64,000 nt of DNA from Leucosporidium creatinivorum. Lineage: Eukaryota; Basidiomycota; Microbotryomycetes; Leucosporidiales; Leucosporidiaceae. Every line of letters begins with the position of its first letter. The stretch's first letter is position 1. The DNA lies in NCBI GenBank assembly GCA_001600635.1, contig BCKL01000015.1, positions 404,942 to 468,941 of the forward strand, read 5' to 3'. The notes under the pieces are model-generated. The model saw only the letters and a program-made list of their open reading frames with translations, had not been told where the DNA came from and ran no database searches. Below, piece by piece: positions 1-64,000 of this stretch. Position numbers and translations under genes: made by a program.

Positions 1-1184
1 GACGAGTTCGCTTCGGTGAGTAGCCTCCGCCGTCCGACTCTATAGCTCGGCGCTGCTACTGACGACGCCCGCGCCTGCAGAACCGCGCCAAGAGACTCGA
101 GATCAACCGCAATCTCGTCAAGGATCCTCGTTGCCTCAACTGCCTCAAGCCTTGTGAGCCAGTCCGCGCCTTCTGTTTCAAGTCGGCGACGCTGGCCCTC
201 CTTCCTCGCAACAGTCCCGGACCAGAAGCTTCAGAAGTGCTCTCGCTGCCTCGAAGCGACCTAGTAAGTCTTTGAACTTCGCTACATGCTCGCTCTGTTT
301 GATGTCGAAGGGAACTCGCTCACTTCCATCGCCTCCGCTTCCCGACAGCTGCTCGGCGCAATGTCAGCGTGAAGACTGGCGCTTCCACAAGCTATGCTGC
401 GTGATGATGAACGATGGTAAGCTTCAATATGGTGAGCTTGCTGCTCATGTTTCAAACACCTCCGCTGACGCTGTACCTCCCAGTGAGCGAGCACTTCGAG
501 GGAATCGCGCTCAGCGACCGTCGCCAGGTCCGCACCTACCACTCGCTCGTCACCTTCATCAAGTACATCGATCCCGACCTCCTCTCCTTCCTTCACGCCG
601 GTCTCCAGCTTCTCACCTCCCACCCACTCCACACTACGCACACCGCCGTCGTCAAAGTCGCCCGAACCGGCAGCGACGACCCGAGCCTCGCCTTCTCCAT
701 CGTCTCCGCCGAAGTCGTCCCGCACCGCCAGCTCGACAAGATCCTCCCCAAAGACATCCGCATCCACGGCGAGCGCTTCTCGGACACGGTCACCCAAGAC
801 GGCCTTCGCAAGCATTGGGGGCTCGGGCTCCTCCCTCAGCATCTCATCGGCATGGCCGTCTTTATCGACGTCAACACCAAGTTCACCATCGGCGTACCAC
901 TCTCGTTCAGCGACATCAAGATGTTGCGCGAGACGACGTCGGAGCGTAGGCGGTTGTCGAGGTGTGGAGCGAGGGCGGTGGATTCGAGGTGGGCTGAGAG
1001 GTTGATGGAGAGGGCTAAGGTGTCGGATACGGTCTGGCAGGAGGGTGCTGTACCTCAGATGACAAAGAGAGAGTACGCGAGGTGGAGCGAAGGGGTGAGT
1101 CTTGCTTGTATCGAGGTCGGCGGATGACGAGACAGAGCGCCGAGCTGATCGCTTCTTTCCGAATCGCAGACTGAGCCGGTCTGA
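1..1184 (+). CDS. MYND zinc-finger protein, 3' part
   Basis: The gene starts before the window. Six exons fit: 1-15, 81-153, 215-263, 349-416, 484-1094 and 1170-1184, which splice to 277 in-frame codons with a TGA at the end. The spliced N-terminal part holds a full MYND finger: CLNC, then CSRC, YCSAQCQ, and DWRFHKLCC, giving the C-x2-C / C-x2-C / C-x3-C / H-x3-C spacing of the family. MYND fingers usually bind proline-rich partner peptides. The rest (about 200 residues) is not recognised; it is mostly globular with a basic C-terminal stretch. No SET domain is visible, but the missing N-terminal part could change the classification. The exon choice is supported because only this splicing restores the first CxxC pair. 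Confidence 0.8.
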
Positions 1185-1509
1185 GGGACGTACGTTCGCT
1201 GAGAGAGAGATGTCGTCTGTTCTTGCTATGCATTCCTATCCCCCCCGCTTCAGCAAAGCGTCACAGCCCTCAGCAAAACTCGGTCCTCCTGCTCGGCTCG
1301 AGCGCTTCGGCGAAGAGCGTCTCTCGCGCTCTTAGTCAAGCTGTTATCTCGCCAATATCTCCTCTGTACTTGGGAGCGTTTAGGTACAAGTCACGGGGTT
1401 ATATTTCGTCGATACGTCTCGCGTCTCCTACTCCTCCCGCTCGGCGCTTCCCTCCTGCAACGCATTGTCCGTCTATCGATGCTGCAGCCTCCTACTTATC
1501 ATCTCCTGC
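1185..1509. other. convergent intergenic region
   Basis: This short space lies between the stop codons of the MYND gene and VMA16, which face each other. Nothing coding or structured is recognised. It should contain the 3' untranslated regions of both genes. Confidence 0.6.
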
Positions 1510-4417
1510 TCAGGCGAACTCGGCAGCCTTTCCGCTCTGCGAGGGTGGCGAGACGGCAAGTCAGCTCGACTCGGCTCGGCGGACACAGACGATCAAAACT
1601 CACCACCAGCAGACCGACGATGAGGCCAAAGAGTCCGAGGATGGAGCTGAAGACTTCGATGACGAGGATCTTGACGAAGAGGGCTGTTGGTAGAGGGGGA
1701 GATGTTAGCGATGGCTCGGCGAAGAGGAGGCGCAGGGCGAGTTGGCACCGCGCGTAGCTCAAGGTCTGGCAGAGCTGTATCAACCCAGCTTCGTCGGCCT
1801 GCGAGCGCAGAGCAGCGAGGGACAGGCAAGAGGTGTCGCCGAGACCGAGAAGCTGTCGTTCATCCGAGAAGCGCCGACACCCGCGAGCGAGTAGCTCCAA
1901 ACAGCTCAGCTCGAGATCATGAATCTGCTCCCTCGTCGGCTGCACCCGCGCCGACAAGCGAAGAGATGCGACTTCGAGCGGCGCCGAGCTGGAGAGCCAA
2001 CAGCTCTGCAGCTCTCAGCAGCCCATGCTACTTTGCGGTCGAGAGAGCTCCGAGACGCAGCCGTGATCTTCAATCACCTCCCCCAGTGTGCCTCGCAGAC
2101 CAGCAAGAGAAGGAGCAGCGAGAGCGAGCGCCCCGACGAGCAGCTCGGCGGGAGGAGCCCTCGGCTGGTCGCGACCAGAAGACCAAGGATCCAGCCGCCC
2201 GCGTTCCGCCGACAAGGGCATTGTACAGAAGGCACCGAGAATGAGCAGCAGAAGCGAGCAGAAACAGCCCCTCGAGCTGCTCGCACACGCCTCGGCGCAG
2301 GTCTCGGATGCCTCTCGGCATCGCCCTGCTCCTCCCACCGTCCATTCCCGAAACAGCACAAGAAGGTCGTCTCAGCTGACCGCTTCCGGTAGCGCGAGCC
2401 GATGCCAGAAGCGGAAGCAGAGCAGCCCCCGACTGCTCCGCCTCCGCCTCGACATCGCTCCTCTCGCTCATCGCGCTCCGCTCCGAGCGTACCGCCGCTG
2501 CATCGTACACCGCGCTCGGCCATTTGTCACGAAGTGGCTGTCCGAGTTGTGGGAAGTAAGAGGAGGAAAAGGAGCAGCTTTAGGCTGCCCCTCTCGACCC
2601 ATCTGCCTCGCTCACCCGCTCGACAGCCTCCTCAACCTTCCCGCGCCAACGCAGGCTCCACAAGGCCTGACAAGATGAGGCGCTGAGCGAGCCCCAACAA
2701 GATCTGGGTCCAGAAGCAGAGCAGACAGCCTATCAGGCTGCTCTACTCTCGCCTCCGCTCAGCGCCGAGAGCTCGTTGGCCCCGGCTGCCCTTCGTCGGC
2801 CTTCACAAACATAGCGGATCCGGCGCGAACCACGAGCGTTGCCACAAGTCTTCCCTCAAAGAGATGAAAGCGAGAGCAGTCCTACTGTTCCCGCTTCCAC
2901 CCCAGCTGGAAGGCGCTGCTGCTCGTTCCTCCTGCCTTTACATCCCTGGCACGTCTGCCAGGTGCTCGTCATCACGAAAGACAAAGACAGAGCGGAGTCT
3001 ATGTCCCTCGACCGTAGAAGCGAGAGCGAAAGCAGCACGGCTGCTCCCACTGTCGCCTCGCCTCGGCTGCAAGACGAGGCTCGCTCTGCTCAGCTGCTCC
3101 GGCTCTTCTCGTCTTCGAGCTCCTTGATCGAACGCCGTGCCATCTCGTCCCGCTCCCATCCCCATCCCCATCCCCATCCCCATCCCCATCCCCATCCCCA
3201 TCCCCATCCCCATCCCCATCCCCATCCCCTTCCTTCCCACCCATCCCTCGCTTCCAGCCCCGCTCAGTTCTGCGCCTCAAAGGAAAACTCACAAGGATCC
3301 GCGGCATCGGCCAACGCCGCATTACTCCCACTTATACCCACCGCAATTCCACAAAGGAGGTTACAAGCGCCCATGGTGGCGCCTCCCCAGAAGAGGGAGA
3401 AGCCCGTGTAGTAGTTGGCGGCGGTGTAGAGGGTCGCTTGGGTGGCCGAGGAGGTGAGCTTGGCGGAGAAGACGATGGATCCGATCACGCCGTAGACGCC
3501 GCTGGTTAGGGGAGAGAGCAGGGTCAGCGGGGAGGGGGAGGGCTCGGCGCCGAGAGAGGGAAGGGGCGAAGGGAGAGACTTACACGACCTCGCAGAAGAT
3601 GACGCTGTGAGCCAAGGAAGATAGTATCAGCTTCTAGCTCTCGCTTCTTGCTCTTGCTCCCAATGCACTCGGAGGGCGAGCAGCCACTCGCCCTCGACAC
3701 TCGGGACTCACGAAATCAAGTTCTTGGCGGTGATCCTAGGAGCACGAACTCCTGCACCGAGGATCGATGCACCAGTGATCCAGATTCCCCTGTTTGTGGT
3801 GAAGAGAGAGAGAGCCAGTCGGTCAGCTCGGGCGTCGTGAGTTCGGTGGGATGGGTGCGCAGTCACGCGAGGTGCAGCAGCAGCCAAGTAGCTAGCTCCT
3901 CCTACTCCTCTGCTACCCTGCAGTACATCCATCACCACCACCACCAGCGATGCTCGTGCGCCTTCCCCACCCCACGTCGCTCGCTCGCTCGCGCCCTCGT
4001 CCTCTTCTGTAGCCCTCCCTCCCAATCGCCCCCATCAAAGTCATCTGTAACGTACCATCCAGCACCAATGACCGATAAACCAATATTGAGGGCCACGCCC
4101 GTCAAAGCCCAAGCATACGGCGAGGTATCCTCGAGGAAAGCTCCTGGGTTGAATTGGGTCCCTGTGGGTGGGCCCGACGACCAAGTTTGATGAGCTACAG
4201 CTGTTGGGCTAGCAGTAGCAGAAGATGGGTGAGAGCGTACCGGAACCGGTGAAGATGATGTAGAGTGCTACTACTAGGGTGAAGGAGGCCTGCCAGCGAC
4301 GAGACGAGCGGAACGAGGTGATGCGTGCGTGAGTGCTGAGAAGCTCTAGGGATTTGAAAGGGAGTAACTCACGATCAGGTAGGCGATGAGGCCGTATGCT
4401 CCGCCGTAGAATCCCAT
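1510..4417 (-). CDS. VMA16: V-type H+-ATPase V0 subunit c'' (proteolipid)
   Basis: One of the proton-binding proteolipids of the rotary V0 ring, acting in vacuolar and Golgi membranes. Eight exons fit (4373-4417, 4241-4289, 4056-4161, 3712-3789, 3584-3604, 3293-3501, 1604-1683, 1510-1536); they sum to 615 nt, i.e. 204 residues, the usual size for this subunit. Recognised blocks are [46 protein letters not shown] with the proton-carrying Glu, [20 protein letters not shown] and [11 protein letters not shown]. The start ATG at 4417 gives a short N terminus like the animal protein. The intron at 1684-3292 is 1,609 bp, while the other six are 67-266 bp; homology reads straight across it (DAADP then SLFVKIL), so no exon is missing. 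It shares its upstream region with the divergent paladin-like gene. Confidence 0.95.
1800..3070 (-). repeat. hairpin-unit array inside the VMA16 intron
   Basis: At least six, probably nine, degenerate units recur at a spacing of about 150 bp. Unit cores start near 2251, 2408, 2562, 2714, 2865 and 3016; weaker ones lie near 1803, 1953 and 2101. Read on the minus strand, each core is a purine-rich arm (GGCGGAGG...GGAGCAG), a short loop, and a pyrimidine-rich arm (CTGCTCTCGCTTCTG), so it can fold back on itself. The linkers between cores are not conserved. The same unit occurs at 11690-13190, outside any gene. Spacing and similarity were judged by eye. Confidence 0.65.
3155..3229 (-). repeat. 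(GGGATG)n microsatellite, G-quadruplex-prone
   Basis: About 12.5 perfect copies of a 6-bp unit, CATCCC on the plus strand. On the minus strand, which is the VMA16 transcript strand, it reads as G4 runs separated by AT. It lies about 65 bp downstream of the giant intron's donor. Runs of this kind are known to form G-quadruplexes in DNA or RNA. Confidence 0.95.
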
Positions 4418-5102
4418 CGCTTGGAAGAGAGCTAAAGAGCTACAAAAGCCGAGAGCTGAGCTGGGCTGAGAGAGGGAGGGAGGGAGCTGAGCGGTGGTTA
4501 GCTAGAGAAGAGCGAGAGAGCGATGTAAAGACCTACAGAAGTTTGTTGAAGTAGAAGCAAGTTCTGTAGGTGATTCGGAAGCGAGACGAGGTGACAGTTG
4601 AGAGCCAACCAAGACCTGCAGCTCTGTCCAAGGGTCTCCCTCCTGCTATACCGCGCTCGGCTCTCGGCTCTCGGCTCGGCTTTCACATCAGCTACAACTC
4701 AGCTTATATCGACCTACAGCTTCAATTTGGGACTCAGCTTGCTACACCGCCCAACCTTACCCCCGTCAACTCCCGCCCATCGTCACCGAACAGGCTCCAC
4801 ACGGCGCTCTTGAGCTTATCCTCGTCGTTTCTCTCCTTCTTACTGCTTGTTGGTAGTCAATTAGAGCACAGGTATGTACCTACGTACTGTTCACCCTTAT
4901 CCCGGAGCAGATAGCCCTTCAGAAGCACTACAGCAAGCGCAGCAGCTACCGCCAACGTGACCTCCTTGCCGAGTCACCTGTTGAGTGTAAAGCAGTGCCG
5001 TTTAGTCGGATCCAACACAACGGGAGCGTAGAGCATATCAAGCTGACCAATCCTGCTCTCTCCCTTCGAACTACAGACCTACACCTCCCCATCTCGGCGC
5101 CA
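4418..5102. promoter_or_regulatory. divergent promoter region VMA16 / paladin-like gene
   Basis: This 685-bp space separates two start codons that point away from each other, so it should hold both promoters and 5' leaders. On the minus strand, splice-like sites near 4528-4570 suggest an intron in the VMA16 leader; this is not certain. No TATA box is obvious. Confidence 0.5.
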
Positions 5103-8100
5103 ATGGCTACCCCTTCCTCTTTCCCCTCCCCGCCTTTGGCTTCACCGCCCCTCGCCTCCTCCACCGGGGGTCACTCACGTACAGCCTCACAACCAATCCG
5201 CCGCTCCTCCGTGCACGTCACCACCCACTCCAACTCCCCCTCCATCCCCACCTCCCCCTCCTCACCACCGACCCCCCGTCCCCTCGCAGCCAAACTCTCG
5301 CGAATCCCCTCGGCCTCCTCCTCCTACTCACCCCACCGTCAATTATCTTACAACGACCCCTCTGATCCTCCTCCGCCCCCTCCACTAGACCCTCTCAACC
5401 TCCTCCGCCTCGCGCCCGGCGTAGTCCAATCGAGGACGGGCTCGGTCTTGAGCAGAGGCTTCATCTTGAAGAGTGATGCGAGGCCCGTGGCGCCGGCTAG
5501 TAGTTCCGAGACGGAGGGGTTGGCTTTCGCTTCTGGCTCGTCTTCAGCGGACGGAGGAGCGGGGGAGGGATCGAAGAAGCCAACGCCCGGCGCCGCAGGG
5601 GCAAGTAGTAAACCCAAAGACCCCTCCCTCAACCCACCCAACGACGGCTTCCTCCACCTCACGGGCGCGACCAACTTCCGCGCGGCCTCATTGGGAGTGT
5701 ACGGCGTGGCTCAGCCGACGTTCGCTGGGTTGCAGACTGTTCTCACCCTCTTACGGTCGAATGAGATGACCAACGGGAGGGGGGAGAAGGTGGAGGGGAG
5801 GGAGACGGTCTGGTTCTGTACGAGGGAGGAGCCGATCGTTTACCTTGGGGGGATGCCTTTTGTGCTCAGGGAGGCGAGGGACCCGTTGAGGACTTATGCG
5901 GTTAGTGATCGGGCGGAGAACTTGGAGGGGATTGAGAAGAGGTGAGTTGCGTTTGTTGGTGTTTGAGCTCTACATGGAAGCGAGCGACACCCAGTCGTGG
6001 ACTTGAGACGGCGCACACGCCGAAGAGCGCGATCGCCGAGCTTGGGTCCGGATCGCTGACCTTGCTCGCCATACCTCCGCAGGCTCAAGCAAGACATCTT
6101 GAAGGAAGCAGCTCGCTACGGCGGCATGATTCTCGTGCAAGAGGAGATCCGTACGTCGCTTTTCATCCTCTCATCTCCGCCTCCGACCCTCCCGCTCGGC
6201 TCTTTCCCTCGAGCTGACCTTCTCCTCACATCTCTCCATCTCGTTCGATCGACACATTCCTCTGCCTCATCTTACAGACCCCAATTCCCTCACCCCCTCC
6301 TGGCTCTCCGTCACCCCTCACAGCGTCCTCACCCCCTCCGAGATCTTCTCCTCCCTGACGACCTCCCCCCACTCCTTCAACGTAACGTACCACCGCACTC
6401 CCGTCACACGGGACCAATCCCCCGAAGACCGCTACCTCGACACGTACACCACCCTCCTCGCTACGATCCCGACTTGCTCCTCCCTCGTCTTCAATTGTGG
6501 GATTGGCGTCGTGAGGACTACGTTTGCGATGAGTGCGGCGTTGGTGGTGAGGAGGAGGCAGGTTATGAGTGCGCAGGGGGGGAGAGATCCGTTTGGATTG
6601 AGTGAGGCGGGGAGTGGGAGTGGGGGTGGGAAAGAGGGAGGAGGGGTCGGTGGGGAGAAGGCCAGGGCGGTGCTGTTGGCGAGGGAGGAGCAGGCGAGGA
6701 GGGATAGGAGCTTGTTGAGCTTGATGAGTGTGTTGCAGAAGAGTGAGTGGAGGGTTCTGGCTCTGCCTCGGGCCGAGCCGACCAGCCGACCAGCTGACGC
6801 TTTCGCCTTTCGCCCTTGACAACAGGTCTCGCTACCACCAACCAGGGCACTGTTCTCAGTCTCTTGAGTAACCACCCTCAGCTGCTAGAGAACTTACGGT
6901 ACGTGCTGGGCTTCAGATGCTGGGCGCTCTCTCGGCGGAGGCTGATCCTCTCGCCTCATGTCCCGTTTGTCCCACCTCGTCTACCCCACGCCATTCTACT
7001 CCTCCCGCCTCATTTTCATTTATATCCACCGCCATAGGAACGCCCTCATCGGCAACTACGACCTCATCCTCTCGCTCCTGTCCTGCCTCGACGACGGCGT
7101 CGAGCAGAAGAGCGTCGCCGACTTCATCATTGACCATTGTTTGTCTCCTACCTTCTTCTTCATTGTCTTGCTATCGCTAACCCCCCTTCCTCCCACAGGC
7201 GACGCCCTCGTCAACCTCCGCGAATCGGTCCTGCAACACCGAGTCCGCTACGCCTCCCTCGCTCTCCTGGACAGCACCTCCTCCCTCGACCACCGTTCCA
7301 AAGCCCTCGCCGCGCTCGAGCGGTACTTCTTCCTCGTAGCCTTCTCCTCCTTCGTCGCCACCTCCCCTCCTTCCTTCCCTACGCCCTTCTCCGAATGGCT
7401 CAAAAGCAGGAGTGAGATTGGTGGGATGATTGGGAGGCTGAGGAAGGGGAGGGGCGCTTTTGATGTGTTTGCGCCGGTGGAGGATTTGAGTGGGATTGCG
7501 AGGGGCGAGAGAGGGGTGGAGTTGGTCGGTGGACCGAGGAAGTGGTTGGGCGCGGGAGCGGGTGGGGAGGTCATTGGTGATGAGTGGGCGAGGCAGATTG
7601 TTAGGGTGAGTTTCTGCTGCTCTGCTCTCCCCGACTTCACAAACGAAACGAGCTGACCGTCCCTCCGAACAACTCGCAGAACCGCTCGGGCATCATCCTG
7701 CGCACAGGCATGATCCTCAAGAACGATCAATGGCACGCTACCACCTCTTCCCACCATGAGCACGAAGGTGCGGGAGGCGAGCACGACGAGCAACTCGTTC
7801 GCGGCGCCATCAACTTCCGCCGAGTCGCCGGCTCGTCGCTCTACGGATTGAGTCAGCCGACGCAGGAGGGTATTCAGAGGGTGTTGGAGATGGTCAGGAA
7901 GGGAGGGAAGAGCGAGGGGAAGATTGTGTGGATCAATTTGAGGTGAGTTCGGCTCCGAGTTCGAGGCGCACGACGCTGACCGACTTCGACGTGCGTAGAG
8001 AGGAGCCGCTCATCTACATCAAGTGAGCTACCGCAAATCTCTCGGCTATCGGGCCTCGGATACTGACTCTCGCTGACCTACAGCGGCACGCCTTACGTCC

Positions 8101-11100
8101 TTCGCCAAGAAGCCGTCAGCCTTCGCAACGTCAAATCTTACGCGTGGGCTCCCCTCCCTTCTTCGTCCCTCGTCCTTACTAACCCAGTCCCCTCCCTCCC
8201 TCCAACAGCGGCATCTCCTCCTCCCGCCTCGAACTCCTCGAAGACCGCCTCAAATCCGACCTCCTCTCCGAACTCTCCTCCTTCGACGGCCGCCTCCTCC
8301 TCCACACCGAAGATGAAGACGGCTCCGTCAACCCCATCTGGGAGACGATCGACTCCCCCTCCTGCATCAAGACCGTGCGGGAGATGTTCGACGAAACGGC
8401 GGCTCAGATCTCGGCTTCCAACTCGCCCTCCTCCACTCCTTCAGCTACGCCCTCGACTTCCACTGCAGCAGCAGCAGCATTCAAGTACTACCGCATCCCC
8501 ATTACCGCGGAGAAGAGCCCCGATTTCAGTGACGTGAGGGAGTTGGTCGAAATTGTAGCGCAGTTGGACACGGAGGAAGGAGCGGTAATTGTCAATTGTC
8601 AGTTGGGGAGGGGAAGGAGTACGAGGGCGCAGGTGATTATTACGTTGGTGCAAAGGTGGCTGAGGAGTGAGGGGATGGGGTTGGTGGGGAGTGGAGGGAA
8701 GGGCAAGAGGTCGGGCAGGTATTCGTACACGTGAGTCCGAAGCTCGGTCGACTCAGCCTTCGGATGACGATGTAGCTGACCTTCTTTCGTTCTGCTCCCA
8801 CACAGCGTCATCAACAACCTCCTTCGCACGATTCGCTCAGGCCAGGAGGTCAAGCAAGCCGTCGACGAGGCCATCACCGCCTGTGGCTACACATTTGACC
8901 TACTCGACTCGATTGAGGATGCTCGACAAGAGGCCGAAGACGCAGGCGACGACATCGAGCTCCGGCAACGCTGCGTCGCCCGCGGTCTGCAGAACCTTCG
9001 GTGAGGCTTTTCCCCATCGCCGAGCCGATTCGCGCCGAGCTGACCTCCATACACGATCGAGCAGAGCCTACTACTTCCTCATCCTCTTCTCCTCCTTCCT
9101 CAACGAATCCAAAGCCGAGACCTGGCGCCAACTCCGCGACACCCTCTCGTACGAATCCTACGTCAAGGACCGACCCGTCTTCAAGACCATCGAACGGGAG
9201 CTCGATACTGCGGGCATCGAGGCGCTCGTGCCGCTGGAGAAGCCTATCGCTGCGGGTAATGCGTTGAGCGATGAGGTCGCCGAGTTTGTGGCGAAGAGGA
9301 GCGGTAGGATCTTGTCGCCGTTCACGTTGCTCAAGAGCGATTACTTCGTGCGTTCTCTCTTCCTCTCGCTCGCTTGGAGTCCACGAGAGCTGACCTTGCT
9401 CTCGATCGAACAGTCTGGACTTCAAAAGATGAGCCTCCCCGAGCGAGTCGAAGGCGCGCCCAATTTCCGCCGAGTTCGTCTCCTCTTCGGCAATGGTGGA
9501 GGAGACGCTGCTACTACTCCAGGAGCCGTACCGACCGGCGCCGATGGATCTTCGCTGGTCTACGGAACGGGCATGCCTACCGTCGACGGGTGAGTCTTTT
9601 CTCGACTCAACTCGCCCGCCCGAAGCTCGAGCTAACCTTACCGCTTCTCCCTCTTCAGTCTCCGCCGCGCCCTCGAGAAGATGGGAGGACACGAGAAGCA
9701 TATTGTCTGGACCTCGATGCGCGAGGAGCCCGTCATCTGTTCGTCGATCTCCTCCCTCCCCCTCTCCCTCCCCTCTCGGCTGACCTCCCCTCGCCTCCCG
9801 ACTAGACGTCTCCGGCGGCCGACCCCACGTTCTCCGCCTCTTCGACGCCCCACTCGAGAACGTCGTGACCACAGGAGTGACGACCGAGACGGTCGAAGCG
9901 ATGGAAGTGGCGCTCAAGGAGGATCTGCTGCGCGAGGCGGAGAGCAATGGTGGCAAGATTCTGTTGCATGATGAGATTGTCGAGCCGAATGGGAGCTTTA
10001 CGGTGACGGCTATCTGGGAGGAGGTTTCGGCTGGAGAGTGAGTCCTTCTCTCCCTTTCATCCTCTCTGTTGGTCGAGCGCCGAGCTGACCTCTCGACTGC
10101 GGCCGAACAGCATTCTCACCCCTCGCGAGGTCTTCGCCATGATGCGTCAAGAAGGCCTGCAGGTCGACTATGAGCGTCTTCCCGTCACGGACGAGCAGGC
10201 GCCGATCCCTGGTGTCTATACTCGTATTGAGGAGCGAGTGAGTAATGCGCTGAGGAGCAATCCCGACGATACGGGACTTGTCTTCAATTGTCAGATGGTG
10301 GGTCGTTCTCCTTTTTCTATTATAGCGTGGAGCTGACTCCCAGTCTACTACAGGGTCGAGGCCGAACTACTACCGGAATGTACGGCTTGCTCTCCCTCAC
10401 TCCCTTCTCCTCGGCCTCACTGACCCTGCCCTCTCCTCACTCCATCCACAGGGTCGCCGCCGCCCTCATCTCCAACATCCTCTTCAACAACCAGCAGAAC
10501 GTTTGCACCGACCTCTCCGCCTCCATCATCGGGGACAGCGAGTCCCTCTCGCTCACCTGGGACGGACGAGAATCCGACCCCTACCTTTCGGGAGAGTACA
10601 AGATTGTGCTCCAACTTGTGGGGGTCTTGCAGCATGGCAAGACGGCGAAGAAGTTGACGGATCGGGCGATTGATGGGTGTGAAGGTGCGTCCCTCAGAGC
10701 TAGAAAGAGGAGCGCCGAGAAGGAAGCTCACCCGACCGAGCGACACAGGCGTCCAGAATTTGAGGAAGGCGGTGTATGACTTTAAGCTGCGCGCTGAGGC
10801 TGCTGATCTCGGCTCGGTGAAGCACGGCAAGATCTTCCACGTCGCTTGTAACTATCTCTACCGGTGCGTTGCTCTCTCATTCCTTCCCCGCTCGGCTTTC
10901 TCGTTGACCCTCGGTCGTGGAAACAGATACGCCTCCCTCATCGTCTTCGCCAACTACCTGCTCGAGAAGAGCGCTTCCCTCGCGGACGACACGGATACGG
11001 AGGATGAAGGGGAGCAGCGGCCCAAGATGAAGCCCTTCAAGGAGTGGTTGGCCGATCGGAGGGAGATTTCGCACATCTTGTCGAGGAAGACGTTGGAGTA

Positions 11101-11101
11101 G
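5103..11101 (+). CDS. paladin-like protein with three PTP-like phytase domains
   Basis: A protein of roughly 1,500 residues from about 20 exons. After a Ser/Pro-rich N terminus of about 190 residues, three repeats follow. Each opens with a block like NFR...YG..QPT and WxxxREEPxxYxxGxPxVLR and later carries a C-x5-R phosphatase loop: NCGIGVVRTT (near 6490), NCQLGRGRST (near 8597) and NCQMGRGRTT (near 10290-10370, split by an intron). This is the paladin / PTP-like phytase family, linked in animals to phosphoinositide handling and signalling. The first loop has lost the GRG seen in the other two. The start ATG is the first in frame. Introns have CTGAC branch sites; one donor is GTTTGT (7139). 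The substrate cannot be told from sequence. Confidence 0.9.
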
Positions 11102-14100
11102 AGCTGCGGTAGAGTGCTATACAGACACAATGGTCTAGTGTAGATCAGAGACAGAACCGAGAGTCGAGCCGAGTTGAGGCGACCGCTCCCTTTCGCCGAG
11201 CCTCGTCGACTTGCTCTCCCTCTCCTGTCCCGCTCCCTCTCTCTCCTCCCCTTGTCTCGTCTCGTCTCTTCACTTCCACTCGACGCGTCACACTTGCTAC
11301 AGCTTCACACTCGCCTATCTACGCTGTACCCTCTCCTCTCGCCCACTTCTGCACCTCATCACCTCTCCCTCACCCTCTAATCTGGACCTCGCCTTTCATC
11401 TCGCCTTTCGCCTCTTTCACTCGCTCGCCTCTCTCGCACCTCTCAGCAAGCTAATCTGTCGAAGACAGATATTCGGTGCACGGACAGTGGGAGCAGGGGA
11501 TGAAGTACAGCGCAGCCAGCAGGAGATGGGAGACGGAAGGTCAGCCGAGGGTTGGCTGGTGAGTCGCTGCGATGCGAAGGCTGGAGCTGAGCTGGGCTGT
11601 AGGAGAGTAGGAAAAGTAAGCTCAGGCGGTGTAGATCAGCTGGGATTGAGAGCAGAGCTGAGCTGTAGCCGACGAGGGACAGCCGAGCGCTGATCTAAGC
11701 GACGAGGGGAGCAGCTAAGGGGGCTGCTTCGCTCTTCTCTCTGACGCCGGCGGGTTGCCAGTCTCTTTGAAAGCGTAAAAGGATGCCTACCGCTCATGGC
11801 AAGCTGCTGGTCAGCACACAGCCGACCAGCCGAGCCTCACGCCGAGGTGGACGAGGGGTAGCAGAGCTCGCTGCTGCTCTCCGCTTATATGTCGGGATCT
11901 GCCTGCTGATCAGCTAACTTGAAATTTGGGCTAGCCAATATCAGGATAGTGTGGAGCACAGTAAGGGAAGAGGCGACGAGCCTAGAGCTCAGCGAGCCTC
12001 GCCATCTCCCTCGAGGCCGACGTGGGGAGCAGCTGAGCTGCTTTCTGCTTCGCTTCTGGCGATGAGGGTCGGAGACTGTAGCTTCATACTACATGTTGCC
12101 TTGCTCTCTCCTCTTCCCTGACGCCGAGTGCAAGGTAGGGAAGCAGAGCACCGAGTGCGCGTTCGGCGCCGAGTCGAGGCAGAGGGGAGCGGCTCGGAGC
12201 GCCGTTCTGCCTCTGCTTCTTCGCCCTCGGGAGGCTCGCTCGCTAGGCTCTATCCTTATTGCTTTTTGGCTGCACTGCCGAGATCCACGAAGCGACTAGA
12301 CATTCAAGGACCACCTGGCGAGCAGACGAGCGAGCCGGCGACCGAGCTGAAGCGGTGAGGGGAGCAGCCTGGAGGCTGTTCTCCTACTTCTTCTACTGTA
12401 GGGGCGCGTGTTGAATGAAGCTGGCTGCTCCGCGTCATACTCTGCCAAGAGTCGCAGCAGATTTGCGGCCGTGTCGAACTACTCGAGCCTGCGCCGAGGT
12501 GGGAAGGGGGCGTAGCTGAGCTGCTCTCGCTTTTGCTTCTGTTCTGTTCAGGAGGGTGGGGCCTCGACACGGAAACGCTCTGGGGAGCTCTTCATGGATC
12601 AGCATACCGTGGTATCAGCAGGAGCGACAAGAGGAGTTGCCGAGCCGAGCTGGGAGACGGATCGGCAAGCTACTGGAGGCGGCTTGTCGGTTCGCATCTC
12701 TTTCTTGGCTCTGAGCGCTCATCTACATCTTTTGTCCCTTGCTTCCTTGCGGATCAATCTGCCAAGGGAGCAGAGCGCGCCGCTGGCAATTGGAGCCTTG
12801 TCGCCGAGCAGAGGTCGGAGGGGAACGGTCGCCGACTGTCGCCTTTCGCTTCTACCTTGGCAGTGACTGACGCTCTGAGGTGTCAGCATGCAGCGGTGAC
12901 ACTTGATAGTAGCGGTGACGCCACCAGGAGCAGCAGCAGGCGAGCAGCGTGCGTCGGCCTGAGGCGGGTCGAAGGGATAGCCGAGGGCTGCTGCTCGGCG
13001 CCTGGCTCTAGGTCGCGACCGCAGCGTCGTCAAATGCTGCACATAAATTTGTGCCAAAACAAAGGAGCTATGCGAGGGTAGTGGGGCCAGCAAGTTCTCG
13101 CTCGGGAGCGCCGAGACCTGAGCCGAGGCGGATGGAAGCTGCCCAAGGGGCTGCTTCTGCCACCTCTCGGCCTCGAGCTTTCCCCTTCTCTTCGGAGCTA
13201 CACTACGTGTTTAACTGTCCCCCATGAGAAGCAGAAGAGCTCAGTAGCTGGCCAAGCAGCCTTCGCCGAGATGAGACGGGTGCGCTTGAAAGCGGACTGG
13301 TCTCTTCTCTGTCGATGGAAGTTGGAGGTCAGCTGCTCAAGAGTACAGCCAAAGCCTGAAGGGAGGCTGCGCGGCGTGAAGAGCATCCCCTGGGTAGCTG
13401 TCCCAGTCGGACAGCGCCGAGCTGGTCGCCGAGTTGCTCGCTCTCGCTGCTCCACGTCTTGCCGGTCTGCAGAGGCAGGCTGGAAAAGTGGCGATACTAA
13501 GGTGCGAAACCGGATCGGACACAGCTCCGCTTGGGTCCATCTTTCGCTGTTGTGAGCTCCCTCCCGCAGTCTCGAGCTGCCCTCTGCGCGTCAACATCCC
13601 ACCCATCTGCTCGATGGTGGCGATGGCTGCTGGTGAGCTGGTGTGTTCTGGATCTTCGTCGCTTCAGATGACGTCTGTAGGCTGAGCCCTGCAGCAAGGG
13701 AATTGACGCCCCCGGGGCTACTCTCGGCGCGACCTTTGCCCGTTCTCGCTGCCCTGCGCTGACAAGGTGGCGGAGCGGACTCAATCGGTGGGAACACGAA
13801 AGAGTAAAATGCGACAATTGAGGTATTTCACTTTGCGTCATCGTGCATGAGCTCCCCTGCAGCTCCTCTGCTCCCTCAGCAACAACTGCTCAGGCCTCCC
13901 TCGTCTCGGCGGCTTGCGGAGGCAGGCTGGGAGCTTGGGGTAGCGTAAGGGTAGGTGAGATTGCCAAAAAAATCTCTGGATGCTCATTGCAGTCTGATAG
14001 CGCAGAAGGGGCTGTATTCTGGTGCAGTTCGGTCTCTTCCGAGCCTCGCCACGGCTCACGCGCTCTTCTCGCTGGCCGTGTGCAGGCTAATGGGGCAGGT

Positions 14101-14819
14101 GCTCAAAGCTCACAGCTGTAAATAGCCCTTTTCTACCCTCCCGCGTGTCATATACAGGCCTGAACATGGCTCAGGATCCAATACCCTTCCTTTGGGCGAT
14201 CCTCTGTCGGCGCTCGGCTCGTCTGCAAGGCAGGCAAGGAGGAGGTGGCGCTACCGGTTGTGCGGAGTAGCAAGAGCTGTGTGTTGCACTCTTTTGTATG
14301 CTGTTGACGGCGCTCACCATCTCGCTCCGTCTGATTTGGCTGAGCCTCGCTGCACCCGAGGATGAACGCCGAAAGGCAAAGCGGAACTCTCGCGCCGTCT
14401 GCTGACATCTCGTCCTCTCCTCCCACCCGAGATTTCACGCAAGCTGATCTCTGCCTTCTCTTGCAGCGCACTGAGCTCGACCTGAGCCTCAACATTGCTC
14501 TCGGCGCAGTTCCACCGTTCTCGACGCTCGCGATGCGTGGTGTGCAGCGAAGAAGGATGCGACGGACGACAGGCAGAGAGTAGCAGAGAGGAGGATCAAT
14601 GACACACAAGAAGTCCAGTTAATCAGCCTGTAGGGCTTGAAGCCGGATCTGGCGAGCGCGAAGGACCGAAAGCCGAACCGGCCAGCAGGCTGTATCGCCC
14701 AGGGCCCAAGAGAACCTCCAAAAGACGGCCCCATACTCTCAACAACATCAATACTTCACAGATGACTCTATTGACAGTCACAACTAGTCTCAAGCTCTTC
14801 AGCTCGACCGACTCGGCGC
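11102..14819. other. 3.7-kb gene desert between convergent genes
   Basis: No open frame here shows recognisable protein motifs or a consistent splice pattern; the longer frames look like chance frames in GC-rich DNA. The region includes the 3' untranslated parts of its two convergent neighbours. Its main content is the hairpin-unit array at 11690-13190. Beyond about 13.2 kb, weaker traces of the same units (near 13430 and 13860) and scattered GCGCCGAG octamers occur. Confidence 0.7.
11690..13190 (+). repeat. intergenic hairpin-unit array
   Basis: About nine degenerate units of 50-60 bp recur every 145-175 bp. Their GAGCAG-type cores lie near 11709, 11858, 12027, 12187, 12362, 12510, 12670, 12822 and 13135. 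The general form is CGCCGAG, a purine-rich arm ending GGGGAGCAGC, a loop of 3-12 bases, then GCTGCT and a pyrimidine-rich arm like CGCTTCTGCTTC. The clearest copy is at 12012-12058. It is the same family, and the same sense relative to the transcript strand, as the array in the VMA16 intron. Linkers are not conserved. Confidence 0.65.
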
Positions 14820-16536
14820 TCAGAGCTTGTTCTTCTCGCGTTCGACGTGGATGACGATCTGCAAGTCGACCTGCGTTAGCTTCGTTTTTTATAGAAGCTT
14901 GAGAGCGCCCACACACCTTGCCAAACTGTCCTCCCGCCTTCATGAGCTTGAAACCCTCCTCGGCATCCTCGAGCGAAGGAAGGACAGTGTGGACGACGGG
15001 ACGGATCTTGTGCTGGTCCACAAACTTGACGGCCTTCTCAAACTCTTCGCGCGAGCCCATGGTGGATCCTGCGCCAAGCTAAGGATCAGCTCTGGCCCTG
15101 CGTGGAACGAAAGCCGAAAGCTCACCCTTGAACTCGCAGTTCTTCAATACGAAGCCCATGCCGACTGAGACGTCTCCGCCGGCGGTCATACCGTAGCAAG
15201 AGATGATGCCACCGTTCTTGAGAAGACGAGTAGCTTGGTTGACAATGCTTCCTCCGCCCGAGTCGACGACGGAGTCGAGGTAAGGTCGGTCGGAGGGGAG
15301 GAGAGCTTGCAGTTTCTTGGGCCAGGCGGCTGTGGGCAGAAACGGGTGAGCTCACGAGAGCGTAGAGAGAGGCTCCTGAGCGTACCATCCTTGTAGCTGA
15401 CACCGCCCTTGGCACCGAGCTCAACGGCGCGCTTGATCTTGTCCTCCGAGCTGGACGAGACCTACGTTGGAGTGGGGTCAGTGATCACTGAGCAGGAAGC
15501 GTCGACAACCTCAGAGCCTTCTGCTCACCCAGACGTTGGCACCTGAATCACACGAAGAGCTCGTCAGCGCCGAAACGTTAGCGAGGAACGAGAAGGCCCA
15601 GCTCACCAGCAGCGACACAGAACTGAAGAGCGGTGATGGCGACTCCTCCTCCGATGCCGGTGATGAAGACGTTCTGTCCTTTTTCAACCTTGGCCTTGGT
15701 GAAGACGGCACTGTTAATGAGCGAGAAGTCAGCTCGAGAAGCATCGCCGAGCGAGAAGCCGACTCACCGATACGCCGTCAGCCCACCAAGCGGTAGAGCA
15801 GCAGCCTCACTCCATCCTTCTTTCCCTCGTCCAGCAAAGTGCTTGGGAGCAGCAACAACATCATCCTTGCCGACAACGATGTACTCGGCGAAGGTGCCTC
15901 GGCCACCCGTCTGACGCTGAGATCCGAGAATTCCCCAGTCGCCTTCGGGGCCGAGCTCCGACTTGGTCCATCCTACAGCGGGAGCAACGAGCACCGCCTG
16001 GTCGTGCAGCGGGTGGCCGCGAGTGAGAACGATTCCAACTGCGTCGGCTCCCATCGTCGAAGGCGTGTCGTCCGTGGTGAAGATGGCGCCTGGGTACATA
16101 CTCTGGCGTAAGAAGACATCTCGGTGGTTGAATGCCGCGGCGATAATCTTGACTAGGACTTGGCCTTCGCCAGCGACTGGGACTGCGAGCGGAGAGCGAC
16201 TGGTCAGCTTTCGCTTCGGCGCGGTCCGTGTTTGCTCCGCTGTAGAGCCGAGTCCCTGGAGCATCTTAAAGTCGTCCAGTGACGCTGTCCCGTAGCCTGC
16301 ACCGCGCCCGAACACCCTGCAGCTTAACGCGCTCATCGTCATCTCCTGCCGGCACAACAAGCACCGTTCTGCCTGCTTCTACTCGTCCGGCAGCAGCGGC
16401 ATTGACATGCAAACCTCCAAGAAGCCCCACTGGTGCTCGGACACTCACTGGCAAGATCCACGAGCTTGGTAGGGTGCCAGCAGCTCGGCCCCGGCTTGAA
16501 GTCGCCGGTAGATTTAACGAGGGTGAGGCTCTTCAT
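14820..16536 (-). CDS. medium-chain dehydrogenase/reductase, zinc-free (YogA-like)
   Basis: An NAD(P)H-dependent oxidoreductase of the quinone-reductase-like MDR group, about 340 residues. Exon 1 (16449-16536) gives MKSLTLVKSTGDF; a 266-bp intron follows, and exon 2 resumes with VAGEGQVLVKI, the usual first strand of the catalytic domain. AAFNHRD and GADAVGIV follow, then the Rossmann fold with ITGIGGG-like and GAKGG segments, and the end is FGK-IVIHVEREKNKL. The structural and catalytic zinc Cys/His sets of alcohol dehydrogenases are not seen. An in-frame ATG six codons upstream (16554) could also be the start; 16536 has the better context (ACCATGA). The closest known style is the fungal YogA zinc-type alcohol dehydrogenase-like family. 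The physiological substrate is unknown. Confidence 0.85.
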
Positions 16537-16814
16537 GGTGTCTCCCTGGGGCATGAGAGTACTGCGAGTGATACGAGAGAGTTCGCTGTGCTCTGCGGTG
16601 AGGTGAAGTGACGAGGCGAAGTGAGGGGAGGAAGGTGAAAGTGATTCGCGCGCAGCTCGGCAGTGGGGCCCTGGGGCAAGGGGCTTCGCTCTTCTCGAGG
16701 CTAGGGTCTCGCGCAAGGAATAGACATATAGATACAGGTGATGTGGCATGTCCCCGAAGCCCCGACCTCTCCGTCTCCTCCTCCTTTATTCCCCCTTCGC
16801 CGAACCCTCCTCAG

Positions 16815-19673
16815 CTACATCTCCTCCGCTCCTTCCTGTCGTCCATAGTCGCAAACGATCCTAGGCGTAGGGTAGAAGGGCTTGGTACGCTTGTCCTTGA
16901 CTCGATGGGTGATCTCGCGAACCTGCGAGTCAAGCAAACGCAGAGGGTCAGCCTCGTTCGCCGACGGAGAGAGAAACCCTAAGCGAACTCACCAGCTGGC
17001 GCCACTCCCAAAGCTCTAGATCCTTCTCGTAGACAGGGAAGTCGAGCCAACGGAAGGCCTTGCCCTTCTCATCGAGCTGTTCGAGCGTGGCCTTGTCCTC
17101 GTCGAGCTCGGCGGCGGCCAGGATCGCCTTGACGACGGTCGTAAACTGCCTTCCGATGGCTTCGGAGACGTCGAGGGCCGAGTCCGTGTAAGTCCTGGAC
17201 GACTCCCAAGAGGAGGTTTGATGAAGCCCATGGTTGAGCACGGCGGGATAAGGTTTGACGTCCACGCTGAACGCCTCGCGGCCTCGAGCTGTCCAGGAGC
17301 GGTGGAAGAAGAAGAAGTGGGAAGTGATATGGTCGAAAGAGTAGCCGACGTCAAAAGCGGCGAGCTCCTCGAGGTCGGTGAGAGTAGAGTAGTTGACGAC
17401 ATCATTGTAAGCGAAGGCGAGAAGGTCGCCGAGCTCGAGCTTTGGCGGAACGAATAGGCCTCGATGAGCGGCTCGGACGAGCGCCATCATCCGGAGCCGG
17501 TCCATGTAGCATCCTTGGGAAGCGTGCTCAATGATGTCGGCCTCTGCAGCGCTCCAAAGTGCCTCGTCCACGAAGGCGTTGTCGGCCTCCCAAAAGACGG
17601 CGACGGGAGGGAGGTCGAGGAAGACCTCGAACCGGGGGCAGTACAGCGACTCCTTGGTGGTGAGGCTGGCGACGAACCGCTCGTAGTAGGGGCGGACAAG
17701 CTGTTTACGCTCGTGCTGTCTGCTCCTCAGAGCGCACTCCTCGGGGAACGCCTTGTTGCGGGCCATCCTGTCGACAATCGCGTCGTGCAGCTCGCTCCAG
17801 CCTGGGAGATGGGAAGCACGGTCAGTGACGGCGCGCTCGCGAACTGGCGAAGCTCATCACCCTCAAGATCTTCCGCAGGCGAGACGGTGGGAGTGCTCCG
17901 AGCCGGGCCAAGTTCGAGCCAGTACGAGATCCTGCGCGTCAAAACGGTCAAGGAGAGCAAGAGTAGGTCAAGTCATTGGGCTGGCTCACTCAGCCTCGGT
18001 CCATCCCAGATCTAGAAGCTGAGGTGTGTGTCTGCGAGAAGGGAAAGCGTCAGCGCCTCGTCGACCAACTTCGTTCAGCGCCGACAACCTACACCTCGTT
18101 GTCTGCTCGGAACGCTTTATGCTGGCGCGCATATTCGATTGCTCGAGGACTTCGGTACTCTTTGCGCCAAGTCTCCACAGCCTGGGCCAGCACGTCCGAT
18201 TCCTGCGAAGTATCGAAGTGAGCGCCGCGCCGGATCATCTCAAGGTTCAAACTCACCTCGTACAGCTTAGCGAGCTGGAGAGCCTTGTCCTTGACGAACG
18301 CATCGACCCGACTCATTCCTGTGGGTACATCCTCCGCCGCGAGTCGACGAGTGCGAGTGCGCGACGACTTCGTCCGCTGAGAAGCCATCGCCTCTAGCTC
18401 GTCCTCATCGTTGAGCTCAAAAAGCTGGTGACTTGATGCCTCGAGCTCCGCGATCAAGCAGTACACTGTTCAGAGAACGGTCAGTGTTCTGCCAGTAGTT
18501 GTGAGAAGCCGAATACGAACCCGATGCAGAGGCTCCGTATCCGGGCATCTTGCGGCGGTCGCCTATACAAGGGCGAGGGATTAGTCTCGCAGTCGTGTCG
18601 GATTTCCAGCTTCAGACTGACGCCGATTGCCGAGGCAGCATTCGGAAGCGCGAGGGTGGATGGAAGGGAACATGACTCGGCTCTTCGTACGATCCTTCGC
18701 GACGACACTGTAGAGATCATGCATTAGCGGCGAAGAGTGAGAGGTATCATCAGTGATACTCACAGCTGCAAACGGCACGTCGAGCAGAGGCGGGTCCGAA
18801 AGTAGCAGTCGAGCTCTCCTCGTCTCACCGAACATTCCTGCGAGAGTCGTCAGTGCATCAGCAGCGACCTCACTGCACCGAGCCTGGGCACTCACCCAGC
18901 ATGCACGACCAAAGACGAGGACGGCAAACTTAATCTCGCTGAAGCCGGTGAGCGAAGGCAGCTTCGCTCGGCGCCGAACGGCGGCCCAGATGGCTTGGGC
19001 GCGGTTCGAGAGAAGGAAGTCCCGCCAGATCCGGGAGGTACGACAGAGGTTCATTAAATCTTTCGGACCGAGATGGGTGCAGATCTGGGGACGTCGGAAG
19101 AGGTGAGCGGCGCTTCGGAGGAAGGCATGTGCCAAGAAGCTCACCTCGGCGAGCAGCTCGACGGGCAGGGCCAGCGCTAGCTCGAGGACGGGCGAGAGCT
19201 TATCTGCGCGTTTCTTTGCGCCTTGGATGTTGTAAGCCGTCCTGAACATGCTCTTTGACTTGGTCTTGGCCGCTTTTGCTATGAGGAGAGCCGAGAGCAA
19301 GTCAGCGCCGAGACTCGCAGATCTCATATCTCAGAGCGAGGAAACTGTTCAGTGTGGCTCTTGAAGCCCCGCAACGCCGTCCATCCCAGTCGTGCCGTGC
19401 TGCAGCGCCCACGGGCAGTGCTTGGGACGCGCCGTCGTCTCCTTCAGCTCCTCAGCAGCCTACTGGCGGAAACAGAGCAGTATGAGACTACTTGACGCTC
19501 CTTCATCTCTTCCCCATTACCCTGTGCCAACGAGAGGGCCCACTCGGTCTTCACCTCACTGCAGACTCACCTGTCCTGGCCGCAACACGCTCCTCCTGGT
19601 CGATATCGACATCGCTATCGACCTCTCGGTAGCTGACTGATGCTTTGGTGCTATTCCGACGAGATCCGGTCAT
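16815..19673 (-). CDS. F-box / CxxC protein, family copy A
   Basis: One of three related genes in the window. Its N terminus carries YREVDSDVDIDQEE, like copy C. An F-box-like segment follows (LPVELLAE, then ICTHLGPKDLMNL...FLLSNRAQAIW), then FAVLVFGRAC and a CWEC...CSTC pair, then a helical R/E/K-rich stretch. The C-terminal half has FEVFLDLPPVAVFW and ends WLDFPVYEKDLELWEW with a short last exon (stop at 16815). F-box proteins normally link substrates to SCF ubiquitin ligases through Skp1. The intron that splits the first CxxC after its second residue is shared with copies B and C. The first intron region (about 19285-19570) is long and may hide an extra exon; exon borders there are uncertain. 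The function is not known. Confidence 0.75.
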
Positions 19674-19853
19674 CGCGAGTCGAGAGTCGAAGCAGAATCG
19701 AGGTAGCGGGAAGAGCGAGAGCTGAGAGAGGCGGACGCTGAGGACAAGTCGCGTCGAAAGTTGGGTCGAATGGAGCGGAGTAGGTACATTGCTAGTCAGA
19801 CAACAGTCTAATTTAGTGGTACATGTGCTCCCACGTTTCCTGCTGGACCCAGA

Positions 19854-22800
19854 TCACTCCAAGCCCCTCTCGGCTTCGGCGCTCGTCCTCGACTCCGCCT
19901 CTGCAGCGAGTCGTTGCGCTTTCTTGCGCTGCCACATACCTCGAATCAAGGAGACGAGCTGCTTCTCCCCCGCTTTGAAGTTGGCTGGGTTGGAAGGGAT
20001 GGGTCAGCGAGTGCACGGCGACCGAAGGCGAGGACTCACCCTTAGCCAACGAGATCATCTTGTCCGTCTCCTCCTCAGTGTACTCAAAGCGCCATGTAGA
20101 CCAAACTTCGGTGACGTTCTCGAGCTCGGGTCCTCCGGTAAGTGGGAAGTAGCTGCGAGGCGAACGCGGTCAGTCAATCGCTCGGCGCCGAAGCAGCAGA
20201 AGGCCGTTAATCACGCCAAAGCGATGCCATCCCTCGCGACGACGTCCTCAACGGTAGGGTTGTCGTTCCTGCAGCTCGTGTCCTCCTCCTTGCTCGAGCC
20301 GATCCAAATGCTGCAGGCGAGGAAGGAGAAGGGGAAGGGGGAGGAGGTCAAGTCAGCCGGGAGTCCTTGTGTACACGAGTCGCGCTCCGCTCTCAAGCGC
20401 AAAAAAGAAGGAGAGATAAGCAGAGAAAGAGAAGGACCGACACTCACTTGCACTTGCCCAAAGGCGGCTCCTTCGCCGAGCTCTCGGGCATAGGCTTATT
20501 CTCCTTCTGCTCCTCATCCTGCTCCTCACCATCCTTCCATCCCGAGCTGTGCGGTCCACTCCCCACTGGCGGCGGCTGAGGATTGACCTCCTGCTTCCTA
20601 TGCGGCGGATGACCTGCCGCCGCTTCTTCCTGCGCTTTCGCTTGGTCGACCTTGAGCGCCGCGGTGTCGGGGTCGGAGGTGGTCGCTGCTTCGGGGTCGG
20701 GGAAGAGGGAGGTGGCGTCGATACGGGGCCAGAGATGGAGGGAGCGCTGCTCGGCGTATTCGGCGGCTCGAGAGAACCAGAGATCTTGGGAGTCGGCGCT
20801 GGCGTCGAGGGCGAGGAGGATGTCGCAGTCGCGGCGGAAGAGTGGGAGGTAGGGGAGGTTGAGGTTCGCTCCTGCGAAGAGAAGATGTCAGTTGAGCTCT
20901 CGTACACGAGAACACGGGACTCACCAGCATCCATGAATCCCAGAGTATCATGCTTGGTAATATTCTCCGGCGACCCCTCCCTCAGCTTGCCATCCAACCC
21001 TTTCAAAAAGTTTGGTAGCTCGGCGGGCGGGAAAGGGTGGATCGCGTCGAGTTGCGCCTGATTGTTCTGTACGAACGTGCTGATCGTACCCCAGAAGGGG
21101 AGGGCGGTGAGGAGGGGGCGGACTTCGTTGTAGTACTGTTGGGAAGGGAGAGCAAGATCAGCGAGTGTTCGGCGGCGCCTGGGGGGTGGAAAAGGCTCAC
21201 GCTGAAGAGGGTGGCGCAGAAGGCGGAGGCGAAGATGCTATGCGGGATATGAGACCGAAAGAGTCAGCGGAAGGCCGAGCGAAGGGAGGGCGAGTGAGAA
21301 GGGCTCAGCGGACGAGGAAGCTCGGCGTGGATCTGTCGGGGAAGACGAGGAACAGGCGACTCACCCGGACATGACGGTCAAGCTGAGCTCAGGTATCCGT
21401 TCCGTACTCTTGCCATTCTCGAACAGTCGACCGAGCGCCCAAGTCGGGATCCAAGCGCCGAGCTCGTCGCAGCCGACCTCTGCAGGACAAGAAGAGGGTC
21501 AGCTCGTCTCGCAGCGAGCGAAGCGATCAGAAGAGCGGGGGAACGCACCATAAGGCGACACCTCAAACCACATCCACCTCCCCTCCCTAACGACCAACTC
21601 CTTCCTCCTCTCCTCCAACCTCTTCTTCTCCTTCTCCTGCTTGCCCGTAAACCCCAAACTCCCACTAACGCTCTTCTTCATCCTATCCATCAACTTCTCC
21701 TGCTCCTCCTCTAGTTCCTTGAGATTGGGCAACTCGTGGCGGATGGCGCAGTAGATGGGGAGGGGGTGGGAACCATCGTCGGTCAGGTGTCGTTGGTGCG
21801 AGATTTTGAGGTGGTTGTGCGTGAGAGTGGAGAGATCTGAGGGGACGTAGAGGCGCGCGGAGACGAGGGTGCCGTAGGCGTCAACGCTATGGAGGTAGAG
21901 CGTTAGCAAGGTTCAGCTCGGCGGGAGAAGGGAAAGCTGAGAGGACGAACATGGACACCTCGCCAGCTTTGCTCGACTGCTTAAGGACCGCTCCCGAGAG
22001 CAGGTACTGCGCGAGAGGAAGTCGGTCAGCCTTCGCACTCTTCTTACTCCCTCGGCGCTGCTCGAGCTCACCTGACTCGTCGGCTGGTTCGTCAACAACT
22101 CCACCGTACTCGGGTCCAAGAACGGCGTAGTGATCCTCTCCCTAACATGCTTGATCGTCTTGTCGATGTCTCCTCCTCCGACCGAGTACATCGTATTGAG
22201 CGCCCAGCACGAGCCCGAGACGGCCGAGACGAATGAGATGAGATCCCAGAGGCCGGTCTCTTTGGCTGCGGAGATGGAGCCGAGGGTGGAGACCATCGCT
22301 GGGGAAGTAAGATGGGTTAGATCCGCGAGCAGAGCGATGGGTGAGGAGCCAGGACGAACCTCGGTAGCCTCCTCCGCTGCCGGCCATGGCGATGACGGGG
22401 ATGTCCTCCACCCTGACCTCGCTCTCATCAACGCCCATCAACTTGGCAAAAGGCTTGAGCGCCGCCTCCTTCCTATTCCTAAGGAAAGCTCGCTCGGAAA
22501 GGCCCAGCTCGGTCCCTGCGAATCCAGGCGGTCAGCCTTTCGCCGAGCGCCGAGTGAAGGCCCAAAAGCTCACCTAACCGCACCGTAGCATCCCACCCAA
22601 CCTCCTCATTAATCCTCTCATCATCCTTCCCCGCCAGAATCTTAGCTACCGTGCTCCCCTCCCCTCCGCTCAACTCATTCCCCAAATCGCCAAAGCTCTT
22701 GCTCAGCTTGCTCAAACTATCCGACCAATTCTTGATAGTAGCATTGAGGTCCGGAATAGGGATATCGGGTATCGATACAGATGGCAGCTTGGGCAGCGAC

Positions 22801-23090
22801 AAGTCGGGCAGAGAAGGGAGGGAGAAGAGCGAGCTGTCCTTGTCCTCCTCTTTAGGCTGTTTCTGCTCCTCGCAGAGCAGAGTAGTACTGCTGAATCCAC
22901 GAGTTTGCTGTCGATGTAACGCGTAGGCTGATCCAGCTGCTAAGACGGCAGCGACGCTCAACGTCAGCGAGCTGTTGACGTTGTGAGCTGGGCGGAGGCG
23001 GGATTGGGTCGAGAGAGGGCGTAAGAGAGGCATGTGCTGTCCTCCTCGTCGATTGAGAGCGTACAGCGGTCGTGCTGGCGGACGGAGCAT
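19854..23090 (-). CDS. cPLA2-type phospholipase, mitochondrial-type N terminus
   Basis: A lysophospholipase/cytosolic phospholipase A2 catalytic-domain protein of roughly 750-800 residues in many exons. Key sites are the oxyanion loop AGSGGGYR-AMVSTLGS (joined across an intron near 22360), the nucleophile block VSAVSGSCWALN (the Ser in SGS) and the Asp-bearing GFMDAG followed by NLPYLPLFRRDCDILLALD. Before the catalytic part lies a basic N terminus (MLRPPARPLYALNRRG...STQSRLRP) and a hydrophobic stretch (LTLSVAAVLAAGSAYAL), which together resemble a mitochondrial presequence plus inner-membrane anchor. It should hydrolyse phospholipid acyl chains, perhaps in mitochondria. The C-terminal end is basic/acidic and ends at 19854. 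One donor is the rare GTTCGT. Confidence 0.88.
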
Positions 23091-23237
23091 CGTAGCGAGG
23101 TGAGCGGAGCAGGCGAAGAGGAAGGAGGGAGAGAGGGCGGGAGACCGTTCGGAGGGGCGATCCAATAGAAAAGGAGGCTTTGCTCGCCGACAACAAGATG
23201 TAGCGTTATATCGCACTACAAGACTGCTTATTACTGC

Positions 23238-25280
23238 CTACAGCCTTGCCTCCTCTCTCTTCCATCTTTCTCGGCGCTCCCCCAGCCCTGGCCTTTCCCG
23301 CTTATCATCCTCACTTCTCCTGTCATCCTGCCAATTCGCCCACCTCCGTATCCGCCCCTCCCCACTATCCTCTACATCCTTCCGGAGTCCCCGGCGCGCT
23401 GGTGAGTCCCGCTTCCCTCCACCCACAGCGCCGAGCCCTCGGTTCTCCTGCGCCCCTCCCCTCTTCGCGCCCGCCAACCCGACCCTCAACTTCCTCCCAG
23501 CGCCTCCTTTCCTCCTCCCCAAGCCCCTCCCATCGAGCACTCCATCCCCCGTCAACCCAGCCACAGCGCCGATGTCGTGAAGTGTCGGCGTTGGGCCTGT
23601 GAGTGTTGGGGCTGGAGAGGGCGAGGGGTGCCGAGAGGGCTTGTAGAGGATGATGATTATGCAGGCGAAGATGAGGAGGATGAGGAGGAAGATAAGTTGG
23701 CATTTGCCGGAACGGCGTTGGTAGCTGTGAGGAGGGAGGGCAGGAACGCCGAGGCGACGGGCGAGGGGATGAGTGGTAAAGGAGGAAAGGGAGAGGCGTA
23801 GCGGGGATGAAGAAGAGTGTCAGCAATCATTCACCTCCGCCCACGATACCACAGCCCAGCAAAACCCACCTAGTAGCCTCCTTCAATTCCTCCACCGCGC
23901 CCCTTACCTCACCCCCCATCTGCTCGACATTCCAATCCACACGATCCAACAACGTCCCTTGATCAATGACCAACGAGCTGAGATCTTTGAACAGGTCGGA
24001 GAGGTCCACGATAGATTGAGCGATGGAGGAGATTTCGGAATCGCGTTGCGAGAGGGCGGCGGTGTGGGAGATGCGAGTGAGGGATTGTTGGGTTTGGAGG
24101 GACTGTGTAGTGGGAGAAGACGAGGGAAGAGGAGAGGGGAGAGAGGGGTGGAGTCGGCAGATGGCGAGGAGGAGACGGCGAGCGGGGAGGGTGAGGAAGG
24201 CAGTGAGGGCCGAAGTCAGCGCGACGTAATACGACAGGGCGAGTTGCGGGGGAGCTTAAGACGAGATAATTCGACTAACGTATTGCTCGTCGTCGGCCAA
24301 GCTCGCTAACGGGTCCTGTCCGAGCGCGGACGCAGAGCCCGAGTTGGATCCTCCGAGCGCCGAAGCTCGAGAATCGTGGCCCTTAAGTTCTGTAGAAAGC
24401 GGCGGGAAGACGGCGAGCAAAGTAAAGCGATTGGTGGGTGGCAGCGAGGGTCAGGAGGGTTGAGAAAGGCAAGAGCTCAGGTCAGCTCGAAAGCAAGAAG
24501 GCGCGTGAACCCGACCACTCACGCCTCAAATACGCCGTCTGCTTCTTCCTAAACACTCCGCTAATCTCTTGCACTTTCGTCGCCAACGCCGTCTGCACAT
24601 TAGCAGCCATAATGAGGTCCAATCGCTTGGCCTCGGCGTTCTCGGCGCCTCGGGCTGGGGTCGAGAGGAGGGATTTTGAGATCTCGGCGATTTGGCGGAT
24701 GGACATTTGAGTGAGGCGGAAGTCCTGGTGCAAGGGCGAATCAGTAAGGGTCGCCGAGGAGGACGCGGGAAGCATTGAGCTCACCCGAGTGATCTCGTTG
24801 GCGAGGGCGTCGATCTCGCGCTCTTCTGCTGAGCGGTCCTTGAAGCCGGGCAGGATGTGCTTCGCGTGTAGCTTGTCGAGATGAGCAACTGTGCCACGAA
24901 GCTCAAAGTCAACAAGGCATCGTTCGGCGCACGCTCAGAAGTGGGGTGTCGGCGCCGAGCTCACTTTTCGGCTTGACCCTCTCCACAATCTCCTCCACCC
25001 GATCCGCCAAATCGACCCATTTCGGCGGTAACTTCTCTGCTGGCCTTCCTCCTGCTCCACCTCCGCTTGCGCCGCCGCCCGGCACCAAGCTGCCCCTCCT
25101 GCTCTCTACGCCCGCCTCCAAATCATCCAGCAGGCCTCGGGATTCCGACGCATCATCGTACTCGTAGAATCGTGGTGATGCGGCTGCTGAGGGCCTGATC
25201 GCCGAGTCTCGGCACGAGAGGAAGAGGTTCGTTCGAGAGCGAGTGTAGGGCGCAGATGGGTTGGTGAGGTGGGAGGACAT
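23238..25280 (-). CDS. TLG2: Qa-SNARE of the trans-Golgi/endosome (syntaxin-16 type)
   Basis: A t-SNARE for fusion at the trans-Golgi network and early endosomes. The start at 25280 gives MSSHLTNPSAPYTRSRTNLF, close to the RTxLFxSxRDS N-terminal peptide known to bind the Sec1-like protein Vps45. Then come LPPKWVDLADRVEE and DFRLTQMSIRQIAEISK (Habc bundle), and the SNARE motif SIVDLSDLFKDLSSLVIDQG with the ionic-layer Gln in VIDQGTLLDRVD. YQRRSGKCQ leads into one transmembrane helix (LIFLLILLIFACIIIILY). After the membrane segment a basic, Gly/Arg-rich tail of about 120 residues runs to the stop at 23238; Tlg2 proteins have such lumenal tails, though this one is long. Confidence 0.92.
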
Positions 25281-25577
25281 GGTGAGGGTGTTGGGCCGTG
25301 TCCGAGCAGGCTATACGACGCTCTGATGAGCTACAGCCCACCGCGAAGGCCCGCTGAGCGACGAGGAACGAAGTTGAAGGAGGTGACGAGTGGGACGTGC
25401 GCCGCGCCTGGGCTGAGTTAGAAGGTGTAGCCTAGTAGAGTAGGGCGCCCTTGTAGCGCTCTGTAGCTGAGCAGGATTCGAGGAACTGAAACGAGGTAAA
25501 ATGAAGTAAGAAGCCAAGCAGCAAGCTCGGCGCTTCTCTCGCTCCTGCCAACCGCTTGGGTGCTCGCTCAGCCAGCC
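25281..25577. promoter_or_regulatory. divergent promoter TLG2 / UPF2
   Basis: Only 297 bp lie between the two start codons, so the promoters of both housekeeping genes must overlap or share elements. No clear TATA box is seen. Confidence 0.55.
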
Positions 25578-28500
25578 ATGTCGACTTTGGCTGCAGCAGA
25601 TACAACTACAACTTCTACCACAGCTTCCAGTAGCAAGGACAAGGATGTCCCTACCATCAAAGAGACTACAGCGCGCCACAAGCGTCGCATCGAGCTGAGG
25701 GAGCTCAACTTGGCCGTTTTGGACCCTTCAAATTCCAGTGAGTAGCTCTGCACTCTGCTACACGGCTATAGCTAACAATTCTGTACCCCGCTAGCCTCTC
25801 TCGGCAAGCTTGATTCATCCTTGAAGCGCCATCAAACGCTCCTCACTCGCCTCCGCTCCTCGCTCCACACGCCGGCCAACATCCCCGGCATCTTGAGCGA
25901 TATCAAGACGTTGGCGCTGGAGAAGTACATTGAGGAAGCGGTGGGCGCTACGCTGGAAGGATTGGGGAGGTGCAAGACTGGGGCAGAGGTGCAAGGGGCT
26001 GTAGAGGTGCGTTTGTTGCTCCTCTCGGGGCTTCGGCGTAGTCCTGCAGCGAGGTAGAGAGCAGACTAACATACTGACCATCTACTTTGACCACCTACAG
26101 ATTATCTCGGCGCTCCACCAACGCTTCCCCGAGCTCTTCACCCCTCCTTTCGTCGCTTCCCTCCTCGCCGCGCTCAAGCCGACCATCTCGACCGCCCATT
26201 CGGCAGCAGCAGCAGACCGCGAGATCAAGGAGAAGGAGGACTCCGCTCGGGTCATCAAGCAGCGAGGGTTGTTGAGGATTCTGGGCGAGTTGGAGGTGGT
26301 GGGGATCGTGAGCGTTGCGCCGAAGAAGGGTAGTGACGGGGCAGGGCAGACGGGCGAGGTCTGCTGGGGTGTGTTGAAGGAGTTGGTGAGTATGCGAGGT
26401 CTCTCTTGGTACCCCTTGGCCCTCGACGCTGACCCGCTCGCCCCCCTCCCCTGACTCGGTCTTCCCTTCGCTCTGTGCTACAGCTCACCGCCGACAAGGA
26501 ATCGCTCGCTCTCGCCGCACCGCTCGGTATCGCCTTCGCCAAACACCTGGGCCATCTCTACCTCCCTCCCGCTCCTCCCAGCGACTCGTCCACCTCCGCC
26601 GACCCCTCCACGCACGACTTCCCCTCCCTCGCCTCCACTCTCACTGAACCCACCACCGACGACGAGCTAGTCCCCCGCGAAGTCAAGGACAAGTTCCGCA
26701 AGCTCCTCGTTGCTTACCTCGATGCTCTGGGACGGAGGGAAACGAAGAGGCATGTCGAGTTGCAGAAGGCGGATAAGAGGAATCATGAGGCGTATATTCG
26801 GAGTGGGGAGGTTTTTGAGGATAGGGAGAAGATGTATGAGAAGAGCGTCAAGGCGTGGGAGAGGGGGTGGGCTAGCGTGACACAGTGAGTTTGTCGTTCG
26901 GCGAGGACAGGGATCGGATGGACGCGGCCGAGACCTCAGACTGACTCGCTCATGTCGCAGACTCTCCGAGCTCCTTGCTCTCCCCGTTCCCGCTCTCCCC
27001 TCCCTGTCCTCCTCGACTCTCACCGGCTCGCTCATCACCTCGGGCACCTCGGCCTTCGCAGCCTCAGAGGAGATTGGCGGACCCGGCAGCCTGTGGATCG
27101 ACGAGGAGGATAAGCGATTCTACGAGGATCTGAAGGAGTTGAGGGGAGAAGTACCGGCGGGCTTCTTGGGAGTCGCGGTGCCGAAGGAGGCTGAGGGGAA
27201 GGACGAGGGGGAGAAGAAGGCGGAGGAGGATGTTGATATGACTGAGCTGCCGGCGGAGGAAGAGTCTGTACCAACGGACGACCCAGCTGACGTCGCTGAG
27301 GAGTGAGCTCCAGTCTTTTCTCCGCATCTCCTGCCCTTCGCTGACCCCAAGCTACCTCTCGCGTTACAGGAACCCCACCACCACCGCCTCGACCGAACTC
27401 GCTTCCGCCGAGCCCGATCCATCCCTCCCTGCCGGCCCAGCAGCTCAACTCACCGCCCTCTTCGCACGCCTTTCCGAAGCCTCCTCGCGCGCTACCATCG
27501 ACGCTGTGGCTGTCGACTTTGCCTTCCTAAACTCCAAGGCTGCGAGGAGGAGGTTGGTCAAGGTGTGTCGTCGCTCCGTAGCTCGAGCGAGTGAGTATGA
27601 GACTGACATTGACTCTCGCTGTGCAGTTCCTTGGATCGGTCAATCGAAACAGGCAGGACATCCTCCCTTACTACGCCAGGCTGGTGGGAACGCTCGATCC
27701 GTTCATGCCTGATATTGGAAAGGAGCTGGTGGCCCTTGTCAGTCGGAGCTTGACGACCTACTCGGCTAGCGACAGCTGATCTCGCCTTCTTCATCGCGCA
27801 GCTTGAGGACGAGTTTCGCTACCTCCAGCGCAAGAAGCAGACCGATATGGCCGAGACTCGCTCCAAGGTCCGTCTGCTCGGCCTGCTCGGCCTGCTCTCC
27901 CTCCCTCGCAACTGACAACTGTCACTCCCCTCGCGCAGAACCTCCGCTTCCTCTCCGAGCTCACCAAATTCCGCGTCACGCCCATCCACTCCATCCTGCA
28001 CGTCTTCAAAGTCCTCCTCGACGACTTTAGCGGTCCCAATGTCGACAATCTCTGTACCGTTCTCGAAGGCTGTGGGAGGTTTTTATTGAGGAGCGAGGCG
28101 ACGAGTGAGAAGATGAGGGCTGTGTTGGAGACGATGAAGAGGAAGAAGGCGGCGATGCATTTGGATCAGAGGCAGATTACCATGCTGGAGAATGCTTACT
28201 ACCAGGTGAGTCCTGGAGACGTCAATCTGGCTTGCGCCGAGCTGACCCTTTCCATCCTTCTCCGCCATTCACGCGCTCCATCTCTTGCCTGACTCTCCCT
28301 CACGTCACATCCTCCTTTCCCCTCATCTCGCCACCACAGTGCGATCCACCCGACCGCCCCGCCATCGCACCCAAGGAGCGCACTCCCATGCAACTCTACC
28401 TCCGCCATCTCTTCTACAACGCCCTGACGAGGAACTCGAGTGATCGAGTACTCAAGCTCGTGAGGAAGCTGTACTGGGAGGATCCTGCTGTGAGTTGCTC

Positions 28501-30397
28501 TCCCCCGTCTCTCACTTCGCTCGCCGTCTCGCATCGACTTGATGCTCGGCGAACGCCATCGCGCGCTCGAGAGGCACAACTGACTCCATGCCTCGCTCGC
28601 AGATCGTTCGCAAGCTCCACAGCGCTTTCACCAAGGTCTGGAAGATCAAGTACAGCAACGTCCACCTCTTCGCCGTCCTGCTCTACGACCTCGGCCGTTA
28701 TCACCCCGAGTTCAGCGTCGCCGTCATCGACGAGGTTTTGGAGAACATCAGGGTGGGAATGGAGGTGAGTGGACTTCCCCTACTGCTGGGCGAGCCTCGC
28801 TCGGCGTTCGAAAATGAGGGTTGAGGAGAATGAGCTGACGAGCAGCTTTACTCTACAGGTCGGCAGCTTCAAGTACAACCAACAGCGCGTGGCGACCATC
28901 AAGTACCTCGGAGAGCTGTACAACTACCGAGTCATCGACTCGCGCGTCGTCTTCGATACTCTCTGGTCGCTCGTCACCTTCGGACATCGTGCGTCGACTT
29001 CATCTCATCCTCCCTCCACGTCGAATACGCCCAGCTAACACCTCCTCTACGACCTCTCTGACAGCCGAGGGCCGCCCTTACCCCGATGTCCCCTCACCCA
29101 TCGACCCGGTCGACGACTGCTTCCGCGTTCGCCTCGTCTGCACCCTGCTCGATACTTGCGGATCATGCTTCGAACGGGGAGCTCTCAAGAAGAAGCTCGA
29201 TAGCTTCTTGACCTTCTTCCAGGTGAGTCGCAGCCTCTGCTTTCGCTCGGCGGCAGCCTTGCTCTCTCCCGAGGTCTTAGAACCGCCGAGCTGACCCATC
29301 CCCACCTTTCTCCGCTCGTAGATGTACACCCTTTCCAAGGGCACTCTGCCGATGGACGTCGACTTCATGCTCTCCGACACGTTCGAGTCCCTTCGGCCGA
29401 AGCTCGTCCTCTTCAAGACATTCGGCGAGGCTGCGATGGCGGTCGAGGAGATGATGGCGGCGGTGGCGAAGGCCGGACCCGTTGACGATGAGCCGGAGGA
29501 GATTGAGGCGGAGGGTGGTGCCGAGGGGAGGAGGGCAGGTGCGGGAGAGGAGGGCGACGAGGCGGAGGATGGGGAGGAGAGCGATGTGAGTTGCTCAACC
29601 GGTTGTCTCTCATCTGAGAACGACGCTGACCACGTCTCTCATTCGACAGGACACCATCGGCGAGGACGACGAAGGCATCGCCCTCACTGACTCAGAATCC
29701 GAATCCGAGGACGAAGCGCTCTCTCGGCCGAAGGACCCCAACGCCATCACTCAAGAGGAGGAGGACGAGTTCAACCGCGAGCTCGCTAAGATGATGGCTG
29801 GAGCAGGAGAGGGAAGGAAGGCGTCGGAGAGGAAGCCGGCGTTGATGGACGTGGGAGTACCCTTTGTGAAGAAGGCGCGAGGAGGGACGGGGAGGTTGCA
29901 GCAGGAGGAAGAGGACGAGATGGTAGAGGGAGAAGAGCAGACGCAGAAGGGCATGAGGTTCACGCTGTTGACGAAGAAGGGTAGCAAGCAGCAGGTGAGT
30001 CGTTGACCCTTCCCTTCTCCTGCTCACCGAGCCTCTCCTTCGCTCGCCTCGCCGCGAGTCGTGCTGACCGACCCTCTATCCACAGACCCTCTCGATGGAG
30101 ATACCCCTCGAGTCGTCCATCGCTGTTCACACTCTCGAGAAGCGCGCTCAGGACAAAGCCGAGCAACAACAACTCAAGCGGCTCGTCCTCGACTACGAGT
30201 CGCGCGAGGAGGCCTCCGAGAAGCAAGGTGGGTGTGCGAGTTGAGGTCGACGCTACGAACGGCTCGTTGACCTCTTATCCCCCTCCACAGCCCTCAAAGA
30301 TACGCTCGCTCGTCGCGGCATCAACCTCAAGTTCCAGGCGCCGTCGTCGGTCCAGAGCAGCCTACCGACGCCTGGACCGCTCAGGAACGCTCCTTGA
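25578..30397 (+). CDS. UPF2: nonsense-mediated mRNA decay factor UPF2
   Basis: The scaffold that joins UPF1 to UPF3 and the exon-junction complex during nonsense-mediated decay. The reading, about 1,200 residues over many exons, shows the N-terminal KETTARHKRRIELRELNLA block, then three MIF4G regions: the first around 25.8-27.0 kb, the second with FLGSVNRNRQDILPYYARL and FRVTPIHSILHVFKVLLDDF, the third with FTKVWKIKYSNVHLFAVLLY and YLGELYNYRVIDSRVVFDTLW. An acidic stretch (ESDDTIGEDDEG...EEEDEFNRELAKMM) and a conserved tail (MRFTLLTKKGSKQQ, SSIAVHTLEKR) follow; this tail contains the UPF1-binding part in known orthologs. Introns are short with CTGAC branch sites. The start ATG at 25578 is the first in the transcript direction after the divergent promoter. 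Confidence 0.95.
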
Positions 30398-30897
30398 TGT
30401 TACCAACTGGTCGAGTACACTCTCGACATCCCTCGCGGCCTCCTTCACTCATCTACGTTCACCGAGGGAACGACTCGGCGGTGGATCGGCGCAGCCTTCG
30501 GGTCGTGCGATGGACGCGACATCCCTCGAGGGAGGGGTCGATATGGCGATCCGTATACATAGCCTTGTTGACGAAGATCGACGCTGATAGCCTGCAGAAA
30601 TGCGACTTTCGCCGTTCACTGCGAGGAGGGCAGCCGAGCGAACTTCGGAACTTCGGTGATCGTGAAAAGCGAGCTGCGAGAGTTGGCGGTCAGCTACAGG
30701 CTCAGTCAGGCTGTCTTATACCTCGAGACCGACCTACAACGAGAAAACCTTCCTCTCGGAGGGGACAAAGCGGCCGTCGTTCGTCGATCTGCGGCTTTCC
30801 CTCCTCCGCCACACTTCTCTGCTCAACAGTCGTCGCCTGCCTCCGCCCGCACCGAGCACTAAGCTCACCAGTTATAAGGACAGGCCATCAATAGATA
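30398..30897. other. intergenic region UPF2 - CCCH gene
   Basis: This 500-bp stretch follows the UPF2 stop and precedes the next start on the same strand. No supported coding sequence is seen. It should contain the UPF2 3' end and the promoter of the CCCH gene. Confidence 0.5.
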
Positions 30898-32689
30898 ATG
30901 GCCGACGTTCAGAGCCTACAGAGTTTCGAGGAGTACGTCCAACTCCAGGCCAAAGCAGCTGCCATCGTCAGAGCCGCTTGCGAGGGCCGTCAGGAGCTGC
31001 TGAATCGTATTACCGACTTGGAGTCGGAGCTACAAGTAGTGAGTCCGTCGTAGCGCTGCTGCAGGGCTTCGAGCCGCCGGAGAGTCGCAACCGTTCGTTC
31101 ACTGACCTTGCCCTTTGTTCCCTGTACTGCAGTGGAAAATCGGGCATAGGGAGGCGGTCAAGGACAAGGAAATCGCTGAACGCACTGTTAATGTACGCTC
31201 CCGGCGTGTGCCACAGCTTCGGAAACGCTGACCTTCTCGCTCGAACAGGCTGGAGATCCCTCGGTGCTCTGCCTCCTCGACGGCGATGGCTGCCTCTTCA
31301 ACCGTGAATACCTTAGCAAGGGGCGTGAGGGTGGTCGCTCGGCTGCTCTCGCCCTCAACAAGCATATCATGACCGCCGCTGCCGAAGTCGGCGCGTCGGT
31401 GTCGACCGTCATCTGCCACATCTTCTACAACAAACAGGGCCTCTCTCGCATCTTGCAGGTGAGTGACCCGACCTTTCTTCAATCTCGCTGCATCGTTGAC
31501 TTTGCTCTATCATCTCGCAGGAGGTTGGAATCGCCACCGAAGCCGTCTTCTCGGCGTTCGTGCAGGGACTCAACGCGGCGCACCCTATGTTTGTGATGAC
31601 GGACGTTGGTCCTCAGAAGGTGCGGTTCTCAGCTTCGCCCTGTTGCGCTGCATGCTGACCAACTCGCCCTCGCAGGAAGCCGCCGACGCCAAGTTCAGGG
31701 AGTCGCTTCGCTTTTACGCCAAATTGCCTTCGTGCAAGCTCATCCTCGCTGGTTGCGAGCATGATGGAGGGTGAGTCGTGGCTGTGTTATGTAGCAGAGC
31801 AGACGCTGACCGTCACCCTACAGCTACTCGCATCTCCTCCAGAGCCTCGAGGTCGAAGGGCTCGCCGACAAGATCCGAGTACTGAAATCTTTCGACATTC
31901 CCGCCTTCGACATCAAGAGGCTCAACCTCAAGACCGTCCGCTTCGAGGGCATGTTCGAGACCAAGAAGCTCGTCTCGTACGCTCAGCAGTCGGCGGGCGC
32001 CTTTGCCACCCCCAAGAAGCCTTCGCCTTCGCCCGCACCGGTCGCTACCCCTGCGCCTGCCACGGCCAAGAAGGCGGCGGCACAGGTGCACGCTCAGCTT
32101 ACGCCCGCTGCCGTCAAGGTCGCCGTAGGAGGCACCCCCGGCACCGTCAAGGCCATCAAGAAGGACGGCAAGGAGAACGGTTTCACCGAGGTCGCCGCCA
32201 ACAAGCTGCGCGCCATCGACCCCAAGAAGGCTCTGTCGAAGCAGAACCCTCCTCCGTGCAATGCGCACTACCTCGGTACCTGCACCAAGGGCGCCAACTG
32301 CACCTACGAGCACAACTATCGCTTGACGCCAAAGCAGATCTCGCTTCTTCGAGTAGACGCGAAGAAGAGTCCCTGCATTGTGCGTTCCAAGTCTCCTCTC
32401 CGTATCGGAGCTCATGCTCACACGTACTTTACTACCACAGAACGCCCTCAAGGGCAAGGCTTGCACTTCCGACTGCATCGTATGATCTGCTCGCTCATCT
32501 AACGCTATCGAAGCTGAACTGACCTCTACCTTCACGCAGAGCGGTCACAAATGTCCCTGGGGAGCCAAGTGCCGCTACGGCGACACCTGCCGCTTCAAGG
32601 CCCCCGGTATGCACCCCGAGAAGGGCGCCGCCGAATGGTCGACCGACTCGAGCGACGCTTCGTCAACGGATTACTCGTCCGATGAGTAG
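30898..32689 (+). CDS. CCCH zinc-finger protein with N-terminal DUF7923-type domain
   Basis: A putative RNA-binding protein. The first exon gives an N-terminal coiled stretch (FEEYVQLQAKAAAIVRAACE...LLNRITDLE). A domain typical of a fungal CCCH family follows: VLCLLDGDGCLFNREYL, HIMTAAAEVGASVST, FSAFVQGLNAA, MTDVGPQKEAADAKFRE and LAGCEHDGGYSHLLQ. The linker is Ala/Pro/Lys-rich. Two zinc-binding regions lie at the end: C-x7-C-x5-C-x3-H in PCNAHYLGTCTKGANCTYEH, and a Cys-rich one containing CPWGAKCRYGDTCRF. The protein ends with a Ser/Asp tail (stop 32687-32689). The DUF name is from memory of the family. The role is probably mRNA binding in the cytoplasm or nucleus, but no target can be inferred. 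Confidence 0.85.
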
Positions 32690-33480
32690 TAGGAAGGCGG
32701 GGTAGCTTCAACGTGTAGTAGTGTAGTCGATCAGTGCGATAGGTGCTGGGTCAAATACGATACGCGTGCGTTAGCTTCATCTCGTCTCGCTCTAGAGGGC
32801 TCGGGAGCCTTTCTGATCGCTGGTCGGCTACGGGGAAGAGCTTCGTTAGCTTCGGGATGGGTCTTCCGTGGTCCCAAAGTATCGACCGACAGCGCTACAG
32901 AAGCTAACGCCCTCCAGATTGACTTCGAGCTCTTCTCGGCCGTCGCTCCTCCTCCTCATCAACTTTTCGCTGCAATTCTTTTCGGCGCCTACCTACAAGT
33001 AAGCATGACGTTCCTTCCTGTTTGCGCCGAAACTCTTCGCTGACCACCCCTCCCTCGCAGGGTCAACACCTCTGAGGTCGTTGAAGATCGCCGGTCAGCG
33101 CCCAGCCGTCGCCGAGAGATCCCTTTAGCAAACGCTTGAGAGGCGATCAAGTTGCGCTGAGGAGCTCGGGATGGAGTCTGATCTTCGTCCTCGTTTTTCG
33201 CTTGCTCCCCGGCTCTCTTGCTCGCCTACATACCTCGCCAGGACTGCCGTGAGGCTCTATCTTGGGACAGAGGACCACCTCGGCGCTGACTGGAAGTATC
33301 AAAGTGGGTGGATTGGAAAGGCGGGGAGGAGGGGATGTAAAACTGGATGCACCCACTTTTCACTCTCTTCCTTCTGCAGCTCACTTCTTGTCAATCCCCT
33401 CAACTCAACTCCCTTCGACTTCGCCAGCCGACCCCCTTTGCTCCGAGTCCCTCCCTCTTTCGCTCTTCGCTCTTCTCAGC
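32690..33480. other. intergenic region CCCH gene - ZIP gene
   Basis: A 791-bp stretch that holds the CCCH gene 3' end and the ZIP gene promoter and leader. It also contains one convincing intron signal on the plus strand (separate entry). Confidence 0.5.
32880..33130 (+). other. possible spliced leader exon or short gene
   Basis: A 62-bp intron fits exactly the local rules: donor GTAAGC at 32999, branch CGCTGAC, acceptor CTCGCAG at 33058-33060. The exon before it and the one after can be read in one frame (IDFELFSAVAPPPHQLFAAI, later GAYLQGSTPLRSLK) up to a TAG at about 33128, and a second acceptor-like site (GCTAAC, CTCCAG) sits near 32920. No in-frame ATG is evident. It may be the 5' leader of the ZIP transporter gene, an upstream transcript or a small gene. 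No homology is recognised. Confidence 0.3.
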
Positions 33481-35251
33481 ATGTCCGACGTCGAAGTTGA
33501 GGACGATCCCTGCGCGGGGAGCCCTACTACCAATCTCGGACTGAGGGTCGGAGCCATCTTCATCATCCTGGTGAGTCCGCGATGTAGCTTGTCGAGCGCC
33601 GAGCTTGCGAGCTGGGAGCAGCTGGAGCTGACCTTGCGCTCCTCCTCGCCCTTTCTCATCTTTTCCGCCTTCGCACACGACAACAGGTCACCTCCCTCTT
33701 CGGAACCCTCTTCCCCATCGCCTCCAAGCGCATCCCTTTCCTGCGCCGTGCTGTTCCCGGAGTCGTCTTCGAGTTCGCCAAGTGAGTTATATGCCTGTTG
33801 CGATGCTCTTTCGACGCCGGACGCTGTTGGAAGCTGGTACTATGTATGGCATCAGTGTCCGAGGAGCCGCCGCATCCTCTCGGCGCGGGTATCGACGGCG
33901 GCTGACCATTGCTCGGCGTTTTCCTTCTCCTCGCTGCCACCTCACCTCGCAGATACTTCGGCTCGGGAGTCATCCTCGCTACAGGCTTCATTCACCTCCT
34001 CGAACCAGCCGCCGATGAGGAGCTCTCAGAGAGCAACACCATCTCGGCAGGAGGATGCATCAGCGACAAGTGGGGACTCTACCCCTTCGCCTTCGGGATC
34101 TGCCTCGTCTCCCTCTTCTTCACTTTCGTCATCCATCTCGTCGCTTTCCGCATTGGTACCGAGCGGCTGCAGAAGATGGGACTTGGCCTCAACGCAAGAG
34201 GGCATGACCATCCTCATGCCGGCGGCCATCATGTTCAGTCGGAGGATCCTTCCAGCACGCAGAGCAGTGAGCAGGCGCTCGAGAAGGGCATGAATCGCAG
34301 CTCGGACGACGACAGCATGTTTGCCGATGCTCAAGAGCGTAGCCCTTTGATTGCTCAGGTGAGTCGAGCCTTCGCCGAGCACGGATCAGCGCTTCGTTCG
34401 CTAACGTTACGCTTCGCTACAGATCCTCGGTGTTGCCACTCTCGAGTTTGGTGTCATCTTTCACGTGCGTTGAGCTCTTCCTGCCTTAAACGGCGCAGCA
34501 AGACGCCGAATCGGCCCTCAAGTTATCGCCGAACTGCTCGCTGACCTTTCTTTGCATCGCAGTCAATCATCATCGGACTCACCCTCGCTGTCACCGGATC
34601 AGACGAGTTCAACATCCTCTTCATCGTCATTATCTTCCACCAGGTGAGTGCAGTCTTGTCGGGAGTGGGGTCTCGATCTCGGCCACGAGCTGACCCGTTC
34701 AACTCGCTCCTTTCCTCCTTGCAACCCTTCCTCCACTCTCCCTCATTTTGACTACCCCCTCGCTAGATGTTCGAGGGACTCGGACTCGGAACCCGTCTCG
34801 CCTTCCTTAACCTGCCTCCTAAATGGCATTTCGTCCCCTACCTCGGCGCCGTCGTCTACTCGCTCGTGACTCCCCTCGGGATGGCCATCGGACTCGGAGT
34901 CAGGGAGGGACTTGTAAGCTGCTTTATGCCGAGACCGGGAGCTCGTAGCTGAACACTGTCCCTCTTGCCTTCGCAGAGCATGTCATCCGGTTCGGCGAGC
35001 GTCGCGGCTGGCGTTCTCGACTCCATCTCCGCCGGCATCCTCATCTACACTGCAACAGTGGAGCTACTCGCGCATGAGTTCCTGTTCAATCGAGTGTATC
35101 TTACCTGCAGCTGGGGCAAGCTGTGGTTCTCACTGGTGTGCTTCGGGCTCGGCGCTGGAATCATGGCTCTCCTCGTACGTCCACGCCGATCCGACGGCTC
35201 TCTACCTCTTGCTGACGAGAGTCTACGCTTCCACAGGGCAAGTGGGCGTGA
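33481..35251 (+). CDS. ZIP-family zinc transporter
   Basis: A multi-pass plasma-membrane importer of zinc or iron of the fungal Zrt1/Zrt2 group. The start ATG opens MSDVEVEDDPCAG. Transmembrane segments include LGLRVGAIFIILVTSLFGTL, YFGSGVILATGFIHLLEPA and LYPFAFGICLVSLFFTFVI. A variable loop carries HDHPHAGGHH, a His motif typical of the cytosolic metal-sensing loop. The two signature helices are present: FGVIFHSIIIGLTLAV (H-S..IG) and FHQMFEGLGLGTR (H-Q..EG), which supply the metal-binding His and Glu residues. The C terminus is short (last exon GKWA, stop at 35251). Introns are regular, with one of about 170 bp near 33782-33951. The likely role is high- or low-affinity zinc uptake; the metal cannot be fixed from sequence alone. 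Confidence 0.93.
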
Positions 35252-35835
35252 TGAGCTTCTCACCTACACCTCTCACCTCTATAGAAGGCCACCGCGCCTT
35301 CTCATCTCTGGATAGCTTCTCTCCGCCTTTGCAACTCGGATTTCGTTCATAGACTCACTGGAGCTGGCAAGACATACAAAGCAACTCTGCAGAAAGAGAA
35401 GATCAGTTCGGCGTTGTCTGAGTTCCCTACAGGCCTCGTCGACCTGCTTGGCGAAAGCTCATGATCGCCGAGGTGGCTTTGACCGCGCTTCAAGGACTTC
35501 AGCAGCTCCTCGTGCTGTTCGGGACCACTAAGGGCCATCAAAATTGTGCGCTGTACCTCACCCAGTCGCCTCCAGCCCCAGATAAGCCGAGTAGAAGGTC
35601 GGTTGTGAAGGAGCGCCGAGCAGCAGCGATATTGACATCTCTCTGAGGCCGATTTGCGCGGTGCTGAGTAGTCCAGCCTGGAGCTGACATCTTCTCACGT
35701 CCCTGACTGTCATTGAGTCACCCTCAGTGCCGCGAAGCGACTTGGAGAGTCGACCCCTGGAACGAGCTCGACGAGCTCGCGACTCTTGATCTCGAGCTGC
35801 TAACTTCGACCTCTCTCCTCGTCCACTACATCAAG
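35252..35835. other. intergenic region ZIP gene - F-box B
   Basis: A 584-bp stretch with no supported gene. It should carry the ZIP 3' end and the F-box B promoter. Confidence 0.5.
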
Positions 35836-38557
35836 ATGAGCTCATCCAGCAGCTCAAGGAGAACTCGCAGCTCCTTCATCAACGACCAGACGGACGACCT
35901 GCAGCGGAACAGCGGCGGAGCGGGAGATGGGGCTCGAGCAGCCCCTCAGCAGGAGCAGACTGGGTGGGAGGAGAGCAGTGAGGGAGCAGGAGAGGTAGCA
36001 CAGGTGGATTCGGCTCGCGGTGAGCTATCTCACAAGACGGCTGGGGCTACTGGACGGACATTAAGCTGACCAGAAATCGCGAGGGCAGGCCAAGCGAGGC
36101 GCTTCGAGACCTCTGAGCAGCAGTCGAAGATGGAGGATGGAGATGTTGAGATGGAAAGCTTCGCTCAGAGCGCCGAGGTCTCTGTAGGCCACGCATCGGG
36201 GACAAGGGAGCGCGCTCCCCTTGAAGCGTTCGCCGACATGCCCAGCGACATCATGGCTGAGGTGGGCTCTCTCGCTTGCTCCGGGAAACCTCTGGTGCTG
36301 AACACCCTCCTTCAGATCTGCGGCCATCTCCCACCGCCTACCATCTTCCAGCTCGCCCGTGCGGCCAAATCCTTCCGCGCCTTCTTCCTCACGCGATCAG
36401 TAAAGCCGTTCTACACCGCCTCCCACCGCAATGCCGGTCTCCCTACGCTGGAGGCAATCACAATGAGCGAGTTCGAGTACGCCGTCCTCCTCTTTGGCGA
36501 TCCAATCTGCCGTGTGAGTCGTAGGGCTCGTCCGCCGAGCTCGGCGCAAAAGTTGAGCCTTCTCTCTTTGCAGGTTTGCCAGCAGAAGAGGGGACAGCAT
36601 GATACCTTGAGGTTCTTGATCGTCTGCGGGTCGTGCCGCTCTGGCATGTGAGTGCTCTTCCCCCTCCGCCAGGCGGCGAGAGCTGATCGCGCACCTCGGA
36701 GTCCAGCCTCGTCGACGAGGTTGAAGCTAGGACGACTCTCAGCCACAAGTACCACCCGGAGACCTTCTCTTGCGTCCCCCTCATCCAGAGTGAGCGCGCG
36801 GCGAGGTGCGATCGAGGCGCCAGGCGGTTCGCTGACCCTCTTCTCACTCACAGTGCAGTACAACTTCGACAAGAAGCGGTGCCGTGAGTCCCTACACCCC
36901 AACCTCCCTCCGGCACGCATATTCAGCGTACTCCTACATCCTACTGACCTCTCCACCTTCCTTGCAGTCCACTTCCTCCGCGGCGACCTCGAGAAGACGA
37001 GCGCCGAGCTTTATCAACTCCAGCGAGCGGACGACCAAGACGCCGAGGAGAAGAGCACGGTCGCCTCGCGTACTCGCAGTGCTAGGAAGAAGGTGGTTAC
37101 GCCCACGTCGGAACGCGTCAACCAGTTCGTCGCCGAGAAGCGCAAGCACTGGGAGATGGTCATGACGGTACGCCTTTCTCCCCCTCTCTCGCGCTTTCAG
37201 TGACCGCTGATGTTGCACTCGTCGAGCATACAGGAGCGCGAGAACATGATCGCCGCGTTGAGGGTCTTCGAGGCGCAGGAGTGGGCGGCTGGGGCCGAAG
37301 CGAGGGAGCGTATCCGAGAAGAGCAGAGGAGGGCGGAGCTAGCTCGTGTTCTCCAGTGAGCGAGCTCCTGCTCTTTCGCTCGAGAGTAGTCTGACCCGCT
37401 TGGTCTCTCTTCCGTAGGCAGAAGTTCGAGCTGCTCGACATCGGATGGACCGAGGAGGAGTGAGTTCGGTCCCGAATTCCGACGCTCGAACTCTGCGGTG
37501 ACCTCTCTTCAATCTGCAGCTACACTCGTCATGCCAACCTCGAGCACACGTTCGTCACTGCTGATCTCAAGGGGCCCAAGGAGGATGCTGCTGGTGAGCT
37601 GAGATCGCGAGGCGCGCCGTCCACCTCGGCTTGACTCCTCGCTCCGCTCAACAGCCTGGCTCGCCGTCCGCGACAAGGAGATCAGCTACACCGAACGTAG
37701 CGCCATGACCACCGCCGAACTCGAGCGCGCCAACGCCCTCCGCATCCGCAAGCTCGCCCGCAAGGTCCTCGTCAAGGAGAAGTGGCTCAGGCTCGCGAGC
37801 GCCGAGGACGATATCGGACAGCTCGCCTTCCCTCGCTTCTCGGTCTTCAGCAAGCTTCCCTCGGTCGGTCCTTTTTGGCTCCCTGACCCTGCTGTCGAGA
37901 AGGAGGGAGGCGAGATGGCGAGCAAGGCGCTGCTCAAGAAGGAGGGCGAGCTCGCGAGGTGGATCAACCAGTGGAAGACGCCGACTCTCGAGGAGGAGGA
38001 GTGGAGCAGGCAGCTCTACCAGATCCGTCAAGAGGTGCAGGCCTACCGCCACGCTGTCGACGCCTACTCGGTCAAGATCGCCTCTTTCGCCATCCTCGAG
38101 CAGTCTCAAGAATCGATGGTGACCGACGCCTACGAAGTCGAAACTTCCTACGAACTCATCTCCAGCAGTCACCCTACTCTTCACGCCCACCTCGTCAAGT
38201 TTGGACCGTCGCCGAGTAAGATGACGCTCCAAGGAGCTCGAGCTCTTCATGCGATCCTCGAGCTCGCGGGTTTGGACAAGCATACGGCGAGGACCAAGGA
38301 TCTCGACGACTATGGCTACATCAAGTGGATCGAGTACAGCAGGGAGGTCAGGCTTCAGGTGTGGGAATGGAGGGATTTGGTGAGCCCTTCCTTGTTGCTC
38401 GGCGCAGGAGGATCGTTCGCCGAAGCTGACGTTCGGCGTCCCTGCTTTTCACTCGTCCTCGTCGCAGGTTGATCACGCTACCGTCAACCCTTCGTTCAGT
38501 AGGAACAAGCCCATGACTATCGTCAAGGCCGAACCCAAGCTCGGACGCTGGTACTAG
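35836..38557 (+). CDS. F-box / CxxC protein, family copy B
   Basis: Second member of the three-gene family. The start ATG gives [18 protein letters not shown], then an acidic/Gln region. The F-box-like part reads MPSDIMAE-ICGHLPPPTIFQLARAAKSF across an intron, then FEYAVLLFGDPI. The CRVC...CGSC pair follows, split by an intron after CR exactly as in copies A and C. A helical part (KRKHWEMVMT...RERIREEQRRAELARVLQ) and a C-terminal domain with FSVFSKLPSVGPFWLPDP and IKWIEYSREVRLQVWEW follow. The end is SFSRNKPMTIVKAEPKLGRW and the stop at 38557. It is probably a substrate adaptor of a Skp1-cullin ligase, by analogy with F-box proteins only. It lies on the opposite strand from the other two copies. 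Confidence 0.8.
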
Positions 38558-39089
38558 TCGAGCTGAGCTTTCGATCCGCGCCGAGTGAGCGAGTCGGCAG
38601 TCGTGCTTTATAAGATGAAACGCTTCGCTTTCGCTTTGCTCTCCCTCTCAATCGCTGTGCGTAGAGTTGGCGAGCTTTCCGATCTGCTCGCTGAACTCGG
38701 CGCCGTCGCCGAGCAGCTCGAGACGGGAGTCTCCCTTCGCCAGAGGGCAAACATTGAGGAGCTGAGCTTGTCGCTGCCGTCTAAATGCTTCCATATACTC
38801 CTAGCACCCTCAGAGCCCGCAAAGGTGCAGACGGCTGATGGAAGCCGAGGGCGCTCGAGCGCGAAGCGAGTAAGAATCCGAGCCAGCTTCGGCGATGCTA
38901 GCTTGGCTGACAGAGTTGAAGGGGGCGGGTAGATATGCAGCTGGTCCTACAAGGCCTGTGTGCTCGTAAGTCAGTGGGGAGGCCACCCCTCTGCTGCTCC
39001 ACAAGACGGCGACCTTCCAATCTCACTCGCTTCTTGCCCTTCGTCTGTCAACTCGCTCGTCTCGCACTTCTCTTCGACTTCGCAGCAGG
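38558..39089. other. intergenic region F-box B - CDS1
   Basis: A 532-bp stretch with no supported coding sequence. Around 38690-38740 it contains CTCGGCGCCGTCGCCGAG-like palindromic sequence resembling the GCGCCGAG octamer that is common in introns here. Confidence 0.5.
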
Positions 39090-41836
39090 ATGGCAAAAGG
39101 AAAGGCAAGCGCAGCGCGGCCAGATGTCGCCAGCAGGAGTGTCTTTGATGCTTGTGAGTAGCTCTCTCTCGTCTGCCCAGCATGACGCCCGCTCGCTGGG
39201 CCCAACCAAAACGTGCCGCTGCTCCAGGGAGGCGACGACATACAACAGAGCAGGGACAAGAGGGTACAGCGGGTGAAGAGATGAAGATCTACAGCCTGGC
39301 AGAAGGCCGGACGCTGTCAGAGCTACAGAAAGCCGAAGAGGGACGTGTCGGCCTCCGCGACTTGCTGGTGAAAGCATTCAAACGCGCGGTCTAGAGAGAT
39401 GAGGGACAGCTGGGCTCACTTCCAGCGCGTAAGATGGACACATCTGATACGTTTTGATCACCTGCAGTGGCTATCGACGACGGCAACGATTACTCGAGCG
39501 AAGAGGAGCAGCCCACGCCGGCCGCAACCCTGCTCTCGCCGCCTACGCCCTCGAAGAAGGCTGCAGCTCGCAAGCGCGCTCAATTGCGCAAAAAGGGATC
39601 CAAGACCAACCTCTCGGCGTCAGAGGGCACCGAATCCGACTCGCCCGTCGGCCATTCAATTCCGCCAGTCCCCAGCCTTCCTTCCCCTCCTCCCGCCGTC
39701 GCCAGCGCTGCAGCCAAGGTCAACGGACTGGCCAAGGAGGCCGTAAAGGAGGCTCCCAAGGTCGTCGAGCAGGTCAAGGAGACCGTCGCAAAGACTGTCG
39801 CTCCTGTCGTCGAGACCGTCAAGGCGCACATCCCCGCCGCTCAAGAGCCCCTCATCGCCGACGATGCTTCCTCCTCTGACGCCGAGTCGCAAGGACACTA
39901 CACCGACGACGATGATGCGTCCGACATCGACGAGACGTCGCCTCCTTCGCCTCTCCCCAAGGCGCCTTCCCCTCCCTCCCCACCTGCCATCGTCGTCTCT
40001 TCGCCGCCCAAGGAGGCCTACACCGGCGCAGACCACGACCCCAACAAGAAGCTCAAGGCCATCATCACTCGCACGACTTGGGGTCTCGTCATGGGAGGAG
40101 GAGCGATTGGCATCGTCGCCCTCGGTCATATCTACGTGATCGTCCTGGTCTTTGTTTGCCAGGCCGTCGTCTTCTCCGAGTTGACGAGTCTGTTCGATGT
40201 CGGCTACTCCGGAGGAAGCGCGGCAGGAGAGGCAGAGACGGCCGTGTCGCAGCGTGATCGCGAGCGTGAGCTCCGGAGGAAGGGCAGGAGGGAGGAGCGT
40301 GATAGGTGGAGCAGGAGAATGAGCTGGTGAGTCGCATCGTCTTCAGATACATTGCGAGTCATACGCTGACCTCTTCCTCTCGATAGGTACTTCTTCGCCG
40401 CGACGAACTATTTCCTTTACGGTTCGTTCTCCCGCTCTCGCTTCTCTTCCCCTTTGTTCGGCGCTAACGCGTAGACCGCCGCTCTGTAAAAAAAAGGGGA
40501 ATCCCTAGTGTACTTCTTCAAGCATATCCTCACGCTCCAATCGAGCTTCCTTCCCACCGCCTTCTCCTTCGCTCAATACCACCGTCTCANCAGCTTCGGC
40601 NTGTACATCATCGGTGAGTCGAGTTCGCTGGTCTCAAGCAGCAGTATGGCTATGCACAAACCTCGCCTGCCCGAGAAGACGAGAGACGACTGATGTGCGC
40701 TGTTAGGACAGAAGAGCTGACCTTCGGCGTTTGACAGGCTTCGTCTCGTTCGTCGCCAACCTCACGAGGTCACAGCTCCGCCGGCAGTTCGGCCTCTTCG
40801 GCTGGATCCACATGTCGCTCCTGCTCATCGTCGTCAGCAGCCATTTCATCGTCAACAACATCCTTGAGGTGAGTTGGTTTGGGCTTCTCCCCTCCTACGC
40901 CGAGCGAGTAGCTGACGGTTATCTTCATCAAACTAAAGGGCATGATNTGGTTCTGGGTGCCCGCTTCGCTGGTCATCTTCAACGACATCGCTGCCTACGT
41001 TTGTGGTGAGTGTCAAGGCGATTCGCTCGGCCGAGCTCTCGCTGACTTGCCTCTCCCTGCACAGGCATGCTCTTCGGTCGCCACCAGCTCATCAAGCTCA
41101 GCCCCAAGAAGACGGTCGAGGGATTCGTCGGAGCCTTCTTCCTCACGATCCTTATCGCCATTGGAGTGAGTTCTGATCGACCCTTCGGCCGAGAGAACCC
41201 GACTGACCTCGTCTCCTTCGCAGTGGTCGACCCTCTTCATGCGCTACAACTACATGATCTGCCCCGTCCAAGATCTGTCGACCAACGCCTTCTCCAAGAT
41301 CTCCTGCACGCCCAACCCCGTCTTCAACTGGCGCGAGTTTGCCCTTCCCGAGTCGGCTATCGCCACCCTCAAGACCTTCGTGAGTGCAGCTCCGCAGGTT
41401 CCTCACATCCGTCTCGCTAACTCTTCGCCATCCCTTCTCCTCCATCCCCACCCCAACTCTTCCTCTTCAACAGACCGGCCACACTTTCTCCTCGATTCCC
41501 TGGGCTCCCTTCCAGCTCCACTCCATAGTCCTCGCCATCTTCGCCTCGCTGGTCGCTCCCTTCGGCGGCTTCTTCGCCAGCGGCTTCAAGCGCGCGTTCG
41601 GCATCAAGGACTTCGGCGACTCGATCCCCGGCCACGGAGGCATGACCGACCGGATGGACTGCCAGTTCCTCACTGGACTCTTCACCTTTGTCTATTACGC
41701 CTCGCTCATTCGTGGTACCCATATCACCGTCTCCTCGGTTCTCGCTACCGCCATCAGTGGCCTTACGACCGAGCAGCAGGCCGAACTTGTCAAGGAGTTG
41801 GGCAAGGTGCTCGCTGCCAAGGGTGTTGGACTGTAG
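39090..41836 (+). CDS. CDS1: phosphatidate cytidylyltransferase (CDP-diacylglycerol synthase)
   Basis: Makes CDP-diacylglycerol from phosphatidate and CTP in the ER membrane, the entry to phosphatidylinositol, phosphatidylserine and cardiolipin synthesis. A short first exon (MAKGKASAARPDVASRS) joins over a 314-bp intron to an acidic, Pro-rich cytosolic region of about 200 residues. Membrane segments start at TRTTWGLVMGGGAIGIVALG. Family blocks seen are [72 protein letters not shown] and the signature DFGDSIPGHGGMTDRMDC. The C terminus ends AKGVGL (stop at 41836). Three ambiguous bases (40590, 40601, 40947) fall in coding exons. One acceptor is odd: it follows eight A residues (near 40496). 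A partial duplicate lies at 43635-44740. Confidence 0.95.
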
Positions 41837-42172
41837 ATAGGACGAGATCAAAAGTGACTTCAAACGTCGATAGCAATACAAAGTAAACGTTATACCTACG
41901 CGTACCGAGTGGCTCAAAGAGGACAGCATCGAGCAAAGATGAAAGTGCAGAGAGGCTACCGAGATAGCAAGAAGATCGCTAGAAGGCAGTGGGCAAAATC
42001 CGCTCGCTGAGCGACGTCTCTGCCTCACCGATTTTCGCGCCGAGCTCGGCCGTTGCTTCACCGTCATCGACTTTGGAGGCGACCTTGAACTTTCCAGCTT
42101 CCTTCTCTTCCTCCTTCCCTTCTCTCTCGCTTTTCCAAAGTCGTTTCCACCTCTCTACCACTTATCTACAAC
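41837..42172. other. intergenic region CDS1 - SDR gene
   Basis: A 336-bp space holding the CDS1 3' end and the SDR promoter. Its part at about 41950-42041 is repeated, diverged, at 44860-44955. Confidence 0.6.
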
Positions 42173-43520
42173 ATGCTCGCATCCACCGGAGGAATTCAAG
42201 AAGTCCTAGCGCCGATTCTCGGACCCACCAAGTGCACTCCTCCCGATCTCACTGGAAAGGTCGCTGTCGTGACTGGAGGTGCTCTGGGCATTGGGTGAGT
42301 GATGATGTAACGTCCGGTGCTCTTCTCCTGCGCTGATGACCTGTTCGTATACAGATACGAGGTCGCTCGCTCGTTCATCAAAGCCGGCGCTCGGGTCATT
42401 CTCGTCAACCGAAAGGAGGAGCAGGGCGACGAAGCTATCAGGAAGCTGAAGGAGGAGACTGGAGGAGCTGCCGATGTTGAGTGGATTGGCTGCGATCTCG
42501 GCTCGCTCGAGCAGACGAAGGAGGTCTTTGATGGCATCGCCGAGAAGGAGGAGAGGCTCGATCTCGTGAGTTGAAGGTGCAGACGCTCCAGGAAGCGTTC
42601 AACTACTCACTCTGATCTCTTTCACAGCTCATCCTGTCGGCGGGTATCAATTCGGACGTTTACGATGAGGACAGCGACGGCATCGACCGTCACTTCGGCG
42701 TCAACTGTGAGCTTTGAGTGCCGGTCCTAGCTTGTTTCCATGGCTGACCTTCATCCTCTCAACTTGACTGTACAGGGCTCGGCCACTTCCTCGTCATCAA
42801 CCGCCTCTACCCTCTCCTTCGCAAGACTGCCTCCCTCGCCGGCAACTCAACACCTCCAAGGATCGTCCTTGAGAGTTCAGAGATGCACCGAGGTGCTCCC
42901 TCCGCTGTACAGTTCAAGACGATTGAGGAGATTAACAATGACAAGCTCGGACCTGTTGAGGTGAGACCCGAGCAGCACGATCTCAGCGCCGAGCTCGCGA
43001 CTGAACCACTTCTCTGCAGCGCTACGGCCGTTCCAAGCTGGCCATGATTCTCGGAGCCAAGCACCTTCGCGACCATGTCATCAAGCCGAACGGCGACGAC
43101 ATCTACATCACCTCAGTGCACCCTGGAGTGGTTAGTCGCGCTTCTTGCTTGCTCTCCAACCGGCTGTTCGCCTGCCCCAACAGCTAGCTGACCTCTATCC
43201 ATTCGCTACAGGTCAATACCGACATGCAAGAGAGCTGGAAGCGTGGCTACCCCGGCCTCCTCGGCCAGATCCTCACCCCCCTTAACTACTTCGCCGGCCG
43301 CTCGGTCGAGCAAGGAGCGTACTCTGGCATCTACGCCGCCACCTCTCCCGAGATCATCGAGAAGGAGCTCAACGGCGCCTACTTTTCGGACCCTGCTAAG
43401 TGGGGAGATGAGACTGAGCAGGCCAAGGACATGGGCCTCGCTGCCGACCTTTGGAGCTTGTCGACTCGTCTTGTCGAGGAGAAGCTTGGTAGTGATGCTC
43501 TCAAGTCTTGGAGCAGGTAG
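42173..43520 (+). CDS. short-chain dehydrogenase/reductase
   Basis: A classical-type SDR of about 340 residues in the retinol-dehydrogenase/WW-oxidoreductase-like group. The start gives MLASTGGIQEVLAPILGP. The cofactor loop is TGGALGIGYEVA (TGxxxGIG), followed by VILVNRK (an Arg after the second strand suggests NADP(H)), CDLGSLEQT and LILSAGIN (the NAG-like motif, here SAG). The catalytic set is the Ser in VLESSEMH and the YGRSK (YxxxK). VHPGVVNTDM follows. Exons are joined by short introns with CTGAC sites. It sits between CDS1 and the broken CDS1 copy, i.e. inside the duplicated unit. Its substrate is unknown. Confidence 0.9.
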
Positions 43521-43634
43521 ATAGAAGTGTTTGAGTTCAATCGCAATGTTCATAGCGTCGTTTCGCAGTTCTATTACCCTCTCACCTTGCGAGCCGGCCG
43601 AGTTGCCATCGCCGAGCTTCGCCACAAATCGATT

Positions 43635-44740
43635 TAACGTTCTCTCGCTCTCGCTTCTTTCCCTCTTTGTTCGGCGCTAACGCGTAGACCGGCGCTCCGT
43701 AAAAAAGGGGAATCCCTAGTGTACTTCTTCAAGCATATCCTCACGCTCCAATCGAGCTTCCTTCCCACCGCCTTCTCCTTCGCTCAATACCACCGTCTCA
43801 ACAGCTTCGGCTTGTACATCATCGGTGAGTCGAGTTCGCTGGTCTCAAGCAGCAGTATGGCTATGCACAAACCTCGCCTGCCCGAGAAGACGAGAGACGA
43901 CTGATGTGCGCTGTTAGGACAGAAGAGCTGACCTTCGGCGTTTGACAGGCTTCGTCTCGTTCGTCGCCAACCTCACGAGGTCACAGCTCCGCCGGCAGTT
44001 CGGCCTCTTCGGCTGGATCCACATGTCGCTCCTGCTCATCGTCGTCAGCAGCCATTTCATCGTCAACAACATCCTTGAGGTGAGTTGGTTTGGGCTTCTC
44101 CCCTCCTACGCCGAGCGAGTAGCTGACGGTTATCTTCATCAAACTAAAGGGCATGATTTGGTTCTGGGTGCCCGCTTCGCTGGTCATCTTCAACGACATC
44201 GCTGCCTACGTTTGTGGTGAGTGTCAAGGCGATTCGCTCGGCCGAGCTCTCGCTGACTTGCCTCTCCCTGCACAGGCATGCTCTTCGGTCGCCACCAGCT
44301 CATCAAGCTTAGCCCCAAGAAGACGGTCGAGGGATTTGTCGGAGCATTCTTCCTTACGATCCTCATCGCTATCGGGGTGAGTTCTCCTTCAAGCCTCGAT
44401 CCCCCTGGGCTCCCTTCCAGCTCCACTCCATAGTCCTCGCCATCTTCGCCTCGCTGGTCGCTCCCTTCGGCGGCTTCTTCGCAGCGGCTTCAAGCGCGCG
44501 TTCGGCATCAAGGACTTCGGCGACTCGATCCCCGGCCACGGAGGCATGACCGACCGGATGGACTGCCACTTCCTCACGGGGCTGTTCACCTTTGTCTATT
44601 ACGCCTCGCTCATTCGTGGTACCCATATCACCGTCTCCTCGGTCCTCGCTGCCGCCATTAGACGGCTCACGACCGAGCAGCAGGCCGAGCTGATCAAGGA
44701 GTTGGGCAAGATGCTGGCTGGTAAGGGTGTTGGGCTTTAG
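43635..44740 (+). pseudogene. partial, broken second copy of CDS1
   Basis: It matches CDS1 from the intron near 40424 to the stop, at an offset of 3,211 bp. It lacks the whole N-terminal half, and relative to CDS1 a segment of about 320 bp is missing (CDS1 positions about 41171-41497, joined near 44390), which removes the exon with FMRYNYMICPVQD. A one-base loss at about 44483 (GCAGCGG versus GCCAGCGG) shifts the frame before the signature DSIPGHGGMTDRMDC. From 43708 to 44308 it is identical to CDS1 including introns, but after that point the changes are nearly all at silent third positions, which implies that this copy was once under selection. It supplies the letters A, T and T where CDS1 has ambiguous bases. 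Confidence 0.9.
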
Positions 44741-45056
44741 ATGGTAGGGAGCTAGTATCTACCTGATAGTAACGATGCGAGCGTTCGATGATGTGCGCGC
44801 CGAACACAGAACGGACAAAGAAAGCCGAGCTGAGGAGAAAACCGAGCGTAGAGGCGCCGGCTACCGAGATAGCGAGCAAGTGGTTACAAGCTGATAAATG
44901 GGCCAGATCCCCTCGCTGAGCGACCACTCTACATCGCCTCACCGATTCTCGCGCCGCGATTGGAACTCACTCTCACGCTCAAGAAGCCCTCGGTCGTCGA
45001 AAGAGATAAGCGAAACCTCGAGTACAACACTACAGACTACACCAAACACTACTCTA
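44741..45056. other. convergent intergenic region
   Basis: A 316-bp space between the broken CDS1 copy and the stop of the PC-esterase gene. Apart from the duplicated piece at 44860-44955 nothing is recognised. Confidence 0.5.
44860..44955 (+). repeat. diverged duplicate of the SDR upstream region
   Basis: This stretch resembles 41950-42041, just upstream of the SDR gene: both contain GGCTACCGAGATAGC and CTCGCTGAGCGA followed by CCTCACCGATT and TCGCGCCG. It shows that the duplicated unit ran past the CDS1 stop into the next promoter, i.e. a tandem duplication of about 3.2 kb whose second SDR copy is absent. Confidence 0.75.
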
Positions 45057-46673
45057 TCACTTGTTCTCCATAACGATAGTCCATACGAGCTTGATCCAAG
45101 TGCCCGGAACGACGGGCAGAGCCCACTGCGAACGAGACGAGAAGAGGTTAGCTTCGGCGATGCTTGGCTGGCTTCGGCCAAAGTCGTTCGGCGTAGTCGT
45201 GGCAGGGAAACGCGACCTCACATGAAGGCAATCCCCGTTCGCCATATGCGCGTCAGGCCGCTGCCCTCCCATCTCCGTAACGTTCAAGAACGACACACTC
45301 GCGCCCGACTTGCTCAATCCCTCGGGGGCAGCAGCATCCAGCTCGTCTGCCCAAACATGGTTCATGTCGCCGAAGGTTCCCCAGGACCAATCTGGATGCT
45401 TGTGAAACTCAATGAAGGGGGGAGCGGGGTAGAGCGGCGTGGTGGCGTGCTCGCAGTCGGGGTGCGCTGGGGTCGTTGATCTATAGATGAGGTCGAGGGA
45501 GGGGATGTTGTTGAGGCGGGCGAGGAGAGTGCGAGCCTTTGGATGATGTGAGAGGTCAGCGAGGGAGACTCGAAGATGAGAGACAGCAACTCACAGCTGC
45601 TCGGCCGAGCTTGGCTAGCCCCGAGGCATCCAACCCGAGACAGACGAGACTCCAGTGCGCTCCCGTATTGAAGAAGAGCACCGAGTTCTCTTCTCCCTCC
45701 CACTCCTTCTCCTTCCTCATCGGCAGTACTGCCTCCCACGTCGAATTCTGAAGCCATCCCTCGAACTTGACCGACTCGCCCAGCCCCTCAGCGACGGCTA
45801 GAGATCTCAGCTCATCGGGGTGAAGGAGAGTGTCGTGTCGTAGGATGTGTGCGAAGGGCTGGGCAAAGCGTTCGGCGGGGACGTCGGGAAGAGCTCGGCG
45901 GAGGAGTTCGAGGGTCGCGTTGCTGGCGAAGAGGGCTTGGTGGAGAGGGGAGCCGGTAGCCTTCTGATACCAGGAGTAGGATTTGCCTCGGTAGCCGTTG
46001 GAGAGGGAGGGGAGGTTCATCATCGACTTGAGCGCCTCCACGCTCTGCAAAGTGACCGAATCTGCGAGATCGCCGAACCGAGAGAGAGAGTCAGTGCTGG
46101 ACGTGCAGTGCAAATGGAGAGAACAGAGCACTCACCTCCAACCAACAGCAATCCCTTCTCGCTGTTGTACATGCGCTTGAGAAAATCGAAGGTATCCCAA
46201 TTGCGAATCTCCCCCTCGGGGCGCCAGGAGAAAGCCGAAAGCTCGGTCGTCCTCATATGCCCAGCGTTGAGAGCACCCGACCCCCAGACTTCCACTACAG
46301 TATCCTTTGTCCATACTCTCGACGGCGCTTCCCATCTCCCTCGATTCAAATCGTCATGACGGGTCGAGGGATGCGAAGGTCGCAGTTCGAACTGGGGCGC
46401 TAATGCTGGGGAGGGAGGCGGCGGTGGTGGTGGAGGTTGTAGTCGGGAAGGGGGCTGGCGAGGAGCTTTGTGGTGTACTACAGACTGGCCGGCCAGTGCT
46501 AGCACGAGCACGAGAAGCAGCGCCAACAGACCGTTCCGCTGGGTCTCGAGAGAGGGGAGGCGTCCTGTCCGTTGGCGAGATGTAGGGGACCACTTGAAGT
46601 CGCCTTCTGCGAGCAGGGACGACTCTGAATCACGCCGGCTGTCCCCATCTTCGACGTCGAGCGGCTCGTACAT
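45057..46673 (-). CDS. PC-esterase / TBL-like type II membrane protein
   Basis: A predicted Golgi or ER sugar O-acyltransferase/esterase. The start ATG at 46673 gives MYEPLDVEDGDSRRDSES; one membrane helix (GLLALLLVLVLALAG) follows, then a Pro-rich stem and a lumenal domain. That domain has LLLVGGDSV (the GDS serine motif, joined over an intron) and, near the end, ANGDCLH-WALPVVPG, the D-x-x-H motif of the PC-esterase family that includes plant TBL proteins and the fungal Cas1-like acetylation proteins. FNTGAHWSLVCLGL and WSWGTFGDMNHVW lie between them. It may acetylate a polysaccharide such as a capsule or wall glycan; this is inferred from family. The frame stays open for 134 codons upstream of the chosen start, with an ATG at 47075; 46673 is preferred because it gives a normal short cytosolic tail. 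Confidence 0.8.
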
Positions 46674-47224
46674 GCGAGGAGATGAGAGAAGGAGGGAAAG
46701 AGGCAAGTAGTCGAGGCGGCGGCTTGGGCGCGATCGAAGCCTAGCGGGAGGACAATTGATGAACAATCTCAATTGTAGTGCATTCCCAGGACGACGGATC
46801 GCTCTGCTGAGCTGCCCCCAGCTCGCCTGTTGTGCTACAGTACAACTTGCAGCCGTTGAGCCCCAGGCTAGCTTCCCGGCCCCGCGCCGAGCCTTTTGCA
46901 ATTCAGGCCTGATCCGGGGCGAGATGAGGTGCAAGAGATGAGAGCAGTAGAGGCTACAGTACTGTACAGGATGGCGGCGTACTCGCGAAGAGATTGTTTC
47001 GCCCTGGTTGAAGCAGCGGGAGAAGAGCAGCGCCGAGCCAATGTGAACCTGCGCCGAGCTCATTTCCTTCAACACCGATCTCGGGTATGCAAAGGTCTAT
47101 TGCGGTCCTAATCAAGTGCAAAGAAGAAAACTCAGGTGTAGCTAAGTATTTTAAGCAGTCTGCCGTGTCCAGCACCCGCCTCCAGTGTCGCGCCCAAGAC
47201 ACCATGCTCGGCTCAGCCTCAGGC
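46674..47224. other. intergenic region between PC-esterase start and flavin oxidase stop
   Basis: A 551-bp stretch expected to hold the PC-esterase promoter. A minus-strand open frame runs through part of it into the PC-esterase start, without family resemblance. Confidence 0.5.
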
Positions 47225-49145
47225 TCAAGCTCCCACGATCGCCGCCACTCCTGCTCCTCGGAAAACGTTGTTGGGGTCGTACTTGGTCTTGAGCTTGGAG
47301 AGGCGAAGGTATTGAGCTATCGAGTGCGAGGCAGGATCAGCGAGCGCCTCCGCCAGGGAGCCGAAGCACGACTCACAAGCCCAGTAAAGCCTGCGGGCCT
47401 CGTCTTGTGTGAGAGTCGGGTCCACTGTGGGTTAAGAGAGGTCAGCGTCACTCTTGTACATCACCAAGGAGGGCGACGCACAGTAGTTGGTGTACGCTCC
47501 CTCGCGACCCTTTAAACGCCGAGCATCGGATCCACCAGCGCCGAGTACATCCCTTGCACAAAATTGAAGCCCTCCAAGGGGGAAGGTGGAAGACGGGTGG
47601 GCGAGGAGGCGAGGAGTTGGACGTTGAGGAGCTTGTCGCGGTGGGAGAAGGAGGAGGAGGAGAGGGAGAGAGCGTTGATGGCGCTCGAGGGGCCGCCGAA
47701 GAGGTCGAATTCGGTGAACCTGGTGATGAGCGAGGAGGCATAGTAGAAAGCGGGACAAAGCGGTCAGCTCTTTGTTCTATCGAGTCGGCGTCACGCGCAG
47801 AGCAGACGAGAAGGGGAAAGTTGACGACTTACCAGTTGCTCGTCGTCGGCGTGTTGAAGAGATAGTTAAAGAAGCACTCAACCGCCTTCTCGCTGAGAGG
47901 AGCGAAGGAAGGGACAAGCAGAGACTTGGCAAAATAGTCATCAAACTGCAGGCACGGAGAGGGAGAGATCAGCTGTTAGCCGCCGAATCATCGCCGAGCT
48001 GGACGTACGAGCTTGGGCGAGGCAGCAGAAGAGAGCGGCTGTCCTCCAGGCGAGACCTGCTGCAGGGAATCGATCCAACTGAGATCCTTAACGCTTGACA
48101 CGTATCGTCCAGGAATCCTAGCGAGGAGAGGCGCGATAACTTGATCGTACTCGTCTCGCGAGCCTTGGAACGAGGTGCCGATGGCCACGACTCCGCCCTT
48201 GATGATGTTGATCTTGAGGCCGAGAGCTGGAGGCGCTTCCTCTTTGCCAAAATCCTGAAAGGCAAGGAAGGCTTGCACGGCGGAGGAGGTGGGGAGAACG
48301 CCGGGTGGGTAGGTGTAGTTGGCGACGATGACGGTAGGAGGTCGGTTGAAGGTCTTGAAGTGGTAGTTGACGAAGATGCCGAATGATGGTGCAGCTCCAC
48401 GAAGAGCCTGTGCCAGATCACGAGTCAGCGAGGGAGTAGAGTCGGCAGAAACGCTCGGCGCTCACCCAGAACAGATTCTCGTCCTCTGAGGCGGTCAAGC
48501 CCCGCTTGATGGTACCGTCGGCGAGTACGACGTCGAAGGCGACAATGTTGTCCAAAGTGAGTCCCCATTTGCGCGAGGAAGGGCCATAACCTGCAGCACC
48601 AGGGTCGGCTCTTGATCTCGGCCGTTCCCCTCCCCAACGCCGAACTCACCTCCGTAGGCGGCATGTCCACCGATACCGACCCATGGGCAAGTGCCATGGC
48701 TCAGAGCTCTTCCTTCTTTGTCCAGCGCCAACGCAAGGTCTCCGAGAAGAGCCCCGCCGCCAATGCGAGCCGTTCCATCCGAGTCGACGACGACGGCCTT
48801 GAGCGAGCTGAGGTCAAGCACGAGGGACCCGTCGTCCGAGCCCACCCCGTAGGCGACCTACAGATACGTATCAGCGTCGGCGAGCAACTACTCGAAGCGC
48901 AAGAAGCTCACATTCGAATGCCCTCCTCCCCTCGCGACGACGGCGACGCCGAACTGAGCTCCACACTTGACGGCGCAGGACACTTCTTCGATAGAGTTGG
49001 GGAAGACAATAGCCGTAGGGAAGCGCTGCACCCTCAGGTTCCAGTTGAGGATGAGGTTCGAGTAGTCGGGACTCGAGGATGTGATGGGCGAAAGACCGGC
49101 TTGCTCGAGGCAGTCGAGGAGGGTCAGGCCGATGGGTGTTGCCAT
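47225..49145 (-). CDS. BBE-type FAD-linked oxidase (glucooligosaccharide-oxidase-like)
   Basis: A flavin oxidase of roughly 480 residues. The start gives MATPIGLTLLDCLEQAG; the FAD-binding half has FPNSIEEVSCAVKCG, VARGGGHSN and a CPWVGIGGHAAYGG block. In this family the His of GGGHS and the Cys of the CPxVGxxGHA block both bind FAD, so bicovalent flavin is expected. The second half carries WGLTLDNIVAFDVVLADG, FGIFVNYHFKTFN and, at the end, the C-terminal BBE segment LRLSKLKTKYDPNNVFRGAG. Related fungal enzymes oxidise oligosaccharides or alkaloid-like substrates and are often secreted, but no signal peptide is seen here. Exons are joined by short introns. The exact substrate is not inferable. 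Confidence 0.88.
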
Positions 49146-49360
49146 GCTGAAGGCGAGCAGCAGTAGACGCGTGTAGCTGAGAAAGGTAAGCGTCTTGGTC
49201 GAAGTTGTGGTGAGAAAGCAAGAGACGAACCCGGACAGAGCGGAGATACATCGTCGCTCCGCTGGACTGGACTCCTCTCCGATCGCTCAAGCCGGCCCGC
49301 CAGCAGCATCTCTTCCATGGTCACGGATATACTGAGTACTTCGTTACAACTAGCGGCGCT

Positions 49361-50881
49361 TTACAGCCTGGACGACTCCTTAGACACCCGGACCACCGCC
49401 TTTCCCCAGGTCTGTCGAGCGCCGAGCGCGGCCAGTCCATCGGGAACGCTCTCGAGACCTCTGCAGATTGAGCAGGGTCAGCTATGCTCAGGAAGACATC
49501 ATAGAGCAACACCATAAGCCCCAGGACCCAGGAAAAGACTCACTCGAACACCTTATCGTATACGATGCCCTTGATGCGCTTCTCGGCGAAGAGCTTGAGC
49601 AACGCCTCCCACGTCTCGGACACCTTCTTGATCTCGTTTTTGCTGTACGCTCCCCAGTGGACACCAGTTACGGCGACATTCTTGAGGAGGACCAAGTTGG
49701 CGGGAATCTGAGGGAGAGGGAGTCAGCTCGGCGAGAGGGGAGCGAGCTGGAGAGACTTACCTTCTCGATGTTACCTCCTGCGAAGCCGACGACGATGAGA
49801 CGACCGTTCCAGGCAATGCACTTGAGCGAAGGGATGATCATGCCGACGGGGTCGTAGACGCTGTGGGAAAGCAGAGCGGAGGGTCAGCGCTGAAGTCGTC
49901 TCGGTCGAGCTTTCCTCAACTCACACGTCAGCGCCGTGACCCTTGGTAATCTCCATGACCTTCTTCTGCCAGTCTCCCTTGGCTCCCTCGGCGTAGTTGA
50001 CAGCATAGTCGGCTCCATTCTTGAGGCAGACGTCCAACTTGGCTTGAGTCGAGCAAGCGGCGATAACCTTGGCTCCCAAGGCCTTGCCGATCTGTAGAGC
50101 GGCGAGACCGACTCCTCCAGCGGCGGCGTGGATGAGGAGATACTCTCCTGTTGAACGTAAGGGGCTTGTATGAGGGACCGTTTTGAGGTGAAGCCAAAGC
50201 CAGCGCCGAGGTTTAGCGAGAAGAGGACTCACCAGGCTGGATGTTGGCGCGGTAGACGAGGGCGGCGTAGGAGGTAGGGTAGGTGACGTAAAGACCTGCA
50301 GCTTCCTCCATCTTCATGCCCTCGGGAACGGGAACGAGGGTGTGGAAGGGAACTGAGGAAGCGGAGAGGTCAGCGATGTTCCTGCGAGTATCGGCTTCCG
50401 TCCCTTGAGCTCACCCTTGATCTTCTCAGCATAACTTCCTTGTCCTGCACCGAACACACGAGCTCCCGCACGAAGCCAGCTCGGGGCGCCGGCAGGGATG
50501 GGCGACGATTTGGAGATGGTGCCGCTGAACTCGGCTCCAGCGACATAAGGGAAGGGGGGCTTGTGCTGGTAGAGTCCTTGAACCTGTATCGAAGCAAGGC
50601 ATGAGCTTCCTCTGCTTCGGATGCTCACCCCCACCAGCGGCTAGCGACGCTGCCGGACCGGGGCGCGCTGGACTCACCTGCAGCACATCGAAGTAGTTGA
50701 AGCCAGCGGTGCTGTCGAGAAGATATTAGCTCGGCAGTGCTGCTTCGACAGCCTCTGTAGCTCACTGGACGTCGACGAGCACCTCGTCCTTGCCTGGCTT
50801 GGGATCCGGTACGTCGTTCTTGAGGGTAGCAGGCAGCTCCTCCATACCCTTGAGGTTACGTTCGATGAGATAGGCCTTCAT
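49361..50881 (-). CDS. NAD(P)H:quinone oxidoreductase, zeta-crystallin-like
   Basis: A zinc-free MDR enzyme of about 345 residues. The start is MKAYLIERNLKGMEELPATL. Then come VLVDVQ-TAGFNYFDVLQ, VAGAEFSGTI, and the nucleotide-binding core LLIHAAAGGVGLAALQIGKA with VIAACST and the GADYAVNY segment. YDPVGMIIPSLKCIAW, VGFAGGNIEK and IPANLVLLKNVAVTGVHWG complete the fold, and the end is GKAVVRVSKESSRL (stop 49361). It should reduce quinones or enones with NADPH. It starts 594 bp from the divergent His-rich protein gene. It is not a close copy of the other MDR gene at 14820-16536. Confidence 0.9.
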
Positions 50882-51475
50882 TCTGTGCTGTAAGAGTTGA
50901 GTGCGATAGAAGAGGTGTGGTCGGTTCCAAGCCAACTGCAGCTCCGCCGTTTCCTCGACGAGCTCGCTCGGCTGGGTTTCGGCGAAGAGGCTCTGAGGAG
51001 GGCGCGGGGCTTCTGTGGGGTATAGCCTGAGTGGTTGAAGCTACTTTGATCTGCTGTGAGGCTACATCAGAGCAAATCGAGGTTCGACCCCTTTCGAGGC
51101 CAACCTCTTCACGCCGGTCGTCCTTTTCGGCTCCCCTTCGGCCGAATCGCTTCTACTTCAACTTCCGCTTGATGCTGCAGTCTTCTGGCTTCGCAGACTG
51201 CTTGCGCAACGCTAGGCTTGCGGCACGAAGCTCGCCTCAAAGAGCAAGGGCGCGCAGCTCGCAGCGCTCGTTCACCTTCGCTTCTGCAGAGCCAGCAGCT
51301 CTTTCCTTCTTACACCTCCCTCGTTGGATTTGTTCAGTCCAGCTCGACTTCCGCCTGCTCCTCCCTAGCCACCTGACGCCCTGCAGCACCCTCGCCAGCC
51401 CGTGGCGCAGCATCCGCTCCCTCTCTGCGACAACAAGCTTGAGTGCTCGCCAGATTGCACCAATCAGTCTACACG
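50882..51475. promoter_or_regulatory. divergent promoter region, QOR / His-rich protein
   Basis: A 594-bp space between two starts facing away from each other. No supported gene is present. A tRNA-like pair of boxes near 51028-51090 was examined and rejected. Confidence 0.5.
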
Positions 51476-53637
51476 ATGAGGTCCATCATCAGACTCGCCG
51501 CCTTCGCTTCCCTAGGTGAGTCCAACGCCTCGGCAGCTTCCGCCGAGCTTTCGCTAATCCTTTCGCCTTTGGCAGCGTTCGGCGCTCCTTCCCTTGAAGT
51601 CGACACCACTCCCCTTCAAGTCTCCGCCGATGTCACGGACGACTCATCGCTCACAGTACACATCCTTCGCACCGACGACCTCTTATCGCACGACATCCCT
51701 CACCATACCCGCTCGCCCATCCTCGAGCGCCTCACCCACGTCGAGCTTCGCGTTTCGCTCGACAAGGAAGACGGCCTCTTCATCATCAACGACGAGAAGA
51801 TTGATCTCTCCGGACTTGTAGGCAACGACGACGAGCACCGTCCGAGGCATGTACAGGCCGTCAAAGCTCAGGTAAGCTTCCGCTCGCAGCTCTCGTCGGC
51901 GCTGCGCGGTTGACCGACCCTTTTGCCTATTGCAGGCCTTTTCGCTCGCTCACACTGCTACTATCGATGGCAAGGTGTACACCAGCGAGGAGCTCGCTAC
52001 CTTGGCTGCCGAGCAACTCCCAGCAGGGATCATCGGCGTGAGTTCAGCTTTCCCTCGCCCATCCCCGCTATTTGCAGTCGACTGACTAGCTCGCTTCTTT
52101 CCGTGTTTCCCTTTCCCATCGACTACGCACGCGCAGACCGAGGTCACCGTCGTCGAGGACGAGCTTGAGGATACTGCACTCGCTCAACCTGCCGAGGAGG
52201 AATCGAGGGAAGAGGCTCGCGTTTCGATGAAGTCGTACTCGGTCTTTGTTCGCGTGAGCAGCTTAGCTTTTCAGTTCCTTCTCCCTCGCTAACTCGTCCT
52301 TCTAACGCCCACAGATCACCGAGGACGACGACGTCTCCATCCCGAACCACAAGGACGTCTCGCACGACTCTACCATCCTCATCCCCGTCCTCCAAGTCTC
52401 TCTTACCATCGATGACGATTCCGGCAAGCCCGTAAAGATGCAGGCCATCTCAGTTCGACCTGTTCGCCGTCCTCTGCGCGCCGACCGTCGACCGAAAGGC
52501 TCTCGCAAGCGACCCTCCTTCGACCGTCGCCCTCACCACGAGCATGACGAGGATCTGGAGCTCGATAGCCGCCCTCAGCGACAGACCGAGGAGCACGCGT
52601 CGATGGAACGTCGTCCCTCCCGCGGCGAGGGATCGCGCCGCCCTCGCTTCGGCGATGAGGCTGGAGAGTCTCGAGGTCCTCCTTCTCACCGTCGCCCTCC
52701 GCCTCCTCCCGGTCATGATGGACCTCATCCTCCTCCTCCTCGAGATGGACCTCACCCCCCTCCCCGCGATGGCCCAGGACCTCCTCGCTCGCCTCATGGC
52801 CCGCCGAGAGGTCCTCCTTCTCCCTTCTTCGATGATGAAGATCACGACGAAGACTTCGGCTCGCACAGGCATCATCACGAAGATCAAGAATATATGCCTC
52901 ACCACCGTTTCGAGCACCATGGACCACCTCACCACGGCCCTCCCGCTTTTGTTCGCTGGATCGCTCAGCGCCTCGGAATCACTCCTCCTCCTCGCTGTCC
53001 TCATCGTCACTATTCGCACCATCACCACGAGGGGGAGGAGGAGCTCTTCGGACCTCGAGGCGGACGTCCTCACCGCCGCCCTCATCACTCGGAGGAAGGA
53101 GCCGAGCACGAGCCGTTCGGCGAGGACAAGTCGCCTCGGCAGAGGTCTCCTCACCGCGGCCCTTCGTCCGAAGAGATCGACCATTCGGATGACGCTGTTC
53201 ATGATATGGTAGAGGGACACAAGCCCTCGCCTTCACACTCTCGCCACCGCCGACCTTCCTTCGACGATCCTCGCGACTTCGACTCGGATGACTCTCACCC
53301 TCCCTTCCACCACCACCGCCACCACCCCTTCCACCACGGACCACCCCATCGTTTCACCCACCGCTTCCGTCACTTCTTCCACTCAGCGTCCTTCCTCGCC
53401 GAGGGAATTGCCCTGTCGCCCTTCTTCTTCCTCCTCTCGAGCATTGTCAAGATCGCCATCGGCGCGTTCGTACTCGTCAAGCTCGGGAAGGGTATCAAAA
53501 GGAGGGTCAAGGCGAGGCGTGAAGGCCGTTTGATGCTGCAGGAGGAGCAGGACGCTTTGGAGAGCTCGGCGGGGATGGAGAAGGAGGTGCTCCCTCGGTA
53601 CGCGGACGAGGAGGTCGCGGTGCAGGGGAAGGTTTGA
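51476..53637 (+). CDS. secreted-type His/Pro-rich single-pass membrane protein
   Basis: The protein has a signal peptide (MRSIIRLAAFASLAFGAPS, cut near AFG-APS), a lumenal domain of about 190 residues of unknown fold (FIINDEKIDLSGLVG, VSMKSYSVFVRITED, STILIPVLQVSLTID), then about 300 residues rich in His, Pro, Arg and Asp. This part has repeated GPHPPPPRDGPHPPPRDG-like pieces and clusters such as HRHHHED and SHHHHEGEEE. A single C-terminal membrane helix (FFFLLSSIVKIAIGAFVLV) and a basic tail (KGIKRRVKARREGR) follow, ending in an acidic stretch. Signal peptide plus C-terminal helix suggests a type I protein of the ER or secretory route. The His-rich lumenal part may bind zinc, copper or nickel; this is inferred. 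No family is recognised. Confidence 0.75.
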
Positions 53638-53949
53638 CGAGGCGGTGCGTTTCTTGTACATACCTGGTTCATCTCTAGCCCTGCGTCCTCCGTAACATCT
53701 GTGCTAGGCAGCGGCTCTCCCTTCCCCCTCCTTAGTCGTCGCTTTCGACACGCCCTGCTATCTATGATATACTACCCACTCTTCTCGAGAGATGCAACGC
53801 GCTCCAGCTCGTCGTAGCTGTTCAGGCGCAGAGGAGAGACCGAACGAGACGCCAAGACAGCGAGCTCGAGTAGCGCTCGCTCTCGGCCGATTGCTGCGAG
53901 GGCTATTCGATGACAGATCGGAGAAGCTACAGAAAGCAAGGGAGCAGAA
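53638..53949. other. convergent intergenic region
   Basis: A 312-bp space between the stops of the His-rich gene and F-box C. Nothing else is recognised. Confidence 0.5.
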
Positions 53950-56949
53950 TCAAGCATTTATGGCGAGGCTACTGAGCAACTGCTTCTCAGCCTCGGCGTC
54001 GACCTCAGTCTCGACCTCGTCATCCGAATCCTCGCCTGCTCGGCGAAGCTTGAAGCCGGTGGGGTGAGGAGTGGTGTAAGGAGTCGATTGGACGCGACTG
54101 AAGCTGAGGTTTTGCGCTTTCTTCTTGCTGAGGCGGTACGAGACTTCGTGGACCTGTAAGAAAGCATGCCGGTCAGCCTCGAACGAGAACGCCGAGCGAG
54201 AAAGCGCCGACGCACGAGCTCGGGCCAGACAAACTCCTGCTCGCCCTTCTTGTACACGGGGAAGTCCTTCCACTTGAGCGGTCCCATCTCGTCGAGCTCC
54301 TCCGTCGTCGCGGTGTCCTCGTCGAGTCCGCCGAGTTTGAGGATGGCGCGAAGAGCGGCAACTCCTTGAGGGTTCATCTTGAGCTCGAAGGGTGCCTCGT
54401 CTGCTCCGAGGTGAAGTGCGAGAGGAAAGGGGACGGCGAACCAGCGAGGGCAGTGAGTGTTCTCGTCGTAAAGGGTGCCGAGGAAGAAGGAGGTGATTTT
54501 GGAGAAGAAGGTGTCGTCATATTCGGTCTCGGGGTAGTCGCTCGAGTCGGTGGAGAGCTTGCGAAGGGGGGTGTCAGTGGTGGCGGAAAGTATGATCCTG
54601 ATGGCTTCCACGCGGCTCGTCTCGCGGGAAGTGGCGACCTCCTCCAAAATATCGGCGAGCTTCCCCTCCCAAGCTTCCTCGTCGAGCGAAGGTTGCGCAA
54701 GCTCGGCTTCATCATCATCGGACAAAATGACGCGCTTGAACTTGTCCAGCTTGATGGGTTGAGGGGCGCCCTTCTTGGCCCCTTCGGTCGTTTCGGCGCC
54801 CGTTTGCGAACCTTCGGCGGTGTCTTCCTCGACGCCGACATCCTCCTCGGGAGTAGGATCGAGCTCCCAGAACGGCCTGACGGAGGACAGGTCGAGGAAC
54901 GTCCTGAAGGGAGGGAAGGCGGACCACTCGACGGTCTCCTTCTCCTCGACGTCGCGAAGCTCGTCGTACTTGTCGCGGAGAAGAGCGATGCGGGAGGCCT
55001 GGCGGACGGTGAGTGCTGTGAGGCGAGCCTGCTCTCGATCCTCCGCCTCAGTCTTGTCGACGAAGGCGTTTACGGCTTCGCGGATCGCGAGCCAACCTGC
55101 GCGATTCGTCAAGAGCTCGGCTCAGCAAACGACTCCCTCGGTGGAGGAAGAGGGTGAGCTCACCAGCGGGATCATCCTTGGGAGGCTTATCAGGTGCTGC
55201 GATGGAAGCGGAAAGCCTGGAGCTCCACTGATTCGCGCGGTTGTAGCTGCGCGGAGCGCTTGATGTCAGCGAAGTTCTTGTCGCCGAGCAACGACGAGCC
55301 GCACTCTTCTTCAGACCAGCCGATCTCGAGGAGATCCTGCCTTGCTCTTGAAGCGAAAGTGTTGAAAGGCGTTTCAGTACGCTTCTTCACAGCGATGAAG
55401 CTTGGACACTCACTGCTCGACCCTCTCATCCTCAGCTCGCTGCTTCCTCTTCAGCTCGCGCTCATTCTCCTCAATCCTCGCGATGTACTCGCGCTGGCTG
55501 TACTCGGACAAGGCGGTGAAGAGCTTATCCCTCTCCTGCGATGGGGCGAGATGAGATTCAGCGCGCCGACAAGCTGAAGGCGAGCTCAGAGGAACTCACC
55601 CTGCGATGGCCGAGAGCCCACTTCTCCTTCGCGGCGACGTAGTGCTTGACATGCTCAGAATGAGGAGTGTCGGGATCAATGGACGACGAGCCGGCTGCCG
55701 AGGCGCGACGAGTGCGACTACCGCTGGTGCGGAGAGCGAGGAGAGCGCGTTGCTCGGACTCGACTTCGTCGGCGTCTTGCAGCTCCAGCAGCTCGGAATT
55801 GACCGTGTCGAGGTCTTCGCTCCTGTAGTAAGCTATTATGAGGGCTCGTTAACGATTGCTATTGAAGAGAAGGAGCCGAGAGAGGACGCACTGGTGACCC
55901 TCCCGCGCCAAGAGTGAGGGCGGTGGTTGACTGAGGAAGGGCTCGTCAGCGTCTGCTGAGGCGATGCCCGCGAGACAGTAACTCACTGAGGATCTGAGGA
56001 ACGCATTTGGTGGTTTCAGCATGCAGACCGAGCTTCTTGACGTCCTTCTCCTTGACGAGACTGCGAAACGCCGAAGTGCGGTTGTCAGCGAGGCTCGCTC
56101 ACAGATGGAAGCGAGAAGCCTACATGAGCGAGCGGCAGGGCTTGCAGAGGATGAATCCCGACTCGATATCACGCTCAGCGTTGTCCGTGTGGCAGCGCTG
56201 TAACACTGAGAGTTAGCCGAGCGTCTCGGGGTCGAGCTGAGTCGAGCGCCGAAGGACTTACGTGGCAGTCAATTCGGCCGAAAAGCAGCACAGCGTATTG
56301 TATTTCGCTCAAAGGCAAGTACTTGAGCTTCGGAAGGCCAGCGTTGACGCGCGAGGCGATCCAGACGGAGCGCGCCGAGCGAGCGAGTAGGAAGTTGCGG
56401 AAGAGACGAGCCGTACGAGCGAGTTGAAGGAGGGTGGCAGGAGGGAGGTGCTTGCAGATCTGTTGGATCGATGCTAGGTCAGCTTACACGTCTTCCCACA
56501 CTCTCAACTGCAACCCACTCACCACCTCGGCGAGGACATCAAGCGGGCAGGCGAGGAAGGCTTCGAGCCGCCCCTTCTCGTGAGCAGGCTGCTCTTCGGC
56601 TTCCTCGGCAGCGTCCTCCTCAACAGCTTCGTCTTCCGAGTGACTCGACTCGGCAGCTTTCTGCGCAGCGACACGCGCCTTCTTCTTCGCTCGTCCGCCT
56701 GACGCGTCGCAAGTCAGCTCTCGCCGTCCAGCGCTTCCGTATGTAGTGTAGCAGGCGGCACTCACTCTGCTTGCTCGACTCTTCCCCTCCCGCCTTGACG
56801 ACCTTAGAAGTAGCGCGCTTGCTCCTCCTCGTCGCGTCCGTCTGAGTCGGTTCGGCCTGTAGCTCTTGCTGGTCCATGTCGATGTCGCTGTCGACTTCCG
56901 AGTAGGTCGCTCTGCTATTGCTGGTACTCTTACTGCGCGTGTTGGGCAT
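53950..56949 (-). CDS. F-box / CxxC protein, family copy C
   Basis: Third member of the family and the most complete. The start gives MPNTRSKSTSNSRATYSEVD, then SDIDMDQQE, matching copy A. A basic/acidic part follows, then CPLDVLAE and ICKHLPPATLLQLARTARLF (F-box), IQYAVLLFGRI and the pair CHRC...CKPC, with the same intron after CH. A helical segment (REYIARIEENERELKRKQRA) and a long C-terminal domain follow, with FRTFLDLSSVRPFWELDP, an acidic stretch, FFSKITSFFLGTLYDENTHC and LKWKDFPVYKKGEQEFVW. The tail is SKKKAQNLSFSRV and an acidic end (stop 53950). It is likely a Skp1-cullin ligase adaptor or a related chromatin protein; only the F-box resemblance supports this. Confidence 0.8.
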
Positions 56950-57277
56950 CACGAGAAGAGATCAGATGGCGAGCAAGTTGTGGCAGAAGTGAGAGATGAG
57001 TCGGCTCGTTTGAGCCGAAGGTCGAGCGTTTCGCAGATCGCTTGAAGTGGTCACGGTGGGGCCCTTGAGGCGCAGAAGAACGTACAGGTAACGATTCTCC
57101 CGTCTATAACAGCTCAGAGCGCGCCAGCGACGATCTCGGCGATGCTTGACCTTCGCCGAGCACGGGCGAATCGCCTCGACGTTCTGCTGCCACCATTACG
57201 ATAAGACAAAGCGCACAAATCAGCGCCGATTAATTCCACGTATTCATACAGCATGAACGTCCTTCCGAGAAGAGCCT
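56950..57277. other. intergenic region F-box C - VTC4
   Basis: A 328-bp stretch that should contain the promoter of F-box C and the VTC4 3' end. No supported gene is present. Confidence 0.5.
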
Positions 57278-60200
57278 CTAGAAACCGGCCTTGAGCCTCA
57301 GCGAGAAGTTGACGATGACGGCGAGAAGTAGGACACCGCAGAGGACACTAGGGCCGAACCAATCGTGGTAGTTGACGGCTTCGCGATTCCTGTGGGGCGT
57401 GAAGGGGTCAGCAACGAGTCAGCGAGGAGGAAGAAAGCAGCGACGAGACGAACCGGATCTTCTTGACACGCCAGACGTAGGTGTATCCAGTGTAGAGGAG
57501 TGACATGAGAGCGACGGTGGTGAAGGAGGCGGCGGCGGCGAGGGCGACGTCATCTGTAGCAGTGTGAGGGGTCAGCTTAAGCTCGGCGGAAGCAAGATGG
57601 CGGGACGTACCGTGAGGGTCGGCGTAAGAGAGGATTCCGATTCCGATGGCACTGACGACGACGCTGAACTCGACCCATGAGAGAGCTAAGAGACAAAGGA
57701 GGTCAGTCTGAGCTCAAGGGAGTGAAGAATCAAAGTGCTCACTTGTCCGCTCGTTCGCGTAGAAGACCTTGGGCTCGACGCGGACGGGAATGGCGATCCG
57801 CTTTCCGGCCTGCGCGCGGAAGGAGGAGACGTACTCGACACGTCCCGGTCGGAGCGAGATGCCCGAAGGGTTGAGAGTATCCTGTCCCTCGGCCGCCTCG
57901 TTCAGTCCACGATCCCGCTCCGTCTCGTACTTGGAATCGAGCAGCTTGCTCAAGTTGGCCGGAGTAAGCTTGGGGAAGATCTCCTGCAGCTTGGCGGCGG
58001 CCTTGTTGGGTGCACTGGCGTCGAGCTTGCCGGCGTTCTGGTCGCGGTAGGCCTTGGCCTCTGCGGCGGCTTGCGCTGGAAGGTCGACCCATCCGGCCTC
58101 GTCGTTGGTCATGGCGTGGTGGTGGTTCTCTTCGCCGTCCTCGTCATCCGAGACGGGCTCGGTGTAGCCGGTAAGGTCGGCGGTGTCGCCCGAGGCGGTC
58201 TCGGAAGGGGAGTGGGTAGGAGAAGCGGAGTGGGAGTTGACGGGGCGCTGGATTTGAGCTTTGCGAGTAGCAGGCTTGCGGATGTCGGTCCTGTAGAAGG
58301 AAGAGGGATTAGCCAGGAGCCTAGAGAAGAGCTCGAGGGGCGCCTACTCCATCTGAGGAAGCCAGAAGGGGACGAGGTCGACGCGGTTGGGAAGGAGGGT
58401 AGCACAGCCTGTAGAGTCGAGGCGAGTCAGCTCGAGCGCCCCCACGAACAGCTGAGCAGATCGACTCACCGTGAATGAACTTGGAAAACTTGGGAACAGC
58501 CTCGACGAGATGCGACGAGACGAGCTCGCGAACCCACTCTGGTGGCTCCTGACCCGCCTGAGTCTGCAGCTTGACCTCGAGAACACCATACGGGAAGAGC
58601 TCCTTATCGGAATCCTTGACGCTGGGGAACGGCCAGTCGATGCCGCAGTCCGGTCGGCGCCAGTTCTCGCCAGAGCGGATGTCGCCGTCCCAGTTGTCCT
58701 CGCGGACGAGAGAGAGCTGAGTGTCGAATGAGATACGGACGCGAGCGTCGCCGGGAAGTTGGAAGGCGGTACGGTTGTAGAAGGTGCGCATGACTGTCGA
58801 GCGTACGGGGTCAGCTCGATCTCGGCCTATGGTTCAGCGCCGAGGAAACCCACCAGGCCTCAGCTTCTTGATCCGAACGGCAGCCTGCACCTCCCTCGCC
58901 AGCTTGATCATCGACTCGACCTCCTTCGCCGTCTTCTTGCCCTTCTTGAGTTGCGCCTCGAATGTCTCGTCCATGGTGTGCTTGCCCGAGAGGAAATCGT
59001 TGAGCAGCTCCTCCTTGATGGGGAAGCGAGCCTTGACCGACTTCTCTCCAGTCCAATCCTCACGATGAGTCTTGCGCTCGACCTGTGCGTAGCGGAGGGG
59101 TCAGCTTTTGGCGAGTGAAGGGACGGCTGAGGGGGACTCACGAAGATGGTCTTGGCGTCCATGCCTCCGTACCAACGCATGCGAATAGCCTCGGCACCCT
59201 CAGTCTTCTCGAGACGACCGAGGTAGAGATCGAGGTTCTCGTTGTCGAAGTAAGAAGATGAGACGGCGGCATCGGCCTGCTCGAAGGGCTTCTCGGGGTC
59301 GAACACTGCAGAGGGAGTTCGGTCAGCTATCAATCGTATCGTAGCTGAGCGAGCGTCGACTCACCGAGAACGGGAAGGTGCTTGAGTATGACGAGCTTGA
59401 GCTGAACGTAATTGTCGGGGTGGACCCAGTACTTGGTCGTCTGCCTGACGAAGGCGTTCTGGGATCCTCCAGCGCTCGAATCACCCATGACGGGGTGTCC
59501 TCGGGTGCGCACGAGGTTGTACAGCCTCGAGAGTTGGACGATGATGGCATCCTGGAGGGGCGAGACAAGTCAGCTTGGGTCCGTGAGGCTGGACAGAGCA
59601 GCTACGCACGTAGTTCTCCTTGTAAAAGGGACGCTTGTCGAGGTACTCCCTCATGAACTGTCCACGAAGAGCAAAGCCGGTACGCTTGTCCTGCGAGAGG
59701 TGAGAGCCGAGAGCGCCGGATTAGCGAGCTGTCGAGCTGCAGAGAAGCATATCGAGCGCCAGATCCACAGCTTACGTGTTTCTTGACAATCTTGACGAAT
59801 CCGGTGTAGTTGAGATGCGAGAAGTGACCTGCGAAAGAGCGAATCAGCTCCCAGCTCCCCCGGCGCCCACCCCAGCTCGACTCACCAAGGTCATGGACAT
59901 CGGCGATAACGTTGGCCAAATCCTCCTCCAGATCAACAAAACGATCCTCGAACTCGTCGTCCGTCTCGTCGTCGCTAGCATCCGTGTCGGCGGGGTCTCC
60001 TCCCTCCGAAGTTGAAGGAGTGGGAGGAGCGGCGGCGTCGGCTTGGGCGATGAGGTCCTTGACTTCCGTCTCGTACTCGGTAATCTTGTCGGTCAACTCC
60101 TTCATCTATAGTCGGCGGAGAGTATCAGCTTCGTGCAAAAGGCGCGTCATGGCAGAGGCAGCGAGCGCCGAGATATCGCCTGCCCGTCTGCAGGGCTCAT

Positions 60201-60881
60201 CTCGGCCCACTGAGCTCTTGTAGATGACTCTAAAGCTCACCTTGTTCTCCTGGAACTTGACGACCTTGTCCAACTCTCCCTCGAGGGCTGTGGGGCGGAG
60301 CACAGGGTCAGTTTCAATTGCGTGGGTTCGTCGTGAAGAGTAGAACACACCCTTGATGAAATCTGCCTCGTCTACATCATCCCACGCATGCCTTGCTTGA
60401 CGGTCCTTGACGAATCGCTTGAGTCCCGAGTCTGTAGGTTGAACGAGAGCTCCGTTAGCGGATAGCGCTTGGGCAGTTGGAGCAACAGCTGTAGGGTGGC
60501 TGGCGGTGTAGCGATGTGCTACAGCAGGGGCAGACTCCTTGTTGCTCTTGCTCGGCGAAGAAGAGCCACTCACAATCAATCTGTAGACGAGCAATCGCGA
60601 TGCCAAACGAGAGGGGGTTAGCGCCTGATCCGAGCGCTATGGCAGACAGCTGCACCAGAGCAGAGAAGTGAGACTCGCGTAGCTGCTGGCCCAGTCTTGA
60701 TCTGCAGGTGAGTAGATAGTCTGAGAGTCAGCTTCAACGGGCAGGACGGGCGCGCACGAGGGGTTGAGCTCGAGACGACGTACACAGGGCGTCTTTGATG
60801 GCCGCTCCGACTGTAGGGGAGCAGAGAGCATTAGTAGAGCTATGTAGAAGCTCCAGAGCGATGTAAGATCGTACACTTCAT
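57278..60881 (-). CDS. VTC4: polyphosphate polymerase, vacuolar transporter chaperone 4
   Basis: The catalytic subunit of the VTC complex, which makes polyphosphate from ATP and moves it into the vacuole. The SPX domain at the N terminus is assembled from tiny exons: 60875-60881 (ATGAAGT), 60784-60810, 60679-60701 and 60574-60580, then 60351-60431; together they read [20 protein letters not shown], then [13 protein letters not shown]. Further SPX parts are [13 protein letters not shown] and [20 protein letters not shown]. The polymerase tunnel follows: [60 protein letters not shown] and [16 protein letters not shown]. Three membrane helices end the protein, after [37 protein letters not shown] and VKLQT match the active-site strands of yeast Vtc4 as remembered, so an active enzyme is expected. 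Confidence 0.95.
60574..60580 (-). other. VTC4: 7-nt microexon of VTC4 (ATTGATT)
   Basis: It is flanked by CTACAG and GTGAGT. With a GC-AG intron before it (donor GCGAGT at 60678) it supplies Ile-Asp and the first base of Tyr, restoring the SPX helix YIDYSGLKRF. Reading instead with the nearest GT donor (60674 region) gives a stop codon, so the GC donor is needed. Confidence 0.8.
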
Positions 60882-61615
60882 CGTTCTCTGTGAAAGCCGA
60901 GATAGCGCAAGAAGTAGACCAGCGTGAGCGACTCCGGCTTGCGAAGTACCAGCTCTGTATAAGCTCACCTGTAGTGCTCGGCTGGTAAGAGCGTAGAAGG
61001 AGATCTGAGCGTAACAGCAAGAGCTCAACAAGCAACGCTCTCAACTCTGTCCCTTCACAGTGCCTTCGCTTTCCCCCCGCCTGCGCTTCGCGGAAAGAAC
61101 GTGGGCTGGTGGCCTGTCGGCGAGATCTGCAGATAGGAGCAGGGAGCTGCTGCAGACGGGATATGAAGCTACAGATATAGAATGTTGCCAGAACACAGCA
61201 CCTCTTCGCGTCGGAGGCGAACGCTCAAGAGCCGAGGGGTCATCGCCGAGCCCAGTTCGTTCGCGAGGCAGGAGGCTCTCGCTAAGAGCCGGAGCCCGGA
61301 GGCGAGCTTACCAACGACTAAGCGATCTACGAGCCGAGTGTAGATCACTTGTGCAAGGTCGTGCTGATGGTCAGCGCAGCGCCAGAAGCAGCTACTCGAG
61401 CATGCTCGGAACGGGCGCCGAGTTGTCCTTCAAATTCGACATCCTCGAAGCGCAGGCTAGCTGCAGGGCAGCAGAAGCGAGCTCTCGACGAGATCAGATG
61501 AATAGATCTTGCAAATTACCCGTCTATGCTCTTTGGCCCGAGCAGCCTTTCCTGGCGCTTTCTCGCCCTCCAAGCCCCACCGCATCCCCACCACCGCCGT
61601 AGTTGAATCAAACGG
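60882..61615. other. intergenic region VTC4 start - ERG20 stop
   Basis: A 734-bp stretch. It should hold the VTC4 promoter. Weak resemblance to the hairpin units is seen near 61130-61160 (GGAGCAGGGAGCTGCTGCAG). No gene is supported. Confidence 0.5.
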
Positions 61616-63397
61616 CTATTTACTGCGCTTGTATACTTTGGCTGTGGAAAGAGACAACCCAAGCATCAGCAGCAGCTCTCCTCGTTCTATAGCGCTCTCC
61701 TCGCTCTCCTCGCGCGCCGCACCAGCCTCAAACTCACCCAAGAACGACGTAAACACCTCCCTCTTCAATCCCTCCTCCCCTTGCTCCGGGATGGACTCGA
61801 TCAAAGCGTTGATACGCTTGTACGAATCGGCCTCGTACTGCTCGAACCGAGCTGGTAGCTCGAGCTCGAGGTAGACGGCCTTGACAGCCGCTTCGCAGGT
61901 GGAGGACTTCTGGCCATAGTTGTCCTGTGGTGGTGGAATGGCGCAGTGGTGGATCGGAGAGAGGGGAGGCGGAGAGCGATGGGAATAGGCGCGAGGTTTT
62001 TGAGAGGGGGGGAAGGAAGCGGAGTTGAGGTGGGCGATGGAAAGGAACAAGGAGATTGGAAGCGAAAGAAGGATCAGCACCGCTCCTTACCAGCGAGCCC
62101 AACTTCAGAAACTCACATCAAGCACCTTCCTCTGCTCGGGGCTAGCAATTCCAATCGCCGTGTTGATAAGCCATCCGCACTTGTTGTCCAAGATGTCGGT
62201 ACCAATCTTTCCAATCTGCTCGGGCTTGCCATAGCAATCGAGGTAGTCGTCCTGGACTTGGAAGTACTCGCCGAGGGGGAGGAGGATGTCGAGCGCCTTC
62301 TTGTACGAGGCCTCATTGGTGACGCCCGACATTTGCATGGCGAGGGCCACGGGGAGGTAGAAGGAGTAGAAGGCCGTCTTGTAGACGACGATGAGGTGGT
62401 GCCTGCAGAGCGCGATGATTAGCGAGGCGCTCGGCGCTGCCGGGTCAAGCGTCAAAGGAAGCCACTCACTTGTCGAGGGAGAACTTGCTGAGGTCGACAG
62501 AGTCTTCCGGGGCGGTGATGAGGTCGATAAGCTGTCCCATCTCGGTCTGGAAGGTGGTCTGCAAGGAGCGAAAGGGGAGAAAAGGTCAGCTCCGAGCTCG
62601 ACAACGGCATAAAAGTGTCGGCTCACCTCGTGGAAGATCTCGAGAAGGTCGACGTAGTACTTCTCCTGACGGAAGTGCTTCTTGAGAAGGAAGTAGATGG
62701 CCGCCTCGAGCATGAACGAGTCGTTGATGGCGATGTTGCCGACGTTCTCCTGCGGATGTGACATTCTGCAGGTCAGCAAATGGCTCTCACACCTTGACAC
62801 CGAGCTCAGAGTCGGCGCAACTCACGACCTTGTACCAGCAAGGCTGACCGCGACGGGTGATGGACTGATCCATCATGTCGTCGGCGACGAGGAAGTAGGC
62901 CTGGAGCTGTACCGCAGGAACGCGTCCCGAGACATCGGATTAGCTGCCTGCTACCGTACGAGCACCCTTCTGCCCTCCTACATCCAGCGAAACGACGTAC
63001 GAGCTCAATGCACCATCCGAGAATCGCCGCGCGCTTGTACTCGTCATCAGTAAGCTCGGAGCCCTTGAGGATCTGCACAGTGTCGACGACAGAAATACCA
63101 CGATTGAGCTTGCCTACAGAACAGCAGCGAAACGAGGTTAGCGGAGCTGAGCTAGCATTCGAGTCGAACAAAGCGCGTTGAGCTGCTACGAACCTCCGGG
63201 GGTGTTGTGGTCGAGGTTCTGTAGCAGAGCAGCGTGAGTAGAGCTCTCTAGGACGATATGAGCTGGATACTCACCTTCTTGAACCACGAGACGGCATCGG
63301 CGGGCATCTTCTCTCCCTCGAGGTAGGCGACGAGCTCGTCACGAAGGGGTCCCCAAACGCCGAGGAAGCGCTCTCGTGCAGAAGCTGTGATGGACAT
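61616..63397 (-). CDS. ERG20: farnesyl diphosphate synthase
   Basis: Joins isopentenyl diphosphate with dimethylallyl and geranyl diphosphate to give farnesyl diphosphate for sterols, carotenoids, dolichol, ubiquinone and prenylation. The start ATG gives [20 protein letters not shown]. Both Asp-rich motifs are present: [20 protein letters not shown] and [19 protein letters not shown]. The residues just before the first motif (YFLVA) fit a C15 product. [53 protein letters not shown] and [12 protein letters not shown] are other family blocks. Exons are joined by short introns; one donor is GTTCGT, after NTPG. The protein ends TAKVYKRSK with the stop at 61616. Confidence 0.95.
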
Positions 63398-64000
63398 GAT
63401 GTAGCGAGGTGAAGAGTAGCAGGCGAAGACGGAGAAAGGGGAGCGGCGCCGAATTTCGACCTGAGAGCTTCGACGCGCCCGGGCCTCTTCATCTCCAACG
63501 TTAACCTGCTTCGCAAGGCTGCTTCAGAGCAGCCTGATGTTCTCATGCAGCATACTTTGACGCTGCTGCTCTTCATGACGCTCCAAAGCTTCTCGTTGCC
63601 GACTCGACATTCCTCCCTTTCTCCTTCTCTTCGCTGCTTTGCCAGCTCTGCAGGTCGACCGAGAGTCGGTTCTCCACGTCGACGCCTACGAGGAACCTAC
63701 ACTACCGTTTGCGCGTTCCACGAACTGTCCAGCTGCCTCGGGCGCCTCTAGGCTCCGCTCGGCGCTGCAGCCTGAGGCCCTGAGCCGGAGCTCGGAGCTG
63801 CTCTCCAGTCTGGAGGGTCAACCACTTCTACGCAGGGTGCTCTAGTGGTGTGCGGGTGATTGGAGAGGAGACGGTGGACCTTTCATGAAGTGCGAGATGA
63901 GGGTGAGTGGCGTTGACTACTTGCGGTCTTCGCCGAAGCTGACTGGTCGATCCTCCGACAATGTAATGCTGGCCTTCATCTTTCACCGGCGGAGAAGCCT
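63398..64000. other. upstream region of ERG20 to the window end
   Basis: No supported gene is seen in this 603-bp end piece. It should carry the ERG20 promoter. A palindromic stretch (GGCTGCTTCAGAGCAGCC at about 63519) recalls the hairpin units seen in the arrays. Confidence 0.5.

Follow-up and report, generated by a model that had tools for sequence, protein, structure and literature searches.

Conserved structured cores joined by less conserved linkers are a feature of the Xist A-repeat and of roX-type lncRNAs. Tandem hairpins arising from a common transcript have been described for the Drosophila hpRNA cluster hp-CG4068, which is reported to hold 20 copies in D. melanogaster and 9 in D. 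simulans, and whose siRNAs are lost in dcr-2 mutants (PMC10317233). Intron 10 of rodent Sfmbt2 contains a tandem microRNA cluster, according to the accounts given in PMC3212979 and PMC6346411. For the S. pombe RNase III Pac1, the substrates described are stem-loops of 20 nt or more, with bulges and loop variation tolerated, and the hairpins predicted downstream of the snRNAs have stems of 23-32 nt and loops of 3-5 nt (PMC8421224). Well-supported fungal milRNA hairpins are reported to be short, with an inter-duplex length that is usually minimal (<20 nt), and the words cluster, tandem and polycistronic are absent from the main text of that report (PMC9757828).

The four loci considered here, designated A to D, are best explained as a putative family of non-coding RNA genes. 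Their likeness to the Xist A-repeat and roX-type lncRNAs is one of architecture, in that structured cores are kept and linkers less so, in a different organism. With the hp-CG4068 cluster, as far as it is described, they share the tandem hairpins; they differ from it in that the hairpins diverge strongly, stand at ~157-nt spacing between unconserved linkers, belong to a fungus and are known from sequence alone. Array D resembles the Sfmbt2 intron 10 cluster, in the published accounts of the latter, as a tandem series of related hairpins within an intron, whereas it comprises six hairpins in an intron of 1.6 kb and has paralogs outside coding genes, unlike that mammalian microRNA cluster. Stem length, small variable loops and an snRNA neighbourhood are shared with the Pac1/Drosha-type snRNA hairpins of fission yeast; there, in the cases described, the hairpin lies directly downstream of the snRNA and on its strand, whereas here strings of hairpins lie on the opposite, convergent strand (PMC8421224). 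Short hairpins and short inter-duplex distances are also found at fungal milRNA loci, and some milRNAs are described as intronic (PMC9757828). No description of a comparable array was found in the literature searched, among the matches listed. No known RNA family was matched, and the known kind to which the loci would belong is the tandem-hairpin RNA locus.

Locus A is a 3.07 kb element at window 11169-14238 on the plus strand, the window being the whole stretch of 64,000 nucleotides that was analysed (C15:404942-468941, in a genome of 27.7 Mb and 63 contigs). Two further full copies, locus B (C15:400869-397863, minus strand) and locus C (C15:370114-373187, plus strand), are collinear with it. 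The three share 65-68% identity over ~3.1 kb and lie inside 50 kb, and sliding identity together with alignment revealed well-conserved blocks alternating with poorly aligning stretches. The positions and order of eleven units are the same in all three full copies. Array D contains six hairpins, then the block designated U12, then part of the 3′ domain, and this order tracks that of A at the best matches (D1 with U3, D6 with U10 of A, then U12 and the 3′ domain). BLAST comparison of D with A-C gave 44 same-strand matches (best E 8e-16) versus 17 opposite-strand matches (best E 0.002), the weaker same-strand matches falling partly off the collinear diagonal because the units are alike. The U12 block and 3′ domain of D match C at 61% over 386 columns (E 8e-16) and A at 83% over 69 columns. 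D is read as a shorter, partial paralog of A-C rather than an unrelated look-alike. The first-pass annotation had placed an array at 11690-13190, where one does lie, although these limits take in only the middle of the element; the two additional paralogs, the homology of D with A beyond single units and the nearby snRNA cluster were absent from it.

The 5′ part of locus A (11172-11480), which is pyrimidine-rich and carries patches conserved in the A-B-C alignment, is a probable promoter or start region, and GTGAGTC (11559-11565), aligned and identical in A, B and C, is a possible 5′ splice site before the array. Eleven hairpin units follow on the plus strand, placed by folding and, apart from U10, by spacing: U1 (11690-11745), U2 (11838-11890), U3 (12008-12058), U4 (12166-12222), U5 (12340-12393), U6 (12490-12542), U7 (12638-12700), U8 (12800-12856), U9 (12950-13012), U10 (13118-13172) and U11 (13262-13312). 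U2, U4, U5 and U8 were also recovered by the covariance search described below, in which U3 and U6 served for training, and U10 was placed by comparison of D with A as the counterpart of D6. U7 differs in arm sequence and keeps the same phase. Some units fold poorly, namely U8 and U9 in paralog B, with 13 and 8 pairs. The U12 block and the start of the 3′ domain (13412-13600), delimited by sliding identity, alignment and folding, are among the most conserved stretches of A-C, and their first part is common to D; U12 itself is strongly conserved, yet forms no clear long hairpin. On the minus strand, array D comprises D1 (3015-3061; covariance E 4.2e-8), which is closest to U3; D2 (2859-2905) and D3 (2711-2757), found by covariance search and spacing; D4 (2560-2616), placed by folding and phase and missed by the covariance model; D5 (2406-2452; covariance E 5.8e-7), whose stem is the longest (26 bp) and folds at -49.1 kcal/mol over 64 nt; and D6 (2249-2295), recovered by covariance search and, in the D-A comparison, closest to U10 of A. 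In the alignment with A-C, positions 1780-2150 of this strand hold the U12 block of D together with some of its 3′ domain.

The covariance model R1 was built from only six sequences, the U3 and U6 copies in the three loci A, B and C. Over 264 kb and both strands it gave 22 matches at E<0.01. Six of these are the training sequences and 14 are other array units, each on the strand expected of it; the other 2 fall outside the arrays (window 5506-5535, E 0.0056; L015:847-886, E 1.6e-4). Among the 14 are five units of D, all on the minus strand (E 4.2e-8 to 0.005), so that the earlier claim of a degenerate unit common to a desert array and an intron array was borne out by a model of the desert units. 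A sequence-only profile of the six training units gave a best D score of 30.1 bits, reached by none of 300 dinucleotide shuffles; just three D matches exceeded 5 bits (30.1, 9.3 and 7.8), and one shuffle scored 9.9. The sequence-only signal in D past D1 is weak, and the shuffle check suggested with the annotation thus separates the best D match from shuffled sequence and leaves the next-best matches no higher than it. The unit had been written as CGCCGAG, GGAGCAG, CTGCT and CGCTTCTG in a row; this serves as a consensus, with the arm part literal in U3 of A, U3 of C and D5, but no element of the four carries the whole of it letter for letter, and CGCCGAG is contained in the most frequent 8-mers of the 264 kb examined and is not array-specific. 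Hairpin centres are spaced at 142-174 nt in A (mean 157), 117-176 nt in B (mean 152), 145-178 nt in C (mean 158) and 148-158 nt in D (mean 153.5), close to the 145-175 and 151-154 given previously for the desert and the intron. Three-way conservation of A-B-C has a 157-nt period (power 37 versus a block-shuffle mean maximum of 6), which 0 of 1000 shuffles reached; in a cruder test, in which the unit mask was slid along the array, the observed contrast was equalled at 19 of 1658 shifts. In a scan of one-sided-hairpin density over 264 kb the arrays do not stand out, several other 1.6-kb stretches scoring as high as A, C or D. The distinguishing marks of the arrays are phase, homology and conservation, and hairpin density is not among them.

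Three-way identity among A, B and C is 67% in the 5′ arm, 73% in the 3′ arm and 53% in the loop, and a leader of ~25 nt before each hairpin, at 63%, is conserved nearly as well as the arms. The 25-nt trailer and the linkers each stand at 25%; when leaders are counted as linker, the linker value is 40% versus 70% for the cores. That cores are kept and linkers are not had been noted before and is upheld by these values. A protein-coding repeat gene was rejected, as no codon periodicity is present: mismatch rates per codon position lie at 0.31-0.39 and are near-flat in every comparison, and gap runs divisible by three number 12/74, 10/75 and 14/77 across the paralog comparisons. Among units the arms vary widely, U7 and U11 having little in common with U3. 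Arrays of the hp-CG4068 type consist of tandem hairpins similar enough for one shared siRNA. This type was rejected here on the divergence of the arms between units, with a mean column identity of 50% in a 24-row MAFFT alignment of eight units in which 3′ arms are partly misplaced.

Folding was assessed for 39 units, a count that leaves out U12 and includes D4. The predicted stems have a median of 19 pairs (interquartile 18-20), most hairpins being of 18-22 bp with loops of 3-5 nt; the main hairpin has at least 18 pairs in 32 of the 39 units, in tandem on one strand, and the loop is at most 5 nt in 32 of them. When 18 nt were added on each side, many stems became longer and their lengths varied more (median 23 pairs, interquartile 17-30.5), so the narrow 18-20 range is due in part to unit trimming; the constraint on stem length is therefore not to be over-read. 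The sense strand folds more stably in all units except U10 of A (38/39), with mean folding energies of -25.9 kcal/mol for sense and -16.3 kcal/mol for antisense. Relative to dinucleotide shuffles, the mean folding z is -2.18 for sense (below -2 in 22 of 39 units) and -0.64 for antisense (9 of 39). The sense consensus stems contain 416 Watson-Crick, 136 G-U, 9 A-C and 28 other cells, and the antisense stems 372, 21, 23 and 16, respectively. G-U pairing is possible only in RNA of the correct strand, and the asymmetry between G-U and A-C therefore points to a role at the RNA level. Part of this asymmetry may be owed to composition, and the z-scores, in which composition is allowed for, remain in favour of the sense strand. 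The RNA of one strand appears to be under selection.

Pairing is also largely kept between copies. When the structure of one paralog is laid on another, 82-87% of pairs are retained, compared with means of 46-61% when it is slid by 1-4 nt. In a model-fitted alignment (A3), which is biased to structure and has one of its 25 rows from outside the arrays (window 5506-5535), 90.1% of cells are paired and cells changed on both sides number 33 versus 12.5 in shuffles. A sequence-only alignment (A4), in which some D units are misplaced, has 83.6% of cells paired and 18 both-side-changed cells versus 9.0, a value as high being found in 1 of 500 shuffles; in one of its slid controls (-3) there are 11 both-side-changed pairs versus 10 observed, and 12 such cells versus 18. 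The strictest test was a permutation of substitutions between paralogs, in which the null had no more broken pairs than were observed in 27, 38, 70, 118, 229 and 388 of 2000 trials for the six sense comparisons, and in 163 to 990 of 2000 for the antisense strand. Doubly changed kept pairs are in clear excess over the null in one of six comparisons (1/2000), in mild excess in two (60 and 87) and in none in three. The result of this test is only mildly favourable. The stem is thus well supported as a predicted structure, its fine covariation less so. With strand-specific folding, pairing kept between paralogs, compensation among units and no codon periodicity, the idea of a repeated folded-RNA element held up; the compensating arm changes expected with it are seen among units in A3 and A4 but are weak between paralogs by permutation.

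Regarding the genomic surroundings, array D lies in sense inside a VMA16-like gene for the V-ATPase c″ subunit, within an intron of 1.6 kb (1684-3292, minus strand; donor GTGAGT at 3292 and acceptor CAACAG at 1684, placed by eye), in agreement with the first-pass annotation, which had given it the sense of the VMA16 transcript. ATP-synt_C halves flank the intron at E 0.0013 and 0.0011, both under the Pfam cut-off; an 18-residue reading across the junction fits VMA16, the gene of the c″ subunit, which we take the host gene to be. An open frame ends with its stop codon 68 bp before locus A starts; upstream of this frame are two PTPlike_phytase matches, which correspond to the gene annotated earlier as paladin. 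U2 snRNA matches converge with B and C, at 209 bp from the end of B and 405 bp from the end of C, and the interval between B and C holds two U4 matches and one U5 match, forming an snRNA cluster. A further U2 pair is present at C15:277-281 kb (277154 and 280985). R1 gave no match under E 3 in the 1.5-kb loci by this second U2 pair and by a U1-like pair on C17; at the second U2 pair the search covered each locus apart from 1459 bases, which are essentially those of the 3′ flank, the position that the arrays take in B and C.

In searches against known families, Rfam 15 gave a single match at E<=2 in window 1-20000, far under the cut-off and outside the arrays (10644-10700), and at gathering score the 134 kb including A-D gave five matches, to U2, U4 and U5 only. 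The arrays have no Rfam match to a snoRNA, and no tRNA was found in the window. The RNA of the arrays is thus without a match in Rfam 15, as the earlier statement that no known family matches would have it. A dispersed transposable element was rejected: genome DNA searches with A, B, C, D and the 3′ part of A returned only C15:370-419 kb among the matches listed. A first degenerate pattern gave 174 matches genome-wide versus 42 for its control, those listed reaching C15:371435; two nearby same-strand matches off C15 (C8:681671 and 681813) contain no array. A second pattern gave 14 matches versus 8, of which six (two overlapping) are in the arrays and eight are single and elsewhere. Further arrays elsewhere are possible, especially on contigs after C15.

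The reading ranked first, at a probability of roughly 0.4, is that the arrays are transcribed and that an RNase III-family enzyme, either Dicer or one of the Pac1/Drosha-like kind, takes the multi-hairpin transcript as its substrate, yielding Argonaute-bound duplexes. The enzyme would read stem length instead of loop sequence and cleave every hairpin, which fits because the stems are of ~19 bp, the loops are small and variable, pairing is kept and the arms diverge. One transcript would give about ten short duplex RNAs, to be passed to Argonaute in the manner of a polycistronic milRNA or an hpRNA cluster. The precursor of D would be the VMA16 intron; that of A-C would probably be a transcript of their own, perhaps also an intron following the conserved GTGAGTC. 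Ribonuclease_3-domain matches are present in the genome, one on C7 (~1.054 Mb) and one on C2 (~1.437 Mb) each standing ~2 kb from a Dicer_dimer match, and Piwi-domain matches occur on C14, C4 and C25; Dicer and Argonaute are represented here by these domain matches. The conservation of the leader, close to that of the arms, is more than dicing alone needs, and is better accounted for by a scaffold or as a basal recognition motif. In such a scaffold or sponge RNA, which ranks second and is possible though doubtful, the transcript would stay uncut, and each leader and hairpin would hold one protein combining a dsRNA binder and a single-strand reader. The ~157-nt spacing would let one transcript collect about ten protein copies, as in repeat-bearing lncRNAs. 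The similar conservation of leader and arms, with lower values in the loops, is in line with this, as are the retention of eleven unit positions and their order in three full copies, notwithstanding several units with poor folds in one copy, and the largely retained pairing of arms that differ among units; the protein partner is hypothetical, and the sequence data fit binding and cutting alike. Taken together with dicing, about even odds can be given to an undescribed lncRNA family with ruler-like, RNase III-sized hairpins at ~157-nt intervals and with VMA16-intron and U2-paired members, which would either release small duplexes or collect about ten proteins. Should the RNA not be diced, it would form a lncRNA family of the repeat-domain type in which units, spacing and paralogs are all clear, so that its working part could easily be tested.

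The same hairpins might instead be cut by a Pac1-like RNase III so as to terminate or degrade the host transcript; VMA16 would be tuned by way of its intron, and read-through would be curbed where B and C face the U2 genes. Pac1 is described as working in this way at the snRNA genes and mfs2 of S. pombe (PMC8421224), and both the convergent U2 matches close to the ends of B and C and the sense position of D in its host intron are compatible with such a co-transcriptional brake. This is nevertheless unlikely, since eleven sites exceed the need, the window holds no snRNA at gathering score and hence none adjoining locus A, and it is the array strand, not the U2 strand, that gives the better hairpins; for this last reason the array hairpins are not the terminators of U2 itself. 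The nucleosome repeat length is close to the 157-nt period. A DNA-level element, that is, a degenerate ~157-bp satellite whose cores are protein-bound or set the phase of nucleosomes and do nothing as RNA, would explain the sharp period of conservation, but a function of double-stranded DNA is not expected to leave the two strands unequal in folding energy and in G-U versus A-C, and we consider such an element quite improbable. The earlier proposal of a nucleosome-phased locus is accordingly not needed, although the period is near nucleosome size, whereas that of a decayed satellite with selected cores survives as a likely origin, given the near-unalignable linkers, the held cores and the ~157 period, but not as a case of mere decay. 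Least probable of all is that the loci are neutral remains of duplicated repeat-rich sequence in which core conservation is only apparent. The conservation is between paralogs of one genome, and gene conversion might copy cores; conversion would, however, have to halt at every unit end along the array in three copies, and the drop in three-way identity from 67-73% in the arms to 25% in the linkers, with a 157-nt period, argues against neutral remains.

As for the sequences around locus A, TACCAC lies upstream of eight of the nine snRNA matches (U2 3/4, U4 2/2, U5 1/1, U1-like 2/2). An snRNA-type promoter before array A was rejected, this motif being missing from window 11169-11560. The 11-mer GCTGTACCCTC is common to one U2 upstream region and A, perhaps by chance. 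Of 20 open frames compared with Pfam, the majority taken from 124 chosen in C15:360-432 kb, six were matched, and other genes nearby are represented by matches to Fe_hyd_lg_C, HSP70, MFS and FA_hydroxylase.

Similar copies of snRNA genes are found in pairs of opposite orientation; this holds for U2, for U4 and for a U1-like match that scores below its cut-off. One U2 pair adjoins arrays C and B (C15:373592-373785 and 397461-397654), and the U4 pair is found at C15:383701-383835 and 388385-388519; these four copies are loci L011-L014. A second U2 pair lies at C15:277154 and 280985, and the U1-like pair at C17:49102 and 51041. For at least 150 bases the two U2 copies next to B and C do not differ at all, whereas the adjacent arrays share 68% identity, a contrast that suggests gene conversion among the snRNA genes. 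The word TACCAC is present within 130 bases upstream of eight of the nine snRNA matches inspected (U2, U4, U5 and U1-like); it could be part of the snRNA promoter in Leucosporidium creatinivorum. Piwi-domain matches likewise occur in oppositely oriented pairs with equal or nearly equal scores (C4:864311 and 881647; C14:652242 and 660667).

Regarding the words that make up the arrays, the commonest non-N 8-mers in 264 kb of C15 are GCTCGGCG/CGCCGAGC and GCGCCGAG/CTCGGCGC. Pattern 1, a degenerate search pattern based on this word, is fourfold commoner genome-wide than its reversed control. Most occurrences of GCCGAG in the cores of the four arrays are in sense orientation (sense to antisense 15:2, 14:0, 17:1 and 6:1); CGCCGAG counted across the four whole elements gives 10:3, 8:1, 9:2 and 3:3. 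Beyond the arrays, the unit covariance model detects a lone hairpin at L015:847-886 (C15:469747; E 1.6e-4).

In the 3′ domain of element A, which follows its hairpin units, GCCGGTCTGCAGAGGCAGGCTGG and its relatives constitute a second, shorter repeated hairpin-like word, three copies of which were recognized by eye (window 13450-13480, 13905-13935 and 14215-14238). The intervals between them, about 455 and 310 nt, are approximately multiples of the 157-nt conservation period; the 3′ domain taken alone peaks at 156 nt without reaching significance (70 of 1000 shuffles do as well). Within the VMA16-like intron, a CCCATC hexamer repeat of 13 copies (window 3155-3233) precedes the partial array D in the transcript sense.
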